Positions 1-64,000 of a stretch of 64,000 nucleotides of DNA are shown here, one piece after another. The stretch is from Phormidesmis priestleyi Ana (GTDB lineage Bacteria > Cyanobacteriota > Cyanobacteriia > Phormidesmidales > Phormidesmidaceae). Below the pieces are notes generated by a model. It did not search any database. It saw only the letters and a list, made by a program, of their open reading frames with translations, and was not told the origin of the DNA. The DNA lies in NCBI GenBank assembly GCA_001314865.1, contig LJZR01000001.1, positions 310,001 through 374,000 on the forward strand. Reading direction: 5' to 3'. Each line of letters opens with the position of its first letter. Position 1 is the stretch's first letter. The translations under genes were made by a program, and so were the position numbers.

Positions 1-2
1 CG

Positions 3-113
3 GAGATTATGGCGGCCTATCCCCAGCTAGAACCTGCTGACCTTACCGAGATACTGGCCTATGCAGCGTGGCATGTAGATAGAATTATAGAGACGCCAGT
101 ACGTCCTATGTAA
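3..113 (+). CDS. DUF433 family protein, C-terminal fragment
   Basis: The reading frame is open from the left edge and ends at TAA 111-113, so only the last 36 codons are present. The peptide contains YPQLEPADLTEILAYAAWH, which resembles the C-terminal helix-turn-helix of DUF433 proteins (usually about 75-110 residues, often VapB-like antitoxins). The partner gene, if any, lies outside the window. The family call rests on this short tail only. Confidence 0.55.
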   Translation, partial: EIMAAYPQLEPADLTEILAYAAWHVDRIIETPVRPM

Positions 114-210
114 AAAGCGATCAAAAAGAAAATCAGACGCCGAGATTTCTCCATAAATCATAAATTAGGCTGTAAAGAGCTCTACCATCCTTGAACCGTT
201 GGGCTCGGGT

Positions 211-2859
211 TTAGCCCGCTGTTTCATTCACTGGAAAGCGATTGAGTAAGAAAGCGGCTTGCCTGGCTGTGGTTCTGACTTCATTTGATAAATAGGGGAC
301 GTGAGGAATCTGGGCGAGAAAGTCTAGAGTGCGGCGTAGAATTCTAACAATGTCGCCTTCGTCGAGACTGGTGCTGTCAAACAAGTCGGCCCACTCGGTT
401 TCTAGCGCCCACTGTTCTACCAGAGTAATTAAGTCCCACTCTAGGGCAACAGGAATTTGAATATCTTGTCTTCTCTGCGCTTGAAAAATGCGCCGTCTGA
501 GGTTGCGCAAGCCTTCTAGCGCTTCAATAACGGGGCTAGAAGGCTGAGAACGAACCCAGGTGTCTGGGCGGTTGTTTTCCATTAAAATACCGGCACAGGC
601 AGCAGCGAACTGTTGGGGTTCTAACCCATCAAATTCGCCTGAGGCTAAGGCAAGACCTAGCCACAGCTCGTTATCGCCCCGAATAGCCGCACACATTTGG
701 CCTAGCTCGGTAGGCGCATTATCTTCTAAACATTCAAAGTTTTCGAGTATCTGCATGAGACCAACAAATTCTAGCCAGTAGTGATGGGTTTGATTGTTGT
801 ATTTTTGGGCGCGATCGCGTCTTTCTTCTTCTAGCCTTTGTAGTCGCTTGCGCTGTTTTACCACCAGCTTAGGATTCTCTAACTGCCCAACTGGATTATT
901 GGCTAGCTGGGCTTCAACTGTCGCCACCCTGTCAGCCTGTACTTTTACCTCAGGGGCCTGCACCTCAAAGTCAGGAATCGGCGGCATTTTCGCCACCACC
1001 GCTGCAGTCACCTCATCTCCCTTGCGAGAACTTCCGGGCGAGGGCGTCCAATCTATGGGCGGCCTCAGTGAATCTGCCTCACGCAGGCGATTTAAATCGC
1101 TATGGAGCAGCGCCACGTCTTTGACAGTCGCCAAATACCAGCGATTGTCTTGTCCAAGACAGATTAAAAACGGAAACTGACCAGGGCCAGGCAGCTTGCT
1201 CACCAGTACCGCAGGTAGCGGCGAAGAAACTTTAATGTTTTTGCCCTTGAGTGACAGCAACGTGCCTGACATGGCAAACGAAGCCGCTACCGGATCGCCG
1301 CCGCCTAGCGTTTCTTCGGCCTGCTGCTGAAGTATTTTCAAGAGCCTTTGTTCTTCCTTATGCCGACCACGCAGCTTTTCGTATTGTGCGATCGCCTCAT
1401 CATCTACATAAGCCAGCTGATCCCGTAAAACCCCAATCTCTCGATCTACCGCCTCAATGGCCTTCTTTTGGGGCGCTAAATGCAAGGTTGCCAAATACTG
1501 CCCAAAGCTACGCTCAATCAGCTCTTGCGCTTCTTCTACAGTATGAATTTGCAGCAGATTAAGCACCATGCCGTAGCTCGGCGTAAACTGGCTCACAAGC
1601 GGATCAGGCGGCGACAAAGCCAAATTTGCCGCTTCCTTAGCCCCTTCAAAAGGCGACTCTACGGTCACCACATGGCCTTCAGCATCCATACCTCGCCGTC
1701 CGGCCCGACCCGACATTTGCAAAAATTCAGAGGCATGTAGCAGCCGGTGCCCGTCATCCGTGCGCTTAGACAGGCTGGCAATGACGGTTGTGCGAGCAGG
1801 CATATTGATCCCTGCGGCAAGCGTCTCTGTCGCAAAAACAACTTTAATTAAGCCCGCCTGAAACAGCTGTTCCACCAAGCTTTTCCAGGCGGGTAAAATG
1901 CCCGCATGATGAGCCGCAATACCGCGATACAGCGGCTCTAGCTGATTGGCTCTAATGGCTTCGGGGTTGCGCCGCACAAAGTCATCAATTCGCCGCTTGA
2001 GCAGTTCTGATTCGGCGGCGGTCACCAAGTTCATCTGCGCGACGGCCTGAACCGATTTGTCGCAGCCTTTGCGGCTAAAAATAAAATAAATAGCGGGTAG
2101 CATATCTTTTTGCTGAAGATTGCTGACAATCATGGGCAGGGTTACGCCTGCCGGTTTTTTCTTTTGGCCGCGCTGCTGCCGGGGCGGCTTGCGATAGTTT
2201 TTAAGTCGAGGATGGAGGCTTGTCTTTTGGGGATTCAGAAGCGGAAAGATGCCTTTTTCTACTGCGAAGTGAAAGTTGAGCGGGACGGGACGAAAGTCGG
2301 AATAAATCAGGCGCGTGGGGCCATGAACTTCACTGATCCAGTCGGTGAGCTGGCCGCCATTGGCGACGGTCGCAGAGAGGCCAACGAGTTGAATTTCGGG
2401 TGGGCAGTAAATGACGGACTCTTCCCAAACGGTGCCCCGCTGGCGGTCGTTCATGTAGTGGCATTCGTCAAGTACGACGGCTTGCACATCGCGAAGGGAG
2501 GTGCCTACTTCGCCAATAGTCGTGCCGTAGAGCATATTACGAAAAATTTCGGTGGTCATCACCACAACTGGCGCATCACGATTCACAGAGCTGTCACCCG
2601 TGAGCAGCCCGACGTTTTCTTCGCCAAAGTCGCGCTGAAAGTCGCGTAGTTTTTGGTTGGAAAGGGCTTTGAGCGGCGTGGTGTAAAATACCCGCTTCCC
2701 CATGGCCAGCGCGCGGTGAATGGCATATTCACCAACGAGGGTTTTTCCTGAGCCAGTCGGCGCGCAGACGATCACAGATTCGCCTTGATTGAGGGCCGCG
2801 ATCGCCTCCAACTGAAAATCATCTAGCTCAAAAGGGAAAAGGGTTTCAGGCGCTAACAC
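211..2859 (-). CDS. Ski2/Mtr4-like superfamily II RNA helicase (DSHCT type)
   Basis: An 882-residue ATP-dependent helicase, probably acting on RNA in the cytoplasm. Visible motifs: a Q-motif-like FELDDFQLEAI near residue 10, Walker A APTGSGKT near 35, DECH box (motif II) near 130, LSAT (motif III) near 160, and QMSGRAGRRG (motif VI) near 385. The long C-terminal half with helical segments fits the DSHCT domain of Ski2/Mtr4/Dob1 relatives, which cyanobacteria commonly carry. The start is GTG at 2857-2859; no ATG lies upstream in frame before the stop at about 2887, and no good Shine-Dalgarno is visible. It runs tail-in toward the DUF433 fragment and has OsmC upstream on the same strand. Its exact RNA substrate cannot be read from the sequence. 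Confidence 0.9.
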   Translation of the reverse strand: MLAPETLFPFELDDFQLEAIAALNQGESVIVCAPTGSGKTLVGEYAIHRALAMGKRVFYTTPLKALSNQKLRDFQRDFGEENVGLLTGDSSVNRDAPVVVMTTEIFRNMLYGTTIGEVGTSLRDVQAVVLDECHYMNDRQRGTVWEESVIYCPPEIQLVGLSATVANGGQLTDWISEVHGPTRLIYSDFRPVPLNFHFAVEKGIFPLLNPQKTSLHPRLKNYRKPPRQQRGQKKKPAGVTLPMIVSNLQQKDMLPAIYFIFSRKGCDKSVQAVAQMNLVTAAESELLKRRIDDFVRRNPEAIRANQLEPLYRGIAAHHAGILPAWKSLVEQLFQAGLIKVVFATETLAAGINMPARTTVIASLSKRTDDGHRLLHASEFLQMSGRAGRRGMDAEGHVVTVESPFEGAKEAANLALSPPDPLVSQFTPSYGMVLNLLQIHTVEEAQELIERSFGQYLATLHLAPQKKAIEAVDREIGVLRDQLAYVDDEAIAQYEKLRGRHKEEQRLLKILQQQAEETLGGGDPVAASFAMSGTLLSLKGKNIKVSSPLPAVLVSKLPGPGQFPFLICLGQDNRWYLATVKDVALLHSDLNRLREADSLRPPIDWTPSPGSSRKGDEVTAAVVAKMPPIPDFEVQAPEVKVQADRVATVEAQLANNPVGQLENPKLVVKQRKRLQRLEEERRDRAQKYNNQTHHYWLEFVGLMQILENFECLEDNAPTELGQMCAAIRGDNELWLGLALASGEFDGLEPQQFAAACAGILMENNRPDTWVRSQPSSPVIEALEGLRNLRRRIFQAQRRQDIQIPVALEWDLITLVEQWALETEWADLFDSTSLDEGDIVRILRRTLDFLAQIPHVPYLSNEVRTTARQAAFLLNRFPVNETAG

Positions 2860-2946
2860 AAGGTCATCAAGGATGAGGGAACCTCTCTATTGTGCCAGTT
2901 CGTGTAAAAGTCGGGTATTATATCTGGCTTGCCGCTCGGATAGTCC

Positions 2947-3381
2947 TTAGCTGGCTAAATGGGTATCCATTCTAATGTCAGCATTGAGCAGTCTAGAAAT
3001 CGGGCAGTTTTCCTTCGCTGTTTTAGCCGCTTTTTCAAACATTTCTTGGGCGGATTGGTCATTGTTTGGCAGCTTAGCGGTCACATCCAAATGAATTTGG
3101 GTGACTTCAGGCTCATTCCCTTCGGTGCTCAGAGTCACCTTGGCGACAGTTTGGATTTCATCAGGCGTAATACCTGCACTACCTAGCTCGTCAGTCACAG
3201 CCATCGAAAAGCAAGCAGCATGAGCAGCGGCAATAAGTTCTTCAGGATTGGTACCAGGATTTCCCTTAAACCGAGTGCCATAGGTGTATACCGATTCTTT
3301 GAGTACACCGCTTTCGGTGGTGATTTTGCCCTCGCCTTCAGGTACACTGCCCTGCCATACAACGGTTGCGGTACTATCCAT
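2947..3381 (-). CDS. osmC: OsmC family peroxiredoxin
   Basis: A 144-residue cytoplasmic thiol peroxidase that would reduce organic hydroperoxides. The two redox cysteines of the family are in AAHAACFSMAV (about residue 57) and ENCPISRLL (about residue 125). Length is normal for OsmC. ATG 3379-3381 is preceded by AGAGGA at a good distance. It lies 87 bp upstream of the helicase on the same strand, but nothing shows they are co-transcribed. Subtype (OsmC versus a YhfA-like relative) is not resolved. Confidence 0.88.
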   Translation of the reverse strand: MDSTATVVWQGSVPEGEGKITTESGVLKESVYTYGTRFKGNPGTNPEELIAAAHAACFSMAVTDELGSAGITPDEIQTVAKVTLSTEGNEPEVTQIHLDVTAKLPNNDQSAQEMFEKAAKTAKENCPISRLLNADIRMDTHLAS

Positions 3382-3775
3382 AAGTCAAATTCCTCTAAAA
3401 TAATCTTGCAGCAAATGCACGATAAACACACATTAAACGCATAGTCAGAAATGCATAGTCAAAATGCGCTGACTTGCGAGCCACTGACCCTATTACAGCA
3501 GCCCCGCTACCAATAGCTATCCTTCAGCCGATTGATTTAGCGCTAGAAAAACCTATTCAAAAAGCGATGTATTAGAATGATTTTGCCCAGCCGATTTTAC
3601 TCGGTGATGACGGTACGATAGAGGTGAATAATAGACAGTGCAATAACAGTTCGATAATGGCACTTATCGTAAATATTTAGATTATTTGGATTGCAACACC
3701 TTTGTCATGGCATCGTCACGCCGTTGTCAAATGGGTTATCTACATTAATGATGTTCCTTAAATATTCCAAAGAAT
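3382..3775. other. Intergenic region between divergent osmC and htrA
   Basis: A 394-bp divergent gap. It should contain promoters for both flanking genes. I see no convincing promoter pair, palindrome or RNA gene in it. Confidence 0.5.
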
Positions 3776-5035
3776 ATGAGCGTAAATCACTCCGACATGA
3801 CAACGTCTTCTACATCGCCCGCTAAATCGAAGGCCGGTTCTGCGGGTAAGCGACTGGCGGCTTCTTTGGCACTCGTCCTGGTAGGCGCGGGCACGGCAAC
3901 GGCAGGAAGCTACTATGCTTGGGGCCCAGCAGGTAAAGCGGATTCTGTGGCCACAACGGTTGCTCAGCCTGCCTATCAAACAGCGCCCGCGAGTCTGTCG
4001 CTGCCAACGGAAGCAAATTCTGTCGCCGAGGTTGTGCAAGCAGTAGGCCCTGCGGTGGTGAGAATCAACTCTTCTCGTACCGTTCCTGTGGGGCAGCAGT
4101 CGCCGCCTATTCCCGAAGAATTCCGCCAATTTTTTGGCGATAGATTTCCGTCGGGGGGGCCTTCACAGCGTCAAGAACGGACGCAAAACGGCGTTGGCTC
4201 TGGATTTATTGTCAGTGAGGACGGTCGCATTTTAACCAACGCCCATGTGGTTGAAGGGGCCGATACGGTACAGGTGACGCTAAAAGACGGACGCACCTTA
4301 GATGGCAAGGTACTGGGTAGTGATCCAGTGACAGATGTTGCCGTGATTGATGTGGATGCCAATAATTTGCCGACGCTGTCGGTGAGCGATGCTGAGCTTA
4401 TGCCTGGAGAAGTTGCGATCGCCATCGGCAACCCCCTCGGCCTAGACAACACCGTCACCGTTGGCATCGTCAGCGCTACCGGTCGATCTAGCGGCCAGGT
4501 CGGCATTCCAGACAAGCGTGTAGACTTCATCCAAACTGATGCGGCCATTAACCCTGGCAACTCCGGCGGCCCCTTGCTGAATGCCAAAGGGGAAGTGATC
4601 GGGATGAACACAGCCATCATCAGCGGCGCGCAGGGCATAGGCTTTGCCATTCCTATTGACGCCGTAGAGCGGATTTCTGATCAGCTAGTGGCGACTGGCA
4701 AGGTAGAGCATCCCTTTATTGGGATTCAAATGGTGGAGCTAACGCCCGAAGTGCGCGACTCCGTGAATCAAAACCCCAACAGCGGGTTTTCGGTGCAGGC
4801 GGATAGCGGTGTGCTAGTGGCCGAAGTTGTGCCTAATTCACCTGCCGCTAGAGCAGGTCTGCGAGCTGGCGATGTGGTGAAGCAGGTAAATGGTGAGGCG
4901 ATCGCCGATGGCAAAGCCGTGCAGGAAGCCGTTGAAGCGAACGGTCTAAAGCGTGACTTGCGCCTACAGATAGATCGCAACGGCGATAGTCAGTCTATTT
5001 CTTTGCGACCTGCGCCCCTGCCAGCTCAAGGCTAG
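3776..5035 (+). CDS. HtrA/Deg-type trypsin-like serine protease with PDZ domain
   Basis: A 419-residue envelope quality-control protease of the cyanobacterial HtrA/HhoA/HhoB group. Residues 26-48 form a membrane anchor or signal segment. The catalytic triad is intact: His157 in TNAHVV, Asp187 in TDVAVI and Ser263 in GNSGGPL. One PDZ domain follows (about 315-410, with ARAGLRAGDVV). Such proteins degrade or refold damaged exported proteins in the periplasm or thylakoid lumen. The chosen start is ATG 3776; ATG 3797 is an alternative, and neither has a strong Shine-Dalgarno. A single PDZ and the anchor are normal for cyanobacteria; which of the three paralogs it corresponds to is not clear. Confidence 0.95.
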   Translation: MSVNHSDMTTSSTSPAKSKAGSAGKRLAASLALVLVGAGTATAGSYYAWGPAGKADSVATTVAQPAYQTAPASLSLPTEANSVAEVVQAVGPAVVRINSSRTVPVGQQSPPIPEEFRQFFGDRFPSGGPSQRQERTQNGVGSGFIVSEDGRILTNAHVVEGADTVQVTLKDGRTLDGKVLGSDPVTDVAVIDVDANNLPTLSVSDAELMPGEVAIAIGNPLGLDNTVTVGIVSATGRSSGQVGIPDKRVDFIQTDAAINPGNSGGPLLNAKGEVIGMNTAIISGAQGIGFAIPIDAVERISDQLVATGKVEHPFIGIQMVELTPEVRDSVNQNPNSGFSVQADSGVLVAEVVPNSPAARAGLRAGDVVKQVNGEAIADGKAVQEAVEANGLKRDLRLQIDRNGDSQSISLRPAPLPAQG

Positions 5036-5155
5036 AGGGCTAGAAGAGCGATCGCCCTGGGGTAGATATGGATAGCGTTGAATTCATCAGTTGAGACATT
5101 GCGCCTCAAGATAATTGATCACCTCTTTCTTGAGGCACTCTTTCAAAACTCCCAA

Positions 5156-6043
5156 CTATGCAGCGTCCTGATCCAAGGTCATTGGTTTGCGTCTGGCCCA
5201 GAGCGCTAACGCTGCGCCAGTGACAAACATCAGCAGACTGTAGATAGCAGCAGGAATGGCCATTGTTGGGTTGTTGAGTAAAGTGGGCGCACTGGCAACG
5301 GCGATCGCGAGCGTGCCGTTTTGAATGCCCACTTCGCAAGTAATGGCCACCGTACTTTTTGAATTAATTTTGGCAAGCGTAGCAAAGCCATAGCCTAGCG
5401 CCATGGAAACAATATTGAGAGTTAAGGTAACCCAGCCAACCTGAAGGAAAAAAGTCGGCAGGTTAGCGCGCTCTTTTAACAGCAGGCCAAAAATAATTAG
5501 GGCCAAAAAGAACAAAGAAAGCCACTTCACGCCTTTTTCGACATTGGCTGCAAAGCTAGGTGTGTAGCGATGCAGCACCATGCCTAACGCGACCGGAATA
5601 AGCGTGATAACGGCAATTTGAACCACCGTAGGAATAAACGGTAGCTGAAGCAAAACATTTTCACCGATAAAATGCCGCATAGAGAGATTGACCACTAGCG
5701 GAATGGTCAACACAGTAATCAGGCTGCTGATAGCGGTGAGCGTAATTGAAAGCGCCACATCTCCTTGGGCTAAATAAGTCACCATGTTTGAAGTTGGGCC
5801 GCCAGGGCAAGCGGCTAAAACCATTACGCCCACGGCTAGCTCAGGCGCAAGTGGAAAAATAGAGGCCAACGCAAAACCGACGAGCGGCAGCATCACGAGT
5901 TGTGCGAGCAGTCCAACAATGACAGACTTAGGCGCAGTCGCAATTCGCTTAAAATCGTTTAAAGTCAGCCCTAATCCCATGCCCAGCATGATGACGAACA
6001 GCGCCAAGGGTAGGAAAACGGCGGTTAAAAAGTTTGATTCCAT
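5156..6043 (-). CDS. Bile acid:sodium symporter (BASS) family transporter
   Basis: A 295-residue inner-membrane protein with about nine to ten hydrophobic segments. The motif ACPGGPTSN near residue 79 and the later EVGIQNGTLA near residue 236 are the two conserved Na+/substrate-binding crossover regions of the BASS family. Length is normal. In plants and cyanobacteria, members move pyruvate, other organic anions or bicarbonate (SbtA is a different family); the substrate here cannot be assigned. It is convergent with htrA. Confidence 0.9.
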   Translation of the reverse strand: MESNFLTAVFLPLALFVIMLGMGLGLTLNDFKRIATAPKSVIVGLLAQLVMLPLVGFALASIFPLAPELAVGVMVLAACPGGPTSNMVTYLAQGDVALSITLTAISSLITVLTIPLVVNLSMRHFIGENVLLQLPFIPTVVQIAVITLIPVALGMVLHRYTPSFAANVEKGVKWLSLFFLALIIFGLLLKERANLPTFFLQVGWVTLTLNIVSMALGYGFATLAKINSKSTVAITCEVGIQNGTLAIAVASAPTLLNNPTMAIPAAIYSLLMFVTGAALALWARRKPMTLDQDAA

Positions 6044-6135
6044 GCGTGAGTATCCCTAACTAACCAGATAAACGTAACCAAATAAACAATTGATGTATTG
6101 ATGTGCTGAAGGCAGCTAGCAACGTTTCTCTGTTT

Positions 6136-6201
6136 CTAACGGCTCTTGTGCTAACGGCTCTCGTTCTGACGGCTCTTGTTCTGACGGTTCGTGTTCTGAC
6201 G
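6136..6201. repeat. 15-bp tandem repeat, about 4.4 copies
   Basis: The unit CTAACGGCTCTTGTG and close variants are repeated head to tail four times, then a partial copy. The array sits upstream of the BASS transporter start. No similar unit is seen elsewhere in the window. Confidence 0.85.
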
Positions 6202-6217
6202 AGTGAGGGCGTTGGCG

Positions 6218-6263
6218 CTATCTCATCTGTCTAGTAGATCTGTCTAGTAGATAGATGAGATAG
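6218..6263. terminator. Inverted repeat just past the 6266-6556 gene
   Basis: Arms CTATCTCATCT (6218-6228) and AGATGAGATAG (6253-6263) pair perfectly over 11 bp. The loop is a duplicated 12-mer. The element begins 3 bp after the stop of the minus-strand gene, so it may end or protect that transcript. There is no U-tract, so it is not a textbook intrinsic terminator. Confidence 0.45.
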
Positions 6264-6265
6264 AT

Positions 6266-6556
6266 CTATTTAGTAGATTTAGATATATCTGCATCTATCT
6301 GAACGCGCCATTCAGCGGCAGAGTCTAAGTCGCTAATGCGATCCGCATGAGCGGCATAAAGGCTCGCAACAACAGCATTAAGCTGACGCTCAGAGCAAGT
6401 GTCAATCAATGCGCCTAATACTTCTGCGGCATTAGCAGATTCCTGTCCCAAAAGCGGGCTAAGACCCCAGACATCTTCAACCCATGTCTGAGCACTATCG
6501 CTCTCGAACATAAAATCGTAGAGGAGTTTTTTGGCAGTATTGCGGCTCACGGTCAT
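6266..6556 (-). CDS. Hypothetical protein, 96 aa
   Basis: A small acidic, probably helical and soluble protein with no recognised domain, signal peptide or membrane segment. It starts at ATG 6554-6556 with only a weak purine stretch upstream. It is divergent from the bestrophin gene across a 99-bp gap that carries four TTACCTT direct repeats, which suggests shared control. Real-gene status rests on length, codon composition like its neighbours and the flanking hairpin; function is unknown. Confidence 0.6.
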   Translation of the reverse strand: MTVSRNTAKKLLYDFMFESDSAQTWVEDVWGLSPLLGQESANAAEVLGALIDTCSERQLNAVVASLYAAHADRISDLDSAAEWRVQIDADISKSTK

Positions 6557-6565
6557 CGGCTTAGC

Positions 6566-6623
6566 TTACCTTAATTTGGTTTACCTTGAGAGAGGGGTTT
6601 ACCTTAAATAGAGGGTTTACCTT
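6566..6623. promoter_or_regulatory. Four TTACCTT direct repeats in a divergent promoter gap
   Basis: TTACCTT occurs at 6566, 6581, 6599 and 6617 (spacing 15, 18 and 18 bp); the last three are part of GGTTTACCTT or a close variant. The array fills the gap between the divergent 96-aa gene and bestrophin gene. It could be a regulator-binding array or simply another short tandem repeat. Confidence 0.4.
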
Positions 6624-6655
6624 CAATGGAAAAAGGCGCCCTGATTAGGTAGATT

Positions 6656-7627
6656 ATGATGTCAACAATACCTCAGTTTCAATGGTTTAAGGCTGTTCTT
6701 CAGGTGCAGGGATCTGTTTTGCCGCGCATCTTACCGCGTATTTTGATTCTTTGTGTCCTGTCGATAGGGATGGCTGCAACCTACAAAATGGGATTGTGGA
6801 CTGACAGCGATAATATGAAGGCATTGACGAACAATGTGGCCTGCAATTTGGTTTTGGGTTTGCTGTTGGTTTTTCGTACTAATACTGCTTACGAACGTTA
6901 CTGGGACGGTCGCAAAGCCTGGGGTTTGCTGGTAATTACAACGCGGAACTTAGCCCGAGAAATTCAGATTGGGATTGTAGCGCCAACTGAGGAGGCTAAG
7001 GCTGAAAAAGAAAGGGCGCTGAAGCGGCTGCTGAGCTTTGCGATCGCAACTAAATGCCATTTGCGGCAAGAGTCGCCAGTCGCCCAACTTAAAGACCTGC
7101 TCAGCCCTGAAGATATGGCTCAAATTGAGAAAGCTGAGCGACCGCCGCAGCTGATTACCTTTTGGCTGAGTCAATATTTGCAGCACCAGTATAATAACGG
7201 CCATATCGACAGCCGCCAACGACTTGAAACCAATAGCCAAGTCAATGGGCTCGTAGAAGCGTTTAGCGGCTGTGAACGCATTCTTAAAACGCCGATGCCG
7301 ATGTCTTACAAGATTTATCTTAAAAGGCTGACGCTGCTGTACTGCTTAATACTGCCATTGGGATTGATAGAGCAGCTAGGCTGGTGGACGCCTTGGGCGA
7401 TTACCTTTGTTAGCTTTGTACTGCTAGGCGTTGAGGAAATTGGCAACGAAATTGAAGATCCCTTTCGCTATGGCTTTAACAACATTAAGCTGGATTCCAT
7501 TTGCGATACCCTAATCAAAGACATTCAAACAACGCTGTCATTTACCGAAGAGGGAACGCTCAAGGAATCGCCAGCGCTTGAAGTGACCCTTACTGATGAT
7601 GTTCCGAACATGGTTGAGGCGGTTTAA
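6656..7627 (+). CDS. Bestrophin family protein (UPF0187)
   Basis: A 323-residue membrane protein of the bacterial bestrophin family, which forms pentameric anion channels. Typical features are the N-terminal FQWFKAVLQVQGSVLPRIL, the membrane segment around residues 25-45, the motif FRTNTAYERYWDGRKAWG near residue 75, and the C-terminal IEDPFRYGFNNIKLD, which matches the family's conserved acidic motif. Plant thylakoid members balance the proton motive force with chloride flux; a similar role here is inference. ATG 6656 is chosen; ATG 6659 follows directly. Confidence 0.88.
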   Translation: MMSTIPQFQWFKAVLQVQGSVLPRILPRILILCVLSIGMAATYKMGLWTDSDNMKALTNNVACNLVLGLLLVFRTNTAYERYWDGRKAWGLLVITTRNLAREIQIGIVAPTEEAKAEKERALKRLLSFAIATKCHLRQESPVAQLKDLLSPEDMAQIEKAERPPQLITFWLSQYLQHQYNNGHIDSRQRLETNSQVNGLVEAFSGCERILKTPMPMSYKIYLKRLTLLYCLILPLGLIEQLGWWTPWAITFVSFVLLGVEEIGNEIEDPFRYGFNNIKLDSICDTLIKDIQTTLSFTEEGTLKESPALEVTLTDDVPNMVEAV

Positions 7628-7646
7628 TTTCAGGCGGTTTAATTTC
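7617..7646. repeat. 15-bp duplication spanning the bestrophin stop codon
   Basis: AGGCGGTTTAATTTC is present twice in direct tandem. The TAA in the first copy is the bestrophin stop (7625-7627). Confidence 0.85.
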
Positions 7647-7694
7647 AGATGAACTATAGATGGAGATGGCTTGAGATGAAGGGAGATTTTTTAC

Positions 7695-8738
7695 TTGCTG
7701 CGTAAGACATGGCTGAAACTAAGCGTGAGCTTTGCGATAGGAAGTGCGATCGCGCCTATTTTGCTGCCCCCGCCTCAAAATTCAGAGTCTATTTCTACTT
7801 TAGCTGCCGCCCCACTCACGAGCGCCGAGCAGCCTGTTACCCTCATTCCGCTGGCAGGCCCCCTCGCTGACAGAAACTCAGAGGTATCAGGCTTGGCTTG
7901 GTATGGCGAGTCACTGGTAATGTTGCCACAGTATCCGCAGCGATTGTCCGACAGCCTGTTTGTTCTCTCCAAGTCAGAGATTTTGTCTTTTTTGAACGGT
8001 CAGACGGCTGGGCCATTGGTGCCTAGGCCGGTTGCCTTTGACGATGGCAATATTGGCGAAACCATTGCAGGGTTTGAGGGCTATGAGGCGATCGCATTTG
8101 TGGGCAATCAAGCCTTTTTGACCATTGAAGCTGAAACAGCCAACGGCGCAATGGGCTATTTGGTAAAGGGCCAGCTAGACCCAGAACTCAGCCAGCTCAC
8201 CCTAGACATTACCCAACAAGCCACAATTGCGCCCCAGTCTAATTCTGAAAACAAATCGGAAGAGACTTTGCTGATAAAAGACAATCAGCCAGTCACGGTG
8301 TATGAAGTCAACGGCGCACAGGTGAATGCAAGCCCAGTCGCGCATGTATTCAGCTCCAACCTATTGCCTCAGCCGACTGTTCCTTTTCCCGCCATAGAGT
8401 ATCGCATTACCGATGCAACCGAGCTAGATGCGCGCGATCGCTTTTGGGCCATCAACTACTTTTACCCAGGTGACACCGACCTTTTACCAAACCGCGATCC
8501 GCTCGCCATTCGCTATGGCCGAGGAGAAACGCACCGACAGCACTCAGCCGTAGAAAGGCTGGTGGAATTTGAATATGGTCAAGACCAAATCACGCTGACC
8601 CAAACCGCGCCAATTCAGCTAAAAATAGGCGCAGAGGGCCGAAACTGGGAGGGCATTGCAAGGCTAGATACACAGGGCTTTTTGCTCATGACAGACAAGT
8701 TCCCGGAGACAATACTCGGCTATGTAGCGATGCCCTAG
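7695..8738 (+). CDS. Hypothetical exported protein, possibly beta-propeller (phytase-esterase-like)
   Basis: A 347-residue protein with an N-terminal signal sequence (residues about 1-22, basic then hydrophobic). The body contains SEVSGLAWYGESLVML near the start and NWEGIARLDTQGFLLMTDK near the end. These resemble blades of the esterase-like-activity-of-phytase or SdiA-regulated type of propeller; I am not sure of this. The start is TTG 7695, supported by AGGGAG 9-10 bases upstream, and no better ATG precedes the signal peptide. A role in the periplasm is inferred from the signal only. Confidence 0.6.
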   Translation: MLRKTWLKLSVSFAIGSAIAPILLPPPQNSESISTLAAAPLTSAEQPVTLIPLAGPLADRNSEVSGLAWYGESLVMLPQYPQRLSDSLFVLSKSEILSFLNGQTAGPLVPRPVAFDDGNIGETIAGFEGYEAIAFVGNQAFLTIEAETANGAMGYLVKGQLDPELSQLTLDITQQATIAPQSNSENKSEETLLIKDNQPVTVYEVNGAQVNASPVAHVFSSNLLPQPTVPFPAIEYRITDATELDARDRFWAINYFYPGDTDLLPNRDPLAIRYGRGETHRQHSAVERLVEFEYGQDQITLTQTAPIQLKIGAEGRNWEGIARLDTQGFLLMTDKFPETILGYVAMP

Positions 8739-8770
8739 TTGGCCCTGCCCAAAGCTTGCAGACCTAAAGC

Positions 8771-10501
8771 TTACAGATTCAACACGGCCATTTCGAGCGG
8801 CACTTTGTCAGCTGAATCAGAAATCTCTAGCGCCCAACGGCTGGCAATCGGCATCCGCCATCCCATGCCAAAGGCTCGATCGGTCACCTTGAGCACGGGC
8901 GGAGCCTGCCGCCGCTTGAACTCGGCACGGGTCACCAGCCGGATCACTTTTTTGACGACGGCTGCTGTGTGCCCTGCGGCCACAATGTCATCCGCAGACT
9001 GTTGCTTTTGAATCAGCCGCTCTAAAATGTCATCTAGCGTATCGTAGTCGGGCAGTGAGTCTTGATCGACCTGTCCGGGCTTAAGTTCGGCGCTAGGGGG
9101 CTTGGTGATAACGTGATGAGGAATGATTTCACGCTCGCGGTTTAGCCAGCGACAAATGGAATAGACTTTGGTTTTAGGCACATCGGCAATCACCGCCAGG
9201 CCGCCATTCATATCGCCATATAGGGTGCAGTAGCCCACCGCCATTTCTGACTTGTTACCCGTAGAAAGCAACAAATGGCCAAATTTATTAGAAACCGCCA
9301 TCAGCAAGTTACCGCGAATGCGAGACTGTAAATTTTCCTCAGCGACGCCGCTTTCAGTACCTGCAAACAGCTCTACCAAAGTTTGGTCATAGCCCTGCAT
9401 CAAGCTGCCGATAGGGATAGTTTGGGTGCTGATGCCTAGATTGCTGGCGAGCTGTGCGGCATCGCTAATGGAATGCTCGGAGCTATAGGGTGAGGGCATG
9501 AGAATACCCAAAACATTGTGAGGGCCCAGGGCAGTCGCAGCGATCGCACTTACCAGCGCCGAGTCCACCCCACCACTTAAGCCAATGACCGCCTTCGTGA
9601 AGCCACATTTTTGCGCATAGTCTCTAACGCCGAGCACCAGCGCCTCCCAAATTTGAGCATCGGCCACTGCTGGCAAAGGTTTAATCTCAGCTGCCCGTAA
9701 GTCTGCGGCACTTTCATCAAACTCAACAATTTGCAAATCTGTTTCAAAGGCAGCCGCCCGGCTCATCAGCTCACCGCTACGACTCACCGCTAGGCTTTGC
9801 CCGTCAAAAATCAGATCGTCATTTCCCCCCACCTGATTGACATACACAATCGGACAGTGGTTTTGCTTAGCAGCATGGGCAATCATCTGCTCTCTTAAAG
9901 CCTGCTTGTTGCTAACAAAGGGAGAGGCCGATAGGTTCACAACTATCTGCACGCCCTGAGCCACCAGTTCCTGCGTCGGATCAACTGGATAGGCCCGTTT
10001 ACCCCAAAAGGATTCATTGTTCCAAAGATCTTCACAGATGGTGACGCCGATGTGAATTGGGCCTTTTTCTCCAGGCATGGTAAAAATATTGACCTCAGTG
10101 CCTGACTCAAAGTAGCGATCTTCATCAAATACATCGTAGGTGGGTAGCAAACGCTTGTGAAAAATCTCTTGTACTTGGCCCGATCGCAACAGCGCCATAC
10201 TGTTGAAGATCGGTTTTTCTCCTTTTATGGCAGCGGCTCGATTGCTTTGGGCAAGGCCCACTAATGCGGTCAACTCAGGCGGCAACAGGGCGGCCAGATC
10301 GCGCATAGTTTGCGTCATTTGTTGAATGAAGCTAGGTCGCATGAGTAAATCTCGTGGGGGATAGCCACAAAGCGATAGCTCAGGTGTGAGAAGTAAGTTT
10401 GCACCCAGGGCAGCGGCTTGTTGAGCGGCGACCAAGATTTTGTCGGCGTTGCCCAAGAGGTCGCCAACGGTGGGGTTAATTTGAGCGATCGCAATTTTCA
10501 T
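8771..10501 (-). CDS. nadE: Glutamine-dependent NAD+ synthetase
   Basis: A 576-residue two-domain enzyme that makes NAD+ from nicotinate adenine dinucleotide, ATP and glutamine. The N-terminal nitrilase-type glutaminase domain (about 1-255) shows its Glu41-Lys116-Cys156 catalytic set in TPELSLCGYPP, FHKRLLPTYD and TICEDLWN. The C-terminal synthetase has the PP-loop [11 protein letters not shown] (about residue 300) and the STGNKSEMAVGYCTLYGD region. Length and order fit the glutamine-using NadE form. It is the last gene of the pncB-nadD-nrtR-nadE set, 66 bp after nrtR. Confidence 0.95.
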   Translation of the reverse strand: MKIAIAQINPTVGDLLGNADKILVAAQQAAALGANLLLTPELSLCGYPPRDLLMRPSFIQQMTQTMRDLAALLPPELTALVGLAQSNRAAAIKGEKPIFNSMALLRSGQVQEIFHKRLLPTYDVFDEDRYFESGTEVNIFTMPGEKGPIHIGVTICEDLWNNESFWGKRAYPVDPTQELVAQGVQIVVNLSASPFVSNKQALREQMIAHAAKQNHCPIVYVNQVGGNDDLIFDGQSLAVSRSGELMSRAAAFETDLQIVEFDESAADLRAAEIKPLPAVADAQIWEALVLGVRDYAQKCGFTKAVIGLSGGVDSALVSAIAATALGPHNVLGILMPSPYSSEHSISDAAQLASNLGISTQTIPIGSLMQGYDQTLVELFAGTESGVAEENLQSRIRGNLLMAVSNKFGHLLLSTGNKSEMAVGYCTLYGDMNGGLAVIADVPKTKVYSICRWLNREREIIPHHVITKPPSAELKPGQVDQDSLPDYDTLDDILERLIQKQQSADDIVAAGHTAAVVKKVIRLVTRAEFKRRQAPPVLKVTDRAFGMGWRMPIASRWALEISDSADKVPLEMAVLNL

Positions 10502-10567
10502 AAATCAGGTAAGGAGTAAAAGAACAATCCGGCTATCACGCGATCCTGCGCCGATTGAGAGGCCAAC

Positions 10568-11299
10568 CTACAAAAACACCATAGGTTTATCTTTCAGAGG
10601 CTCAAAGGCTTCTGCGTCAAATCGATACAGGCTCGCGGGCCTACCTGCACCCCGAGAAGTCTTTTTTTGGGTATCTTGTAAAATTCCCATTTTCAACAAT
10701 CTGGTGCGAAAGTTTGAGTAGTCCGAAAAGTCTTCGCCTAACACGGTTGCATATAGCTGATAAACATCGCTGAGCGTAAAAGTCTCTGGCAGCACATCAA
10801 AGGCGACCGGGCTGTATTCAATTTTGTTGCGCAGCCGCTGATAGCCGTAGGTCAAAATTTCGTTGTGATCAAACGCCAGCTTAGGCACTCGGCTGAGCGG
10901 ATACCAGGCAATGCCGCTAACGCCATCGGCAATGAGCGCGGTATCTTCATAGCGCACTAAGGCAAAATGGCTCACTGAAAGGTAACGCACATTGTAGGCA
11001 TCTTCGGCCTCGCGCGGATCGCGGTTAGGCCCGCCAAAGGTAAACAACTGCTCTAGGTAGAGATTGTTGACCCGAATTTTTTCGGTGAGAACCCGATCGG
11101 CAGCTGCCTCTAACGATTCACCGACTCGCACGAGTGTACCCGGCAGGCTCCAGTAGCCGTTGTATGGGTTTTCGTGACGCAGCACCAGCAGCACTAGCAG
11201 CTGATTTTGGATCGTATCTACCGAAAAAATGACGGTATCTACGCCTACTTTGAAGTCGGCAAGTTCAACAACAGCTGGGCTTTGAGCCTTGATAGTCAT
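10568..11299 (-). CDS. nrtR: NrtR-type Nudix-related transcriptional regulator of NAD metabolism
   Basis: NrtR proteins are repressors of NAD genes that respond to ADP-ribose or related ligands. The N-terminal domain has the Nudix fold sequence VDTVIFSVD...LPGTLVRVGESLEAAADRVL, in which the catalytic Nudix box is degenerate (VLTEKI instead of REXXEE), as expected for a sensor. The C-terminal winged helix has the family signature NFRTRLLKMGIL and GRPASLYRF. I place the start at ATG 11297-11299, giving 243 residues. An upstream in-frame ATG at 11411-11413 would add 38 Ser/Thr-rich residues and overlap nadD by 91 bp. Its position inside the NAD gene set supports the role. Confidence 0.88.
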   Translation of the reverse strand: MTIKAQSPAVVELADFKVGVDTVIFSVDTIQNQLLVLLVLRHENPYNGYWSLPGTLVRVGESLEAAADRVLTEKIRVNNLYLEQLFTFGGPNRDPREAEDAYNVRYLSVSHFALVRYEDTALIADGVSGIAWYPLSRVPKLAFDHNEILTYGYQRLRNKIEYSPVAFDVLPETFTLSDVYQLYATVLGEDFSDYSNFRTRLLKMGILQDTQKKTSRGAGRPASLYRFDAEAFEPLKDKPMVFL

Positions 11300-11322
11300 C
11301 GGTTTTAGGGAATCTGTTGACT

Positions 11323-11997
11323 CTAACGATGAGCTGAGAGCTGTGTTGATTTCTGTAGTGACTGGTGAGCTGGCTGGTGGGGTGACTGGTGAGCTGGAGG
11401 TTTTTGTAGACATGGGTAGAGGTGGCGATCGCTAATGTAGTCGCGGATAACAGGGGGGAGGTCGTCGGGAATTTGGCCGCAGTTGGCGGTGCGGTAGCGG
11501 CTAGAGGCGATGTTGTATTGCTGCGGAGGTTGCGCAATGTTGACGGTGGCCTGCTGCTGCAAAACCGTCAGTGCAGGCCCTTGAATGGGATAACCCGGTC
11601 GGGGAAAGACCAAGATTTCAACTTGTTTAAAGATTTCTTCGGCTTTGTACCATTTGGGTAGCTGTGAGATCAGGTCAGCACCGACGACCAGGCTAAATTT
11701 GGCGGTGGGCCAAATTTGGCGAGCGCGGGTGATGGAATGAATGCTGTAGCGATCGCTCAAGCTTTGATACACCCCAATCCGATTGGCATTGGGCAGTGTT
11801 TTGATCAGCAGCCCGAGCATTTCGGCGCGATCGCTCAGCGGTGACTGATGCTCTTTATAGGGGTTTTCAGCAGCCCAAACGGCAACTTCGTCAAAGACTT
11901 GAGTCAGCCAGTTGAGGATGCTTTGGTGGCCTCTATGTGGCGGATCGGCACTGGTGCCAAACAGCGCAACATGGGGTCGGGGTGTCCAAAGTGTCAT
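11323..11997 (-). CDS. nadD: Nicotinate-nucleotide adenylyltransferase
   Basis: A 224-residue nucleotidyltransferase that would convert nicotinate mononucleotide and ATP to deamido-NAD, the substrate of NadE. It carries GTSADPPHRGH at residues 14-24 (the [ST]xxxPxHxGH nucleotide-binding motif) and SSRYR near residue 168 in place of the usual ISSTxIR. After HLYPCLQ, about 25 residues of repeated His/Gln/Pro/Ser sequence form an odd tail that comes from a short DNA repeat and may be non-functional. No Shine-Dalgarno is seen: the leader in the mRNA is pyrimidine-rich. Confidence 0.87.
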   Translation of the reverse strand: MTLWTPRPHVALFGTSADPPHRGHQSILNWLTQVFDEVAVWAAENPYKEHQSPLSDRAEMLGLLIKTLPNANRIGVYQSLSDRYSIHSITRARQIWPTAKFSLVVGADLISQLPKWYKAEEIFKQVEILVFPRPGYPIQGPALTVLQQQATVNIAQPPQQYNIASSRYRTANCGQIPDDLPPVIRDYISDRHLYPCLQKPPAHQSPHQPAHQSLQKSTQLSAHR

Positions 11998-12010
11998 GGC
12001 AAGGGTCTCC

Positions 12011-12085
12011 GATGGCGGGGGAAGAGGAGATGCGGGCGAAGAGGAGAGGCAGGGAAAGAAAGGCGGGGAAAGAGATGTGGGGGAA
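12011..12085. other. Purine-rich tract between pncB and nadD
   Basis: Nearly all bases on the plus strand are G or A for about 75 bp, in units like GAAGAGGAGA and GGGAAAGAAAG. The minus-strand mRNA is therefore pyrimidine-rich here, just upstream of nadD. This is unlike the other gaps in the window. Confidence 0.7.
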
Positions 12086-13576
12086 TTAATGCTGACGGGT
12101 GATTTGGATAAGATCCGTTAAGCCGTGGGAGAGGGTGATAGGGAAGCGCTGCGGATTGTGAATTCGACGGACGGCAGAGGGAAGGGTGCTCACAGCGGCA
12201 GCGGTGCGCTGGGCGATCGCCGCTAAGCTAGGCGATTCGCTCAGCCGTTGCCCCTGCGACATCACACGCTGAAGCAGCGGTTTTTCGTCAGGATGAGAAG
12301 CTTCAATGCTAAGCGCTAGGCGATCGCCCACAATTTCATTGCCTTGATATTGTCGGAAAATTTGCTTGCGACCGGGGTAGGTCATTTTACCGCTGGATTC
12401 TTTCATCACGGGGGTGCCCTCTATTTCTACGAGTTTGTATACGCCGTTGACGGGTGAGCCAGTGACCAGCTTGGTGCCTAAGCCATAGCCATCAATGCAG
12501 GCGTTGTCTTGACGAAGGGCGGCGATGGCATATTCATCTAGGTCGCCGCTGGCAAAAATAGGGATGTTTGGCAAATGCGATCGCACTGCTTTAGACATCT
12601 GGGCCAAATTGCCTGAGTCGATTCGAACACCCTGCAAGCTGCTTGCGCGATCGCCCGCTGCGTTTTTGGCCGAAGCGTCTGCGTTTAGCTTTTCTGCTGC
12701 TATCGTTTTAGCCAATCGCTCGGCAGCTGCCTCCGTATCGTAGGTATCTATTAATAAAGGTGCGCCTGGGAAATAGCGGTGAAAAGCCTCAAAGCCATCG
12801 TCTTCAGCACCTTCTAGGGCGGCGATCGCCATCACCAGCGCATGGGCCATCGTGCCCACCGGTTTTTGGCCGAGTTTGAGCGCCGCTAAAACATTCGAAG
12901 TCGCGTCCAGTCCGCCTGCGATCGCCGCTCTAGCCGCCCATAATGACGCTTGAGGGCTAAAGGCGCGGCGGGTGCCAAACTCATACAGCTTGGCTTCTGG
13001 CCCAGCCACTTGCCGTAGTCTGGCGGCTCTAGTGGCCACTAGGGTTTGGTAGTTGAGCGTATTTAACAGATAAGTTTCAGCAATTTGTGCCTGCCACAGG
13101 GGGGCTTCGATTCTTAGCATCGGTTCGTTAGCAAAAATCGGCGTGCCTTCTGGCACTGCCCACACATCACCAGAAAACCGGAATTGCTCTAGCAAACCCC
13201 AAAAGCTATCCGGCGCATGGTTGAAAATGCCTGTTTTTTGCAGCTGTAAAATTTGCGTTGGGCTAAAGCTCAAATTTTCCAGATATTCCAGCGCTTGCGC
13301 TAGACCCATTGCAATCAGATACCCATAGTCATCGGGCAGCCGCCGAGTAAATAGCTCAAAGCTGGCTATTTTGTCATGCAATCCTTCTCCGGCATAGCAG
13401 GCCGACATTGTGAGCTGATACAAATCGGTCAACAACCCATACTCATGGGTTTCGACAGAGAGTACAGGGATAAGAGGGCTGACTTGGCTAGCCATGATCT
13501 CCGGCAGGGGTGCAGAGATCGGCTCACGCCCAATGGGTTGATCTTGTAGATGAGTCAATGACTGCATAAAAACCAT
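12086..13576 (-). CDS. pncB: Nicotinate phosphoribosyltransferase
   Basis: A 496-residue enzyme that recycles nicotinate to nicotinate mononucleotide using PRPP and ATP. Family landmarks include LLTDLYQLTMSACY near residue 50, FELFTRRLP, the phosphoribosyl-binding LLIDTYDTEAA, RIDSGNLAQMSKAVR and FASGDLDEYAIAAL. It is first in the minus-strand NAD unit, with nadD, nrtR and nadE behind it. The N-terminal 45 residues before the conserved domain are not typical, and translation may begin at the internal Met28. A 25-bp palindrome lies about 70 bp upstream. Confidence 0.93.
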   Translation of the reverse strand: MVFMQSLTHLQDQPIGREPISAPLPEIMASQVSPLIPVLSVETHEYGLLTDLYQLTMSACYAGEGLHDKIASFELFTRRLPDDYGYLIAMGLAQALEYLENLSFSPTQILQLQKTGIFNHAPDSFWGLLEQFRFSGDVWAVPEGTPIFANEPMLRIEAPLWQAQIAETYLLNTLNYQTLVATRAARLRQVAGPEAKLYEFGTRRAFSPQASLWAARAAIAGGLDATSNVLAALKLGQKPVGTMAHALVMAIAALEGAEDDGFEAFHRYFPGAPLLIDTYDTEAAAERLAKTIAAEKLNADASAKNAAGDRASSLQGVRIDSGNLAQMSKAVRSHLPNIPIFASGDLDEYAIAALRQDNACIDGYGLGTKLVTGSPVNGVYKLVEIEGTPVMKESSGKMTYPGRKQIFRQYQGNEIVGDRLALSIEASHPDEKPLLQRVMSQGQRLSESPSLAAIAQRTAAAVSTLPSAVRRIHNPQRFPITLSHGLTDLIQITRQH

Positions 13577-13646
13577 AGATTTGAGCGGTGTGCAGAAGCG
13601 GTATATGGAACGATATACGGAACGGTGTACAGGTCAACCTTTGACG

Positions 13647-13671
13647 ACTTATGGTTATTTTAACCATAAGT
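13647..13671. promoter_or_regulatory. 25-bp palindrome upstream of pncB, candidate NrtR operator
   Basis: Arms ACTTATGGTTA (13647-13657) and TAACCATAAGT (13661-13671) are perfect reverse complements around a TTT centre. Its place in front of an NAD gene set that encodes NrtR makes it a natural operator candidate. It could also be a hairpin in a leader RNA. No second copy was found in the window. Confidence 0.65.
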
Positions 13672-14176
13672 ACCCATTAAATGTCACCTGTTTTTAGAAA
13701 GAACTGTGGGTAAACTTTATATTTTTAAAACCGCAGAGAGAAGCAGATCATTTACTAACCCGTTATTTATGAGCCCCGGCTATTTTTTGATAGAAGTTCT
13801 CGGCCTGCGGTTAGCCGTGAGACAAGCCAGAGAGAAAGCTAAAAAATATCTATTAATAAACAGATTGTATTTGGTAAAAAAAACTAAAAGTGCGGGGTTT
13901 GAAGTCAGGTGTCCAAAGTCAGGCGTTACGAGCGATCGCAAGGAAAGGAGCCTACTCGTCCAGACAGGTGAATGCCTCCAGCCTTGGCTATTCACTTGGG
14001 CCATTGTTATCTAACGATTTCAGCCAATGTTAATGTCCTAACCCATGTCCTAACCAAAGTGACAGACGCAATAAGTTGAGAAATTAAGTCGAAAAATCTA
14101 AAGTATGGTGAAAGAGAGTGAAGTTAGAGTGAAGCTTTAGCCTAATTTATTTTTCTTTTTACGCTTAATTAACGCT
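13672..14176. other. Intergenic region before ubiA
   Basis: About 500 bp between pncB and the divergent ubiA. It should hold the ubiA promoter. I find no convincing gene; an open frame at 13706-14014 has no Shine-Dalgarno and no protein-like composition. Confidence 0.5.
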
Positions 14177-15088
14177 ATGAAACCCGCCTTAGATGGCCCT
14201 TCTGCTGAGCCGACCTGGAGGATTGTTATTCGCCTGCTGCGTTGGGACAAGCCCGCTGGCCGATTGATTTTGATGATCCCAGCGCTGTGGGCCTTTGTGC
14301 TGGCGCTGAGCAGCGTGCCGAGAGATGAATGGTTGTCCCAACTGCCGCTAGTAGGGGTGATTGTGCTAGGGACTTTGGCCACTAGCGCGGGTGGCTGCGT
14401 GGTCAATGACCTGTGGGATCGCGATATTGACAACCAGGTAGAGCGCACCCGCAACCGCCCACTCGCCGCTAAGGCGCTTTCATTAAAAGTGGGGATCGGC
14501 GTCGCACTGGTCGCTTTTTTCTGTGCGTGGGGGCTGTCTTTTTATCTCAATGCGCTGAGTTTTTGGCTATGTGTGGCAGCCGTGCCTGTGATTGTTTTGT
14601 ACCCTTTGGCAAAGCGCGTTTTTCCAGTGCCGCAGCTCGTGCTTTCTTTGGCCTGGGGCTTTGCTGTGCTCATTAGCTGGAGCGCGGTCACCCGCGACCT
14701 GACCTTCTCTACCTGGCTGCTATGGGGCGCAACTGTTTTTTGGACCCTGGGGTTTGACACGGTATATGCCATTCCCGATCGAGAGTTTGACCGTCGCTTG
14801 GGGATCAACTCTAGCGCCCTGTTTTTTGGCAAGCGATCGCCTCAAGCTGTGGGTCTCTTTTTTGCCAGCACGACAATTATGTTCGTTTGGCTAGGGATTG
14901 CCCTACCGCTGGGTCTGTTTTACTGGCTTTCTTTAGCGATCGCCACCTATTTTTGGTATCGCCAATACCGCCAGCTGGCACATGGCCCCAAGTCTCCTAA
15001 AGTCTTCGGTTACATTTTTCAACAAAACGTTACAATTGGCTTCATCCTGCTTGCTGGAATGACAATTTCTGTCTTGTTCAACAGTTAA
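14177..15088 (+). CDS. ubiA: 4-hydroxybenzoate polyprenyltransferase (plastoquinone pathway)
   Basis: A 303-residue integral membrane prenyltransferase that attaches the long isoprenoid tail to 4-hydroxybenzoate. In cyanobacteria this leads to plastoquinone. The first aspartate motif is NDLWDRDID at residues 77-85, and the second is DREFDRRLG near residue 197. About eight membrane helices are visible. Length is normal for UbiA. The TAC/TTT-rich leader has no strong Shine-Dalgarno. The gene is followed on the same strand by an EamA transporter after 104 bp; a functional link is not evident. Confidence 0.92.
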   Translation: MKPALDGPSAEPTWRIVIRLLRWDKPAGRLILMIPALWAFVLALSSVPRDEWLSQLPLVGVIVLGTLATSAGGCVVNDLWDRDIDNQVERTRNRPLAAKALSLKVGIGVALVAFFCAWGLSFYLNALSFWLCVAAVPVIVLYPLAKRVFPVPQLVLSLAWGFAVLISWSAVTRDLTFSTWLLWGATVFWTLGFDTVYAIPDREFDRRLGINSSALFFGKRSPQAVGLFFASTTIMFVWLGIALPLGLFYWLSLAIATYFWYRQYRQLAHGPKSPKVFGYIFQQNVTIGFILLAGMTISVLFNS

Positions 15089-15192
15089 TCGTCACATAAT
15101 CATTAGATTAATGGCCTGCTGATGGCCCTTACGAACCCCTTTTACTGACTTTTATTGACCTTTTTTTATTGACCTTTCATTAACCCTTTTTT

Positions 15193-16131
15193 ATGTGGCT
15201 TCTTTTCGCCTCGTTAACGGCTCTGTTCGAGGCTTGTAAAGATGCCACTGGCAAACAAAGCCTAAAAACACTAGATGAATACTCTGTCCTGTTTAGCTTT
15301 ATGGCTGTTGGGGTGGGATTGCTGTGGCCTGTACTGATGATCTCTGGCGGGGTCCCGCCCATACAGCCCGGTTTTTGGTGGGCCATTTTTATTGGTGGTG
15401 GCCTGAACATTTTGGCGTTTATTCTCTATGTCAAGGCGCTCAAAATGGCGGATATGTCTTTGACCGTGCCTTTGGTAACCCTGACACCCTTGTTTTTGCT
15501 GGTGACCTCGCCGCTGATTGTGCAAGAGTGGCCAACTAGCGCAGATGCAGCGGGCGTTGTGCTGTTGATCATTGGCTCATATGTGCTGAATCTTAAAGCC
15601 GCTACTGATCTTGTTGACTTAGCGTCTGGGACGGCCCATCTGAGCCAATCCTCACTTCAACCTTCACGGATACAGCGGCTGTGTGGCCCCCTTTTGGCAA
15701 TGGCTCGCAATCCTGGTAGCCGGATGATGCTTTGTGTGGCCTTTATTTGGAGCATTACCTCTAATTTTGACAAAATTGGCGTGAACAACTCTTCGCCATT
15801 GTTTTGGGCGATCGCTCTATTTACCGTAATCGCTGGCGGCATGGTGCCCTTTGTATTTTTACGGGGGGAAGGACGCAGTAAGGGGTTTGGCCCATTGCTA
15901 GCCCAGTGGCAATTACTCGGCATTACAGGGGGGTTCAATGCGATCGCCGTCGCCCTCCAAATGTTGGCCCTCACAATGGCGCCAGTTGCTCAGGTAATTG
16001 CAGTAAAGCGAATGAGTGCCTTAATTTCCGTACTCTTTGGCCATTTTTTCTTCGGCGAAAAAGGCCTCAAAGAGCGGCTGTTAGGGGCTGTCATCATGGT
16101 CAGCGGCGTGGTCATTATGGCCCTGCACTAG
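15193..16131 (+). CDS. EamA/DMT superfamily transporter
   Basis: A 312-residue inner-membrane protein with about ten hydrophobic segments in two similar halves, the hallmark of the drug/metabolite transporter superfamily. The C-terminal half contains AVALQMLALTMAPVAQVIAVKRMSAL-type sequence and GHFFFGEKGLKERLLGAVIM, a typical EamA ending. The substrate is unknown. A longer central loop (residues about 140-165) is the only departure from the usual layout. Confidence 0.88.
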   Translation: MWLLFASLTALFEACKDATGKQSLKTLDEYSVLFSFMAVGVGLLWPVLMISGGVPPIQPGFWWAIFIGGGLNILAFILYVKALKMADMSLTVPLVTLTPLFLLVTSPLIVQEWPTSADAAGVVLLIIGSYVLNLKAATDLVDLASGTAHLSQSSLQPSRIQRLCGPLLAMARNPGSRMMLCVAFIWSITSNFDKIGVNNSSPLFWAIALFTVIAGGMVPFVFLRGEGRSKGFGPLLAQWQLLGITGGFNAIAVALQMLALTMAPVAQVIAVKRMSALISVLFGHFFFGEKGLKERLLGAVIMVSGVVIMALH

Positions 16132-16319
16132 CGTAGAGATTTCTTTGCACTAGCCAAATTCCTCCCTTGAGTAGAGGCTGATAACTATCCTCACTTAACA
16201 AATGGCACTGTTCGACGAATTATTTTCATAGAGACTGTGACGCAGGTGTGGTAGCTTTAAGCCATAGCGTTACAAGCAATGAACAGTTATTACGATGCTT
16301 GCAATAATTTTGCGATCAC

Positions 16320-16348
16320 TTGTGCTCTAATCTTGAATTCGCTATAAG
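16320..16348 (+). promoter_or_regulatory. Candidate sigma-70 promoter of the first RRM gene
   Basis: TTGTGC at 16320-16325 and TATAAG at 16343-16348 are separated by 17 bp. The -10 box matches 5 of 6 consensus bases; the -35 box matches only 3. It would give a leader of roughly 115 nt before the RRM start. Confidence 0.35.
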
Positions 16349-16472
16349 ATAAAGAAGAAGAACTAGATATCGGTTACAGGTTTGCTTTTCTGTCTAAAGG
16401 GTTTCCCTATTTTTACAGGCTTCCGTCCGACATATCATTCTCAATACCCTGTTTAATTTCTGGAGACTATTT

Positions 16473-16727
16473 ATGGGCGTTTATGTAGGGAATCTTTCCT
16501 ATGACGTGACAGAGGCCGACTTGAACGGCGTCTTTGCCGAGTACGGTACCGTCAAACGCGTCACCTTACCGACAGATCGTGAGACTGGCCGTGTACGTGG
16601 CTTTGCCTTCGTTGATCTAGGTAGCGATAGCGAAGAAGACGCTGCCATTGAAGCGCTAGACGGCGCTGAATGGATGGGTCGCGACCTAAGGGTCAACAAA
16701 GCGAAGCCTCGCGAACCTCGTCGCTAA
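16473..16727 (+). CDS. RRM RNA-binding protein, Rbp type (copy 1)
   Basis: An 84-residue single-RRM protein. RNP2 is VYVGNL (residues 3-8) and RNP1 is RGFAFVDL (about 43-50). It lacks the glycine-rich tail of longer cyanobacterial Rbp proteins and ends in the basic AKPREPRR. Cyanobacterial Rbps bind RNA and are often cold- or light-regulated; that regulation is not tested here. GGAG lies 8 bases before ATG. Differences from copy 2 cluster at FAEYG versus FGEYG and SDSEEDAAIEAL versus SDAEEQAAIDAL. Confidence 0.95.
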   Translation: MGVYVGNLSYDVTEADLNGVFAEYGTVKRVTLPTDRETGRVRGFAFVDLGSDSEEDAAIEALDGAEWMGRDLRVNKAKPREPRR

Positions 16728-16728
16728 T

Positions 16729-16765
16729 CCGTTTTAATAATTCCTGTAAGCCATTGCTAAAACGG
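16729..16765. terminator. Inverted repeat abutting the stop of RRM copy 1
   Basis: CCGTTTTA (16729-16736) pairs with TAAAACGG (16758-16765), starting 2 bp after the stop codon. It has no T-run, so it may act in RNA stability rather than termination. Confidence 0.4.
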
Positions 16766-16806
16766 TATGATCAGCGCGCAGCTGACTAAGTAGATATGAA
16801 AACGTG

Positions 16807-16830
16807 CCTTGGATTCTCAAGAGTCCAAGG
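16807..16830 (+). terminator. CCTTGGA hairpin downstream of RRM copy 1
   Basis: CCTTGGA and TCCAAGG flank a 10-bp centre, and a T-rich stretch follows. A closely related hairpin lies after RRM copy 2 (17364-17387). Confidence 0.5.
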
Positions 16831-16984
16831 CCTGTCTTGTTTGTCTCGTCATTCACTCGTCTTTTATCACTGCTGTTAACTTGCGACCTTTTGCGGTTAT
16901 TTAGCGGTTAATTATTTAGCCGTTAACAATTACTACAGGCTTTTGTTCCACTTCTCAATTTCATTCAATCTGGAGACTAATAAA

Positions 16985-17239
16985 ATGGGCGTTTATGTAG
17001 GAAATCTTTCCTATGACGTAACAGAGGCCGACTTGAACGGCGTCTTTGGTGAGTATGGCACCGTTAAACGGGTCACACTTCCTACCGATCGTGAGACCGG
17101 CCGCGTACGCGGGTTTGCCTTTGTTGATCTCGACAGCGATGCTGAAGAGCAAGCCGCCATTGACGCATTAGACGGGGCAGAATGGATGGGCCGCGATTTG
17201 CGGGTCAACAAAGCGAAGCCTCGCGAGCCTCGTCGCTAA
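16985..17239 (+). CDS. RRM RNA-binding protein, Rbp type (copy 2)
   Basis: An 84-residue RRM protein nearly identical to its two neighbours, with the same RNP2 and RNP1 motifs and basic tail. I place the start at ATG 16985, where GGAGACTA precedes it by the same distance as in copy 1; the frame is open upstream to 16943, but the protein alignment begins at this Met. Its leader also shares TACAGGCTT with that of copy 1, so at least part of the regulatory region was duplicated with the gene. Confidence 0.95.
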   Translation: MGVYVGNLSYDVTEADLNGVFGEYGTVKRVTLPTDRETGRVRGFAFVDLDSDAEEQAAIDALDGAEWMGRDLRVNKAKPREPRR

Positions 17240-17287
17240 GCTATTCGGCTAAGCTTCGAGACCTCTTACATCTTTGCCGAATAGCTT
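17238..17287. terminator. Inverted repeat abutting the stop of RRM copy 2
   Basis: AAGCTATTCGGC (17238-17249) pairs perfectly with GCCGAATAGCTT (17276-17287) and overlaps the stop codon. The loop is 26 nt and there is no U-tract. Confidence 0.45.
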
Positions 17288-17363
17288 TAGCTCAATGGCT
17301 TTAGCTCAATAGCTTGAGTTTATTAGTTTATGGCTGTACGGCCAATAGTTAGATTACCTAAAA

Positions 17364-17387
17364 CCTTGGATTGTCGAGAGTCCAGGG
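17364..17387 (+). terminator. CCTTGGA hairpin downstream of RRM copy 2
   Basis: CCTTGGA pairs with TCCAGGG (one G-U pair). The sequence matches the hairpin after copy 1 in CCTTGGATT and AGAGTCCA. Confidence 0.5.
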
Positions 17388-17622
17388 AATCTGCTTGATT
17401 TCATAAAAGGAACATCTTAACGATTCTTCTTAGTCTTTTCTCGCTTTATTTGAGTCTCTTCAATTCAAGCCAAAGCTTAGTCAGCTCGACCTTAAAAAGA
17501 ACATGCTCGTTAAAGATAATGTAATGCCTTTTACAAGCATGAGTCATCTAACTATTTACTAGCTATCCCTGACGGGATTTTCACTTTCACTGTTTTTGTT
17601 TATCTTTTTGGAGACTAGTCCT

Positions 17623-17877
17623 ATGGGCGTTTATGTTGGTAACCTTTCTTACGATGTCACTGAGGCCGATTTGAGCGGTGTCTTTGGTGAATACGGCACA
17701 GTCAAGCGTTTGACGCTACCGACTGACCGTGAGACCGGCCGTGTGCGCGGTTTCGCCTTTGTTGATTTGGGTAGCGATGCTGAAGAGCAAGCTGCTATTG
17801 ACGCATTAGACGGCGCTGAATGGATGGGCCGCGACCTACGTGTGAACAAAGCCAAGCCCCGCGAAGATCGTCGCTAA
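17623..17877 (+). CDS. RRM RNA-binding protein, Rbp type (copy 3)
   Basis: The third 84-residue single-RRM paralog, with RNP2 VYVGNL and RNP1 RGFAFVDL. It differs from the others by LSGVFG, KRLTLP and the tail PREDRR. ATG 17623 is preceded by GGAGACTAG; an in-frame ATG at 17596 would add nine residues absent from the paralogs. The gene has its own leader and ends with a strong intrinsic terminator, so the three copies are probably separate transcription units. Confidence 0.95.
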   Translation: MGVYVGNLSYDVTEADLSGVFGEYGTVKRLTLPTDRETGRVRGFAFVDLGSDAEEQAAIDALDGAEWMGRDLRVNKAKPREDRR

Positions 17878-17911
17878 GCTGCGATCGCGTAGCGACTCTG
17901 TAAAAAAAGGG

Positions 17912-17948
17912 CTGTTTTACTCGCAAAGTTGTTTTGCGAGTAAAACAG
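17912..17948 (-). terminator. 16-bp perfect hairpin with T-run on the minus strand
   Basis: CTGTTTTACTCGCAAA (17912-17927) pairs with its exact complement at 17933-17948 around a 5-nt loop. A7 lies just to its left, so an RNA read from the minus strand would end in a U-run. It may insulate RRM copy 3 from antisense transcription; no minus-strand gene is visible nearby. Confidence 0.65.
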
Positions 17949-17963
17949 TCAAATAAATCAAAG

Positions 17964-17996
17964 GCTTCAAACTTTCTATTGTTTGGAGCTTTTTTT
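17964..17996 (+). terminator. Intrinsic terminator of RRM copy 3
   Basis: GCTTCAAAC (17964-17972) pairs with GTTTGGAGC (17981-17989, one G-U pair), followed by T7. Confidence 0.8.
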
Positions 17997-18416
17997 GCGT
18001 AACGTTATTTGCATTACGTTATTTGCGTAATGTTTTTTTGCTCAGGCAGCATCAATCTGGCTTTCGCCAACAGGTGCAAATTTTGCTGTAAGTAGATGCA
18101 TTATGAATTGGGAAATCATAAATTAGAAGATTCTTTGATTTCTCCTTTTTATATCTTTACGAAGGGTTAGAAAGTAGTAAAAGACTTCATTAAAAAGCAG
18201 ATAAATACACAAGTGTTTAGCGCAACACTGCTTTATTTTCTGCTTTATTTTCTGTTAGCTGAGCGCTTCTGAATTGTATCTGTCGCCCAACCGAGCCATG
18301 AGTTAGGGCAGCGTGGTTTATCAGTTTTGCATAGCTCTGCGGGATTTGCTATAGCGGGTAGTCATCGCGGGCATTCTAAGCTTGCGATCTTTACCCAAAC
18401 TTCAAAAACACTGGCC
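17997..18416. other. AT-rich gap before the J-domain gene
   Basis: About 420 bp. It begins with tandem copies of a TTACGTTATTTGC-like unit (18000-18030). I see no gene or clear promoter. Confidence 0.5.
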
Positions 18417-19370
18417 ATGATAATCAACGAAGGGCTTTTTAAGCTTGATGTGACTGACCACCACGCCATTCTCGGATTTTCTCTGGCAGAAGACCCCAAA
18501 AAAGTGCGCACCCGCTACTTAAAGGTCGCCCGACGGCTGCATCCCGACAGCTTGAGCGATGCTTCCGACGAGCAAAAGGCGATCGCGAACGAAATTCTCT
18601 CTAAGCTTGTAAATCCTTCTTACAAGGTGCTAAGCCAAGAAAAATCGATTAAAGAGCACAACATAGCGCTCAAAATGAAGCAGCAACAGCTAGTCGCGCA
18701 GCCTAGTTTGCTCTCGGTCAAAAGCGAATCGGCAAAAAAACTGCTGGGCACCAGCAACTTAGAGCATGATTACAAAACGGCTCTGCAAACAATTGTTGCC
18801 GTTCATTTTGATGACCTCACCAGCGTCCACAGCATCATTGGCGAGATCAGCGAACTCAACGCTGTGTATCTGATGCGCCAAGGGAATGTAGGCGAAAAAG
18901 CGATCGCACCGACGGCCTCTGATGCCCAAAAAGCAGAGGCTGAGATGAAAAAAGAAACGCCGCGCCGGCCGCGTCATGAAGCGATTATTGAGAGCTATTT
19001 GAGTCGAGCGAAAGAATTTGAGTATAAAAAGGACTACTCTCGCGCTATTTTGGAACTGCGAGAAGCGATCGCTACTCACCCCCAAAGCGCACCTTGCCAC
19101 AGCTATCTAGCATTGCTGTATCTCAAGTCTGGGAAGGAGACCATGGCAAAAATTCATGCCAAACAGTCCCTTGCTTTTGACCCTGAGAATGCAATGGCCA
19201 AAGAAGTTCAGGCCAAGGTTGGTGCGGCAGCGGCCAAATCTACAGCTACTGACAACAGCAGCCAAGGCCGTAAGGCCAGTAGTCAGACCAGTCAGACAAC
19301 GAGTGGTCAAAAGGGTACGAAGCAGGGAGGCGGTCTCTTTAGCGGATTGTTTGGTGGAAAAAAGGGATAA
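18417..19370 (+). CDS. J-domain (DnaJ-like) protein with TPR segment
   Basis: A 317-residue protein that would act as an Hsp70 co-chaperone. The N-terminal J-domain has the diagnostic HPD at residues 42-44 (in RRLHPDSL). A TPR-like pair follows near residues 200-290 (YLSRAKEFEYKKDYSRAILELREAI), then a Ser/Thr/Gln-rich linker and a glycine-rich end, GGGLFSGLFGGKKG. I choose ATG 18417; the frame extends upstream to a TTG at 18327, but those 30 residues are not J-domain-like. It abuts hisZ without a gap, so the two are probably co-transcribed. Confidence 0.85.
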   Translation: MIINEGLFKLDVTDHHAILGFSLAEDPKKVRTRYLKVARRLHPDSLSDASDEQKAIANEILSKLVNPSYKVLSQEKSIKEHNIALKMKQQQLVAQPSLLSVKSESAKKLLGTSNLEHDYKTALQTIVAVHFDDLTSVHSIIGEISELNAVYLMRQGNVGEKAIAPTASDAQKAEAEMKKETPRRPRHEAIIESYLSRAKEFEYKKDYSRAILELREAIATHPQSAPCHSYLALLYLKSGKETMAKIHAKQSLAFDPENAMAKEVQAKVGAAAAKSTATDNSSQGRKASSQTSQTTSGQKGTKQGGGLFSGLFGGKKG

Positions 19371-20672
19371 ATGCCAGAAAGGAAGCCGGAAGGGAAACCA
19401 GAAGGGAAAGCATACCAGCCGCCTACAGGCGGTCGGGACTTGCTCCCCCTCGACGTGGTGCAAAAGCGCTGGATTGAAGATCGGCTGGAGCAGGTTTTTC
19501 ATCGGTGGGGCTACCACCGCATTATTACCTCTACCGTAGAGACGATGGATACCCTGATGGCAGGGGGTGCCATTGACCGGATAGAAGTAATTGAATTGCA
19601 GATGTCTCAGCTGGGCGGGCAACGGTTGGGTTTGCGGCCAGAGCTCACCGCTTCGATTGCGCGAGCGGCGGTGACGCGCCTAGCTTCGGTGACCTACCCG
19701 CAGCGGCTGTACTACAACGCGAATGTTTTTCGCCGCTCGGCCAAGGGCAGCCAGGGCGGACAGCAGGAATACCATCAGGCGGGTATAGAGCTGCTAGGCG
19801 CTAACGGCCTCATGGCCGATGCCGAAGCCGTACTGCTTGCGGCTGACTGCCTGAGTGCGCTCAAGCTTACTGACACAAGCCTGGTGCTGGGCGAAGCGGC
19901 GCTTACCTATTCGCTGTTATCGGCGTTTCCCAAAGAAATTCGTGAAACGGTGCGGCATCACATTGCAGCACTAGATTTAGTGGCTTTACAAGAAATGTCG
20001 CTCTCTGAGGCGCTTAAAGATCGGGTGCTGAAGCTGACGGCCTTGCGCGGTGAGCCAGCCACTGTATTAGCGCGGCTAAACGAGTTTGAGCTAGACGAAC
20101 AGCAGCAGGCGATTGTAGACCGGCTAAAGTCACTGATTGAGCTACTGAAGGCAAATCCATCTGCGCCTGCCGTCGTGCTGGATCTGAGCTTAATTCGGCC
20201 GTTTGACTACTATACGGGCATTGTGTTCGAGGTGGTGAGCCGTAGCAACCGTCAGCTGGGTCAGGGCGGACGATACGACGATTTGCTAGCAGAGTACGAT
20301 GCGCGACCAGAAGCGGCGTTAATGCCCGCTGGTGGGCGCGGATTTCCCGGAATTGGCTTTGTGTTGAACTTAGAGCAGCTGTATCAGGAGCTAATGCCCA
20401 GTGGACTGTTGCCCAGCGAAACACCCCCCAGTGACTGGCTGATTGTGCCAAAGGATGAGTCGGCAGCGGCAGCCGCGATCGCCTACGCCCAAAAAATACG
20501 TCAGTCTAAAGCTGAGTCTATCGTTCGGGTAGAAATGAGCTTAGCAGTGGGGCAATCGGTAGAAGAGGTGAGAGCGATCGCGAAAAAACGCAACATTGCT
20601 CGCATTGCCTGGATTCCGGCTGAGGGCGCACCAGAAGTTGAGCCAGAAGTTGAGATGATAGACAAAGCCTAA
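19371..20672 (+). CDS. hisZ: ATP phosphoribosyltransferase regulatory subunit
   Basis: A 433-residue class II histidyl-tRNA-synthetase-like protein that pairs with short-form HisG for the first step of histidine synthesis. Motif 2-like RPELTASIARAAVTRL and LYYNANVFRR near residues 95-125, LRP-type histidine-binding regions, and RPFDYYTGIVFEV near 280 are visible. It lacks the anticodon-binding domain expected in a true HisRS of this length. The Gly/Lys/Pro-rich first 20 residues are an unusual extension. ATG directly follows the stop of the J-domain gene. Confidence 0.9.
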   Translation: MPERKPEGKPEGKAYQPPTGGRDLLPLDVVQKRWIEDRLEQVFHRWGYHRIITSTVETMDTLMAGGAIDRIEVIELQMSQLGGQRLGLRPELTASIARAAVTRLASVTYPQRLYYNANVFRRSAKGSQGGQQEYHQAGIELLGANGLMADAEAVLLAADCLSALKLTDTSLVLGEAALTYSLLSAFPKEIRETVRHHIAALDLVALQEMSLSEALKDRVLKLTALRGEPATVLARLNEFELDEQQQAIVDRLKSLIELLKANPSAPAVVLDLSLIRPFDYYTGIVFEVVSRSNRQLGQGGRYDDLLAEYDARPEAALMPAGGRGFPGIGFVLNLEQLYQELMPSGLLPSETPPSDWLIVPKDESAAAAAIAYAQKIRQSKAESIVRVEMSLAVGQSVEEVRAIAKKRNIARIAWIPAEGAPEVEPEVEMIDKA

Positions 20673-20771
20673 AGTCCTTAGAATTCACTAGAATCCCTAG
20701 AATTCACTAAGCTAAATAAAGAAGCACCTAAAGTTAGGTCAGTAAAGATAACCTACTGGAAGAAGAAACCT

Positions 20772-20999
20772 GTGTCCCATACGATTGTGACTGACGTTTG
20801 TGAAGGCATTGCCGACTGCGTAGATGCCTGCCCGGTAGCCTGTATTGACGAAGGCCCCGGTAAAAATAAGAAAGGTACCGGCTGGTACTGGATCGATTTT
20901 GACACCTGTATTGACTGCGGCATTTGCCTTCAGGTGTGCCCGGTAGAGGGCGCAATTTTGCCAGAAGAGAAACCTGAGTTGCAAAAAACCCCTACCTAG
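20772..20999 (+). CDS. 2[4Fe-4S]-type ferredoxin
   Basis: A 75-residue electron carrier. The C-terminal cluster motif is canonical CIDCGICLQVCP; the N-terminal one is variant, CEGIADCVDACPVAC, with a longer first spacing as in seven-iron and related bacterial ferredoxins, so a 3Fe-4S plus 4Fe-4S pair is possible. The start is GTG 20772, with GGAAG upstream. The redox partner is not indicated by neighbours. Confidence 0.9.
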   Translation: MSHTIVTDVCEGIADCVDACPVACIDEGPGKNKKGTGWYWIDFDTCIDCGICLQVCPVEGAILPEEKPELQKTPT

Positions 21000-21034
21000 C
21001 GAAAGGACAAATCACTGGTCAATCAACTGATCAA

Positions 21035-21364
21035 TTACGGTGAACCTACTGCTTCTAGCGCCTTTAGCCGCTGATTAATTTCAATGACTAGCGTGGCTAA
21101 GTTGTCGAACTGTTCAGCGGAAGATGCACCGCCGGGCGTGACTGAAATGTCAGAAAGCACGGGAGATGGGCTGTTGCTGCCTTGTGATCGCGGCGATGAG
21201 GACTGAAGCTGGCTGAGCTGGGTTTGAAGCGATCGCACTTGAAACTCCAGCTGACTCACTCGCGAATCAAGCAAAGAGTTTGCCATCACTGGCGTGATAA
21301 AAATACTTGCGAGAAGTGTTAACGCAATGCAAAACAGTGAAAAAGGCTTGAGAAGAGACTTCAT
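21035..21364 (-). CDS. Hypothetical exported coiled-coil protein
   Basis: A 109-residue protein with a clear signal peptide (residues 1-28, LFCIALTLLASIFITPVMA then N). The mature part begins with a short heptad-like coiled coil (LLDSRVSQLEFQVRSLQTQLSQL), then a Ser/Pro-rich linker and a second helix. Such small proteins occur in cyanobacterial envelopes, but I do not recognise a named family. It is convergent with the ferredoxin gene. Confidence 0.7.
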   Translation of the reverse strand: MKSLLKPFSLFCIALTLLASIFITPVMANSLLDSRVSQLEFQVRSLQTQLSQLQSSSPRSQGSNSPSPVLSDISVTPGGASSAEQFDNLATLVIEINQRLKALEAVGSP

Positions 21365-21443
21365 TCGCTTTGAGATTTTCCCGACCGGGAAACGGAAGAG
21401 AGTATGCCTTTATTTTAGCGCTGACTTCAGGCCAAGACCTTAA

Positions 21444-21491
21444 GCCACACCTCAGGCCACACCTCAGGCCACATCTCAGGCCACATCTCAG
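21444..21491. repeat. 12-bp tandem repeat, 4 copies, over a stop codon
   Basis: GCCACACCTCAG twice, then GCCACATCTCAG twice. The last copy contains the stop of the LuxR-type gene (21488-21490). Confidence 0.9.
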
Positions 21492-22048
21492 GCCATTAGC
21501 CCATAATCCAGATCATCCTGATGGCTGCGCTGCTTAGCCAAAATGTTTTTGACATGCTTTTTCACCGTATTGGCGCTAATCCACAGCGCGGTCGAAATTT
21601 CGTTATAGTCAGCGCCTCGTAGGCGTAGCTGCCATACTTCAGTTTCTCGCTCTGTGAGGCCAAACAATGCTGCGTCGGATAGGGCTTTGTTACGAATTGT
21701 TTGCTGACGATCTTCCAACACAATCATTAAGTAGGGCGTGTTGGCCAGCTGAATGTTTTGGACGCGAATGCGAATAATGCCAAGGTCAGGCAGGATAATT
21801 TCAGCATCCAGGCCAATTTTTTGAAAGGAGAGAACATCTTGTTTTTTTAGCGCAGACTGACAGAGCCTCCAAAGTTCTGTAGGCAGTGTATTAGCGGTTG
21901 CATTCAAAAGGTTGCAAATGCGCTGGGCAGGTGCGTTGATTTTTTCGATTTCGCCTTTTTGGCTAGCGATAATAAATCCATCCTGTAGCCCTTCTAACGC
22001 AGCACGAAGAATACTGAAATCGGGGGTAGACTTGCGGTCGGTACTCAT
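21488..22048 (-). CDS. PAS-LuxR-type transcriptional regulator
   Basis: A 186-residue regulator. The N-terminal two thirds look like a PAS-type sensor (GLQDGFIIASQKGEIEKINAPAQRICNLL, then a beta-rich part). The C-terminal helix-turn-helix is of LuxR type: LTERETEVWQLRLRGADYNEIS and SANTVKKHVKNILAKQ. There is no receiver domain, so input is likely a small ligand or redox state rather than phosphorylation. It is divergent from the TPR protein, which could be a target. Confidence 0.88.
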   Translation of the reverse strand: MSTDRKSTPDFSILRAALEGLQDGFIIASQKGEIEKINAPAQRICNLLNATANTLPTELWRLCQSALKKQDVLSFQKIGLDAEIILPDLGIIRIRVQNIQLANTPYLMIVLEDRQQTIRNKALSDAALFGLTERETEVWQLRLRGADYNEISTALWISANTVKKHVKNILAKQRSHQDDLDYGLMA

Positions 22049-22307
22049 AATGTCTTATTAAAACGCTGTATGCCTACCTATCAGTCGAAGCTTCAGTAAT
22101 TATGCGAGGTGGGTTGAGAGATTATGGTTTCTTTACAAATTGGCGTTGGGGAACGAATGAAACACAACATTCTTCATTTGAACCTACTATTTGAATCTAT
22201 TGTTTAAATCTATTTGAAACGCAATATGATTTCAGCCTGTAGCTAGAGAGGGCGCGGGCGGGCGATCGCATAGGCTAAAAGTGCAAGTTACTAATGCAAG
22301 TTGCTAA

Positions 22308-22359
22308 ATCTCGTTCACTCATCTCGCTCACCCATCTCGCTCACCCATCTCGCTCACCT
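22308..22359. repeat. 13-bp tandem repeat, 4 copies, upstream of the TPR gene
   Basis: ATCTCGCTCACCC and variants repeat four times and end 3 bp before the likely ATG at 22363, where a Shine-Dalgarno would be expected. Confidence 0.9.
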
Positions 22360-22362
22360 GCT

Positions 22363-23319
22363 ATGAAACCTTTACAGCAGCTATTTATGCAGCCATTTTC
22401 TCTGAGTGGAGGGGCTGCGTGCGCTGCAACTTTTCTCTCTCTTGCTGCCTTATCTGTCACTACCCTCAGCTATTCAACAGTTGCACAGGCTCAGTCAACA
22501 GCGCCTGATCTAGCTCCTGAAACTGATCTGGCTCCTGAAAGTGATCCGCTCCCTGAAACCACTATCTCACCGACTCAAGAGTACAGCGAATACATGCGAT
22601 TGGGCTACGCAGCCTATCAAGCAGAAGACTTTGCAGAGGCGGCGAGCTTCTTTCGGGCGGCGCTGTATGCGGTGCCCAATGATCGAGACGCTACCATTGC
22701 CTACTGGAATTCTCGCGCTGAGTTGCAAGATTATGACTTGAGCGATCGCGCGATTGAGTATGAAAACAACATGCAGTTAGGATACGATGCCACTGACGAA
22801 GGCGACTATAAAACGGCATTGGACTATTTTCAGGCAGCGCTAGCAGTTAGGCCCAGTGATTACTACGCAGCGCAAGCAGTTCGCAATATCTATACCTATC
22901 TCAATAGAGGCGTTGGTGCAGACTCTGCAACAGATGTACCAGGGATGTATCAGGTATATGCCGGAGAACGTCCTTATGATCGATACATGCGCTTGGGCTA
23001 CGCCGCTGTACAAAGGCAGGACTACGCCGCCGCACAAACCTACTTTCGCAGCGCCCTATATGAACGCAACAACGACCGGCAGGCCAATATTGCTTACTGG
23101 AATGCAGTAGACGCCGTGCGCGATGGCGAGTTTGGAACTAACAGCGAAGCCCCTGAAGCCCCTTATGATCGCTATATGCGCTTAGGATACGATGCCACTG
23201 AGCGAGGAAACTACACGCAAGCGCTAGGTTTTTTTGAAAATGCATTGGCTGAGCGTCCTGACGATGCCTATGCACTGCAAGCGATTCGCAATGTGCAGGC
23301 GTATATGTCGCCTGAGTAG
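22363..23319 (+). CDS. Exported TPR protein with two duplicated repeat pairs
   Basis: A 318-residue protein. A signal peptide (LAALSVTTLSYSTVAQAQ) is followed by an acidic Pro-rich stretch and four TPR units of about 40 residues, each beginning like YMRLGYAA. Units 1 and 3 end in IAYWN, and units 2 and 4 end in QAVRNI or QAIRNV, so the array is an ABAB duplication. TPRs mediate protein contacts, here presumably in the periplasm. I choose ATG 22363 because the signal peptide begins there; the frame is open from 22294 through the tandem repeat. No Shine-Dalgarno is visible. Confidence 0.8.
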   Translation: MKPLQQLFMQPFSLSGGAACAATFLSLAALSVTTLSYSTVAQAQSTAPDLAPETDLAPESDPLPETTISPTQEYSEYMRLGYAAYQAEDFAEAASFFRAALYAVPNDRDATIAYWNSRAELQDYDLSDRAIEYENNMQLGYDATDEGDYKTALDYFQAALAVRPSDYYAAQAVRNIYTYLNRGVGADSATDVPGMYQVYAGERPYDRYMRLGYAAVQRQDYAAAQTYFRSALYERNNDRQANIAYWNAVDAVRDGEFGTNSEAPEAPYDRYMRLGYDATERGNYTQALGFFENALAERPDDAYALQAIRNVQAYMSPE

Positions 23320-23329
23320 CTCTGTAGCA

Positions 23330-24340
23330 CTAGCCTCTATCTCTGGCTCGTTGGAGTATGGTGCGAGTTTCAGCCGGTTCAGTTTCCGTTGTTTCTTCGG
23401 CTGTTTCTCCGGCTGTTTCTTTGGCTGTTTCTCCTGACGTTTCTTCTGACGCCTCATCGGGTGAATTGTTGGGCGAGCTTGGCGAGATTTCAGAAGTTTC
23501 AGAAGTTTCAGAGGTTTCAGAGATATCGGAAATATCAGTTAGCTGACAGCAATCTAGGAGGGATGCGATCGCGATGTCGCTAAGCTCCAGCAAATTGAGT
23601 AGGCTGACCCAGTATTGCGCAAGTGGTTCGTCGTCAGGGTTTGCAAGCCGTAGAGCAGCTAGCTCACTAAGGGTGTCTTGTAAAAAGCCAGCGTCGGCAT
23701 ATAAGGCGGCTCGGTTGCGAGGGGTCGCTTGGCGGAGCGATCGCTGCAAGCTAGGATCAATAGCTCGATTGGCAATCCAACCATTGACGCTGGTTTGCTC
23801 ACCTTCGCCACAGTCTACCGTCAGAAACCATTCATAGCGGTTGCCAGGGGCAAGATCAACCGGCAGCGGAACGCTCACGACACCAGCACGGTCGGTTTCT
23901 CCCGATAGCTGGCCTTCATACAGCACAGCACCCTGTTCGCTTTTGATCACCACCAACGTGCGAGTGCGCTCTGAAAGCGGCACAGGCAGATAAAACAACA
24001 GATTAGGCCGCGCCAGTGAGGTGAGCGAGCCGACGGTTTCAACGGGAATGTCTACATCTAGCGCTCTGACGGTTTGGCGACTAGCGGCAGCGATCGCAGT
24101 GAGGTCACTATCTGCCGGGCATCCACCGCGAGAGGCTCCGCCGCGTCTACGACCGCCGGGTCTACCGGGGTTTACCAGCTGAGTAGGGTCAAACTGTAAC
24201 GGCAATGTTGGCAGCTGCTGAGCGATCGCAGGGCGCAGCGGCCAAAACGCGGCTAAAACAATCGTAGCCATTGTAGAAAAAGCGGTGAGCGGCAAAAGGG
24301 CTTTCATGGTAGACCAGAGGGAGAAAGATGCAGATGTCAC
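23330..24340 (-). CDS. DUF928 domain protein, exported
   Basis: A 336-residue cyanobacterial protein. An N-terminal signal segment ends at AIAQ, followed by RPGGRRRGGASRGGC and the DUF928 core (LARPNLLFYLPV, GVVSVPLPVDLAPGNRYEWFLTVDCGEG, NGWIANRA). The last 75 residues are a Ser/Glu/Thr-rich repeat region (SETSETSE, GETAKETAGETAEE) not needed for the domain. It overlaps the CHAT-CHASE2 gene by 4 bp, which implies translational coupling. Function is unknown; the neighbourhood suggests envelope signalling. Confidence 0.82.
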   Translation of the reverse strand: MTSASFSLWSTMKALLPLTAFSTMATIVLAAFWPLRPAIAQQLPTLPLQFDPTQLVNPGRPGGRRRGGASRGGCPADSDLTAIAAASRQTVRALDVDIPVETVGSLTSLARPNLLFYLPVPLSERTRTLVVIKSEQGAVLYEGQLSGETDRAGVVSVPLPVDLAPGNRYEWFLTVDCGEGEQTSVNGWIANRAIDPSLQRSLRQATPRNRAALYADAGFLQDTLSELAALRLANPDDEPLAQYWVSLLNLLELSDIAIASLLDCCQLTDISDISETSETSETSEISPSSPNNSPDEASEETSGETAKETAGETAEETTETEPAETRTILQRARDRG

Positions 24341-26934
24341 TTAATACTCAGCTGTTTTGGGCGTTTTTCTGCCAATGGGTATAGAAGCGTAACCTGCGCA
24401 GCGATCGCAGCAGCGGGGAAGGCGATCGCACTCGGTATCCAAGGCACCCAAATGCCCCATCGCATCAGCCACAGCCAGCAGGCCAGCAGCAATAACCCTT
24501 CTCCCATCAGTAGCTGTAGCCATAGTTTTGCATAGGTTTTGCGAGTGCGGCCCACAGCAGAAGCACCTAGCCAGCCCCCGAATACAGCCCAACTTGTCAC
24601 CCAAATTATTTTTTTCCACTCTGGCCAATCGGTATACAACAATCGCGGCGGACTGCCTAGCTCTGCGTTAATCAGCTGAGAAATCATTTGCGCCTGAAGA
24701 AATACGCCCGGTGCCTGATCTTCTATTGATCTAGTAGTGGTAAACGGCGTCACCCAGCGGTCAGTCGGAAAAGCAAGCGCAGTCGTGCCAATCAGCACGA
24801 TTCGGCCTTGGATATAGCCCTTTAAATCTTCGGGCGATCGCTTCAAAACCTCCCCAACGCTCAGACAGTCAGCAGGCGTTTCAACAGTATTGCAGCCCGT
24901 TTGAGTGGGGTCCTTTAACCGCCGATAGTTCAACAAAATGGCAAGCCCTTGCGTATCCAAATGGTGATATCCCCCAAAAGCGGTTCGCCTCGCCGGAATC
25001 ACGGGCCATAGAACAGAACCCATGGTGATGCCATCGCTATGATCGTAATCCTCCCCCAGATCCACCCCATGCCCTTCGGATAAATATCGCTTAGCGATTA
25101 AAGTGCTAAATGTGCTCACTGCCTCACAAGGTGGCTGACTGGCTAAAAACAACAGATGACGGCGCAGGACACTGCCCGGCTCGTCTCCATAGGTAAAGTC
25201 GGTACTGCCGACACGCTGAAGGTTATAAACAGAACTTGCCTGATCGGAAGGGGCGTTCCTAATTTCGGGTGGTGGGGCGATCGCAGGGGTATCGCTAGTC
25301 GGATCGCTCGCTTTGCAAACTGTAATGAGGTTATCGGTTGTTTTAAGCTTATTGGCCAGCGCCGAAGACTGGGCAGCAAAGTCACGATAAATATCTAAAC
25401 CGATGAACTGAGGCTGTAACGGTGTGAGTTTGTTCAATAGCGCCAGCAATGTTTCTTCTGATAAAGAATTTCCTGCGGGGTCAGGGCGCTCCTGAATGTC
25501 AGTGTCGGTATTGGTAATAATGAGGATTTGGCTATCAACGTTTTCGGTTGGCTTAGCACGAATAAACTGATCATAAGCGCTAAGCTCCCACTGTTCTAAA
25601 TATCCTGTGTAGCGAAGGCACAGCAATGCTGTTGCAATCACCATACCAGCGCCAATTCCCACTCTTAAACGATGCTTAATAGAGAGCGGCTTAATAGAGC
25701 GCGCAGAAAACGCCTCAGGCTGATGAGGGCTAAAAGGCAGCACATCAGGTACTTTCAGACGATTGGAAACAGGCGTTTGAAGATCTTCTTTGCCCTGCAA
25801 GGAGAGCCAAGTGGGCGGCGTTTCGGCTAGGTTTTGAACAATCACGGGCAACCAGGTTGCACAGGGAAAGTCGGCTTCTAGGCCCTGCATTTTTTCACGG
25901 GCTTCGCGCACAGCCATATAAAACGAGGCTCCCGCCGCAAAGGAGTCTAAAAAGCCCTGAAGAAAGGCATGCGCCACCTGATCAGGCACAGGCTCACGCA
26001 TGACGAGTACCTGAGGAATATGCAAGCTAGCGAGGTCAGCAGCAAGGCCCAAGCCATCGCAGGAGTTAAAAATTGCCGTGTTGAGCCCTCTGTCAATCGC
26101 TTTTTTCAGTGCGTGCTTAAGCTGCACAATCGTGAGTTTCTCATCGGCGTTTAGCGATATTTCACCGCGACCTTCTGAGATCTCAGAAGAGATCTCTTCT
26201 GAGGGATTTTCTAGGACGCTTTTGGAAATACCAAGATCACGGCGACTGCTGCTATGGCCTGCAAAGAACAAAATATCCCAACCCTGTGCATCCCATAGGC
26301 TGCGGTTAAACTGCTCTCGGGTGGGCTCTTGCAAAAAATGGATGTCGGCATTGAGCTGATTGAGCAGGGTGCGATCAATTTGGGTGTTGAGACCAGCGGT
26401 ATTGCCAAACACCGCCAGGATACGAACGCACGAAGATCGCGTAGCAGGGGCACGAACCTGCTGATAGTTGGGGGCACAGATACCGACTTCTGCTCGACGG
26501 TAGCGTTCAAAAAACTGAAGCTCGTACCAGGGAAGCCGCTGAAGCAACAGATCATGGGTTTGCAGTAAAATGCGCGCCTGATCGTCAGGGTTTAGCTGCT
26601 CTAGGAGCTTTTCTCGAATGGGGCGAAATTCGTTGCCATCTAGCCAGTTGTGGACGCGATCGCGCAATCGCCTGCTCAACATCCTACAGTATTCAATATC
26701 TGAAGCAGTAGAAACATTGGTAACGCCGTCTTTGGCCTTGATGCGAGTGGTAAGACCAAGCTGCCAGTAAGCAGCTCTCCACTGTTCATACAGTCCGACT
26801 AAGTCGGGCGCTGGGGGTAGGTGCGCCTCTGTTTCAGCCTGAGGAATGGTATTTTCATCGCCAATTTGCACGGCGGCGGCATAGCCTGTTTCAAGGCTGC
26901 CGGGGCCAATTTTAATGACGATTCTTTTGTTCAC
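24337..26934 (-). CDS. CHAT-CHASE2 membrane protein
   Basis: An 865-residue protein joining a caspase-like CHAT peptidase to an extracytoplasmic sensor. The CHAT catalytic pair is present: His227 in FFAGHSSS and Cys292 in FNSCDGLGLA. A short Glu/Ser-rich repeat (ENPSEEISSEISEGRGE) is inserted between them. After a membrane segment near residue 435, a CHASE2 domain (about 455-770; QILIITNTDTDI, FIGLDIYRD, GRIVLIGTTA) is followed by three C-terminal membrane helices. CHASE2 domains sense signals outside the membrane; CHAT domains cleave proteins. No kinase, cyclase or other output is attached, so CHAT is the likely output. It sits between DUF1822 and DUF928 genes. Confidence 0.88.
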   Translation of the reverse strand: MNKRIVIKIGPGSLETGYAAAVQIGDENTIPQAETEAHLPPAPDLVGLYEQWRAAYWQLGLTTRIKAKDGVTNVSTASDIEYCRMLSRRLRDRVHNWLDGNEFRPIREKLLEQLNPDDQARILLQTHDLLLQRLPWYELQFFERYRRAEVGICAPNYQQVRAPATRSSCVRILAVFGNTAGLNTQIDRTLLNQLNADIHFLQEPTREQFNRSLWDAQGWDILFFAGHSSSRRDLGISKSVLENPSEEISSEISEGRGEISLNADEKLTIVQLKHALKKAIDRGLNTAIFNSCDGLGLAADLASLHIPQVLVMREPVPDQVAHAFLQGFLDSFAAGASFYMAVREAREKMQGLEADFPCATWLPVIVQNLAETPPTWLSLQGKEDLQTPVSNRLKVPDVLPFSPHQPEAFSARSIKPLSIKHRLRVGIGAGMVIATALLCLRYTGYLEQWELSAYDQFIRAKPTENVDSQILIITNTDTDIQERPDPAGNSLSEETLLALLNKLTPLQPQFIGLDIYRDFAAQSSALANKLKTTDNLITVCKASDPTSDTPAIAPPPEIRNAPSDQASSVYNLQRVGSTDFTYGDEPGSVLRRHLLFLASQPPCEAVSTFSTLIAKRYLSEGHGVDLGEDYDHSDGITMGSVLWPVIPARRTAFGGYHHLDTQGLAILLNYRRLKDPTQTGCNTVETPADCLSVGEVLKRSPEDLKGYIQGRIVLIGTTALAFPTDRWVTPFTTTRSIEDQAPGVFLQAQMISQLINAELGSPPRLLYTDWPEWKKIIWVTSWAVFGGWLGASAVGRTRKTYAKLWLQLLMGEGLLLLACWLWLMRWGIWVPWIPSAIAFPAAAIAAQVTLLYPLAEKRPKQLSIK

Positions 26935-26952
26935 TGAGCGATCGCTCCTGCT

Positions 26953-27005
26953 GGTGACTCTGGTAACTCTGGTAACTCTGGTGACTCTGGTGCTCTGGTA
27001 ACTCT
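26953..27005. repeat. 9-bp tandem repeat, 6 copies
   Basis: GGTGACTCT and GGTAACTCT alternate in six units, one of them 8 bp. The array fills the gap between DUF1822 and CHAT-CHASE2, just upstream of the CHAT-CHASE2 start, and may form the leader of that cistron. Confidence 0.88.
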
Positions 27006-27019
27006 GAGACTAAATTCTT

Positions 27020-28090
27020 TTAGATCACAAACTGCTCTTCAAAGGTGGTCTCGCGATTGTGTACCCGAACGCTAAAAGTTTCCCCCCGCTCTCCCGAAAT
27101 TTGGATTTGAATATAGTTATCATTGAGCCGAGAGGTCGCGCTTCTGACCAGCGTATTGTGCTCATCAAACACGCCTAAAGCAATGCCTTCGGGCAAGCGA
27201 GTCGCCTCTCCGATAGGTCGTAACTGAATCATAATATCGCGCTGACAATCTGACACAGGCACTAAGCGAATCACCAAGGCCACCTGAACCGTTTCGCCTA
27301 GCTGTAGGCCTAAGTCAATGAGCTTAGCGCGGCTGATATCTGCCGCCTGACTGCTCGCTGAGTTGACTGAATTCACTGAGTTTATTGAATTCACTGAGTT
27401 CACCGGATCACTATTGCGAAAGGCAAAATTGAACTCAACCGGATTAATGAGTGAGTCAACGGCGCGCCATCCGTTCGCCATGATATCTCTGGCCCACTCG
27501 CTCAGCTGGGTCGCCTTGCTTAGCATATTCTCCAGTTCATTTTCTGGTTCATTTTCTAGTTCATTCTCGGCTTCATTCTCTGACGCTATCAAGCAAGTTC
27601 TTAAACGATGGACGGTATCAATCGCGGCTTCTATCGCTTCAAAATGTTCTAACGGCACCTGTTCTGATTCTCCAACCGTGGCAGTAAAGCCAAGTAGCGT
27701 CGCTTCACTGGCAGATTCATCAATGGCGACGGCGAAGTAGCCTGCTCGGTCGTGCCAGGCTTCGGGTGGGATGGCACAAGTTGTTGCCGAAGGTGCGATC
27801 GCCCGACAAGAAAACACACCCACACCTGGAACCTTTAAGTCAGCAACATCGGCCATCATTTGCATAATCGGATTCCAGCTATCGCTTTCTTCTAAATTAG
27901 TGTCAATATCCATCAGCTGAAGGTACGCATTGACCGCACATACCGCCAGCGTATTTTGTTTTATCTGAGGTGCTTTTTCAGGAAACGGACAGCGCTGCAC
28001 AAAGGACTGAGCAATTTGTTTGAATTCTGCCGTAATCGGCAAGGTAATGCCTGTTTCATGGTGTAGGGAAGAAGTGTCGAGGAGAGTCAT
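27020..28090 (-). CDS. DUF1822 family protein
   Basis: A 356-residue soluble protein of the cyanobacterial DUF1822 family, recognised by its N-terminal layout (LPITAEFKQIAQSFVQRCP, then QNTLAVCAVNAYLQLM) and C-terminal beta-rich half (LGLQLGETVQVALVIRLVP). Two in-frame repeats lie in the middle: ENELENEPENELEN and NSVNSINSVNSVN. I use ATG 28090, which has AGGA at a good distance; a TTG at 28120 would add ten residues without a ribosome site. It lies between the sigma-like gene and CHAT-CHASE2, and this neighbourhood recurs in cyanobacteria from memory. Function is unknown. Confidence 0.8.
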   Translation of the reverse strand: MTLLDTSSLHHETGITLPITAEFKQIAQSFVQRCPFPEKAPQIKQNTLAVCAVNAYLQLMDIDTNLEESDSWNPIMQMMADVADLKVPGVGVFSCRAIAPSATTCAIPPEAWHDRAGYFAVAIDESASEATLLGFTATVGESEQVPLEHFEAIEAAIDTVHRLRTCLIASENEAENELENEPENELENMLSKATQLSEWARDIMANGWRAVDSLINPVEFNFAFRNSDPVNSVNSINSVNSVNSASSQAADISRAKLIDLGLQLGETVQVALVIRLVPVSDCQRDIMIQLRPIGEATRLPEGIALGVFDEHNTLVRSATSRLNDNYIQIQISGERGETFSVRVHNRETTFEEQFVI

Positions 28091-28214
28091 AGCGTTTAAT
28101 CCTGTGCAGTTGCTGTTCAAAATAAGGGAGTTTAAAGAGAAAACGATGCCATTTAAGAAAGACTAGAAACAGTCTTGAGAAGGTCAGTGTCTCAAGTCCG
28201 TTTAGAAATAGCCT

Positions 28215-28925
28215 TTAAAAATAGCCTTGCGATTTACCATATTCTCTGAGTTTTACCAGGCACTGTCGCTGGTAAAAGCTGCTGAGCGTACCAATCGAAA
28301 TGCCATACTCCGCCGCCAAGTTTTTCCAAGGCGTTTCGGGAGGCAGCCGCTTGAGTATCAGCAGTCTGGCTGTCACCTGAGGATGCTTACCCACATGAAT
28401 TTTCTCAAGATCGGGATTGCTCAAGGCCCAAGCTCGTATCTGCTCTAACCAGGGCGGCACATCCGGCGGGGCAGATAGTCGATCAATCGGGTCTAGGGCG
28501 TCGTCACTGTTGGCTCGAAAACCAGAAGATTGTGAAACGGTGATGGCGCGCTTGCGGTTTTCAGCAATTTCAAAGTCTTGCAGGCGGCGTCTGAGATAGG
28601 CATTGAGCCAGGTGGCAACCGTGGCGACAGTCGGGTCATAGGCCCGACCCGTGGTGGCTTCGCAAAGGTTTCGGCAAAAGTAAATCCAAGTCTGCTGAAG
28701 CGCATCTGCGTAGTAGGCGTCGTAGGTGCGCCACAGCTGTGGGGTGAGGTGGCGAATGAGCTGGGTTAGCCCTCGCTGCCGCTCCGCACTGCCCAACGGA
28801 TGAGCGCAGGTTTCTTGAACAAGCTGTAAAAGCGCTTGGGGGCTGAAGCGGCTAGTTTTTTCGTTGTTATCAGATGAACTCACCATATGAGCAGACATGG
28901 TTTGGGTAGATGTCGATTGACCCAT
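28215..28925 (-). CDS. Sigma-70 family (ECF-like) sigma factor
   Basis: A 236-residue protein with sigma region 2-like sequence (YADALQQTWIYFCRNLCEAT, then TWLNAYLRRRLQDF near 105) and a region 4 helix-turn-helix (ETPWKNLAAEYGISIGTLSSFYQRQCLVKLREY). There is no region 1 or 3, as in ECF factors, though the linker is long. GGAG precedes ATG by six bases. It heads the minus-strand sigma-DUF1822-CHAT-CHASE2-DUF928 set and is divergent from the TPR-CHAT unit, so it may transcribe both. The nature of any anti-sigma partner is not evident; DUF1822 is a candidate by position only. Confidence 0.78.
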   Translation of the reverse strand: MGQSTSTQTMSAHMVSSSDNNEKTSRFSPQALLQLVQETCAHPLGSAERQRGLTQLIRHLTPQLWRTYDAYYADALQQTWIYFCRNLCEATTGRAYDPTVATVATWLNAYLRRRLQDFEIAENRKRAITVSQSSGFRANSDDALDPIDRLSAPPDVPPWLEQIRAWALSNPDLEKIHVGKHPQVTARLLILKRLPPETPWKNLAAEYGISIGTLSSFYQRQCLVKLREYGKSQGYF

Positions 28926-29355
28926 GCGATCTCCAATGAAACTGTACGCTTAATCACCTATCAGGCACAACTCCAAACTTTCTGCAAAACCGCCAATTTT
29001 TTAAAAATCTCTTTCACCTCCAGACTGCGAGCCGAGGTGCCAGCTCAGGATTTGGCCTAGCAATCAGGCGAGTTGCGATCAATAAGAAGGCGTCAAGATG
29101 GCGTCATAACGGCCTTGTAAAACAGTGACACCTCGACTTCTGGACTAGGTTGCGATCGCATCTACGCCTGCTGTTGAAAACTGTATATCAAGTCGAATGA
29201 CCCATTGAATGACCCATTGAATGACCAGAACAAACACGCATCTTCTGCATTCAAAAATCGAGATAACAGTCTTTTTTCTATTTTCCCTGACGGCCCACCG
29301 CAAAGCAGAAAAGTTAATTAAAAACCCTTCGCTATTTTCCAAGAGGATTTGTAAA
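28926..29355. other. Divergent control region between sigma-like gene and TPR-CHAT unit
   Basis: A 430-bp gap. It contains a 12-bp tandem repeat (GAATGACCCATT, 29195-29226, 2.7 copies). No clear -35/-10 pair or palindrome was recognised. Confidence 0.5.
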
Positions 29356-29523
29356 ATGAGCAATCATCAGTCCATTCGTCAATCCAAGTCCATTCGTCAA
29401 TCCATTAGTGCCATAATTAAGCGAGCATTTGCGCTGCCAATCGGTGAGGCTGCTCCAGCAAGCAGCGCCAATTCTCGTCCGCGTTGGACTTGGACTCCAC
29501 CACATCGTCGTCCAAAATCGTAA
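29356..29523 (+). CDS. Small basic ORF, 55 aa, upstream of TPR-CHAT
   Basis: ATG 29356 has AGAGGA at normal distance. The peptide starts with a Ser/Gln/Ile repeat (HQSIRQSKSIRQSISAII), then a Pro/Arg/Trp-rich tail (RPRWTWTPPHRRPKS). It is basic, with no signal or membrane segment. It ends 47 bp before the TPR-CHAT start, so it could be co-expressed and might be a substrate or regulator of that protein. This is an inference; it has no recognised family. Confidence 0.5.
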   Translation: MSNHQSIRQSKSIRQSISAIIKRAFALPIGEAAPASSANSRPRWTWTPPHRRPKS

Positions 29524-29570
29524 CCAGTACGAACCCGCGTAACCCGCGTTGCAAAAGGTAAAGAGCCCTA

Positions 29571-32180
29571 ATGATTCCTGCGCTAGCGATCGCCGTTTTT
29601 GCTCAGCTGCTACCGACCGCACCTACGCCTGCAATCGTCCTAGCACCTCACAAAACGCCTCCCAATATGATGCGCCCAAGCCTCCTGGCAATGGAGTCAT
29701 CATCAAGTCGTTTTGAAGATGAGATCTCTGAGCTATTAGAAGCTGGAGACGAGCAGATGCTCGCTGGGGAGTTTGCAGCGGCGGCTGAGTTATTTCGAGA
29801 GGCGCGATCGCGCCTTGAATCCCAAGCGCTCATCTCTTCTGAATATTTAGGCGAAACCCTGCTCGGCTTGGGCAGTGCCTATGTAGGGCTACAAGCATTT
29901 GATCAGGCACTGCCGATTTTAGAAGATGCGTTGCACCTCTTTGAAGACCTTTCGCGAGAGAACAATCCCGCGTTCGATCCAGCAGCACCGCTCACCTCTG
30001 ACTATGCCAGTGTTTTGATATACCTATATGGAACATTAGGCGTAGTGCATGACGAGCTATCTAATTTTGTCGTGGCCTTAGCCTATTACCGGCGAGCCGC
30101 CATTGAGAACGAAGCGTCATCCATTTCCTTAGAAAATAAAATTCAACAGCTCCATAACATCGCTGGCATAGAGACATTGTTCGGGCAGTACACCGAAGCA
30201 ACAGCCACGTTTCAGCAGGCCATTGAGCTGAGCGGGCAAATTCAAAATCCTGGATTGCAAGGAAGTCTTGCATTCGGGCTAGCCCGTGTAAAAGAGCTAC
30301 AAAACGAATACACCTTCGCTATTGATAACTACCAAGCCTCAATAGATTTGCTGCGCTTGAGCAACGAGCCCAGCCGAGAAATTCGGGCGCTAAACAACCT
30401 CGGCATTGTATACCTAAAAATGAACAATTTGGCCGCAGCCAAAGACACTTTTGATCAGGGGCTCGCGCTCCTACACACCCGAGACGACCCGGCTGAGCGA
30501 GCGCTGCTATTAGATAGCGTAGGCGCTTTGTTTCAAGCTTCGGGAGAGATAGAGCGTGCTTGGGCGCATTATCTACAAGGCGTAGCGCTAAATCGTGAAA
30601 ACAGCTATAAAACCGCTCAAATAGAGAGTTTATTGAATTTGGGTCGGCTGATGGAGCAGCAGCAGGAAGCTGACCTGGCGATCTTTTTTTATAAGCAGGC
30701 GATCGCTCAAATTGAAACCATTCGGCAGGACTTAGTTGCCCTTTCTGAAGAAGTTCAACGACGCTACACTCTCACCATTGAAGACTACTACCGCAAAACA
30801 GCTGACCTGCTGCTACAGCAAAACCGAGAAGCAGAAGCTTTACAGATCCTAGAGCTAATTAAGCTACAAGAGGTGAGCACTTACCTACACAGCGATAGTT
30901 TAGATAACAGGCCTAATGAACGACCAGATAACGGGCCAGATAATGGGCCAGATAACGAACTAGAAGCAATCCAAAAAACGCTCAATACGCCCGCCGAATA
31001 CGCCCTTTTAGAGCTATTTAATTCATTGCCCGTAGAAACCTCTCTGGCTAATTTTTTGGCTGCTGCGGAGGCCCTTTTACGCCGCGCTTCGTCTGAAACA
31101 AGAGACAATGATTTATTCAACTTGCAGGCAGTTGAGCTGCTCAAACAAATTGTTGTACCAGCCCAGCAAACAACAACCGCCGTCCTATATCCGCTGATAT
31201 TAGAAGATCGGTTAGAGATTCTTTTACTGACACCCGCCGGAACCGTTAAGCGGTTTACAACCGCAGTTTCTCAAGCCGACTTAAATCAAACCGTAGAAGA
31301 ATTTCAGCGCAGCTTAAAAAACAAAGCCTTGGATGCTAAACCCTCTGCGCAGCAGCTGTATCGCTGGTTAATTGAGCCGCTAGCCGCAGAGTTGGCAAAC
31401 AATGACGTTCAAAATATTATTTACTTGCCCGATGGCGTTTTACGCTATGTCCCACTCGCAGCGCTACATGATGGCCATCAGTGGCTAGTCGAAAAATATC
31501 AGTCTCACAACATTACCGCTGCGAAAGTGGGCAATCTGCTCAAGCCACGTTCAGCTGACCTAAGCGTGATCGCAGGGGCCTTTACCGACAGCAGCCTAAC
31601 CCATCAAGTGCAAGTCGGTGCTAACACCTTTCACTACAGCGGTCTAAGCGCCGCCGCCCAAGAGATTAGCAACCTGGCGAAAGCAGTCCCGAACACACTG
31701 TCTCTGCTGAATGATCGCTTTACAGCAGCACAAACTATAAACTCAGTAGGCGATCATCGAATTGTTCATTTGGCCACCCATGCCCAGTTTGTGCCGGGCC
31801 AGCCAGAGGAGTCGTTTATATTATTTGGCGATGGTGGCACGGTGAATATGCGAGAGATTCAGACCTGGGCGCTGCCCAATGTAGACTTGGTCGTACTGAG
31901 CGCCTGCGAAACGGCCAGCAGCGCCCAGGGCGATGGCAAAGAAATACTGGGTCTGGGCTTCCAGATTCAAAAAACAGGAGCCGGAGCCGCGATCGCCTCA
32001 CTCTGGGCAGTCGATGACAGCGCTACAGCCGCCCTCATGAGTCAGTTTTATAAAGCTTTAAGCGATGGCCAAACCAAAGCCCAAGCGCTTCAAACCGCGC
32101 AAGTAGCGCTGATTACAAGCGGTATTTTAAGCGATCCCTATGACTGGGCGGCCTTTATTTTGATTGGGAATGGCCTTTGA
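29571..32180 (+). CDS. TPR-CHAT protein, exported or anchored
   Basis: An 869-residue protein. A signal-like N-terminus (ALAIAVFAQLLPTAPTPAIVLA) is followed by about eight TPR units (residues 45-430), a short low-complexity segment (NRPNERPDNGPDNGPDN near 445) and a C-terminal CHAT peptidase domain (about 560-869). The catalytic pair is intact: His737 in HLATHAQF and Cys779 in LSACETA. CHAT-TPR proteins act as proteases that cleave partners recruited by the repeats, as in bacterial gasdermin and Craspase systems. Whether the N-terminus is cleaved is uncertain. It overlaps the convergent GNAT gene by 26 bp. Confidence 0.92.
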   Translation: MIPALAIAVFAQLLPTAPTPAIVLAPHKTPPNMMRPSLLAMESSSSRFEDEISELLEAGDEQMLAGEFAAAAELFREARSRLESQALISSEYLGETLLGLGSAYVGLQAFDQALPILEDALHLFEDLSRENNPAFDPAAPLTSDYASVLIYLYGTLGVVHDELSNFVVALAYYRRAAIENEASSISLENKIQQLHNIAGIETLFGQYTEATATFQQAIELSGQIQNPGLQGSLAFGLARVKELQNEYTFAIDNYQASIDLLRLSNEPSREIRALNNLGIVYLKMNNLAAAKDTFDQGLALLHTRDDPAERALLLDSVGALFQASGEIERAWAHYLQGVALNRENSYKTAQIESLLNLGRLMEQQQEADLAIFFYKQAIAQIETIRQDLVALSEEVQRRYTLTIEDYYRKTADLLLQQNREAEALQILELIKLQEVSTYLHSDSLDNRPNERPDNGPDNGPDNELEAIQKTLNTPAEYALLELFNSLPVETSLANFLAAAEALLRRASSETRDNDLFNLQAVELLKQIVVPAQQTTTAVLYPLILEDRLEILLLTPAGTVKRFTTAVSQADLNQTVEEFQRSLKNKALDAKPSAQQLYRWLIEPLAAELANNDVQNIIYLPDGVLRYVPLAALHDGHQWLVEKYQSHNITAAKVGNLLKPRSADLSVIAGAFTDSSLTHQVQVGANTFHYSGLSAAAQEISNLAKAVPNTLSLLNDRFTAAQTINSVGDHRIVHLATHAQFVPGQPEESFILFGDGGTVNMREIQTWALPNVDLVVLSACETASSAQGDGKEILGLGFQIQKTGAGAAIASLWAVDDSATAALMSQFYKALSDGQTKAQALQTAQVALITSGILSDPYDWAAFILIGNGL

Positions 32181-32823
32181 TGTTGCAGTTGTTAGCATTG
32201 AGTATGTATAGGGCTAGAAGCTTGCCACCGTAGTAACGGGCGGTCAGACCGTCGTAGCGCATACCCAGCTTTTCTATAACAGCAATTGACCGTTTATTTT
32301 CTGGGTCAGTAACGGCCAGCAGTAGCGGCAAATTGAGCTGCTCAAAAGCGTATTGCACAATGCAACGAGCGGCTTCGGTGGCATAGCCAAATCCCCAGCT
32401 AGCAGGCCGAAAGTGCCAGCCGATTTCAATATAGTCAGGCTGGTAGCCGTCGGGATATTGAATGCTCAGGCTCTCATTAGGCTGTTGATTGAGTTCGGGT
32501 TCCCACTCAGGTTCGCCTCCTAAGTCGGTATGTAGAGGTTTTGAGGGTTTGATCTTTTTAAGATCAGGTAGGTGCATGAGCAGCACATGGCCAATCACGC
32601 GGCCAATATCCTTTTGCTCTACGGCCCAGCTGCCGGTAATGATGTTTTTGGTATTGTCCAAATATCGCTGCAACCGCATCTGCACCTGACGAATAGAGGT
32701 GTCTTTACCCTGGGCATCAATCCATTTTACGACTGCTTCATCGCCATAGATATCCATGGCGTGACGTGCATCTAGGGAGGGCTGCCAGGGCCTAAGGATC
32801 AGCCGCCGGGTTTCAAACTGCAT
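32155..32823 (-). CDS. GNAT family N-acetyltransferase (RimJ/RimL-like)
   Basis: A 222-residue acetyltransferase of the type that modifies ribosomal proteins or amino-glycosides. It starts MQFETRRLILRPW and has the acetyl-CoA region WGFGYATEAARCIVQYAFEQ and NKRSIAVIEKLGMRYDG. A charged insertion near residues 90-125 makes it longer than usual. It is convergent with TPR-CHAT and overlaps its 3' end. The substrate is unknown. Confidence 0.88.
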   Translation of the reverse strand: MQFETRRLILRPWQPSLDARHAMDIYGDEAVVKWIDAQGKDTSIRQVQMRLQRYLDNTKNIITGSWAVEQKDIGRVIGHVLLMHLPDLKKIKPSKPLHTDLGGEPEWEPELNQQPNESLSIQYPDGYQPDYIEIGWHFRPASWGFGYATEAARCIVQYAFEQLNLPLLLAVTDPENKRSIAVIEKLGMRYDGLTARYYGGKLLALYILNANNCNIKGHSQSK

Positions 32824-32826
32824 AGT

Positions 32827-32864
32827 CTTTAGATGAAGTCTAGGCCTTTAGATGAAGTCTAGGC
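32827..32864. repeat. 19-bp direct duplication
   Basis: CTTTAGATGAAGTCTAGGC is present twice in tandem, 3 bp upstream of the GNAT start. Confidence 0.85.
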
Positions 32865-33096
32865 CTTATAAATAAAGTCTGACGGGCTGTAGCTAGAATG
32901 TCAGCGAAAGATGAGCGTGAGGTCAGCGGCCGTTTTGCATAAGAGAGCTGCCCTCTACTGAATTTATATACTACCCGCTTAAAACCCGTATTTGCCTAAT
33001 ACTCGCCTAACTAAAGGCAGAGAATATGCCGCTTAGGGGCTTGAGCTTGATAGAATCACTGAGACCCTCAAATATTGCAAAAACAGGAGATTACGT

Positions 33097-33531
33097 ATGG
33101 CTCTGTCAGAAGGCATTACCGCCCCTAACTTCACCTCTAAAGATGATGCTGGCAACACCGTTTCACTTTCAGATTTTGAAGGAAAGACGGTCGTTCTGTA
33201 TTTTTACCCCAAAGACGACACGCCAGGTTGTACGAAGCAAGCCAATAGTTTCCGCGATGCTTACGAAGAATATACGGGTAAAGATATTGTTGTTTTGGGC
33301 GTTAGCCGTGACGATGAAACCTCTCATCAGGCATTTAAAGAAAAATTCAATCTGCCATTTCCATTGATAGTGGATACCGATGGCACCATCTCCCAAGCCT
33401 ACGAGGTAGATGGTGGTGGCTATGCTAAGCGCGTCACTTTTGTAATTGACGGCAAGGGCGTGATTAAAAAGGTATACGACAGCATCAATACCGAAACGCA
33501 TGCAGCTGACGTGCTAGCAGATTTGTCCTAG
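33097..33531 (+). CDS. bcp: Thioredoxin-dependent peroxiredoxin, Bcp/PrxQ type
   Basis: A 144-residue antioxidant enzyme that reduces hydrogen peroxide and alkyl hydroperoxides. The peroxidatic Cys is in YPKDDTPGCTKQANSFRD (about residue 45). The usual resolving Cys five residues later in PrxQ is replaced by Asn or Ser here, so it may work as a one-Cys enzyme or use an outside thiol. CAGGAG precedes ATG 33097. It is 38 bp upstream of the dehydrogenase-like gene and may be co-transcribed. Confidence 0.92.
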   Translation: MALSEGITAPNFTSKDDAGNTVSLSDFEGKTVVLYFYPKDDTPGCTKQANSFRDAYEEYTGKDIVVLGVSRDDETSHQAFKEKFNLPFPLIVDTDGTISQAYEVDGGGYAKRVTFVIDGKGVIKKVYDSINTETHAADVLADLS

Positions 33532-33569
33532 CTCAGCTGAGTCTAGCCAAATGAAGCAAGGGTTAACAC

Positions 33570-34682
33570 ATGGCTGATAAGCCTTTAGACAAGGTTTTGA
33601 TTATTGGCGGCGGGGGCCGGATTGGCCGCAGCGTAGCGGCTGATGTTTTGCGCTACACTGCCGCCGAGGTCACGGTGACGGGGCGAGCGGCTGTGGCTGC
33701 TTTTGAGCTGGGTAGGCGGCAGTACTATGAGCCGTTGAACCTAGAACCTTTAAACTCGGTCAGTGAAATGGCAGTGGAGCGGGCGATCGCACAGCATGAC
33801 TTAGTCATTCACTGTGCGGGGCCTTTTCGCAGCCGCAATCACCATGTGTTACAAAGCTGCATCGCTCAAAAGACGCCCTATATAGATGTTGCCGATAGTC
33901 CTGACTATGTTAACCAGGCGCTGAGCTATCGAGCGGCGGCGCAGGCCGCAGGCGTCACGGCGGTGATTAGCACAGGCATTTTTCCGGGTATTTCGGGGAG
34001 CATGGTGCGCCAAGGAATTGAGCAGTTAGAGCGCGCCCAGAGCGTCCATTTGAGCTACTTGGTCGCGGGCTCGGGTGGGGCGGGGCTGACGGTTATGCGG
34101 ACGACATTTATTGAGCTGCAAACGCCGTTTATGTCCAAAATAAAGGGAAAGTGGCGCGCGATCGCACCTTACAGCCAAAGAGAAGTAATCGACTTTCCGC
34201 GCTACGGCAAAGGCGGCGTGTACTGGTTTAACACCGTCGAAGCGCTCACCGTAGCCGACACCTTTCCTCAGCTTGAAACAATTGTGACCAAATTTGGATC
34301 GGTGCCCGACTATTACAATCGGCTCACCTGGCTGATGGCGCGCGCACCCAGGCCGCTACTAAAAAATCCAAAGGTAATAGAGGCCCTTTCTCGCATCAGC
34401 TACCGGATGACCGAAGTCACCGATCGACGAACAGGCGTCGGTATCGCCATGCGGATATCGATTGAAGGCACCAAAGACGATCAGCCGGTCACCTACCTCT
34501 CCACCTTTGACCATGAAGATACGGCCTTTTGTGCAGGCTGTGGAACCGGCGCGATCGCCCAGCTGATTCTCTCTAACCGCTTAAACAAACCCGGCGTATG
34601 GCCTGTAGAGCAAGCGCTATCAACAGCGCTGTTTGAAGAAACCTTGGCTCAACGAAAGTTAGTCGTCAAGCGCGTGAGCTAA
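33570..34682 (+). CDS. Saccharopine dehydrogenase-like NAD(P)-binding protein
   Basis: A 370-residue oxidoreductase-type protein. A Rossmann motif (VLIIGGGGRIGRSVAADV) starts at residue 8, then IAQHDLVIHCAGPF and PYIDVADSPDYV in the saccharopine-dehydrogenase NADP-binding pattern, and a C-terminal domain with GTKDDQPVTYLSTF. In bacteria, such proteins often act on carboxynorspermidine or have other roles; lysine pathway function is not implied. It follows PrxQ on the same strand. Confidence 0.85.
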   Translation: MADKPLDKVLIIGGGGRIGRSVAADVLRYTAAEVTVTGRAAVAAFELGRRQYYEPLNLEPLNSVSEMAVERAIAQHDLVIHCAGPFRSRNHHVLQSCIAQKTPYIDVADSPDYVNQALSYRAAAQAAGVTAVISTGIFPGISGSMVRQGIEQLERAQSVHLSYLVAGSGGAGLTVMRTTFIELQTPFMSKIKGKWRAIAPYSQREVIDFPRYGKGGVYWFNTVEALTVADTFPQLETIVTKFGSVPDYYNRLTWLMARAPRPLLKNPKVIEALSRISYRMTEVTDRRTGVGIAMRISIEGTKDDQPVTYLSTFDHEDTAFCAGCGTGAIAQLILSNRLNKPGVWPVEQALSTALFEETLAQRKLVVKRVS

Positions 34683-34698
34683 AGATCGGGTTTCACAC

Positions 34699-35052
34699 CT
34701 AAGTTAAAATTCCGACCACAGCCAGAATTTTGAAGAGAATGCTGTTGATAATCGTGACGCCTAAAGCGCCAATAATCGCGCTCATGATGCCCCAACGAAG
34801 CCTGAAGCCTTTTACAATCAGGGCAGAGAGGCCGAACAAAACAGTGTTACCCACTAAAAATAACAGACCCAGCGTTAGCACGTTTAGCAGCGTATTGTTT
34901 AACAACCAACCACTGATTCCATTCAGCAAGCCAAATACAAGCGCAGCTAAGGCAGCTTTACTAAAGTCGTCCGCTTCGATCCCGGTCGGGAGCTGAGTCA
35001 AAATGATAAAGGTGAGGGTGGTGACAGCCCAAACAATAATAAGTGACAGCAC
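34699..35052 (-). CDS. Phage-holin-type 4TMS membrane protein
   Basis: A 117-residue protein with four hydrophobic helices, matching the Mycobacterial 4TMS phage holin family (PF04020), which is widespread in cyanobacteria and rarely linked to phage. The start is GTG 35050-35052, with GGGAG about ten bases upstream. No lysin or other phage gene is nearby, so a lytic role is unlikely. Confidence 0.82.
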   Translation of the reverse strand: MLSLIIVWAVTTLTFIILTQLPTGIEADDFSKAALAALVFGLLNGISGWLLNNTLLNVLTLGLLFLVGNTVLFGLSALIVKGFRLRWGIMSAIIGALGVTIINSILFKILAVVGILT

Positions 35053-35098
35053 AGATTTTGGTCTCCCAAGAGAAAATTAAAAGAGGATTAATAAAAAA

Positions 35099-35138
35099 AC
35101 GTGAGCCTAAGCGGATTTACGTGAACCTAAGCGGATTT
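35099..35138. repeat. 20-bp direct duplication
   Basis: ACGTGAGCCTAAGCGGATTT and a copy with one change lie in tandem in the gap between the holin-like and nuclease-like genes. Confidence 0.85.
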
Positions 35139-35206
35139 CCCGAAAAAATACGGAGGATATTTAGGGGGAGTATACCAGAATTTTCGGGCTTCGACTCAGT
35201 GGGGCG

Positions 35207-35875
35207 CTACAGACGCCTCAGCTCGCGGTAATACTGTCTTAAACGTTCTTGAAAGCTGCGCCAGTAGTAAAACAAATCATCGGCTTCTAAGATAAATACC
35301 TGCGCGGGATGGTCTTCGAGTGCGATCGCAATCATGCCCCGCTCAATCTGAATGCCGGTATCTCGATACACCCAGTTCACCGCATAGCAATAAGCCGCCA
35401 CCTGCATACAGTAGTCGGCAATCCACTCAAGTTGCTTGGGCCGCCGCGCCGTTTTCCAATCGCATACGCACAGCTCACCCTCATAGCGCATCACCGCATC
35501 CGGGTAGCCGCCAAACTTAAGCGGATGCCACACCGCACCTTCTACTAGCAGCACCTCGTTAATTTCAGCCAGCACCGGCTCAATAGAATTCCAATAGCCT
35601 TCTACCCCTGCGGGCAACTCGTAAGGCTCCTGCTTAAGGTGAGACTTAATGACCTTATGAATGCGGCTGCCCGATCGCGCAGCAGTTGTCGTAATGCGCT
35701 GGGCTTCGTCTTTGCCGATACGATCTTGCCAGTCCCACAGACGTTTTTTGTCTTCGTAGGGCTTAGTTGCCGAGAGAACCGTGGTAATGCCGGGGTAGCA
35801 ATGCCCTTCTATTTCATAGTGACGCTTGCGGTTGATGGAAACCTGCTTAGCTTTGTAATGAGGAAGGAAGGGCAT
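35207..35875 (-). CDS. PD-(D/E)XK nuclease-fold protein
   Basis: A 222-residue protein. The core shows EGAVWHPLKFGGYPDAVMRY and CVCDWKTARR, giving the D-x(n)-D-x-K pattern of RecB/MGME1-like nucleases (D near 130 and DWKT near 143). The N-terminal YPGITTVLSATKPYEDKKRLWDWQ is like that of exonuclease relatives. It is divergent from rmuC, another predicted nuclease-fold protein, across 84 bp, so a shared DNA-maintenance role is plausible. Confidence 0.8.
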   Translation of the reverse strand: MPFLPHYKAKQVSINRKRHYEIEGHCYPGITTVLSATKPYEDKKRLWDWQDRIGKDEAQRITTTAARSGSRIHKVIKSHLKQEPYELPAGVEGYWNSIEPVLAEINEVLLVEGAVWHPLKFGGYPDAVMRYEGELCVCDWKTARRPKQLEWIADYCMQVAAYCYAVNWVYRDTGIQIERGMIAIALEDHPAQVFILEADDLFYYWRSFQERLRQYYRELRRL

Positions 35876-35959
35876 GTGGGGGGTTCAAAATGATAAGGTA
35901 ACGCTGGTAATTCTGTACTGATATGCTATTTCTCTATACATTCTCTATACAATTTTTCT

Positions 35960-37420
35960 ATGCAATTTCTTCTGAGTTTTTTAGGTGGTGGCGTGTTGGG
36001 CCTGGCGATCGCCTGGTTTATTCTATCGGCTAAAACGCAGGCATGGCGGGAGCGTGCAAAGAACGATTTGGTGGCAGATAGGGCCAGTATGGTAGAGCAG
36101 CTCAGAGGCAAAGACGAGCGAATTGAGGCCCTCAAGCAAGACCTTGGGGATCGCGATCACCTAATCGAAACCCATCAAAACCGTATCACGCAAGAAGCCA
36201 CCGCTCGGGCCACGGCAGAAGCCCGGCTGCGAGAGGTGCAGCAGCAGGCCCACGAAAAACTCTCTTTGGTCACAACAGCACAGCAGCAGGCGCAACAGCA
36301 GCTTGCAGATATGTTCAAGGCGCTCTCATCAGAAGCATTGCAGGCGAACAATCAGTCTTTTTTAGCGTTGGCGAATGCCCAGTTCAGTGAGTTTCAAACG
36401 GCGGCACAAGGAGACTTAGCGCTCAAGCAACAGGCCGTAGAAGCCGTGGTACAGCCTTTGCATACTTCACTAAGCAAGGTAGAAGCTTTTTTACAAACCA
36501 TTGAAGGGCAGCGCATGTCGGCCTACGCTCAGCTGACCGAGCAGATTTCAGCGCTGGCCACTTCTCAGGTGCAGTTGCAGGCAGAAACCGCGAATTTGGC
36601 CAAGGCATTGCGATCGCCCACTGTGCGAGGCCGCTGGGGCGAAATTCAGCTCAAGCGCGTGGTCGAAATCGCGGGCATGTCAGAGCACTGCGACTTTACG
36701 CAGCAGGTCACTCAAGTGGCAGGGCTACGACCCGATATGCTAGTGCAGCTGCCTGGAGCCCGACAAATTGTGGTAGATGCCAAGGCACCGCTGACCTCTT
36801 ATTTGGCTTCGTTAGAGGCGATCGATGAGCGCGATCGCCTCAACAAACTTCGCGACCATGCCAAGCAGGTAAAACGGCACCTCAGCCAGCTGAGCCAAAA
36901 AGCCTACTGGGATCAGTTTCAGCCCACGCCAGAGTTTGTGGTGTTGTTTCTCCCCGGTGAAATTTTCTTTAGCGCCGCCTTAGAACAAGACCCCACCCTC
37001 ATAGAAGCCGGAATAGAACAGCGCGTCATTTTAGCCACACCCACCACACTCATTGCTTTGCTTAAAGCGGTAGCTTACGGATGGCAGCAGGAAAAGGTCA
37101 CTGAAAACGCTCAGGAAATTAGCAACTTAGGCAAAGAGCTATACGACCGGGTGCGCACCTTTGCAGGGCATATGCAAAAAATGAGAAAAGGATTAGACAC
37201 CACAGTCGATAACTTTAACAAAGCCGTCGGTTCACTAGAGGGGCGCGTGTTGGTAAGCGCCAGAAAGCTACAAGAACTAGGCGCAGCAGGCGGAGATGAC
37301 ATTGAAAGCGTACAGGGAATAGAGAAATTACCTCGCCGATTGCAACTAGCCCTAGAAGATAACGAGGCAAATAATGAAGCAAACGACGAGTTACTGACCC
37401 ATGATCCAGAGAATGCCTGA
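35960..37420 (+). CDS. rmuC: RmuC family DNA recombination protein
   Basis: A 486-residue protein. It has an N-terminal membrane anchor ([19 protein letters not shown]), a long coiled coil (about 45-220), and the RmuC nuclease-like domain with [22 protein letters not shown] and [10 protein letters not shown]. RmuC limits rearrangements at inverted repeats and blocks some invading DNA; the exact activity is not established. It overlaps the next GNAT gene by 20 bp. Confidence 0.93.
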
Positions 37421-37937
37421 ACCCAGAATTATTTTACGAGCATTTGAAAAACTAGACTGGCCATTGGTGTGGGAAATATTAAAACCGGTTTTTCGAGCGG
37501 GTGAAACCTATCCCTATTCTCCTGATATTTCGCAAGATGAGTCCTATGAACAATGGATTACAAAGCCAACTGCCACCTATGTCGCAGTAGATGATCGCAA
37601 CAACCTTTTAGGAACCTACTATATCAAGCCTAATCAGCCGACCTTGGGGGCGCATGTTTGTAACTGTGGCTATGTGGTCAGTGCCCAATTTCGCGGTCAA
37701 GGCGTTGCCGCCATCATGTGTGAACATTCTCAGCAAGAGGCCATTCGACTAGGCTTTAGAGCCATGCAGTACAACTTAGTGGTCTCTACCAACAGCGTCG
37801 CCATCAGACTATGGCAAAAGCTAGGATTTGAGACCGTCGGCAGGCTATCAGACGCATTCAACCATTCTGAGCATGGCTTTGTCGATGCGCTAGTGATGTA
37901 TAAGCAACTCGTCTATCGAAAACCCAACCACCCGTAG
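37401..37937 (+). CDS. GNAT family N-acetyltransferase
   Basis: A 178-residue acetyltransferase. It starts [22 protein letters not shown] and contains [28 protein letters not shown] (acetyl-CoA site) and [19 protein letters not shown]. It overlaps rmuC by 20 bp, so it is likely translated from the same mRNA. ATG 37413 is an alternative start. The substrate is unknown. Confidence 0.9.
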
Positions 37938-38050
37938 ATCGTTCGAGAAGCATCATCTGCCTTACACGAGCGTCATACGCCTTGCGCTAGAGCATAGAAC
38001 TGGCGTCTCAATGTTAGGCTTCAAGTCCAAGGGTCTAGGTTTCAAGTTCC

Positions 38051-38094
38051 AGGCCAGTTCTAGGCCAGTTCTAGGCCAGTTCCAGGCCAATCTA
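38051..38094. repeat. 11-bp tandem repeat, 4 copies
   Basis: AGGCCAGTTCT and variants repeat four times in the gap between the GNAT and DUF2141 genes. Confidence 0.85.
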
Positions 38095-38126
38095 AGGCTA
38101 AATCAAGGTATGAGAGCGCAAAATGC

Positions 38127-38495
38127 ATGGCCCGCTTAAAAGTCACCATCCACGAACTCCGCAATCAAAAAGGGGAAGTTTGCCTTGCTTTATTTGAAAG
38201 TGAGATCGGCTTTCCTAAAGATGAGCAAAAAGCTGTTTTCAACCGTTGTTTTGCCATTACTCAAATACCGCTCACCGTAAGCGTTGAGGTGCCCTACGGC
38301 AGCTATTCGGTCAGCCTACTGCATGACGAAAACCAAGACGGCGAGCTGAACACCAACTTTATCGGGGTCCCGCAAGAAGGCATTGGCTTTTCTAACGATC
38401 CGCGCATTATTAAAGGGACGCCTAGCTTTGAAAAAACCCGCTTTGATTTTTCCGCAGACAGTGAAGAAGTGCAGGTAACGGTTAAGTATCTGTAA
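38127..38495 (+). CDS. DUF2141 domain protein
   Basis: A 122-residue beta-rich protein. Family landmarks are the opening LKVTIHELRNQKGEVCLALF and VPYGSYSVSLLHDENQDGELNTNFIGVPQEGIGFS. Most DUF2141 proteins are exported, but this one has no signal peptide; an upstream start is not available. Function is unknown. The stop codon lies inside a tandem repeat. Confidence 0.85.
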   Translation: MARLKVTIHELRNQKGEVCLALFESEIGFPKDEQKAVFNRCFAITQIPLTVSVEVPYGSYSVSLLHDENQDGELNTNFIGVPQEGIGFSNDPRIIKGTPSFEKTRFDFSADSEEVQVTVKYL

Positions 38496-38572
38496 GGGGC
38501 TGTAAGAAGCTGTAAGAAGCTGTAAGAAGCTGTAAGGAGCTGTAAGTAAAGAAGGCTGTAAGTAAAGAAGAC
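38491..38572. repeat. Tandem repeat over the DUF2141 stop codon
   Basis: Five 10-bp units (TGTAAGAAGC and variants) are followed by two 16-bp units. The first TAA is the gene's stop (38493-38495). Confidence 0.9.
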
Positions 38573-38676
38573 TGAGCATGACGCGCATCATTTACACGCA
38601 TCATTTGTAACAGTGAGTGTTAGCCTGGAATTACTGTTTTGAGCAGGCTAATTTACCCTGCTAGTCACTAAATTCC

Positions 38677-39774
38677 ATGAGCAAAATCGTCGTCGGGTTA
38701 TCCGGTGGAGTAGATAGCTCCGTCGCTGCTGCCATCCTTCACAATCAAGGTCACGACGTGACTGGGCTGACCTTGTGGCTCATGAAGGGAAAAGGGCAAT
38801 GCTGCTCAGAAGGCATGACAGATGCCGCCCAACTGTGTGATGAGCTTGGGATTGACTACAAGGTCATAGACTCGCGCGAAGTTTTTGAAAAAAGCATCAT
38901 CAACTACGTGGTAGATGGCTATGCGCAGGGCATTACGCCGCTGCCCTGTTCGCAGTGCAACAGCACGGTTAAGTTTGGCCCCATGCTGCAATATGCACTG
39001 CATGAAATGGGGGCCGACTATATTGCCACAGGTCACTACGCTCGTATTACGCACAACGCTGAGACCGGACGCTATGAGCTGCGTCGCGCGGTAGATCGCA
39101 ATAAGGATCAGTCCTACTTTTTATACGATTTGAGTCAGGCGCAGCTAGCGGCTACCAAGTTTCCCTTAGGTGAAAAAACAAAGCCTGAGACTCGTGCGAT
39201 CGCCACTCAGCTCGGACTGCACACTGCCGATAAGCCCGAAAGCCAAGACCTTTGCCTGGTAGAGCAGCATGGTTCGATGAAAACCTTTTTGGAAAAGTAC
39301 CTAGCACCTAAGCCCGGAGACATTGTCAACACAGTAGGACAGGTCGTCGGACAGCATGAAGGCATTCATAACTACACCATTGGGCAGCGGAAGGGTCTTG
39401 GCATTGCTGCGCCCAATCCTTTGTATGTGGTGAGCCTAGATGTGGGTCGCAATCAGGTGGTTGTAGGCGAACGCGACAGCGTGACGACCCCTGAATGCAG
39501 GGTGCAACGGGTGAACTGGGTTTCAATTGCACCGCCCGATAGCCCCATTCGAGCCGAAGTCCAGATTCGCTATCGGTCGCAGGGTGTGAGTGCGACGATA
39601 GTGCCGCTGCCGATGATGGAAAACGGCAGCGCTGGCCCTGTAAAAATAATTTTTGATGAACCGCAGTTCGGTGTTACGCCCGGACAAGCCGCCGTCTGGT
39701 ACGAAGGTAGTGGACGGGTGCTTGGTGGCGGTATTATTGAGCCCGTAAGCTTGACCCAAGGAAGCCTCCAGTAA
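38677..39774 (+). CDS. mnmA: tRNA-specific 2-thiouridylase MnmA
   Basis: A 365-residue enzyme that puts sulfur on U34 of Lys, Glu and Gln tRNAs. The PP-loop [12 protein letters not shown] is at residues 7-18. The catalytic Cys is in [12 protein letters not shown] (about residue 91), and the second in [11 protein letters not shown] (about residue 192). Length and order are standard. It is followed by sat, another sulfur-related gene, after 44 bp. No Shine-Dalgarno is obvious. Confidence 0.95.
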
Positions 39775-39818
39775 AGCCTTACAAAAATCAGAACGTAATA
39801 TATATAGAGGAACACATC

Positions 39819-40988
39819 TTGACTGCAGTGAAAGACGGTATTGCCCCCCACGGCGGTACGCTGATCAATCGCTTGGCCAGTGCTGAGCAAAAGCAGGACT
39901 TTTTGAGCAAGGCAGACAGCCTACCAGAGGTCACGTTAGATGAGCGGGCGGCTTCTGACCTAGTGATGATCGCGATCGGCGGCTTTAGCCCCCTGACGGG
40001 CTTTATGACTCAGGCAGACTACGAGCCTGTTGTGACAGATATGCGCTTGGCGAGCGGCCTGCCTTGGTCGGTGCCGGTGACGCTCTCGGTGAGTGAAGCC
40101 GTTGCCGAGCCGTTGCAAATTGGTCAGCTGGTACGGCTAAACGATGACAAGGGCCGTTTTATTGGCGTCCTAGAACTAAGTGAAAAGTATACCTACGACA
40201 AGAAAAAAGAGGCGATTAACGTCTATCGCACTGATGAGGATAAGCATCCGGGTGTAAAGGTTGTGTATGACCAGGGGCCGATTAACCTCGCAGGCGATAT
40301 CTGGCTGCTAGAAAGAGACGCCCATCCGCTGTTTCCGACTTACCAGATTGACCCGGCAGTTTCGCGGCAGCAGTTTCGCGATCGCGGCTGGAAAACCATC
40401 GTTGGCTTTCAAACCCGCAACCCCATTCACCGCGCTCACGAATATATTCAAAAGTGCGCGCTCGAAACTGTAGATGGCTTGTTCTTGCATCCGCTGGTCG
40501 GCGCGACTAAAAGCGACGATATTCCGGCTGACGTGCGCATGCGCTGTTATGAAATCATGATGGAACACTACTTTCCGCAGGATCGGGTCATTTTGGCCAT
40601 TAACCCATCGGCGATGCGCTACGCAGGCCCTCGGGAAGCCATTTTCCACGCGCTAATTCGTAAAAACTACGGATGTACGCATTTTATTGTGGGTCGCGAC
40701 CATGCTGGTGTCGGAGACTACTATGGCACCTACGATGCTCAGGCTATATTTGACGAGTTCGAGCCAGCAGAACTCGGCATTACGCCGATGAAATTCGAGC
40801 ATGCCTTTTACTGCAAACGCACGAGCACAATGGCAACGACCAAGACCAGTCCTAGCACGCCTGAAGAGCGAATTCACCTTTCGGGAACGAAGGTTCGCGG
40901 ACTGCTGCGCGAAGGCAAACTGCCACCGCCAGAGTTCTCACGGCCTGAAGTCGCGGCTGAGCTCGCCAAGGCAATGCATCAAAGCTAG
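39819..40988 (+). CDS. sat: Sulfate adenylyltransferase (ATP sulfurylase)
   Basis: A 389-residue enzyme that activates sulfate with ATP to adenylyl-sulfate, the first step of sulfate assimilation. It is of the single-chain (dissimilatory/plant-like) type. The active-site motifs [13 protein letters not shown] (near residue 197) and [13 protein letters not shown] are intact. The start is TTG 39819, with AGAGG eight bases upstream. It lies close behind mnmA. Confidence 0.95.
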
Positions 40989-41033
40989 TCTGAGCGAGCC
41001 TTAAGTGGATGGCTAAATGTAGATAGTTAAAGG

Positions 41034-41084
41034 AGATGGCTAAAGCGCCTAGGGCATAAAACACCTAAAACGCTTTAGCCATCT
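41034..41084. terminator. 14-bp inverted repeat after sat
   Basis: AGATGGCTAAAGCG (41034-41047) pairs perfectly with CGCTTTAGCCATCT (41071-41084), 46 bp past the sat stop. It is a likely transcript end or processing hairpin, although no T-run follows. Confidence 0.55.
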
Positions 41085-41190
41085 ATCTCTAAAATGAAAG
41101 TGGTCAATGCGCTAAGCCGTCTTGGGACAATAGAGGGTAGCGTTGCCATTTACATAAACGGTTACATAAACTAAGTTGGGGTGAGCTTCG

Positions 41191-43551
41191 GTGGGTTTGA
41201 GCCGACGAGCGTTAATTAAACAAGCTGGCGCGGCAGTTGCAGCGTTAGGTCTAACGGATTTGGCAGCTGAATGGGCTCTCAGGATGCCGGGTATTTCGGC
41301 GCAGGCCAAAACCTATGGTCAGGCTTTGGCAGCGCCTGCCGGACGCAAGCTAGCCCTACTCATTGGCATTAACAAATACGCCAGCGGTGCGCTCTCCTCA
41401 GAACAAACCGGGCAACTCATGGGCTGTGTAACCGATGTCGCCCTACAAAAGGAATTGCTGATCCATCGGTTTGGCTTTTTGCCTGAAGACATTCTCTGCC
41501 TGACGAATGAACAGGCGACTCGATCGGGTATCTATCAGGCGTTTACCCGTCATCTTTATGATCAGGCGCAATCGGGCGATGCGGTTGTCTTGCACTTTAG
41601 CGGCTATGGCGCTCAGATTAGAACTGAGGGGCAAACGATGCGATGGCAAAGCCCTGCCGAGGGCAGATCGCTCGTTCCGTTTGACGGTTTACTGCCGAGC
41701 GAAGCTCATCCAGCGCTGAACGACATTTCGGAAGCTGAACTAAAAACACTGTTAAAACAGCTCAAAACTAAAAATATTACGACTGTACTCGATACAGGCT
41801 ATGTGGATCTGTGGGTGCCGCTTTTGGGGGGACTGCGATCGCGCGCCCGAGCCACCATTGCCACCGGTCAACCCGCCGAGCCCTTTGCGCTCTTGAAAAA
41901 CACACCCCTGCTCAAAGCAGAAGCGCCTTTCCCAGGCGTATTACTTCGGGCCTCCGACCTGAGCGATACCGTCATTGAGCGGCAGTGGAGAAGCTTTAGC
42001 GCCGGTGCATTTACCTATGTGCTCACGCAATACTTGTGGTCAGCCAGCGCCCCTGTGACGATCAATCAAGTGTTAGGACAGTCGCAAGAAACACTGCTGC
42101 GCTGGGGAAATAGCAATCAAGCGCCCTTTTTAGACGGCGTTCGTAGCCAACAGGACAAAAAGCTCACGGCATATGGTACGGCTGTAACCGTGGGCAGCCG
42201 TGGCGAAGGGGTCATCCAGGCGGTGAGCAGCGACGGCAAAAGTGCAACGCTGTGGCTAGGGGGCATGTCGCCCAGAGTTTTAGAGTATTTAGCGCCGTCG
42301 GCGATTTTGACCTGCGGCGGCAGACGGATCATATTGCGATCGCACGATGGCCTCACCGGCAAAGCCAGACTCATTGAAGATGCCGGTAATCAGGGAGCAC
42401 CCCTACGGGTAGGCCAGCCCGTGCTTGAATCGGTTCGCGTGCTGCCTAAAAACATTGATTTAGTCGTGGCGCTCGACAGTCGCCTAGAGCGCATTGAGCG
42501 CGTTGATGCCACTAGCGCCCTATCCGCACTGTCCTTTGTAAGTTCTACCTCTGATACCGATTTGCCAGCAGACTGCCTGCTAGGGAAGCCCGTGCCCACT
42601 CGGACTCAAATGCTCACGGCCAGCCTGCATCCGGTTCAGCTCGCGCAACAAACTATCCGGCAAAATATTCAGCAAAACATTCAACCAAACAGTCAGCCCA
42701 AGGCTCAACCCAAGGCTCAACCCAAGGCTCAACCCAAGCCCTCTGAAATACCGTTCGACGACCTCGGCTCAGGCTATGGTTTGTTTTCTTTGACGCGATC
42801 GCTCATTCCAGGCACGCTCGCCCTGCAAGATGAAGCGATTAAGCCTGCCATTAACCGACTCAGTACCAAGCTGCGATCGCTCATGGCGCTCAAGCTCCTG
42901 CGACTCAGCGAAAACAGAGCCTCATCACAGCTACCTGTTCGCGTCGTTTTAGATCAAATCGGGACAGAGGAAAAGCGCATACTCTCTCGCCAAACACTAC
43001 GCCCCAAGCAATTTCAGCGAGACGCCCAGACGACCGACAGCAACTTCATTCCCAACGTCCCTGTAGGCAGTCGGATTCGCTACTGTATCTTTAACGAGGG
43101 CGATCAGCCCCTCTTTTACACCCTCATCAACGTCGATCCCCGAGAGCGGTTGTCTGCCTTTTGCCCGGTGATGGGGCTCTCTGCCCAAACCATGCAGTCG
43201 ATGACTTCCGAAGCCTACAACGAAGAGGCCAACAGCGTGATTGCAGCGGCTAGCATTTTGCCTGGAGAGTCTGTCTCTATCCCTAGCATAGGTCTTGACT
43301 GGTCGATCGAAGCGCCTACGGGCTCGGTTGAAACCTATGTTGTATGCAGCACATCACCGCTTACCCACACCTTTAAAACACTGCTCAATGCTGCTGCCAT
43401 CAGCGGTAAGCAGCGGGTGAGCCCTTTACCGAATCCGTTAGAAGTGGTTAAGGCCCTGCTCTCTGATATCAGCAAAGGCGACGGCAGCGATGCTTACATG
43501 CTAGATGTTGCACAGTGGGCAACGCTGAATTTTACCTATCAAAGCGTGTGA
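41191..43551 (+). CDS. Caspase-like (C14, orthocaspase) protein, catalytically degenerate, Tat-exported
   Basis: A 786-residue protein. A twin-arginine signal (SRRALIKQAGAAVAALGL) is followed by a caspase p20 domain (about 50-300; LALLIGINKYAS opens it). Both catalytic sites are altered: the SGHG His is Tyr139 in HFSGYGAQ, and the DxC Cys is Gly203 in LDTGYVD. So it is a pseudo-orthocaspase; variants with Tyr in place of His are known in cyanobacteria. The long C-terminal part contains a Pro/Gln/Lys repeat (PKAQPKAQPK near 510) and a beta-rich domain often found with these proteins (VGSRIRYCIFNEGDQPLFYTL, ILPGESVSIPS). The start is GTG 41191. Function may be binding or scaffold rather than proteolysis. 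Confidence 0.88.
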   Translation: MGLSRRALIKQAGAAVAALGLTDLAAEWALRMPGISAQAKTYGQALAAPAGRKLALLIGINKYASGALSSEQTGQLMGCVTDVALQKELLIHRFGFLPEDILCLTNEQATRSGIYQAFTRHLYDQAQSGDAVVLHFSGYGAQIRTEGQTMRWQSPAEGRSLVPFDGLLPSEAHPALNDISEAELKTLLKQLKTKNITTVLDTGYVDLWVPLLGGLRSRARATIATGQPAEPFALLKNTPLLKAEAPFPGVLLRASDLSDTVIERQWRSFSAGAFTYVLTQYLWSASAPVTINQVLGQSQETLLRWGNSNQAPFLDGVRSQQDKKLTAYGTAVTVGSRGEGVIQAVSSDGKSATLWLGGMSPRVLEYLAPSAILTCGGRRIILRSHDGLTGKARLIEDAGNQGAPLRVGQPVLESVRVLPKNIDLVVALDSRLERIERVDATSALSALSFVSSTSDTDLPADCLLGKPVPTRTQMLTASLHPVQLAQQTIRQNIQQNIQPNSQPKAQPKAQPKAQPKPSEIPFDDLGSGYGLFSLTRSLIPGTLALQDEAIKPAINRLSTKLRSLMALKLLRLSENRASSQLPVRVVLDQIGTEEKRILSRQTLRPKQFQRDAQTTDSNFIPNVPVGSRIRYCIFNEGDQPLFYTLINVDPRERLSAFCPVMGLSAQTMQSMTSEAYNEEANSVIAAASILPGESVSIPSIGLDWSIEAPTGSVETYVVCSTSPLTHTFKTLLNAAAISGKQRVSPLPNPLEVVKALLSDISKGDGSDAYMLDVAQWATLNFTYQSV

Positions 43552-43576
43552 CATCTTGCATCACTCCCCTCTTTGC

Positions 43577-44287
43577 TCACTGAAATGAATCGATCGGGTC
43601 GGCGTTGTCTGGCGAAACGGGGGCGTAGATTTGTTGATACCAAATCGCTTGGCTGTTCGCGCTAATGCTGCCTCGGGGCGGAAACACCGAATATTTGAGG
43701 CGACTGTCGAAGCGGACATGTAGCCAAGGGACGCCGTGGCCGTGGGTATTGCACCAAACGGACGTTTGCTGTGCGATCGCAGCCAAACACCGCTCCCCTA
43801 CTTTTTGCCAAAGCGCTTGCCACGCTTGGGGCATTGCCGTGCGGCAAAAGGCTGCTATGTGACCATAGTCGCCGGTATTCGCAGGAATGATGAGCTTGGC
43901 ATCACCCGAAAAATTATCGAATTGAGCTGTTAACTCATCGGGGCCGATCGCTTGCAGATAGGGCTCAAAGTCGTGCGGGTTGGCAGGGCGAAACTGGGCG
44001 GGAAAGGCGATCGCAAAAAAAGGATGCGTCTTGGCAGTATAGGGATGAATCGGAATCGGTTTCCATTCATAGTCAAAAGGAAGATCAGCCCAGGCTTGAT
44101 TCCAGCACCGCCGAAAGTCATCCGAACTCACTAATGCCTGAGCCACCTGCTGCCAGGTCAGCGGCTGCGATCGCCCATCCCTAAAAGTAATGAGTTGTGC
44201 GCTACGCCCGGCCAGGTTGACTTCAGTTTGCCTCACCGATAAGCCCTGAAGCGCCCGTTGAGAATCCTGCTGCGATACTGGAAACAT
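43577..44287 (-). CDS. DUF6940 family protein
   Basis: A 236-residue soluble protein. The order LTWQQVAQAL, YEWKPIPI, FDNFSGDAKLIIPANTGDYGHIAAFCRTAM, ALWQKVGERC and GHGVPWLHVRFDSRLKYSVFPP fits DUF6940, a family without known function. I start at ATG 44287; a TTG at 44329 would read through a 14-bp tandem repeat. It is convergent with the pseudo-orthocaspase. Confidence 0.68.
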   Translation of the reverse strand: MFPVSQQDSQRALQGLSVRQTEVNLAGRSAQLITFRDGRSQPLTWQQVAQALVSSDDFRRCWNQAWADLPFDYEWKPIPIHPYTAKTHPFFAIAFPAQFRPANPHDFEPYLQAIGPDELTAQFDNFSGDAKLIIPANTGDYGHIAAFCRTAMPQAWQALWQKVGERCLAAIAQQTSVWCNTHGHGVPWLHVRFDSRLKYSVFPPRGSISANSQAIWYQQIYAPVSPDNADPIDSFQ

Positions 44288-44328
44288 AAGGCTTTGTGAA
44301 TAAGGCTTTGTGAATAAAGCTTTGTGCA
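44287..44328. repeat. 14-bp tandem repeat, 3 copies, at the DUF6940 start
   Basis: TAAGGCTTTGTGAA twice, then TAAAGCTTTGTGCA. The array touches the start codon, where the ribosome-binding site would be. Confidence 0.88.
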
Positions 44329-44887
44329 ATTATCTGGGCGATTATAACCTGCCTGACGAACCCCAAAATGGCAGATAAACGACAAAAGGTACCCACAAGG
44401 GGAAGTGCATTTTATACCACAATAACTTGTGCAATCCCTATAGGCAGCCGAGTTTAGAATTGCTATGCTAGCGAAATGAATAAGCAGAACACCGCCTTGG
44501 GCTCACCGATACGATGCCGACAGCGTGAGTTAACTGCTTTTGGAAAAGCTGCTCTGGTAGAAACAACCTGGTAGAGATAAGCAGCAGATGAGTGGCCCGA
44601 TAAAGCGGCCCGACAAAAAGTAAATAGACAGCTAGAACAGCGGCCCAACAAAAACCAGTTTTCTCACTGGCCTATAGTCAAGGGGCTTAGTTTACATTTT
44701 GCAACATTAGTCTGCCAAGCGTAAATTTTTTTAAAAAAAAACAATTTCTGACCCCAAGAAATGTGACAACTATGTCTAGTGTCACATTTTGTTGGGTTTG
44801 GGTAAAAAGTCATCAGCGAACGAAAGAAACAAATAAACAATCAATCAGTCGATCAATCAGTTGGCGAATCAGCAGCTGCATGAATAA

Positions 44888-44965
44888 TCAGCATTGATAT
44901 TCAGCATTGATATTCAGCATTGATATTCAGCATTGATATTCAGCATTGATATTCAGCATTGATAT
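44888..44965. repeat. 13-bp tandem repeat, 6 perfect copies
   Basis: TCAGCATTGATAT is repeated six times without change. Confidence 0.95.
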
Positions 44966-45206
44966 TCAGGCATAGGCGTTGCTATCCTCAAATATCGCGC
45001 CCCTAATATCACCCATAGAGGTAGTACCTCATCACTAGCTGGCACAGTACTCTTAAGATCGCTGTCCTAACTGCTAGTGAAAGCTTTAGGTACGCCAAAA
45101 GATTCTTTTATCTAAGTACCGATGAACCTAGTGGCATATGCCAGTGTGGCTCTTATCAACTTTTCTTGTTTTATGAGTTCATAGAACATCGTTGTTCAAG
45201 TCTTAG

Positions 45207-45303
45207 ATTCAAGTATCAGATTCAAGTATCAGATTCAAGTATCAGATTCAAGTATCAGATTCAAGTATCAGATTCAAGTATCAGATTCAAGTATCAGATT
45301 CAA
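45207..45303. repeat. 13-bp tandem repeat, 7 perfect copies plus a part
   Basis: ATTCAAGTATCAG is repeated seven times without change, then a 6-bp partial copy. Confidence 0.95.
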
Positions 45304-45445
45304 TCGTTCTTAACCACTCTGAACGATGTATCTCAAAAGCATTTCTCAAAACATTTGCCAAGAGCATCTGCTAACAGCATCTGCCAAAAGCATCTGCCAA
45401 AAGCATTTTATATTCCCGTCGTAGCTTCTACCTGTGGTTCCTGTC

Positions 45446-48394
45446 ATGAAACTTTCTTCAACACATTTTCAAGCATTCACTTCGTTTCAAAAAGATAGTA
45501 TCACCCGTCACGAATGCCCCTATATATTGTCTCTTTCACCATTATCTTTGCCAACAAAAACCTTGATGACATTGCTAATGGCTGTGGGTGGGCTCGGTGT
45601 AACCTCAGGGCTAAGTTCGCAACAGGCTACTGCCCAAACAGTCCCTAATATTTCTCGTGATGCCAACACAGGCGCGGTTGAATTAGAGATTAATGCCTTC
45701 AGCATTCGCACGGGAGAGTTTAACAATACTTCTAATATTCCGTTGCCATCTAGCTTGCTTCAAAACATTAGCGAAAACCGCGCACAACCGACAACATCTA
45801 CCATCCTTGCGCCCAACAACATTGAACTTAGTGTTGATACTGAATACATTAATGAGTCTCTTAGAAGCGTTTTAACTCAGCAAACTGGCGATACCAACTA
45901 TCAGCTACAGCCCGACTCATTGAGGGTACAAACTGAGTTTAATCTGCGCCGTAGTGAAGGTAAGCACGCCTTCGGAGAAGGCATTGAAGCCACGGTGTTT
46001 GCCCCCGATGGCAGCGTTATTTCACAAGAGCGAGTATTTGTTAGGGGCGATGATGTGCAGATAGGCCCTGACGGTAATGTCCTTCCCGAAGAACAACAAA
46101 TTACTGTTAGCTACGGCACTCAAGATAGGGTCGAGTTGCGGGTGCTTAATATCCGAGAAAACAACGCCGAGCCGAGCGAGTCAGGCATCTATTTTTTAAC
46201 AGATGGAAGCTTAGCAGTTGAAGATTTACCCAATGGTGGCGACTTAGATTTTAACGATGGTGACTATGTGCAAGTCTCTGGCGGTACAGGCGAAGCAGCT
46301 GTCCTGTCTGAAACCGAAGAAGTTTCAGTAGAAACGGTCAATAACGACGTCCCGCTAGATCCTGAGCAACGCCAGGAAGAAGTGGTTGAAACCGATATTG
46401 CCAGAGGGCTGATCTCAACTGATAGAACTTCGCAAGAAGAGAGAGATTGGGGCCGAGTCGAAACGGCTGATTCAATATCAACTATCCGATTGGGTCATGC
46501 CACGGGCACTCAGACAGAGTCAGGTGAGCAGCTCGTGTATAACCGCTATGCGGCCGCCCGTGAGGTGCGGTTGGGGAGCGATGGCTTAGGGGTGACCGGT
46601 CAGCTATCGCCTTTGATCCAAAATCCCAACATTCCGCCGACGCTATTGACAGGCAATCTTACCTTTAACCCCACGGTGGGTAATAACGAGGCTGGATTAA
46701 CCACCACGGTAGGCGTCACTCAGTTCTTAAATCCGACGCATCAAGTGGCCAGAGATATCTTTGGCAATGAAATAGCGGCTCCGGACGGGGCGGGATTGGT
46801 AGAGCCTGTAGGGATGTTTAGCGATCGCCAATGGATTGGCTATGTGCCAGCCCAGCCCGATCAAACCCTGCGAGGCGATCAGCTGTTTTCGGTGAATGGC
46901 ATCTTTGAGCTGCCTGAAGATAAGGGCATTGAAATCGCACCTCCCGATCCAAACTCAGTCGGTCGCGGGAGAGCTGCCTACACCCGCAACGTGGGCGGAC
47001 TACTGATAGAATTTGCCGCTGGCGATATGACATTTGTGCCCCAGTGGACTGAAACTGGCTACGCGCAAGAATCACTGACGCTAGCCGCAGGTGAGGCGCG
47101 GCGCGTTATCTACGCACTGGTTCCCCAACAGCCCAATCAAGCGCTGCAACTCGGCGATCGCTACGCAGTCACCGACACCGCCAATGGCTACCGAATTGTC
47201 GATGGGGGCTTTACGATTATTTCAGCCGACCGCCAACCGCAAAACTTTCAGATCGAGCAGTCTGACGTGTACGCCGTAGAAGATACCTTGCCTGGGAGCA
47301 ACATGGTGACCGATATTTTCAATGGCGTTCGGGGCGTTTATATTGAAGTTCCTGGCGGTGAGCCCGTCCCCACGGTAGATGTCTCGCTGACTGATGAAGT
47401 GGATGCGCGGGTCGGCAACGCGCTATTTCCGTTAGAAATTATCGAAGGCGATGACGGTCAAATGGGCTATGCCCAAACAACGCGCTCGGCTGGCTTTTAC
47501 CTCGGCAGCACCGCAACTCTCGGCATCGGCAATCAGGAAGATACGGTGCGCCAAGTAGAAACCACCATAGAGCGGGCCACCGATGCCATGATAATGACGC
47601 GCACGGTCACGACCTTTGTAACGCCTTTAATTGCCAGAGAATCATTAGTTAATCAGGTCACTCGCACCACCCGCAGCACTGGCGTAGCTGCCTTTGATAT
47701 CAGCCCTCAAGGTGAGCTAGTCGATGTGCAGTTTATCGCTGATGGGCCTAGTGAAACCACCACCCAACAAACAGAACTAGACCGCACCTTTGATCTCATT
47801 CGTGGCGAAGAGTTTCGGGTGCTTACCGAAACCTCAGAATCGCGACAGGTCATTAGCAGTCAGGAAATTGAACGTGACCAGACAGTAACTGACATAACTA
47901 CAGACAGCTACGCCAACTTTTCCTCGCTACAGGGCGAGTTGTCGCTAGGGAGTGTTCTGAACTGGGGCAATACGCCTTGGACAGCCGCCGCCAATACCGT
48001 CAAAGCGGAGCTGTTTGCCAGAAACACAGTGATTGGCAGATCTACCGACGGCAACGAAACGGGCTGGCGGGCCGAGGTGTTGTTTCATCCTTTTGGCGAA
48101 GTTCAGCGTGAGGCGCATTATTACGATGCGGCAGGCAATGCATTGCCGCTGTATCAAACAGAGGCTGTTATTACGGCTAACGGACAGCAGCAGGTAGAAA
48201 CAGTGACCGCTGCAAATGGGGAGACCGTCGCAGTGCCGATCTATCAGTTTGTGATAGATGAGGCGGGCGATCGCATTGCTCAAACCATCGGAACCGGGCA
48301 AACAAAAGGGCCGGGCATCTATCTACGGATAGAAGACGTATTTAATGACAATCACAGCGCGTTGCTCGCGGGCGGGATTCAGCTAGCGTTTTAA
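45446..48394 (+). CDS. Large exported paralog 1 (surface or outer-membrane protein of unknown family)
   Basis: A 982-residue protein, first of four paralogs. A long leader (about 40 residues before the hydrophobic core) ends at a probable signal site near AQ (QATAQ). Block A (about 65-280) ends in DFNDGDY; an acidic linker with PLDPEQR follows; block B (about 340-690) runs from RLGHATG through TFVPQW, IYALVPQQ and YAVEDT to GFYLGS; a Thr/Glu-rich linker; block C (about 830-982) has NWGNTPWT, FHPFGE and GPGIYLRIED and ends GGIQLAF. The alternating hydrophobics and final Phe resemble a beta-barrel sorting signal. The mature chain has no Cys. It is the most divergent copy. ATG 45446 is used; GTG 45434 is possible. 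Confidence 0.75.
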   Translation: MKLSSTHFQAFTSFQKDSITRHECPYILSLSPLSLPTKTLMTLLMAVGGLGVTSGLSSQQATAQTVPNISRDANTGAVELEINAFSIRTGEFNNTSNIPLPSSLLQNISENRAQPTTSTILAPNNIELSVDTEYINESLRSVLTQQTGDTNYQLQPDSLRVQTEFNLRRSEGKHAFGEGIEATVFAPDGSVISQERVFVRGDDVQIGPDGNVLPEEQQITVSYGTQDRVELRVLNIRENNAEPSESGIYFLTDGSLAVEDLPNGGDLDFNDGDYVQVSGGTGEAAVLSETEEVSVETVNNDVPLDPEQRQEEVVETDIARGLISTDRTSQEERDWGRVETADSISTIRLGHATGTQTESGEQLVYNRYAAAREVRLGSDGLGVTGQLSPLIQNPNIPPTLLTGNLTFNPTVGNNEAGLTTTVGVTQFLNPTHQVARDIFGNEIAAPDGAGLVEPVGMFSDRQWIGYVPAQPDQTLRGDQLFSVNGIFELPEDKGIEIAPPDPNSVGRGRAAYTRNVGGLLIEFAAGDMTFVPQWTETGYAQESLTLAAGEARRVIYALVPQQPNQALQLGDRYAVTDTANGYRIVDGGFTIISADRQPQNFQIEQSDVYAVEDTLPGSNMVTDIFNGVRGVYIEVPGGEPVPTVDVSLTDEVDARVGNALFPLEIIEGDDGQMGYAQTTRSAGFYLGSTATLGIGNQEDTVRQVETTIERATDAMIMTRTVTTFVTPLIARESLVNQVTRTTRSTGVAAFDISPQGELVDVQFIADGPSETTTQQTELDRTFDLIRGEEFRVLTETSESRQVISSQEIERDQTVTDITTDSYANFSSLQGELSLGSVLNWGNTPWTAAANTVKAELFARNTVIGRSTDGNETGWRAEVLFHPFGEVQREAHYYDAAGNALPLYQTEAVITANGQQQVETVTAANGETVAVPIYQFVIDEAGDRIAQTIGTGQTKGPGIYLRIEDVFNDNHSALLAGGIQLAF

Positions 48395-49561
48395 CCAGAA
48401 CGCGTATTTTTGCTAAACATTTCAGTCGAAACGTTTCAATCGTACAGAGATCGGCTTGCATCAATAATCTTAAATCCCCAAAAAACGGCCCCATCGACTG
48501 AATCTGTCATGAACCACTGGTTACAAAAAGCAACTTTTTTAAGTGATCTCACTGACAAGAAAACCGACCAAAAGCTTACTCAAGAAGGGCTTATCGCACA
48601 GCCTCCGACCACTACATAGCGAGCCTAAAGAATCCTTTCAATCCTCATACAGAAAGACTTTGGGGCTTTAGATCAGTCAATTTCAGCAACTGTAAACCAA
48701 AAGGATGAAGCGAGGCCTTACTAAAAAAAACACAACGTAAAGAAAACATAAAGCTGTGAGAGTAAACACTGAGAGCACGATAGTTTTTTACTAAGCCACC
48801 TTAGCAAGTGTCCAATGTTCATCCGTTTACGCCTGATATATGAAATAGAGGGTCTGATTTGGCCTGTTCCCTCAAGCATATTCCCTCAAACCTGACCTTC
48901 CTAAAGCATCCCTTTCAGGGTCTGTTATCGATTGATGAGTTTCTAAACCTTGTGCTTCTAAAATGCTCATCAAACGCTAAAAAGATCTATTCACAGTCAT
49001 CTAGGAGTCATCTAAAGGAGAAGAGTAACGTCCTTAATGATAATGATCGCGTTTTAGGAAGCGGAGTGCCCTAACAATGTCTAACAATGTTCTAAAAATG
49101 TTTGGTTTGGTGCTGTAAAGAAGCCTGGTGTCGTAACAACAGACATCAACCAAGGTATCAACGATGCTAGCGCAAGATGCTAAAGGAATAGTTGATACAA
49201 GTATCTCAACATAAACAAAAATTAGTTTGATTCTCAGTACTTTTTCCAAATCGCTAAAGCAACGACCAGAACACTTGAGATGATCTGGTTTCAAGGCTTT
49301 GGCCAGTGTGAATGTAGGTCAATTCAGCTGTTTAGCCACTATGCATGAATTTTAAGAACATGAAGAGTTTGAGTTGAATGCTGATAGTTTCGCGCAGATA
49401 TACAGCTGATGAACCGGCCTTAACGAGCGTTAAAAATGCTGGATTAGGTAATATTTTCAGCCACTACATCGCCTAGACGGAAAAGGCTAGCGCGTCAAAA
49501 AATGCTATCAGCCACAGATTGCTGTAAGAAAAATAACTCAGTAATATCTAGGAGTGGTCGC

Positions 49562-49639
49562 ATGAATCTTTTACCAGTATCTTCAGTCTACTCAGTAAAT
49601 ACAGCGGCTTCTAATTCAGTAAAGTCCTCTACTAAGTAG
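49562..49639 (+). CDS. Candidate 25-aa peptide ORF upstream of paralog 2
   Basis: ATG 49562 follows AGGAG by seven bases. The peptide is Ser/Val/Asn-rich (MNLLPVSSVYSVNTAASNSV...), without a membrane segment. Could be a leader peptide or chance. Confidence 0.3.
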   Translation: MNLLPVSSVYSVNTAASNSVKSSTK

Positions 49640-49713
49640 TTCCACAGGTAACAAATGCACGTTGCACTCTACCGATGTCTGTTTGGAACATGCATCCGCA
49701 GCTTTTAGAGCCC

Positions 49714-49799
49714 CCACCTGCTGCTCTACCGACCCACCTGCTGCTCTACCGACCCACCTGCTGCTCTACCCACCTGCTGCTCTACCGACCCACCTGCTG
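49714..49799. repeat. 20-bp tandem repeat, about 4.5 copies
   Basis: CCACCTGCTGCTCTACCGAC is repeated; the third copy lacks the last 4 bp. Confidence 0.9.
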
Positions 49800-49878
49800 A
49801 AGCGCTGAACTTGCTCAAGCATTTTGCCGCTACCTCCTTACAAGCCTGCAAGCCTTTACTTGTCCTGAAAATCAAACT

Positions 49879-52818
49879 ATGCATTCACCTCTTCGTCCCA
49901 CCTTTATTTCTAAGCTAGCCGCTCAACCACCTCAAGATTCGGCGAACAGTCTGTCTGCTGATTCGCTTTTCGTGGCTCGCCTGTTTCAGCTCAACGCCAT
50001 CACCCGTCAGTTGACCGCGCTGCTTTTGGCAGTTGGAGGGCTGTGCCTCGGCGGACAAAGTGCGATCGCCCAGGTCACGATCAATCGTGATCCCAGCACA
50101 GGCGCTGTTTTTATTGATCAAAACGCCTTTGACGTCCGCACAGGCGAGCTAACCAACACCTCAAATATTCCGCTCCCATCCGAGCTACCCACTGTCATCA
50201 GAGAGGGCATCGCGATTCCGACCGAATCTGGCGGTCTGCTGGCTCCTAATAGCCTAGAAATCACCACTGATATTGATTTTGTGGAACAGTCTTTTAACGA
50301 GCAACTCAATCAGCAGCAGGGCACCAATCTAGACTACGACTTGGATCGGGATACCGTGACTACGCGCACCCGGTTCGACCTTAACTATGTCCCAGGCGAT
50401 CACGCTTTTGGGGAAGGCATTCAGGTCACGGTCTTTGATGAAAATGGCTCCATTAAGTCTCAAGAGACTCGCTTTGTCAGAGGGGATACCGTCGTGCGCG
50501 GCCCGGATGGCAACGAACTGCCTAATTCAGGCAATATCACAGTTGAGTACGGGGTTGGTGAAAGAGTCGAGCTCCGCATCCTCAACCTACGAGACAACGA
50601 TGCAACAGAAATATCAGAGTCTGGCGTTTACTTTACCCGAAATGGGCAAATCATTGCAGAGGACTTTCCCGATGGCGGTGACAGAGACTTTAGTGATGGC
50701 GAATATGTTGAGCTAGCCGATAGCCAGGGCCGAGCCAATGCGATCGAGCGTGATACGCAAGAGGAGCAAGTGGTAGAGACCGACACTACACCGCTAGACC
50801 CTGAAATACGACGCGATGAAGCAGTTGAAGAAGAGGAATTCACCACTGTAGAACGCGACGAACAAGTCGTCAGAGAAGTGATTGAGCGCGGCAGCATAGA
50901 AGTGCCCGACACGCTAGCAACTCGACTAGGCCACGCAGTCGGGCTGCGGACCGAGAACGACGAACTACTGGTATACGATCGCTACTCAGCCGCCGGACAG
51001 GTGCGAGCCGGCAGCGATGGACTCGGTGCCACCGGACAGCTACGCCCGCTATTTAACAACCCCAGTGCGCCCCCAACACTGCTCACTGGCAGCGCCCTGT
51101 TCAACCCTTGGGCCGACGATAACGAGGCTGGTTTTGCAGCCAGCGTCGGCATTACTCAGTACTTGAACCGTACACACCGGCAAGCCACAGACCTCTTTGG
51201 CAACCCTATTGAAAACCCCAATCCAGAGGGTGCCATTCCACTAGAGCCCACAGGACTGTTTAGCAATCGTCGGATGGTGGGCTATGTACCCAGTGGCCCT
51301 TTGGCAGGCGATCAAATTCTGCCTTTAGACGGCATCTTTACACTGCCTGATAGTCAGAGAATTTTGATTGATCCGCCCGATCCTCAGGCAGTTGGCCGAG
51401 GTGACTCAGCTTATACCGACAACGTTGGTGGGTTCATTGTTGAATCGGCGAGCGGTGAACTGACGTTTGTACCCCAGTGGACTAACGAAGGTTACGCGAC
51501 AACCGACACTGTACTTGAGCCTGGAGAAGCCACTCGAATTATCTATGCGCTCGTGCCTCAGCAGGCCGGCCAAAACTTACAACTCGGCCAGTCTTACGCA
51601 GTCGATAACAGTACGGGCAGGTATCGCATTACCGACGGTGGATTTGTGGTGATCGCCGCCGATCAGTACCCGGACAACTTTTTTGCCGAAACCACCGATG
51701 TGTATACCGTAGAAGATACGCTGCCCACTATTGACAATGCCGCAACGCCTGACTTTAACGGCATTCGAGGTTTGTATATAGAGGTGCCAGGGGGTGAACT
51801 AACACCTACGGTCGATCCGAATATCCCATCGGAAGCAGATGCTCGGGTGGGAACGGTACTATTCCCTGAGGTGCTCGGTCAGCGGCCCTATGCACGGACG
51901 ACGGTAGCTGGCGGACTATATCTAGGCGGCTCACTCACTGGGGGATTTGGCAATCAACGTGATTTGATCAATGAGGTGCGTACCACGACCGAAACTGAAA
52001 CCGATCAGCAGCGCACGACGCGAACTGTCACCACGTTTAGAACGCCTGTTAATCAAGTCAATACAACGAGCTTTACGAATGTCAGCGTGTTAGAGCGCAG
52101 TGGAAATGCCTCTTTTATCATCAACAGCGATGGTTTGCTAGAAGAGGTTGCGTTTAACCCGACTTCTGATGCTGAGGTGGTTGATACCAGACGCGAATCG
52201 GTTCAAGAGTCTATCACTACTGAACTGGGCGAAGAAGAAGTAATTGAGACAGCCGTTGTCGAAGAGGATATCGTTGATTTGAGATCTCGCAGCAATGTGG
52301 TTGAGCAAGACAGTTCTAGCCGCTCGGATAGTTATGCCAACGCTTCGCCAATTAACGGTGAAATTGCCTTTGGCGGTGTGCTGAACTTTGGGAATACCCC
52401 TTGGACACCAGCGGCCAACCTCATACGAGCTGAGCTGTTTGCCCGAGACACTGTGATTGGTCGAGGTGGCGACGGCTCTGAAGCGGGCTGGAGAGCAGAG
52501 CTCATGCTGCATCCTTTTGGCGAGGTTAAGCGTGAAGCCTACCAGTATGACGAAGCCGGCAATGTGGTTCCAGTGTACAAAACACAGCCTTTCTTAGATG
52601 AAAACGGCAATCGGGTCGTTGTGACTGAAACCGGCCCCAATGGCGAAACGGTGGAGATAGAAAGAGGCGAGTTTATGCTGGATGAGTCGGGCGATCGCAT
52701 TCCCGAACGAGTCGGCACAGGTAAGCCCAAAGGCCCCGGTTTATATGTTCGTTTAGAAGACGCTTGGGATGATGGTGATAGTGCAGTGATAGATGGCGGC
52801 ATTCAGTTCTCTTTCTAA
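49879..52818 (+). CDS. Large exported paralog 2 (surface or outer-membrane protein of unknown family)
   Basis: A 979-residue paralog with the same three-block plan. The leader is about 67 residues, ending QSAIAQ, where Ala-Ile-Ala is encoded by a HIP1 octamer. Block B carries RLGHAVGLRTEN, TGSALFNPWADDNEAGFAA, TFVPQW and IIYALVPQQ; block C has NFGNTPWTPAAN, HPFGEVKREAYQYDE and ends GGIQFSF. The first linker has PLDPEIRRDE; both linkers are Glu/Thr-rich. The only Cys is inside the signal peptide. No Shine-Dalgarno is seen. Its stop codon begins a 13-bp tandem repeat. Confidence 0.77.
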   Translation: MHSPLRPTFISKLAAQPPQDSANSLSADSLFVARLFQLNAITRQLTALLLAVGGLCLGGQSAIAQVTINRDPSTGAVFIDQNAFDVRTGELTNTSNIPLPSELPTVIREGIAIPTESGGLLAPNSLEITTDIDFVEQSFNEQLNQQQGTNLDYDLDRDTVTTRTRFDLNYVPGDHAFGEGIQVTVFDENGSIKSQETRFVRGDTVVRGPDGNELPNSGNITVEYGVGERVELRILNLRDNDATEISESGVYFTRNGQIIAEDFPDGGDRDFSDGEYVELADSQGRANAIERDTQEEQVVETDTTPLDPEIRRDEAVEEEEFTTVERDEQVVREVIERGSIEVPDTLATRLGHAVGLRTENDELLVYDRYSAAGQVRAGSDGLGATGQLRPLFNNPSAPPTLLTGSALFNPWADDNEAGFAASVGITQYLNRTHRQATDLFGNPIENPNPEGAIPLEPTGLFSNRRMVGYVPSGPLAGDQILPLDGIFTLPDSQRILIDPPDPQAVGRGDSAYTDNVGGFIVESASGELTFVPQWTNEGYATTDTVLEPGEATRIIYALVPQQAGQNLQLGQSYAVDNSTGRYRITDGGFVVIAADQYPDNFFAETTDVYTVEDTLPTIDNAATPDFNGIRGLYIEVPGGELTPTVDPNIPSEADARVGTVLFPEVLGQRPYARTTVAGGLYLGGSLTGGFGNQRDLINEVRTTTETETDQQRTTRTVTTFRTPVNQVNTTSFTNVSVLERSGNASFIINSDGLLEEVAFNPTSDAEVVDTRRESVQESITTELGEEEVIETAVVEEDIVDLRSRSNVVEQDSSSRSDSYANASPINGEIAFGGVLNFGNTPWTPAANLIRAELFARDTVIGRGGDGSEAGWRAELMLHPFGEVKREAYQYDEAGNVVPVYKTQPFLDENGNRVVVTETGPNGETVEIERGEFMLDESGDRIPERVGTGKPKGPGLYVRLEDAWDDGDSAVIDGGIQFSF

Positions 52819-52862
52819 AAAGCCATACTAAAAGGCCACATTAAAAGGCCACATTAAGAGCC
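52816..52862. repeat. 13-bp tandem repeat starting with the stop of paralog 2
   Basis: TAAAAAGCCATAC, then TAAAAGGCCACAT twice, then a partial copy. The first TAA is the stop codon. Confidence 0.9.
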
Positions 52863-52864
52863 GT

Positions 52865-52888
52865 AGGGACGTAAGCAGTTACGTCCCT
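52865..52888. terminator. Hairpin between convergent paralog 2 and GT4 genes
   Basis: AGGGACGTAA and TTACGTCCCT pair perfectly around a 4-nt loop. The right arm contains the GT4 stop. It probably serves both directions, though T-runs are weak. Confidence 0.6.
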
Positions 52889-54063
52889 TCCTGAATACAG
52901 CGATGAATTAGCCTGCTGTATTTTTGGCCGCAGGTTTTAAGCGAGAGTCGTTCGATCTGGGCCATTGATGCTCTCGATTTTGCCAGTAATCTTTTGGGCT
53001 TTTGAAAATGATTGACAATGGCTTCAGATAGCGCAGCGGCTGAGTCTGTTTCTACTAGGTCGCCATACTGGCCATCTGCCAAAATTTCCCTTGGTCCTGC
53101 CACACAGTCTGTGGCAATAGTCGGCACGCCTAGCGCAGCAGCTTCTGCAACCACCAGGCCAAATCCTTCGTAGCGCGACGATAAACAAAAAAGCGACGCC
53201 TGAGACAAAATTGGATAAGGATTTGCCACAAAGCCTAAAAAAGCGACGCTATCAGCCACGTTCCAATCTCTGGCCAACTCTAGTAACGCCCGATGGGCCT
53301 CTCCTTCTCCGACTAAAACTAATCGATGCTGAATACCTTGCCTGCGCACCTTAGCATGGGCTTCAATCAGTAGGTCAAACCCTTTTTGATTGGCAAGACG
53401 GCCAATGCCAACGATAAAAGGAATATCGTCGTTGACATAGGGCCATGGGGCACTGGGCTGCTGAGCTAGGGCTCGAACTTGCGCAATATTAATTCCGTTA
53501 GAAATTGCTACAATTTTGCTCCGCTTTACTTCTAACTCAATCGTGCTGATCAGATCTTGGCTCGTGCATACAATCGCTTTTGCCCTGGCATAGGCCCATC
53601 GGCGGATCATTTGGGTGCCCTTTTTTTTGCCATAGTCAGCCTGAGATCTTTTCAGATTGTTTTGCACAATCGCGACAACAGGCTTACGGAAAAAAAAAGC
53701 AACTAAACTGGGTAGCAAAAGACCATTTTCCCAGGTAAGAATCACCACATCCGACCTTGAGACCGACCGCATGAGTTTAGATAACAGCGTGGGTAGTGAT
53801 TTTAAAGTAGAGCTATTCTCTCTAATTGCAGTGCTAATCTTAATAGGCTTGTGAGGCAGCTGAGGATGAACGGATCGCTGTTGAACCGCAAAAATTTCAA
53901 CTTCCATGTTCTTGAGCGACAGCTGTTCTGCAATATTAATGCTAAAGGTGACAGCACCGTTTCGATAAAAGGCTGGAAGTACAAATAAAACCTTGGGCGA
54001 TCGCGCCGAAGGCTGATTAGAAATATTAGATAAGGACGTTTCAAGAGAAGCGTTTTGAAGCAT
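52879..54063 (-). CDS. Family 4 glycosyltransferase
   Basis: A 394-residue GT-B enzyme that would move a sugar from a nucleotide donor to a lipid carrier, polysaccharide or protein. The N-terminal acceptor part starts KVLFVLPAFYRNGAVTFSINIAEQL; the donor part has GIGRLANQKGFDLLIEAHAKV and the EX7E region SRYEGFGLVVAEAAALGVPTI. AGGA precedes ATG 54061-54063. It is alone on the minus strand, between paralogs 2 and 3. Whether it glycosylates the paralogs is not shown by anything but position. Confidence 0.92.
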   Translation of the reverse strand: MLQNASLETSLSNISNQPSARSPKVLFVLPAFYRNGAVTFSINIAEQLSLKNMEVEIFAVQQRSVHPQLPHKPIKISTAIRENSSTLKSLPTLLSKLMRSVSRSDVVILTWENGLLLPSLVAFFFRKPVVAIVQNNLKRSQADYGKKKGTQMIRRWAYARAKAIVCTSQDLISTIELEVKRSKIVAISNGINIAQVRALAQQPSAPWPYVNDDIPFIVGIGRLANQKGFDLLIEAHAKVRRQGIQHRLVLVGEGEAHRALLELARDWNVADSVAFLGFVANPYPILSQASLFCLSSRYEGFGLVVAEAAALGVPTIATDCVAGPREILADGQYGDLVETDSAAALSEAIVNHFQKPKRLLAKSRASMAQIERLSLKTCGQKYSRLIHRCIQEGT

Positions 54064-54625
54064 ATACCATTCATCCTAATGATTCCAACGATCATTATTT
54101 GGGAATTTCTTGCATAGGAGAACAGATATTGACAATACACTATACTATCAATACTTATTTTCACAGAGTTTACAACATTTTGCTCATTTTCTTTTAATTC
54201 TATTTTGTTTTTATTTTTTAGCTTCAGTTGTGTGCTGTAACTTGTCTTCATTGACGCCTGTCCTATACATCTTTCAGTACAAAAAATCCTCTTTTTTTGT
54301 TTTTTTATACAGGCACGCAAGCACCCTCTTCTTTTTATACAAGAGATAGTTTTATACCGGCCTATAACCGAGAGATAAAGGTTGCAAAGTGAGCATGCAA
54401 GGGCTTTACTTGTCTGTGAGTATGCGCCTTCTCTATAGACAATATTCAACAATGTGAAGTTTCTAAACTAATTGAATCAATCATTTTTGTTGAAAACAAC
54501 TGAGCTTAAAGGGTTTGGCGTTTTTTTCCTTTTTTTCCCTGTTGCTTTCTCAAATAAAACAACAGGGAATATGTTTTTACTGATGAAGTGTGTAATTAGT
54601 TATTTGTTTCTTGAAATCTACTACT
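54064..54625. other. AT-rich gap between GT4 and paralog 3
   Basis: About 560 bp with long T- and A-rich runs (for example 54175-54330), clearly richer in AT than its surroundings. Divergent promoters are expected here. No gene is credible; frames at 53802-54452 (minus) and 54472-54744 (plus) lack start signals. Confidence 0.6.
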
Positions 54626-57601
54626 ATGACAACGACCCAGCCCAAATGGAGACAATCTCAGATCGGAGCCTCCAGAACTCACTTTATTCATGTTCTTTTC
54701 CGTATGCTCAAAGACGGTCTGTTCCATCCTTTCTTAATTCCTAGGGTCATTGCCGTGTTTTTATCGGCGGGCGGGCTGTATGCGGCTAGTGAAGGATTAA
54801 TAGGACGAGGTGCGATCGCTCAGATCGTCAACCGCGATCCCGTCACAGGCGCGGTCACTGTTGATCGCAACGCCTTCCAATTGCAGACAACTGACCTTGG
54901 TAACGACAGCGGCATCGGTCTGCCAACAGACTTGCCCGAGAGCGTTGGGGAAAAAATTGTGATTCCCGTCGAGCCGGAGAGACAGGCGCCTAACGGCATT
55001 ATCTTAAGGATCGATCAGCAATATATCGAAGATAACTTCAGCGTTCCGAACTCAACGGCAACCTACACGCTCGACGGCGACTCTATCCGCGCCAATGCGT
55101 TTTTTGAACTCGATACCCAAGAAGGCTCCCATCGCTTCGCAGAAGGGCTAGAAGTAATTATTCGCGACAGCCAAAACAACGAAATTGGGGTTCCTCTAGT
55201 TGAATTTGTCAGAGGCAGTTTTGATGAACTCGATGTTCTAAGAGTGCAAGATGCCAATGGGAACATCATAAACCTCTCAGATGTTGAGGTCATTCGCACC
55301 GAATCGTTTGGGCCTAACGATTCGGTGCAGGTGCGCGTACTCCATATAGAAAGCGATGGCGCGCCGCTATCGGCCGCGTCAGAATCAGGCGTTTACTTTA
55401 CCCGTGACGGTCAGCTAATTGCCGAAGATTCGGACGACAACGACTTTGATGATGGAAACTACCTCAATAGCGTGACCGGAGAAGGTAGCGCAGATGCCGT
55501 TGCCTCGGTGAGCAGCCGAGAAAGCGCTAACTTAGAAGAAACCCAAGAACTAGAACCTGAATTGCGAACAGAGGAAACCGTTCTTGAGCAGGAGACGGTG
55601 ACCACCACAGAAGTAGCGAGTGACGTGATCTCAGAAGAGCGAGTTCGCGGCAGTATTGAAACGCCCGATCCGAACGCGATGCGGCTAGGTCATGCAGTCG
55701 GTGTGCGCACCGAAAATGATGAACAGCTCGTATACAACCGCTACGGGGGCACTGTTCAACTTCGGGCGGGGAGCGATGGCCTCAGTGCCGCCGCACAGCT
55801 CCCGCCCTTAATTGGCAATCCCAATGTCCCGCCAACCCTACTGACCGGTGAGCTGAATTTTAATCCTTGGGTCAGCGACAACGAAGCCGGTTTGTCGGCT
55901 ACCGTTGCGGTGACGCAGTTTTTAACCCGGACTCATCACATCGCCACAGATGCTTTTGGCAACACAATTGAAAACCCAGCGCCCAGAGGATCTAGGCTAG
56001 TTGAACCGACTGGACTATTCAACAATCGGCGGCTAGTGGGCTATGTACCGGCTGTCGTCGGGGTGGATGCCGACGATGCGCAGCTCTCTTCTCAAGCAGG
56101 CATTTTTAATTTGCCAGCCGATCAGGCAGTGGTCATCAAGCCCTTGGGCGCAGGGCAAGTGGGTGCCGGGGACGCGGCCTATGAGCGCAATGTGGGCGGC
56201 TATATCATTGAAAGAACTGATGGCAGCATGACCTTTGTACCGCAGTGGACAGAAGCTGGCTATGCTCAAGACGATATTACGCTCGCAGCCGGTGAAGCCG
56301 CCCGTATTATCTATGCGCTAGTGCCTCAGCAAGCAGGCCAAAATCTCCAGGTAGATCAGCGCTATGAGGTCACCACTGGGCCAAGCGGCTACCAAATTGT
56401 TGATGGTGGCTTTAGAATTATTTCTGCCGATAGGCAACCGCAGAACTTTTTACGCGAAATGGCTGAGGTATATGCGGTAGAAGATACGGTGCAGGGAAGC
56501 AATGCGGCCACGCCTGAATTTAATGGCGTGCAGGGCACCTACATTACCAATGGCCAACTGATGCCAACGGTCGATATTAATTTACCTAACGCGGCAGATG
56601 CTAGGGTCGGCAATGAAGTGTCGTTGCTGACGGCGGCGAATCCTCAGCCGGGGCAGGCAGCTTATGCCAGAACCACCCGAGCAGCCGGTTTTTACCTGGG
56701 GGGATCGTTCACGGGCGGCATTGGCAACCAGCGAGATACCATCCAGCAAAGGCTGGCGACTTCTACTATAGAAACTGACCAGCAGCGCACAACGCTGGCT
56801 GTCAATCAGTTTTTAACTCCCCTGACTCAAGTGAGCTTTATCCGCCGAGACCGGTTGACCACAACCGACACGCCAGGCACTGCTCGATTTGATATCAGTG
56901 CAGCTGGTGAATTAGAGAATACGCGGTTTGAGTCTACTGATGAACAGCTAGCAGCCGCAACCACTAACGTGAGTTTCGATGTGTTGTCTACCGAGACCGA
57001 GATTACAGCAGGTGAGGAAGAACAGATTGAATCGACCACTAACACTCAGGTGGAGGTCTTAGCGCGCCGGGAGGTGGCTAGCGATGAAACAGCGGTCAGT
57101 GGGTCAGACAGCTATGCCAATGCTTCACCTGTGCAGGGAGAAATTGCTTTGGGCGGCGTGCTGAACTTTGGCAACACGCCTTGGACACCCGCTGCGAATA
57201 CCGTTAGAGCCGAGCTGTTCTTTAGAGACACTGTGATTGGCCGGGGAGGCAGTGGTTCAGAAACGGGCTGGCGAGCTTCGCTGATGTTCCATCCGTTTGG
57301 CGAGCGCCAGCGGGAGGCGTATCAGTACGATGAGTTTGGCAATGTGGTGCCGCTGTATAAAACAGAGGCGGTGCGAGATGCCAATGGGGTTCAGGTCATG
57401 GAAGAAGTCGTAGCCGCCGATGGCAGCCGGGTGATGCTGCCAGTGAATCGGTTTGTCATAGATGAGCTAACAGGCGATCGCATTCCCCAAACTGTTGGCA
57501 CAGGGCGCTCTCAAGGCCCTGGCCTATATGTTCGCGCGCAGGATACCTGGGACGACGACGACAGTTTGGCCGTTGATGGCGGCGTTCAGCTCTCCTTTTA
57601 G
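54626..57601 (+). CDS. Large exported paralog 3 (surface or outer-membrane protein of unknown family)
   Basis: A 991-residue paralog. The leader of about 66 residues ends GRGAIAQ, again with HIP1 encoding Ala-Ile-Ala. Block A is shorter in matches than in the others; block B has RLGHAVGVRTEN, GELNFNPWVSDNEAGLSAT, TFVPQW and IIYALVPQQ; block C has NFGNTPWTPAANTVRAELF and FHPFGERQREAYQYDE and ends GGVQLSF. The first linker motif is ELEPELRTEE. No Cys at all. ATG 54626 is used; TTG 54611 would add five residues. A strong terminator follows. Confidence 0.77.
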   Translation: MTTTQPKWRQSQIGASRTHFIHVLFRMLKDGLFHPFLIPRVIAVFLSAGGLYAASEGLIGRGAIAQIVNRDPVTGAVTVDRNAFQLQTTDLGNDSGIGLPTDLPESVGEKIVIPVEPERQAPNGIILRIDQQYIEDNFSVPNSTATYTLDGDSIRANAFFELDTQEGSHRFAEGLEVIIRDSQNNEIGVPLVEFVRGSFDELDVLRVQDANGNIINLSDVEVIRTESFGPNDSVQVRVLHIESDGAPLSAASESGVYFTRDGQLIAEDSDDNDFDDGNYLNSVTGEGSADAVASVSSRESANLEETQELEPELRTEETVLEQETVTTTEVASDVISEERVRGSIETPDPNAMRLGHAVGVRTENDEQLVYNRYGGTVQLRAGSDGLSAAAQLPPLIGNPNVPPTLLTGELNFNPWVSDNEAGLSATVAVTQFLTRTHHIATDAFGNTIENPAPRGSRLVEPTGLFNNRRLVGYVPAVVGVDADDAQLSSQAGIFNLPADQAVVIKPLGAGQVGAGDAAYERNVGGYIIERTDGSMTFVPQWTEAGYAQDDITLAAGEAARIIYALVPQQAGQNLQVDQRYEVTTGPSGYQIVDGGFRIISADRQPQNFLREMAEVYAVEDTVQGSNAATPEFNGVQGTYITNGQLMPTVDINLPNAADARVGNEVSLLTAANPQPGQAAYARTTRAAGFYLGGSFTGGIGNQRDTIQQRLATSTIETDQQRTTLAVNQFLTPLTQVSFIRRDRLTTTDTPGTARFDISAAGELENTRFESTDEQLAAATTNVSFDVLSTETEITAGEEEQIESTTNTQVEVLARREVASDETAVSGSDSYANASPVQGEIALGGVLNFGNTPWTPAANTVRAELFFRDTVIGRGGSGSETGWRASLMFHPFGERQREAYQYDEFGNVVPLYKTEAVRDANGVQVMEEVVAADGSRVMLPVNRFVIDELTGDRIPQTVGTGRSQGPGLYVRAQDTWDDDDSLAVDGGVQLSF

Positions 57602-57662
57602 GCCTTGCTTTTGCTAGGTTGCGTCCTTTAAAGAACAATACAGGTTAGCTTTCAGGCGATAG

Positions 57663-57695
57663 GCGATTTTCTGAGTACTCAGAAAATCGCTTTTT
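57663..57695 (+). terminator. Intrinsic terminator of paralog 3
   Basis: A perfect 28-bp palindrome (57663-57690; each half is GCGATTTTCTGAGT or its complement) is followed by T5. Confidence 0.85.
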
Positions 57696-57741
57696 CTATG
57701 TTTGCTTCTATGCTTTCCTCTATGTTTGCCTCTATGTTTGT
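57694..57741. repeat. 12-bp tandem repeat, 4 copies
   Basis: TTCTATGTTTGC and variants repeat four times directly after the terminator of paralog 3. Confidence 0.85.
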
Positions 57742-57967
57742 GATTGTTGTCACTGCTGAAATTTTATTTTTTCTGTTTTTTCAGCAACATTATAAATTCA
57801 ACAACATGAAGATTCAAAATATTTTGGTTTGGCTATATTAGGCCATATTGACTGATACTGAAGGGTTTTACGGTTTCTTTGGCAAAGTGAGGCTGAAAAA
57901 CTATACGGAAAGCGTTTTTATTGCAGAACTATGTAGGTGACATCGTATCTTTTATAGGAGATCTGCC

Positions 57968-60934
57968 ATGACGCTTCTATCCCTAAAACACACTGCACAG
58001 CCAGCGCTTAAGCAGTTTGGTACTACGCGATTCAGGCTGTCTTCTTTGCTTGAAACCAATATTTCTATGCCTCAGCTCATGGCAGCGCTGTTGACTACAG
58101 GTGGGCTCGGGCTGACCCATCAAAGTAGTGCGATCGCCCAGGTTACAATCAACCGCGATGCCGTGACGGGAGCCGTTCGCGTCAACCAAAATGTTTACAC
58201 CATTGATACCGGGAGCCTCACCAACAGCTCAAACATTCCACTGCCCGCTCTACTGCCCGCCGATACCGACTTTGGTAATCCCATTCGCGTCACTGAAGAT
58301 GGACGGCTCGCACCTAATAGCATCATTCTAGGCACTAACGCTAACTACATCAGAGACAATTTTACCAATACTATCAACGGCAATTCGCCAGGGCCTACTT
58401 ACCAGATACAAGAAGGCACAATCAGCATTACCACCTCGCTAAATCTGAGGCAAGTACCGGGGCAACATGCCTACGGTGAAGGGATTCGAGTGCGGGTGCT
58501 GGATGCTAACAACAATGTGAATCCCAATGCAGTGGTGACCGATGGTAACGGGCAGGTGATCACCCAGATATTTATTCGAGGCGATGACGTCACCGTTGGG
58601 CCTAACGGCCAGCCATTGAATTCTGAAGAATTGCTGTTTGTCACCTACCAAGAAGGCGAAAGGGTTGAAATTCAGATGCTGAACATTCGAGAAAATAATG
58701 CAGCTGAAAGTGAATCAGGGGCTTATTTTTCTAGTGATGGTCGGGTAATTGTTGAAGATTTTGAAAATGGGGGTGACCGAGACTTTGACGATGGTGACTA
58801 CTTTAACCTGCGAGTGGGTTCAGGAGAAGCGATCGCCCTCGAAGAAGATACCCGCACCGCCTTTAGCACCCGCACGGATGAGACACCCCTAGAAGCGGAA
58901 ACCCGGCGCGAAAGCATCGCTGTCGAAGATACGATAGAAACCGTTATCGAAGCCTCAGGCGATATCACCACCGAAGATAGAATTTGGGGGAGCGTCGAGA
59001 TTGTCGGCGACACAACGACCCGCTTAGGTCATGCAACGGGCACACGCACAGAAGATGGTAAACAGCTGGTGTATAACCGCTACGCCAGTACGGCTCAGTT
59101 ACAGGCGGGTAGCGATGGCATTAGCGCAGCCGGGCAGCTCGCCCCCATCAACCTTTCTCCGAGTGCGCCACCGACGCTACTGACTGGCAAACTCGCCTTT
59201 AATCCGTGGGTAGATGACGGGCAGGCAGGCTTTGTTGCTTCAGCGGGCGTTACGCAGTTTTTAAACCGAACGCATCAGATCGCCCAAGATGCGCTAGGCA
59301 ACCCCATTGTCAATCCTAATCCCGCTGGCCCCAGGCTACTAGAGCCTGCTGGGCTACTCAGCAATCGCCGGTTTGTGGGCTACGTGCCAGCTAGTACAAA
59401 CACAACAACCCTGCAAGGCGAGCAGCTGACTTCGATAGACGGTGTGTTTAACTTGCCAGCCGACCGAGACTTGGTTATTTCACCGCCCAATCCTCGAAGC
59501 GTAGGCCCTGGCAACGCAGCCTACACCGACAATGTAGGCGGTTTAATCATTGAACAAACCAACGGTAGCAAAGTTTTTATTCCACAGTGGTCTAAAGCAG
59601 GCTACGAATCTGCTCCAATCACCTTAGAAGCCGGAGAAGCCACCCGGATTATCTACGCATTGGTGCCTCAGCAAACCGGGCAACAACTGCAACTGGGCCA
59701 ACGGTATGAGGTAACGAGCAGCGCGACGGGCGATCGCATCACCAACGGCGGATTCTTGATTATCTCTGCTGACCAACAGCCCCAAAACTTTTTGCAAGAG
59801 GCCACTGAAATATACGCGGTAGAAGATACGCTGCCGATTGGGAATGCGGTCACCGAACAGTTTAACGGGGTACAAGGCGTCTATGTTCAAGCACCGGGGC
59901 AACGACCCATACCTACGGTAGATCTCACGCTAAGCGGCCAGGCCGACGCCAAAGTAGGAAATGCCCTCTATCCAATGCTTGCGGGCGAGGGAGATCCGGG
60001 CCAACGGGCCTATGCTCGCACCACTCGGGCCGCTGGCTTCTACCTGGGCGGATCACTCACAGGCGGCATTGGCAATCAGCGCGATACCATTAACCAACAA
60101 ACGGCTACCTTAGAAACCGCCACCGACCAGCGGCGCATTGAACAAACAATCAACACTTTTTTAACCCCGATTACTCAAGTTGACGAAACCACCGTAGAAA
60201 CCACAGAGACCATTCAAAGCACCGGACGTGCGACCTTTGCCATTGACGGTAACGGGCAGCTAGCCAATGCGGCCTTTACCCCTTTTACAACAGAAGTGAT
60301 TGCCGCTAGCAGTCGTGATCTAGAAACCACAACTACTCGCCAAAGCGGCGAAGAAGTCCTGGCCGATTCAACAACGCAAACCGCTATGCAGATTTTAGGA
60401 ACTCGGGTGAATGTGGTAGAACAAGATGCCACGACCAACCGCAGCAGCTATGCCAATGTTTCTCCTTTGCAGGGAGAAATCGCCCTTGGCGGGGTGCTGA
60501 ACTTTGGCAATACGCCCTGGACGCCAGCGGCAAATACGCTCAGGGCCGAGCTGTTTTTACGGGATACCCTCATTGGTCGCAGCAGCCGCGAGGCTCAAAC
60601 AGGGTGGCGAGCCGCCCTGACGTTTCATCCGTTTGGAGAACAGCAGCAGCAGGCATACCAATATGATGAATCGGGTGAGGCAGTGCCGCTGTACAAAACC
60701 GAGCCAGTACTAGATGAAGCGGGCAATCAACTCGTAGAGCAGCGAGTTACCGCCGACGGCAAGGAAGTCTTGCTGCCGGTCAATCGATTTGCCTTGGATA
60801 GCTCGGGTCAGCGCATTGCTCAAACCGTAGGGACTGGGCGCGCTAATGGGCCTGGGCTATATGTACGATTACAGGATATTTGGAACTCCAGTGGCGGTGT
60901 CACCGTCGATGGCGGCGTTCAGTTCTCTTTTTAA
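57968..60934 (+). CDS. Large exported paralog 4 (surface or outer-membrane protein of unknown family)
   Basis: A 988-residue paralog. ATG 57968 is the only start among the four with a clear Shine-Dalgarno (AGGAGA). The leader of about 58 residues ends SSAIAQ, with HIP1 at the Ala-Ile-Ala codons. Block B has RLGHATGTRTED, GKLAFNPWVDDGQAGFVAS, VFIPQW and IIYALVPQQ, and GFYLGGSLTGGIGNQRDTIN; block C has NFGNTPWTPAANTLRAELFLRDT and FHPFGE and ends GGVQFSF. The linker motif is PLEAETRRES. No Cys. Its stop lies in a 13-bp tandem repeat. Confidence 0.78.
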   Translation: MTLLSLKHTAQPALKQFGTTRFRLSSLLETNISMPQLMAALLTTGGLGLTHQSSAIAQVTINRDAVTGAVRVNQNVYTIDTGSLTNSSNIPLPALLPADTDFGNPIRVTEDGRLAPNSIILGTNANYIRDNFTNTINGNSPGPTYQIQEGTISITTSLNLRQVPGQHAYGEGIRVRVLDANNNVNPNAVVTDGNGQVITQIFIRGDDVTVGPNGQPLNSEELLFVTYQEGERVEIQMLNIRENNAAESESGAYFSSDGRVIVEDFENGGDRDFDDGDYFNLRVGSGEAIALEEDTRTAFSTRTDETPLEAETRRESIAVEDTIETVIEASGDITTEDRIWGSVEIVGDTTTRLGHATGTRTEDGKQLVYNRYASTAQLQAGSDGISAAGQLAPINLSPSAPPTLLTGKLAFNPWVDDGQAGFVASAGVTQFLNRTHQIAQDALGNPIVNPNPAGPRLLEPAGLLSNRRFVGYVPASTNTTTLQGEQLTSIDGVFNLPADRDLVISPPNPRSVGPGNAAYTDNVGGLIIEQTNGSKVFIPQWSKAGYESAPITLEAGEATRIIYALVPQQTGQQLQLGQRYEVTSSATGDRITNGGFLIISADQQPQNFLQEATEIYAVEDTLPIGNAVTEQFNGVQGVYVQAPGQRPIPTVDLTLSGQADAKVGNALYPMLAGEGDPGQRAYARTTRAAGFYLGGSLTGGIGNQRDTINQQTATLETATDQRRIEQTINTFLTPITQVDETTVETTETIQSTGRATFAIDGNGQLANAAFTPFTTEVIAASSRDLETTTTRQSGEEVLADSTTQTAMQILGTRVNVVEQDATTNRSSYANVSPLQGEIALGGVLNFGNTPWTPAANTLRAELFLRDTLIGRSSREAQTGWRAALTFHPFGEQQQQAYQYDESGEAVPLYKTEPVLDEAGNQLVEQRVTADGKEVLLPVNRFALDSSGQRIAQTVGTGRANGPGLYVRLQDIWNSSGGVTVDGGVQFSF

Positions 60935-60993
60935 GAACATCTTTTAAGAACATCTTTTAAGAACGTCTTTTAACGACATCTTTTAACGACATT
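60929..60993. repeat. 13-bp tandem repeat, 5 copies, over the stop of paralog 4
   Basis: TTTTAAGAACATC twice, then TTTTAAGAACGTC, TTTTAACGACATC and TTTTAACGACATT. The first TAA is the stop codon. Confidence 0.92.
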
Positions 60994-61050
60994 AATGGCA
61001 CGGTGATTAATGGCATAGTGATATGCGAAACGATCATAGGCCGTTGGGAC

Positions 61051-61710
61051 ATGCCAAAAATCACGCATCTTATTTATGATTTTGACGGGCTACTGCTAGA
61101 TACTGAACCCATTTACTGCCGGGTAAATGAGATGATTGCCGCGCGCTATGGCAAGCAGTTTACCAGAGCGCTGCATCGCAAAATTATGGGCCGTCAGGCG
61201 ATGGACTGTGCGCAAATATTAGTGGCAGAGCTAGACTTACCGCTGACGGCTGAGGCGCATTTGCAGGCGAGGGATGAGCTGATTTTTGATATGTTACCCG
61301 AGGCAATGCCAATGCCGGGTGCTAAGGAACTGACGCAGCGGTTTTATGAGCTAGGGGTGAAGCAGGCGATCGCGACTAGTTCTGCCGCCGTCACTTTTAA
61401 CCTCAAAACCCAGCGCTATCAGGACTGGCTCGCTATTTTTAACGCCATCGTACTGGGCAGCGACCCAGCAGTAAAACGCAGCAAGCCAGCCCCAGACAGC
61501 TTTTTGGTGGCCGCTCAGCGGTTAGGCGCCCAGCCAGCTGAGTGCCTGGTGTTTGAAGACTCACCCGCGGGCGTGACGGCAGCCAAACAGGCAGGCATGA
61601 GCGTGGTTGCTGTGCCTGCTGCCCATATGGATAAAGCGATGTATCGCGAGGCCGATGAGGTGCTCACTGCGCTGAGTGATTTTGAGCCTCAGCGGTGGAT
61701 GTTGCCCTAG
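61051..61710 (+). CDS. HAD family phosphatase (beta-phosphoglucomutase-like)
   Basis: A 219-residue hydrolase. HAD motif I is DFDGLLLDTEP at residues 8-18, motif II ATSSAA, motif III with KPAPDSFL, and motif IV FEDSPAGVTAA. The helical cap has the layout of sugar-phosphate phosphatases or phosphoglucomutases; the exact substrate is not clear. ATG 61051 is used because motif I then sits at the usual distance; ATG 61003 would add 16 odd residues. Confidence 0.92.
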   Translation: MPKITHLIYDFDGLLLDTEPIYCRVNEMIAARYGKQFTRALHRKIMGRQAMDCAQILVAELDLPLTAEAHLQARDELIFDMLPEAMPMPGAKELTQRFYELGVKQAIATSSAAVTFNLKTQRYQDWLAIFNAIVLGSDPAVKRSKPAPDSFLVAAQRLGAQPAECLVFEDSPAGVTAAKQAGMSVVAVPAAHMDKAMYREADEVLTALSDFEPQRWMLP

Positions 61711-61726
61711 TGAATGCTGCCCGGAT

Positions 61727-61782
61727 GGATCGGGCCTACTGGATCGGGCCTACTGGATCGGGCCTACTGGATCGGGCCTACT
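61727..61782. repeat. 14-bp tandem repeat, 4 perfect copies
   Basis: GGATCGGGCCTACT repeats four times, followed by a decayed copy, 16 bp past the HAD stop. Confidence 0.92.
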
Positions 61783-61990
61783 GGATGGATCTGGCCTAGA
61801 TGGGTGCGGCGTTAGGGATACGTTACATAGTCCTTATACTTTCGCCGCTTTTTGTAAAGTCAGTGCAAATAACTAGACTCTACACTTACGACATAGAGTG
61901 CTCAGTGAATATAACAGTAAGACAACGAGCACATCGTCACCAAGACCGGTTGCTCGCTCTGTCGTCATCTGAGATTGAAGGTTAAGCACT

Positions 61991-62095
61991 ATGTTTCGTT
62001 CTCTGTTATTCGGTATTTGCGGACTGGCAACAGTACTTGTTTTCCTCGTACTCGACCCTCGCGCTTTCACGACACCGTTTGAGAGCGAGTGGTAA
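61991..62095 (+). CDS. Candidate 34-aa single-span membrane peptide
   Basis: ATG 61991 has GAAGG eight bases upstream. The peptide has one hydrophobic helix (LLFGICGLATVLVFLVL) and a short polar C-terminus (FTTPFESEW). Size and layout resemble small thylakoid subunits, but it matches none I know. A strong terminator lies 130 bp downstream, which supports a transcript here. Confidence 0.5.
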   Translation: MFRSLLFGICGLATVLVFLVLDPRAFTTPFESEW

Positions 62096-62158
62096 GTGCC
62101 AGTAGCAAGTGCCAGTAGCAAGCGCCAGTAGCAAGCGCCAGTAGCAAATGCCAGTAGC
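62094..62158. repeat. 13-bp tandem repeat, 5 copies, at the stop of the 34-aa ORF
   Basis: AAGTGCCAGTAGC and variants. The first copy begins inside the TAA stop codon. Confidence 0.92.
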
Positions 62159-62225
62159 AAATGCCAGTGGACTGACAACAGCTTCTAACTTTCTAAATTT
62201 TCGTTTTTTTGAGTAGGTTACTTAT

Positions 62226-62259
62226 CCCTCAAAGTCCATGGACTTTGAGGGATTTTTTT
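62226..62259 (+). terminator. Strong intrinsic terminator
   Basis: A perfect 26-bp palindrome (62226-62251, half CCCTCAAAGTCCA) is followed by A and T7. It probably ends the transcript carrying the 34-aa ORF. Confidence 0.88.
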
Positions 62260-62322
62260 GTATTCGACCCATACCCGATTAGCGGGCTAAGTGACCGAAG
62301 CCAGCCAAAGACAGCCAGAGAC

Positions 62323-62424
62323 AGCCAAAACTACTAGCCAAAACTACTAGCCAAAACTACTAGCCAAAACTACTAGCCAAAACTACTAGCCAAAACTACT
62401 AGCCAAAACTACTAGCCAAAACTA
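62323..62424. repeat. 13-bp tandem repeat, 7 copies plus a part
   Basis: AGCCAAAACTACT is repeated seven times without change, then an 11-bp part; decayed AGCCAAAGAC-like copies lie to the left. Confidence 0.93.
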
Positions 62425-62471
62425 AAGGTGCTCTGAATTCCCTGTTGTCAGGCAGGCGATCGGATGCGAGC

Positions 62472-64000
62472 TTACGACTTCAGCAAATAATCTTGCAGCG
62501 CCTTCACTGTAATCTCACTACCTTTGAGTGCCTCAATAGCAGCCAGCGTCGCGTTAGCACCGGCAATGGTGGTCACAATCGGGATTTTGTACTCTAGGGC
62601 GCTGCGGCGAATGATGCGATCATCTTCCTGGGCCGCTTCGCCAATCGGCGAGTTGATTACCAGCTGAATTTCTTGGTTCTTAAGGGCGTCGCCCACATGC
62701 GGACGGCCCTCATGAATCTTGAGTACCAAATCTACCGCAATGCCTTCTTGAACCAATCGCTGATGAGTGCCGCCAGTGGCAATCAGCGTAAAGCCCAGAT
62801 CGGTAAAACCTTTGGCGATAGGGATAACAGCCGCTTTATCACGGTCGTTAACCGAGATAAATACAGTGCCCGACTGAGGCAGCAGCTGCGAGGCGGCTAG
62901 CTCAGCCTTAGCGTAGGCGAGTCCAAAATTGGTGTCAATTCCCATCACTTCGCCAGTTGATCGCATTTCGGGGCCGAGCAAAATGTCGGTGCCCGGAAAC
63001 TTGTTGAAGGGCAAAACCGCTTCTTTGACCGAGGTGTAAGCTGGGATAATTTCTTCAGTCACACCAAGTTCTGCGAGCGTTTTGCCAGACATTACTCGAA
63101 CGGCAACTTGCGCCAGCGGAATACCAGTTGCCTTAGAGACAAAAGGAACGGTTCGCGAGGCGCGAGGGTTCGCCTCAATAATGAATACCTGATCACCCTG
63201 AATGGCATATTGAATATTCATCAGCCCGATGACTTTGAGCCGTTTGGCGAGCTTGTAGGTCCAGTCGCGGATGGTTGCTAGGGCCGAGGCACCCAGGGTG
63301 ATGGTCGGGAGTGAGCAAGCAGAGTCACCGGAGTGAATACCGGCCTGCTCAATATGCTCCATAATGCCGCCAATCACCGTTTGGCCGGTATGGTCACAAA
63401 TGGCGTCTACATCGACTTCTACGGCGTTTTCTAAAAACTTGTCGATTAAAATTGGATGATCGGGCGCGACCTGAACGGCAGTGGTCATGTAGCGCTGTAG
63501 GTCAGCGTCGGAATAGACGATTTCCATCGCGCGACCGCCGAGCACGTAGCTAGGTCGAACGACGACCGGGTAGTCAATTTTTTGAGCGATCGCGAGTGCC
63601 TCGTCATAGCTACGGGCCAGACCATTGGGCGGCTGGCGAATGTCTAGCTCGCGCAAAATTTGCTCGAAGCGTTCGCGGTCTTCAGCGGTGTCAATGGCAT
63701 CGGGAGAAGTGCCCCAAATTTTAGTTTTGAGGGGTGAGTTGGCATCGAGATTGTTGAGATAGGTTTGCAGCGGTATAGCTAACTTCAGCGGCGTTTGACC
63801 ACCGAACTGAATGATCACGCCGTCCGGGTTTTCGGCTTCGATAATGTTGAGAACATCTTCTTTGGTGAGAGGTTCAAAATAGAGGCGATCGCTCGTGTCA
63901 TAGTCCGTCGAAACCGTTTCTGGATTGGAATTGACCATGATAGTTTCATAGTCGTCATCCTGTAGGGCAAACGAAGCATGACAGCAGCAATAGTCAAACT
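62472..64000 (-). CDS. carB: Carbamoyl-phosphate synthase large subunit, C-terminal part
   Basis: The frame is open to the right edge ([39 protein letters not shown]-type sequence), so about 510 C-terminal residues are present. CarB makes carbamoyl phosphate for arginine and pyrimidines. Seen here: the pre-ATP-grasp part ([14 protein letters not shown]), the second ATP-grasp domain ([16 protein letters not shown]) and the MGS-like allosteric domain ([13 protein letters not shown]) at the end. Nothing is unusual in this part. Confidence 0.95.

Follow-up and report, generated by a model that had tools for sequence, protein, structure and literature searches.

A 64,000-nucleotide stretch of the Phormidesmis priestleyi Ana genome (contig LJZR01000001.1), here called the window, contains four paralogous genes whose products combine known kinds of parts, those of a barrel-anchored surface protein and a DUF4114-like module. 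Both a predicted export signal and a predicted outer membrane β-barrel of about 10 to 12 strands in the C-terminal half are well supported, and the N-terminal domain is likely to be lectin-like with a Ca2+ loop. We propose, giving the idea slightly less than an even chance, that a barrel anchor, a β-ribbon stalk, and a Ca2+-dependent sugar-binding tip together make a surface lectin or adhesin that delivers itself. The interleaved form of stalk described below would be new, if confirmed. To our knowledge, adhesin display in filamentous cyanobacteria is poorly understood. If true, the proposal offers a testable case of surface display beyond the usual proteobacterial models, and annotators would gain a name for these proteins.

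Four paralogous genes without a recognized family

The earlier note had described four large tandem paralogs that share block motifs and belong to no recognized family. The four genes, of 979 to 996 codons (Table 1), encode proteins that are 46 to 52% identical and align over their whole length. Identity to copy 1 was 46 to 49% for the other three window copies in end-to-end alignments, and identity to copy 4 was 48 to 52%, with E values of 8e-292 to 1e-271 that exclude chance. The quoted motifs recurred in all copies, except that copy 2 has YTVEDT and LHPFGE instead of two of them. The shared ending, GGIQ or GGVQ followed by alternating hydrophobic residues and phenylalanine, held in all four, whose C-termini read GG[IV]Q[FL][SA]F. 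The proteins are acidic, rich in threonine, and poor in lysine. Only these four members were found in the 5.93-Mb source genome.

The tandem arrangement held in part: the genes lie in line on the same strand but are not contiguous. Copies 1 and 2 are separated by about 1.5 kb without an open reading frame longer than 86 codons, and copies 2 and 3 by a glycosyltransferase gene on the minus strand (52879-54063). An HAD-type hydrolase gene follows copy 4. Copies 3 and 4 are probably separate transcripts, as suggested by a terminator-like hairpin between them, a kind of site that is no commoner in this region than in shuffles.

No whole-length family match was found in Pfam, NCBIfam, PHROGs, or PDB sequences, and no description of the family was found in the libraries searched or in the literature on DUF4114, LecB, and cyanobacterial autotransporters; the earlier view of an unrecognized family thus stands. 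Weak Pfam matches to DUF6335, RHS_repeat, DUF1214, and DUF4245, in one member each, were taken as chance, as were two weak NCBIfam matches; the RHS_repeat match (1 of 17 members, E of 0.022) falls in the YD-rich segment. A mobile-element origin was discarded, with no plasmid match and no viral-contig relative found. Phase variation by upstream repeats was likewise set aside: short tandem arrays flank several copies, and because similar arrays occur throughout the window (40 rows), those beside the copies are not telling.

Table 1. Positions in the window of the four genes and of the parts predicted in paralog 4
Feature	Position	Strand	Basis or remark
Paralog 1	45434..48394	+	986 aa from GTG; ATG at 45446 (982 aa) equally possible
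Paralog 2	49879..52818	+	979 aa
Paralog 3	54611..57601	+	996 aa from TTG; 991 from inner ATG
Terminator-like hairpin (14 pairs and T run), between copies 3 and 4	57661..57692	+	Consensus match
Paralog 4	57968..60934	+	988 aa; copy used for modeling
Predicted signal peptide, residues 1-56, long N-region	57968..58135	+	Hydropathy, cleavage motif
Predicted β-sandwich N-terminal domain, DUF4114-like, residues 58-286	58139..58825	+	pLDDT mostly 80-90; profile-profile match
Putative Ca2+ loop E-D-x(n)-D-x-D-F-x-D-G, residues 263-276	58754..58795	+	Conservation
Acidic Thr/Glu-rich predicted stalk strand, residues 287-340	58826..58987	+	Model, conservation
Four candidate membrane strands, residues 375-431	59090..59260	+	Alternation; both models
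Conserved inserted domain, residues 436-686	59273..60025	+	β fold (models); presumably periplasmic, by strand parity
Predicted membrane strand into hairpin, residues 687-703	60026..60076	+	Model, alternation
Long polar β-hairpin (predicted), residues 704-833	60077..60466	+	Both models, lengths, polar faces; extracellular by parity
Three predicted membrane strands, residues 834-886, most conserved block	60467..60625	+	Alternation, conservation
YD-rich inserted segment, residues 887-962	60626..60853	+	Models; periplasmic by parity
Last two predicted strands and C-terminal sorting-type signature, residues 963-988	60854..60934	+	Terminal F/L

Predicted export signal and C-terminal barrel

Hydropathy profiles of the four window copies revealed a hydrophobic core (at about residues 37 to 51 in paralog 4), and a cleavage-type motif was present in all 17 aligned members, as a strict A-x-A in 15 and as V-x-A in 2. 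These features argue strongly for the export that the earlier note had supposed.

Two AlphaFold2 models were obtained, one of the full copy 4 (17 sequences; mean pLDDT of 69.5, pTM of 0.38) and one of its residues 342 to 988 (19 sequences; mean pLDDT of 69.8, pTM of 0.50). Both are mediocre overall, with pLDDT below 60 in the center of the shaft and in the linker at 341 to 380, yet they place strand boundaries in the C-terminal half almost identically. Averaged over the family, the ten candidate strands between residues 375 and 988 have one face with a hydropathy of at least 1.3 and another of at most -0.08. Another candidate, at 366 to 372, does not alternate. Alternation is weak evidence by itself, since only two of the ten strands beat 95% of shuffles and equally alternating stretches occur in the N-terminal domain (for example, at 118, 152, and 196) and in one strand of the inserted domain.

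The C-terminal residue is phenylalanine in 13 and leucine in 4 of the 17 aligned members. A hydrophobic or aromatic C-terminal signature is the sorting pattern of outer membrane barrels. Conservation is high in the block that holds three of the strands (mean identity of 68% over residues 830 to 890).

Structural comparison gave a consistent picture. Among the VIA matches listed for residues 342 to 988, all 50 bear titles of outer membrane or outer-envelope barrels, and the same protein often recurs, as FadL does; the best was TamA (Z of 8.4, 160 residues aligned, rmsd of 4.8). The best ten rows for the full model were all such barrels, headed by the translocator of the autotransporter NalP (Z of 9.7, 190 residues aligned, rmsd of 5.0). 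These two Z values barely exceed the 7 to 8 that, by the tool's own note, is typical when a model has no clear match. Because none of the barrel families stands out from the others, a kind of protein is assigned rather than a family. Foldseek returned no match at an E value of ≤0.001 for either model. Leukocidins, aerolysin, and other pore-formers came first in Foldseek alone, mostly with rmsd above 35 Å and with E values of 1e-3 or weaker; we read these rows as the predicted long hairpin resembling any long β-hairpin rather than as kinship to toxins.

Taken together, alternation, the terminal F or L, and the barrel matches of both models uphold the outer membrane barrel that had been supposed from the C-terminal pattern. 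Two findings that would speak against the earlier account were looked for, and the result was the opposite on both counts: no known family in the libraries searched matched the whole length, and the predicted fold does contain a barrel.

A DUF4114-like N-terminal domain

Near the end of the N-terminal domain lies a putative Ca2+ loop in which E263, D264, D272, F273, D275, and G276 are invariant in all 17 members and D270 is nearly so. The same loop pattern was found in four DUF4114-type open reading frames of the source genome, three of them above the Pfam cutoff. When the profile of the N-terminal domain was compared by hhalign with 28 DUF4114 domains of related genomes, the probability was 91.9% over 32 columns, as opposed to 0.1 to 0.3% for three other protein regions and 1.0% for the best of 30 column shuffles. 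The 28 rows were identical with or without motif-based row selection. Pfam itself matched DUF4114 in copy 1 only among the window copies (17.8 bits, E of 0.0065; gathering cutoff of 27 bits) and, at an E value of ≤0.5, in 7 of the 17 members (best E of 4.4e-4). With the cutoff unmet, we call the domain DUF4114-like, not a filed member. The earlier note had missed this feature.

VIA matches of residues 113 to 287 included three Ca2+ lectins (thrombocorticin, CV-IIL, and LecB), with weak Z values of 4.1 to 5.1; YomS, a phage protein (5.4), and carbohydrate-binding modules were listed as well. Alone, these rows are unpersuasive, all the more because LecB is not specific to the N-terminal domain: in Foldseek it was listed even for the model without that domain. 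Mean identity within the domain is 44%.

Part of the literature on related domains bears on function. A study of Myxococcus PilY1.1 links DUF4114 to Ca2+ and to motility that depends on polysaccharide and likens it to the PA-IIL/BclA lectins (PMC9109919). In an Acanthamoeba protein, a DUF4114 domain is reported to be the part that binds mannose, on the evidence of binding to mannose resin and cells (PMC11934332). On the strength of these links to sugar and Ca2+, we favor the view that the present proteins are surface lectins or adhesins, whose barrel anchor probably also exports the head.

A predicted hairpin and stalk

Both models contain a long hairpin at residues 687 to 846, centered near 762, whose arms reach about 75 to 80 residues from the barrel. 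This hairpin had also escaped the earlier note. Its outer part, the tip excepted, is polar on both faces, as are the six segments of the stalk arms. Counting strands back from a periplasmic C-terminus, parity would put the hairpin outside and the insertions at 436 to 686 and 887 to 962 inside.

The hairpin tip seems to pack with the N-terminal domain. Residues 731 to 800 have pLDDT values of 76 to 91 when that domain is present and of 46 to 59 when it is left out, which suggests contacts between the two. A further strand, predicted at 280 to 339 and confident up to about 310 only, leaves the N-terminal domain; residues 287 to 340 have a mean identity of 30% and a mean net charge of -10.5. This strand and both arms are, signal peptide aside, the least conserved parts of the protein (identity of 23 to 36%, versus 52 to 68% in the barrel blocks). 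In the stalk, both outer strands are acidic and the middle strand of the three is nearly neutral, which is suggestive only.

Lengths are more constant than sequence. The tip (753 to 763) has exactly 10 residues in all 17 members, and the outgoing arm has 49 residues in 12 members and 53 in the other five, which form one clade. The returning arm varies, from 67 to 71 residues and from 71 to 73 in the five-member clade. Correlations between arm lengths (r of 0.84 to 0.94) reflect this one clade difference, so their P values are meaningless. Variable sequence at fixed length fits a β-ribbon better than a floppy linker, and from the clade difference and the two mediocre models we infer a β-ribbon stalk.

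Distribution and amplification

The family has a narrow and patchy distribution, and its genes tend to decay. Among 63 genomes of the source's own taxonomic family, 12 matched, the source genome included, and 9 of these 12 have at least one uninterrupted copy. Decay takes several forms: in genome G001 an in-frame stop interrupts the copy, in G390 the copy is frame-broken and fragments are present as well, and in G014 only 32 C-terminal residues remain. A class-wide sample gave 12 matching genomes out of 388, one of which (G185) lies outside the source's family; copy counts in this sample are lower bounds, two candidates having been scored per genome. In a phylum sample, the C-terminal profile matched 1 of 386 genomes, the source genome itself, a result that says little because the sample evidently holds none of the other known holders. 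The named genome collection yielded 13 loci, all cyanobacterial by title; the holders include Leptolyngbya, Nodosilinea, cf. Phormidesmis, and Oscillatoria CS-180.

In the tree, copies 2, 3, and 4 form one clade (support of 99/99), and copy 1 clusters with two sequences from L. foveolarum (91/94). The right flank of the source locus, consisting of the HAD hydrolase gene, carB, or both, is common to three other genomes. Leptolyngbya BC1307 has two tandem copies ahead of the HAD gene; L. foveolarum has at least one ahead of carB, a minimum because its contig ends just upstream; and G005 has HAD and carB with no copy. Depending on the genome, the number of copies at the same position is thus 0, at least 1, 2, or 4, a variation that, with the clade of copies 2 to 4, supports the amplification in place that had been inferred from the window. 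The accompanying expectation that homologs are usually clustered fared less well. Copies lie side by side in two of the five multi-copy genomes (the source, with four, and Leptolyngbya BC1307, with two), so that clustering occurs and is not usual; in the other three, the copies are on different contigs, where linkage stays invisible.

The immediate left flank is not common to the compared loci, and no operon partner is conserved across all of them. TatC and RodZ-like genes adjoin three Nodosilinea-type copies, and creatininase and DUF7469 genes adjoin two others (Pfam was run on one copy's neighbors in each group). A window gene at 21491-22048, about 23 kb upstream of the cluster, is also found in BC1307, where it precedes the copies by about 3 kb.

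Proposed function and alternatives

In the proposed arrangement, the C-terminal barrel would anchor the protein in the outer membrane, and the N-terminal domain would probably serve as a Ca2+-dependent sugar-binding module. The hairpin and the acidic strand that follows the N-terminal domain would form a thin β-ribbon of about 50 residues, roughly 15 nm long, holding the N-terminal module off the surface, and the hairpin tip would form part of the domain at the end. In the manner of autotransporters, the protein would pass its N-terminus to the outside through its own barrel, and it would serve as an adhesin that binds the sheath or another polysaccharide. A tandem set in which tips and shafts have diverged and the barrel is conserved would then provide a set of specificities. 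Sidedness, self-delivery through the barrel, surface display, and ligand are inferred, and with 10 strands the N-terminal domain would be outside only if the linker threads the pore. A more specific version is possible but somewhat doubtful: the polypeptide would be interleaved, with an internal hairpin reaching about 15 nm outward, pairing with the strand that leaves the N-terminal Ca2+-lectin, and completing the lectin at the tip. We are just as tentative about the whole of that picture, in which the interleaved protein also secretes itself and has been amplified in tandem to diversify binding.

The chief rival, which we consider rather unlikely, is an outer membrane channel or uptake porin whose lectin-like and inserted domains are periplasmic and handle carbohydrate or another ligand, so that the protein is no surface adhesin. 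FadL, TodX, AlgE, and porins fit the C-terminal model no worse than any other barrel does; the inserted domain (mean identity of 62% over residues 501 to 622) is one of the most conserved parts and more conserved than the N-terminal domain (44%); and a barrel of ten strands whose C-terminus is periplasmic would also begin in the periplasm, where the N-terminal domain would by default remain. Parity, however, puts the hairpin outside, and its tip is confident only together with the N-terminal domain, implying that the two are on the same side. Nor did a transport gene recur as a partner, flanks differing between most of the loci compared.

The stalk could also be an artifact of prediction beside a real barrel, its Thr/Glu-rich stretches being flexible linkers and the N-terminal domain an independent passenger, a reading we judge unlikely. 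The pLDDT of the shaft falls to about 45 where identity is 23 to 36%, the returning arm varies in length, and the models rest on only 17 to 19 sequences. Against this, the outgoing arm and tip show no length changes within clades despite their low identity, which is unusual for a flexible linker, and the register of the hairpin is identical in both predictions. Highly improbable, in our estimate, is a secreted structural protein of the sheath or an S-layer-like protein with no membrane barrel. The acidic, Thr-rich, lysine-poor composition, the sporadic, decaying, and lineage-restricted distribution, and the occurrence of alternating strands in soluble β domains too all agree with such a protein, but the C-terminal signature and the consistent barrel matches do not.

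Comparison with known systems

The surface lectin or adhesin that we favor shares features with several known systems. With DUF4114 (PF13448) and the LecB/PA-IIL fold it has in common the loop E-D...D-x-D-[FY]-x-D and a predicted β-sandwich, whereas the family scores below the Pfam cutoff, its likeness extends over only 32 columns, and the remainder of its N-terminal domain is unlike known members in sequence. The PilY1 tip adhesins of Myxococcus carry, on a surface structure, a DUF4114 module for which Ca2+-assisted polysaccharide binding is proposed (PMC9109919, PMC13190605); PilY1, however, rides on type IV pili, and the family has no match to a PilY1 domain. FadL/TodX, TamA, AlgE, and other barrels resemble residues 342 to 988 in fold (Z of 5.9 to 8.4), but no sequence match was found, identity in the structural alignments is 4 to 11%, and the family has large insertions of its own.

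Type Va autotransporters such as NalP, whose translocator heads the fold matches of the full model, likewise have a signal peptide, an N-terminal passenger-like domain, and a C-terminal barrel with an aromatic end. No autotransporter family was matched in Pfam (17 members, E of ≤0.5) or NCBIfam. In contrast to these proteins, the family has large insertions in its barrel half (436 to 686, 704 to 833, and 887 to 962), its hairpin seems to be part of a stalk, and no β-helix passenger is predicted. Type V autotransporters have a 12-stranded C-terminal barrel; in the mediocre models of the family, about 10 to 12 strands are predicted.

Broken and relic family copies in other genomes

One family copy (locus L025, genome G390, contig C270) is interrupted by a frame change, and an additional 39-residue fragment lies close to it; this arrangement suggests gene loss. 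L025 and G390 were treated as a single record on the basis of their equal frame lengths. A relic of the family (L011/L040) stands alone next to other genes in a host of another genus; when compared by eye, it most resembled the LEGE 07170 copy.

Neighboring genes and repeats

The caspase-type gene is the second gene upstream of the paralog cluster. The start of the glycosyltransferase gene, which separates copies 2 and 3, is overlapped by an ORF that had no match in a Pfam search. Short tandem repeats are numerous across the whole window (40 rows in the repeat scan, where arrays with two periods give overlapping rows); they are often intergenic, and several have a 13-base unit.

Features of the window and the G014 relic
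Feature	Position	Strand	Detail
Caspase-type protein	41191-43551	+	786 aa; N-terminal Peptidase_C14, E = 2.6e-11
Glycosyltransferase (group 1/4)	52879-54063	-	opposite to copies 2 and 3
ORF	53802-54452		216 aa
Tandem repeats (examples)	44884-44969, 45195-45303, 49713-49799, 62323-62424		
Relic L011/L040	G014, contig C6, 61145-61243		last 32-33 codons only

DUF4114 proteins in related cyanobacteria

DUF4114 proteins are common among related cyanobacteria, being found in 25 of 38 genomes, the Ana genome included (E ≤ 1e-9; loci L067-L095); the open frames that encode them reach 4243 codons. The acidic loops of these proteins seem to come in two styles, one short (ED..GGGD) and one longer (ED...SD).
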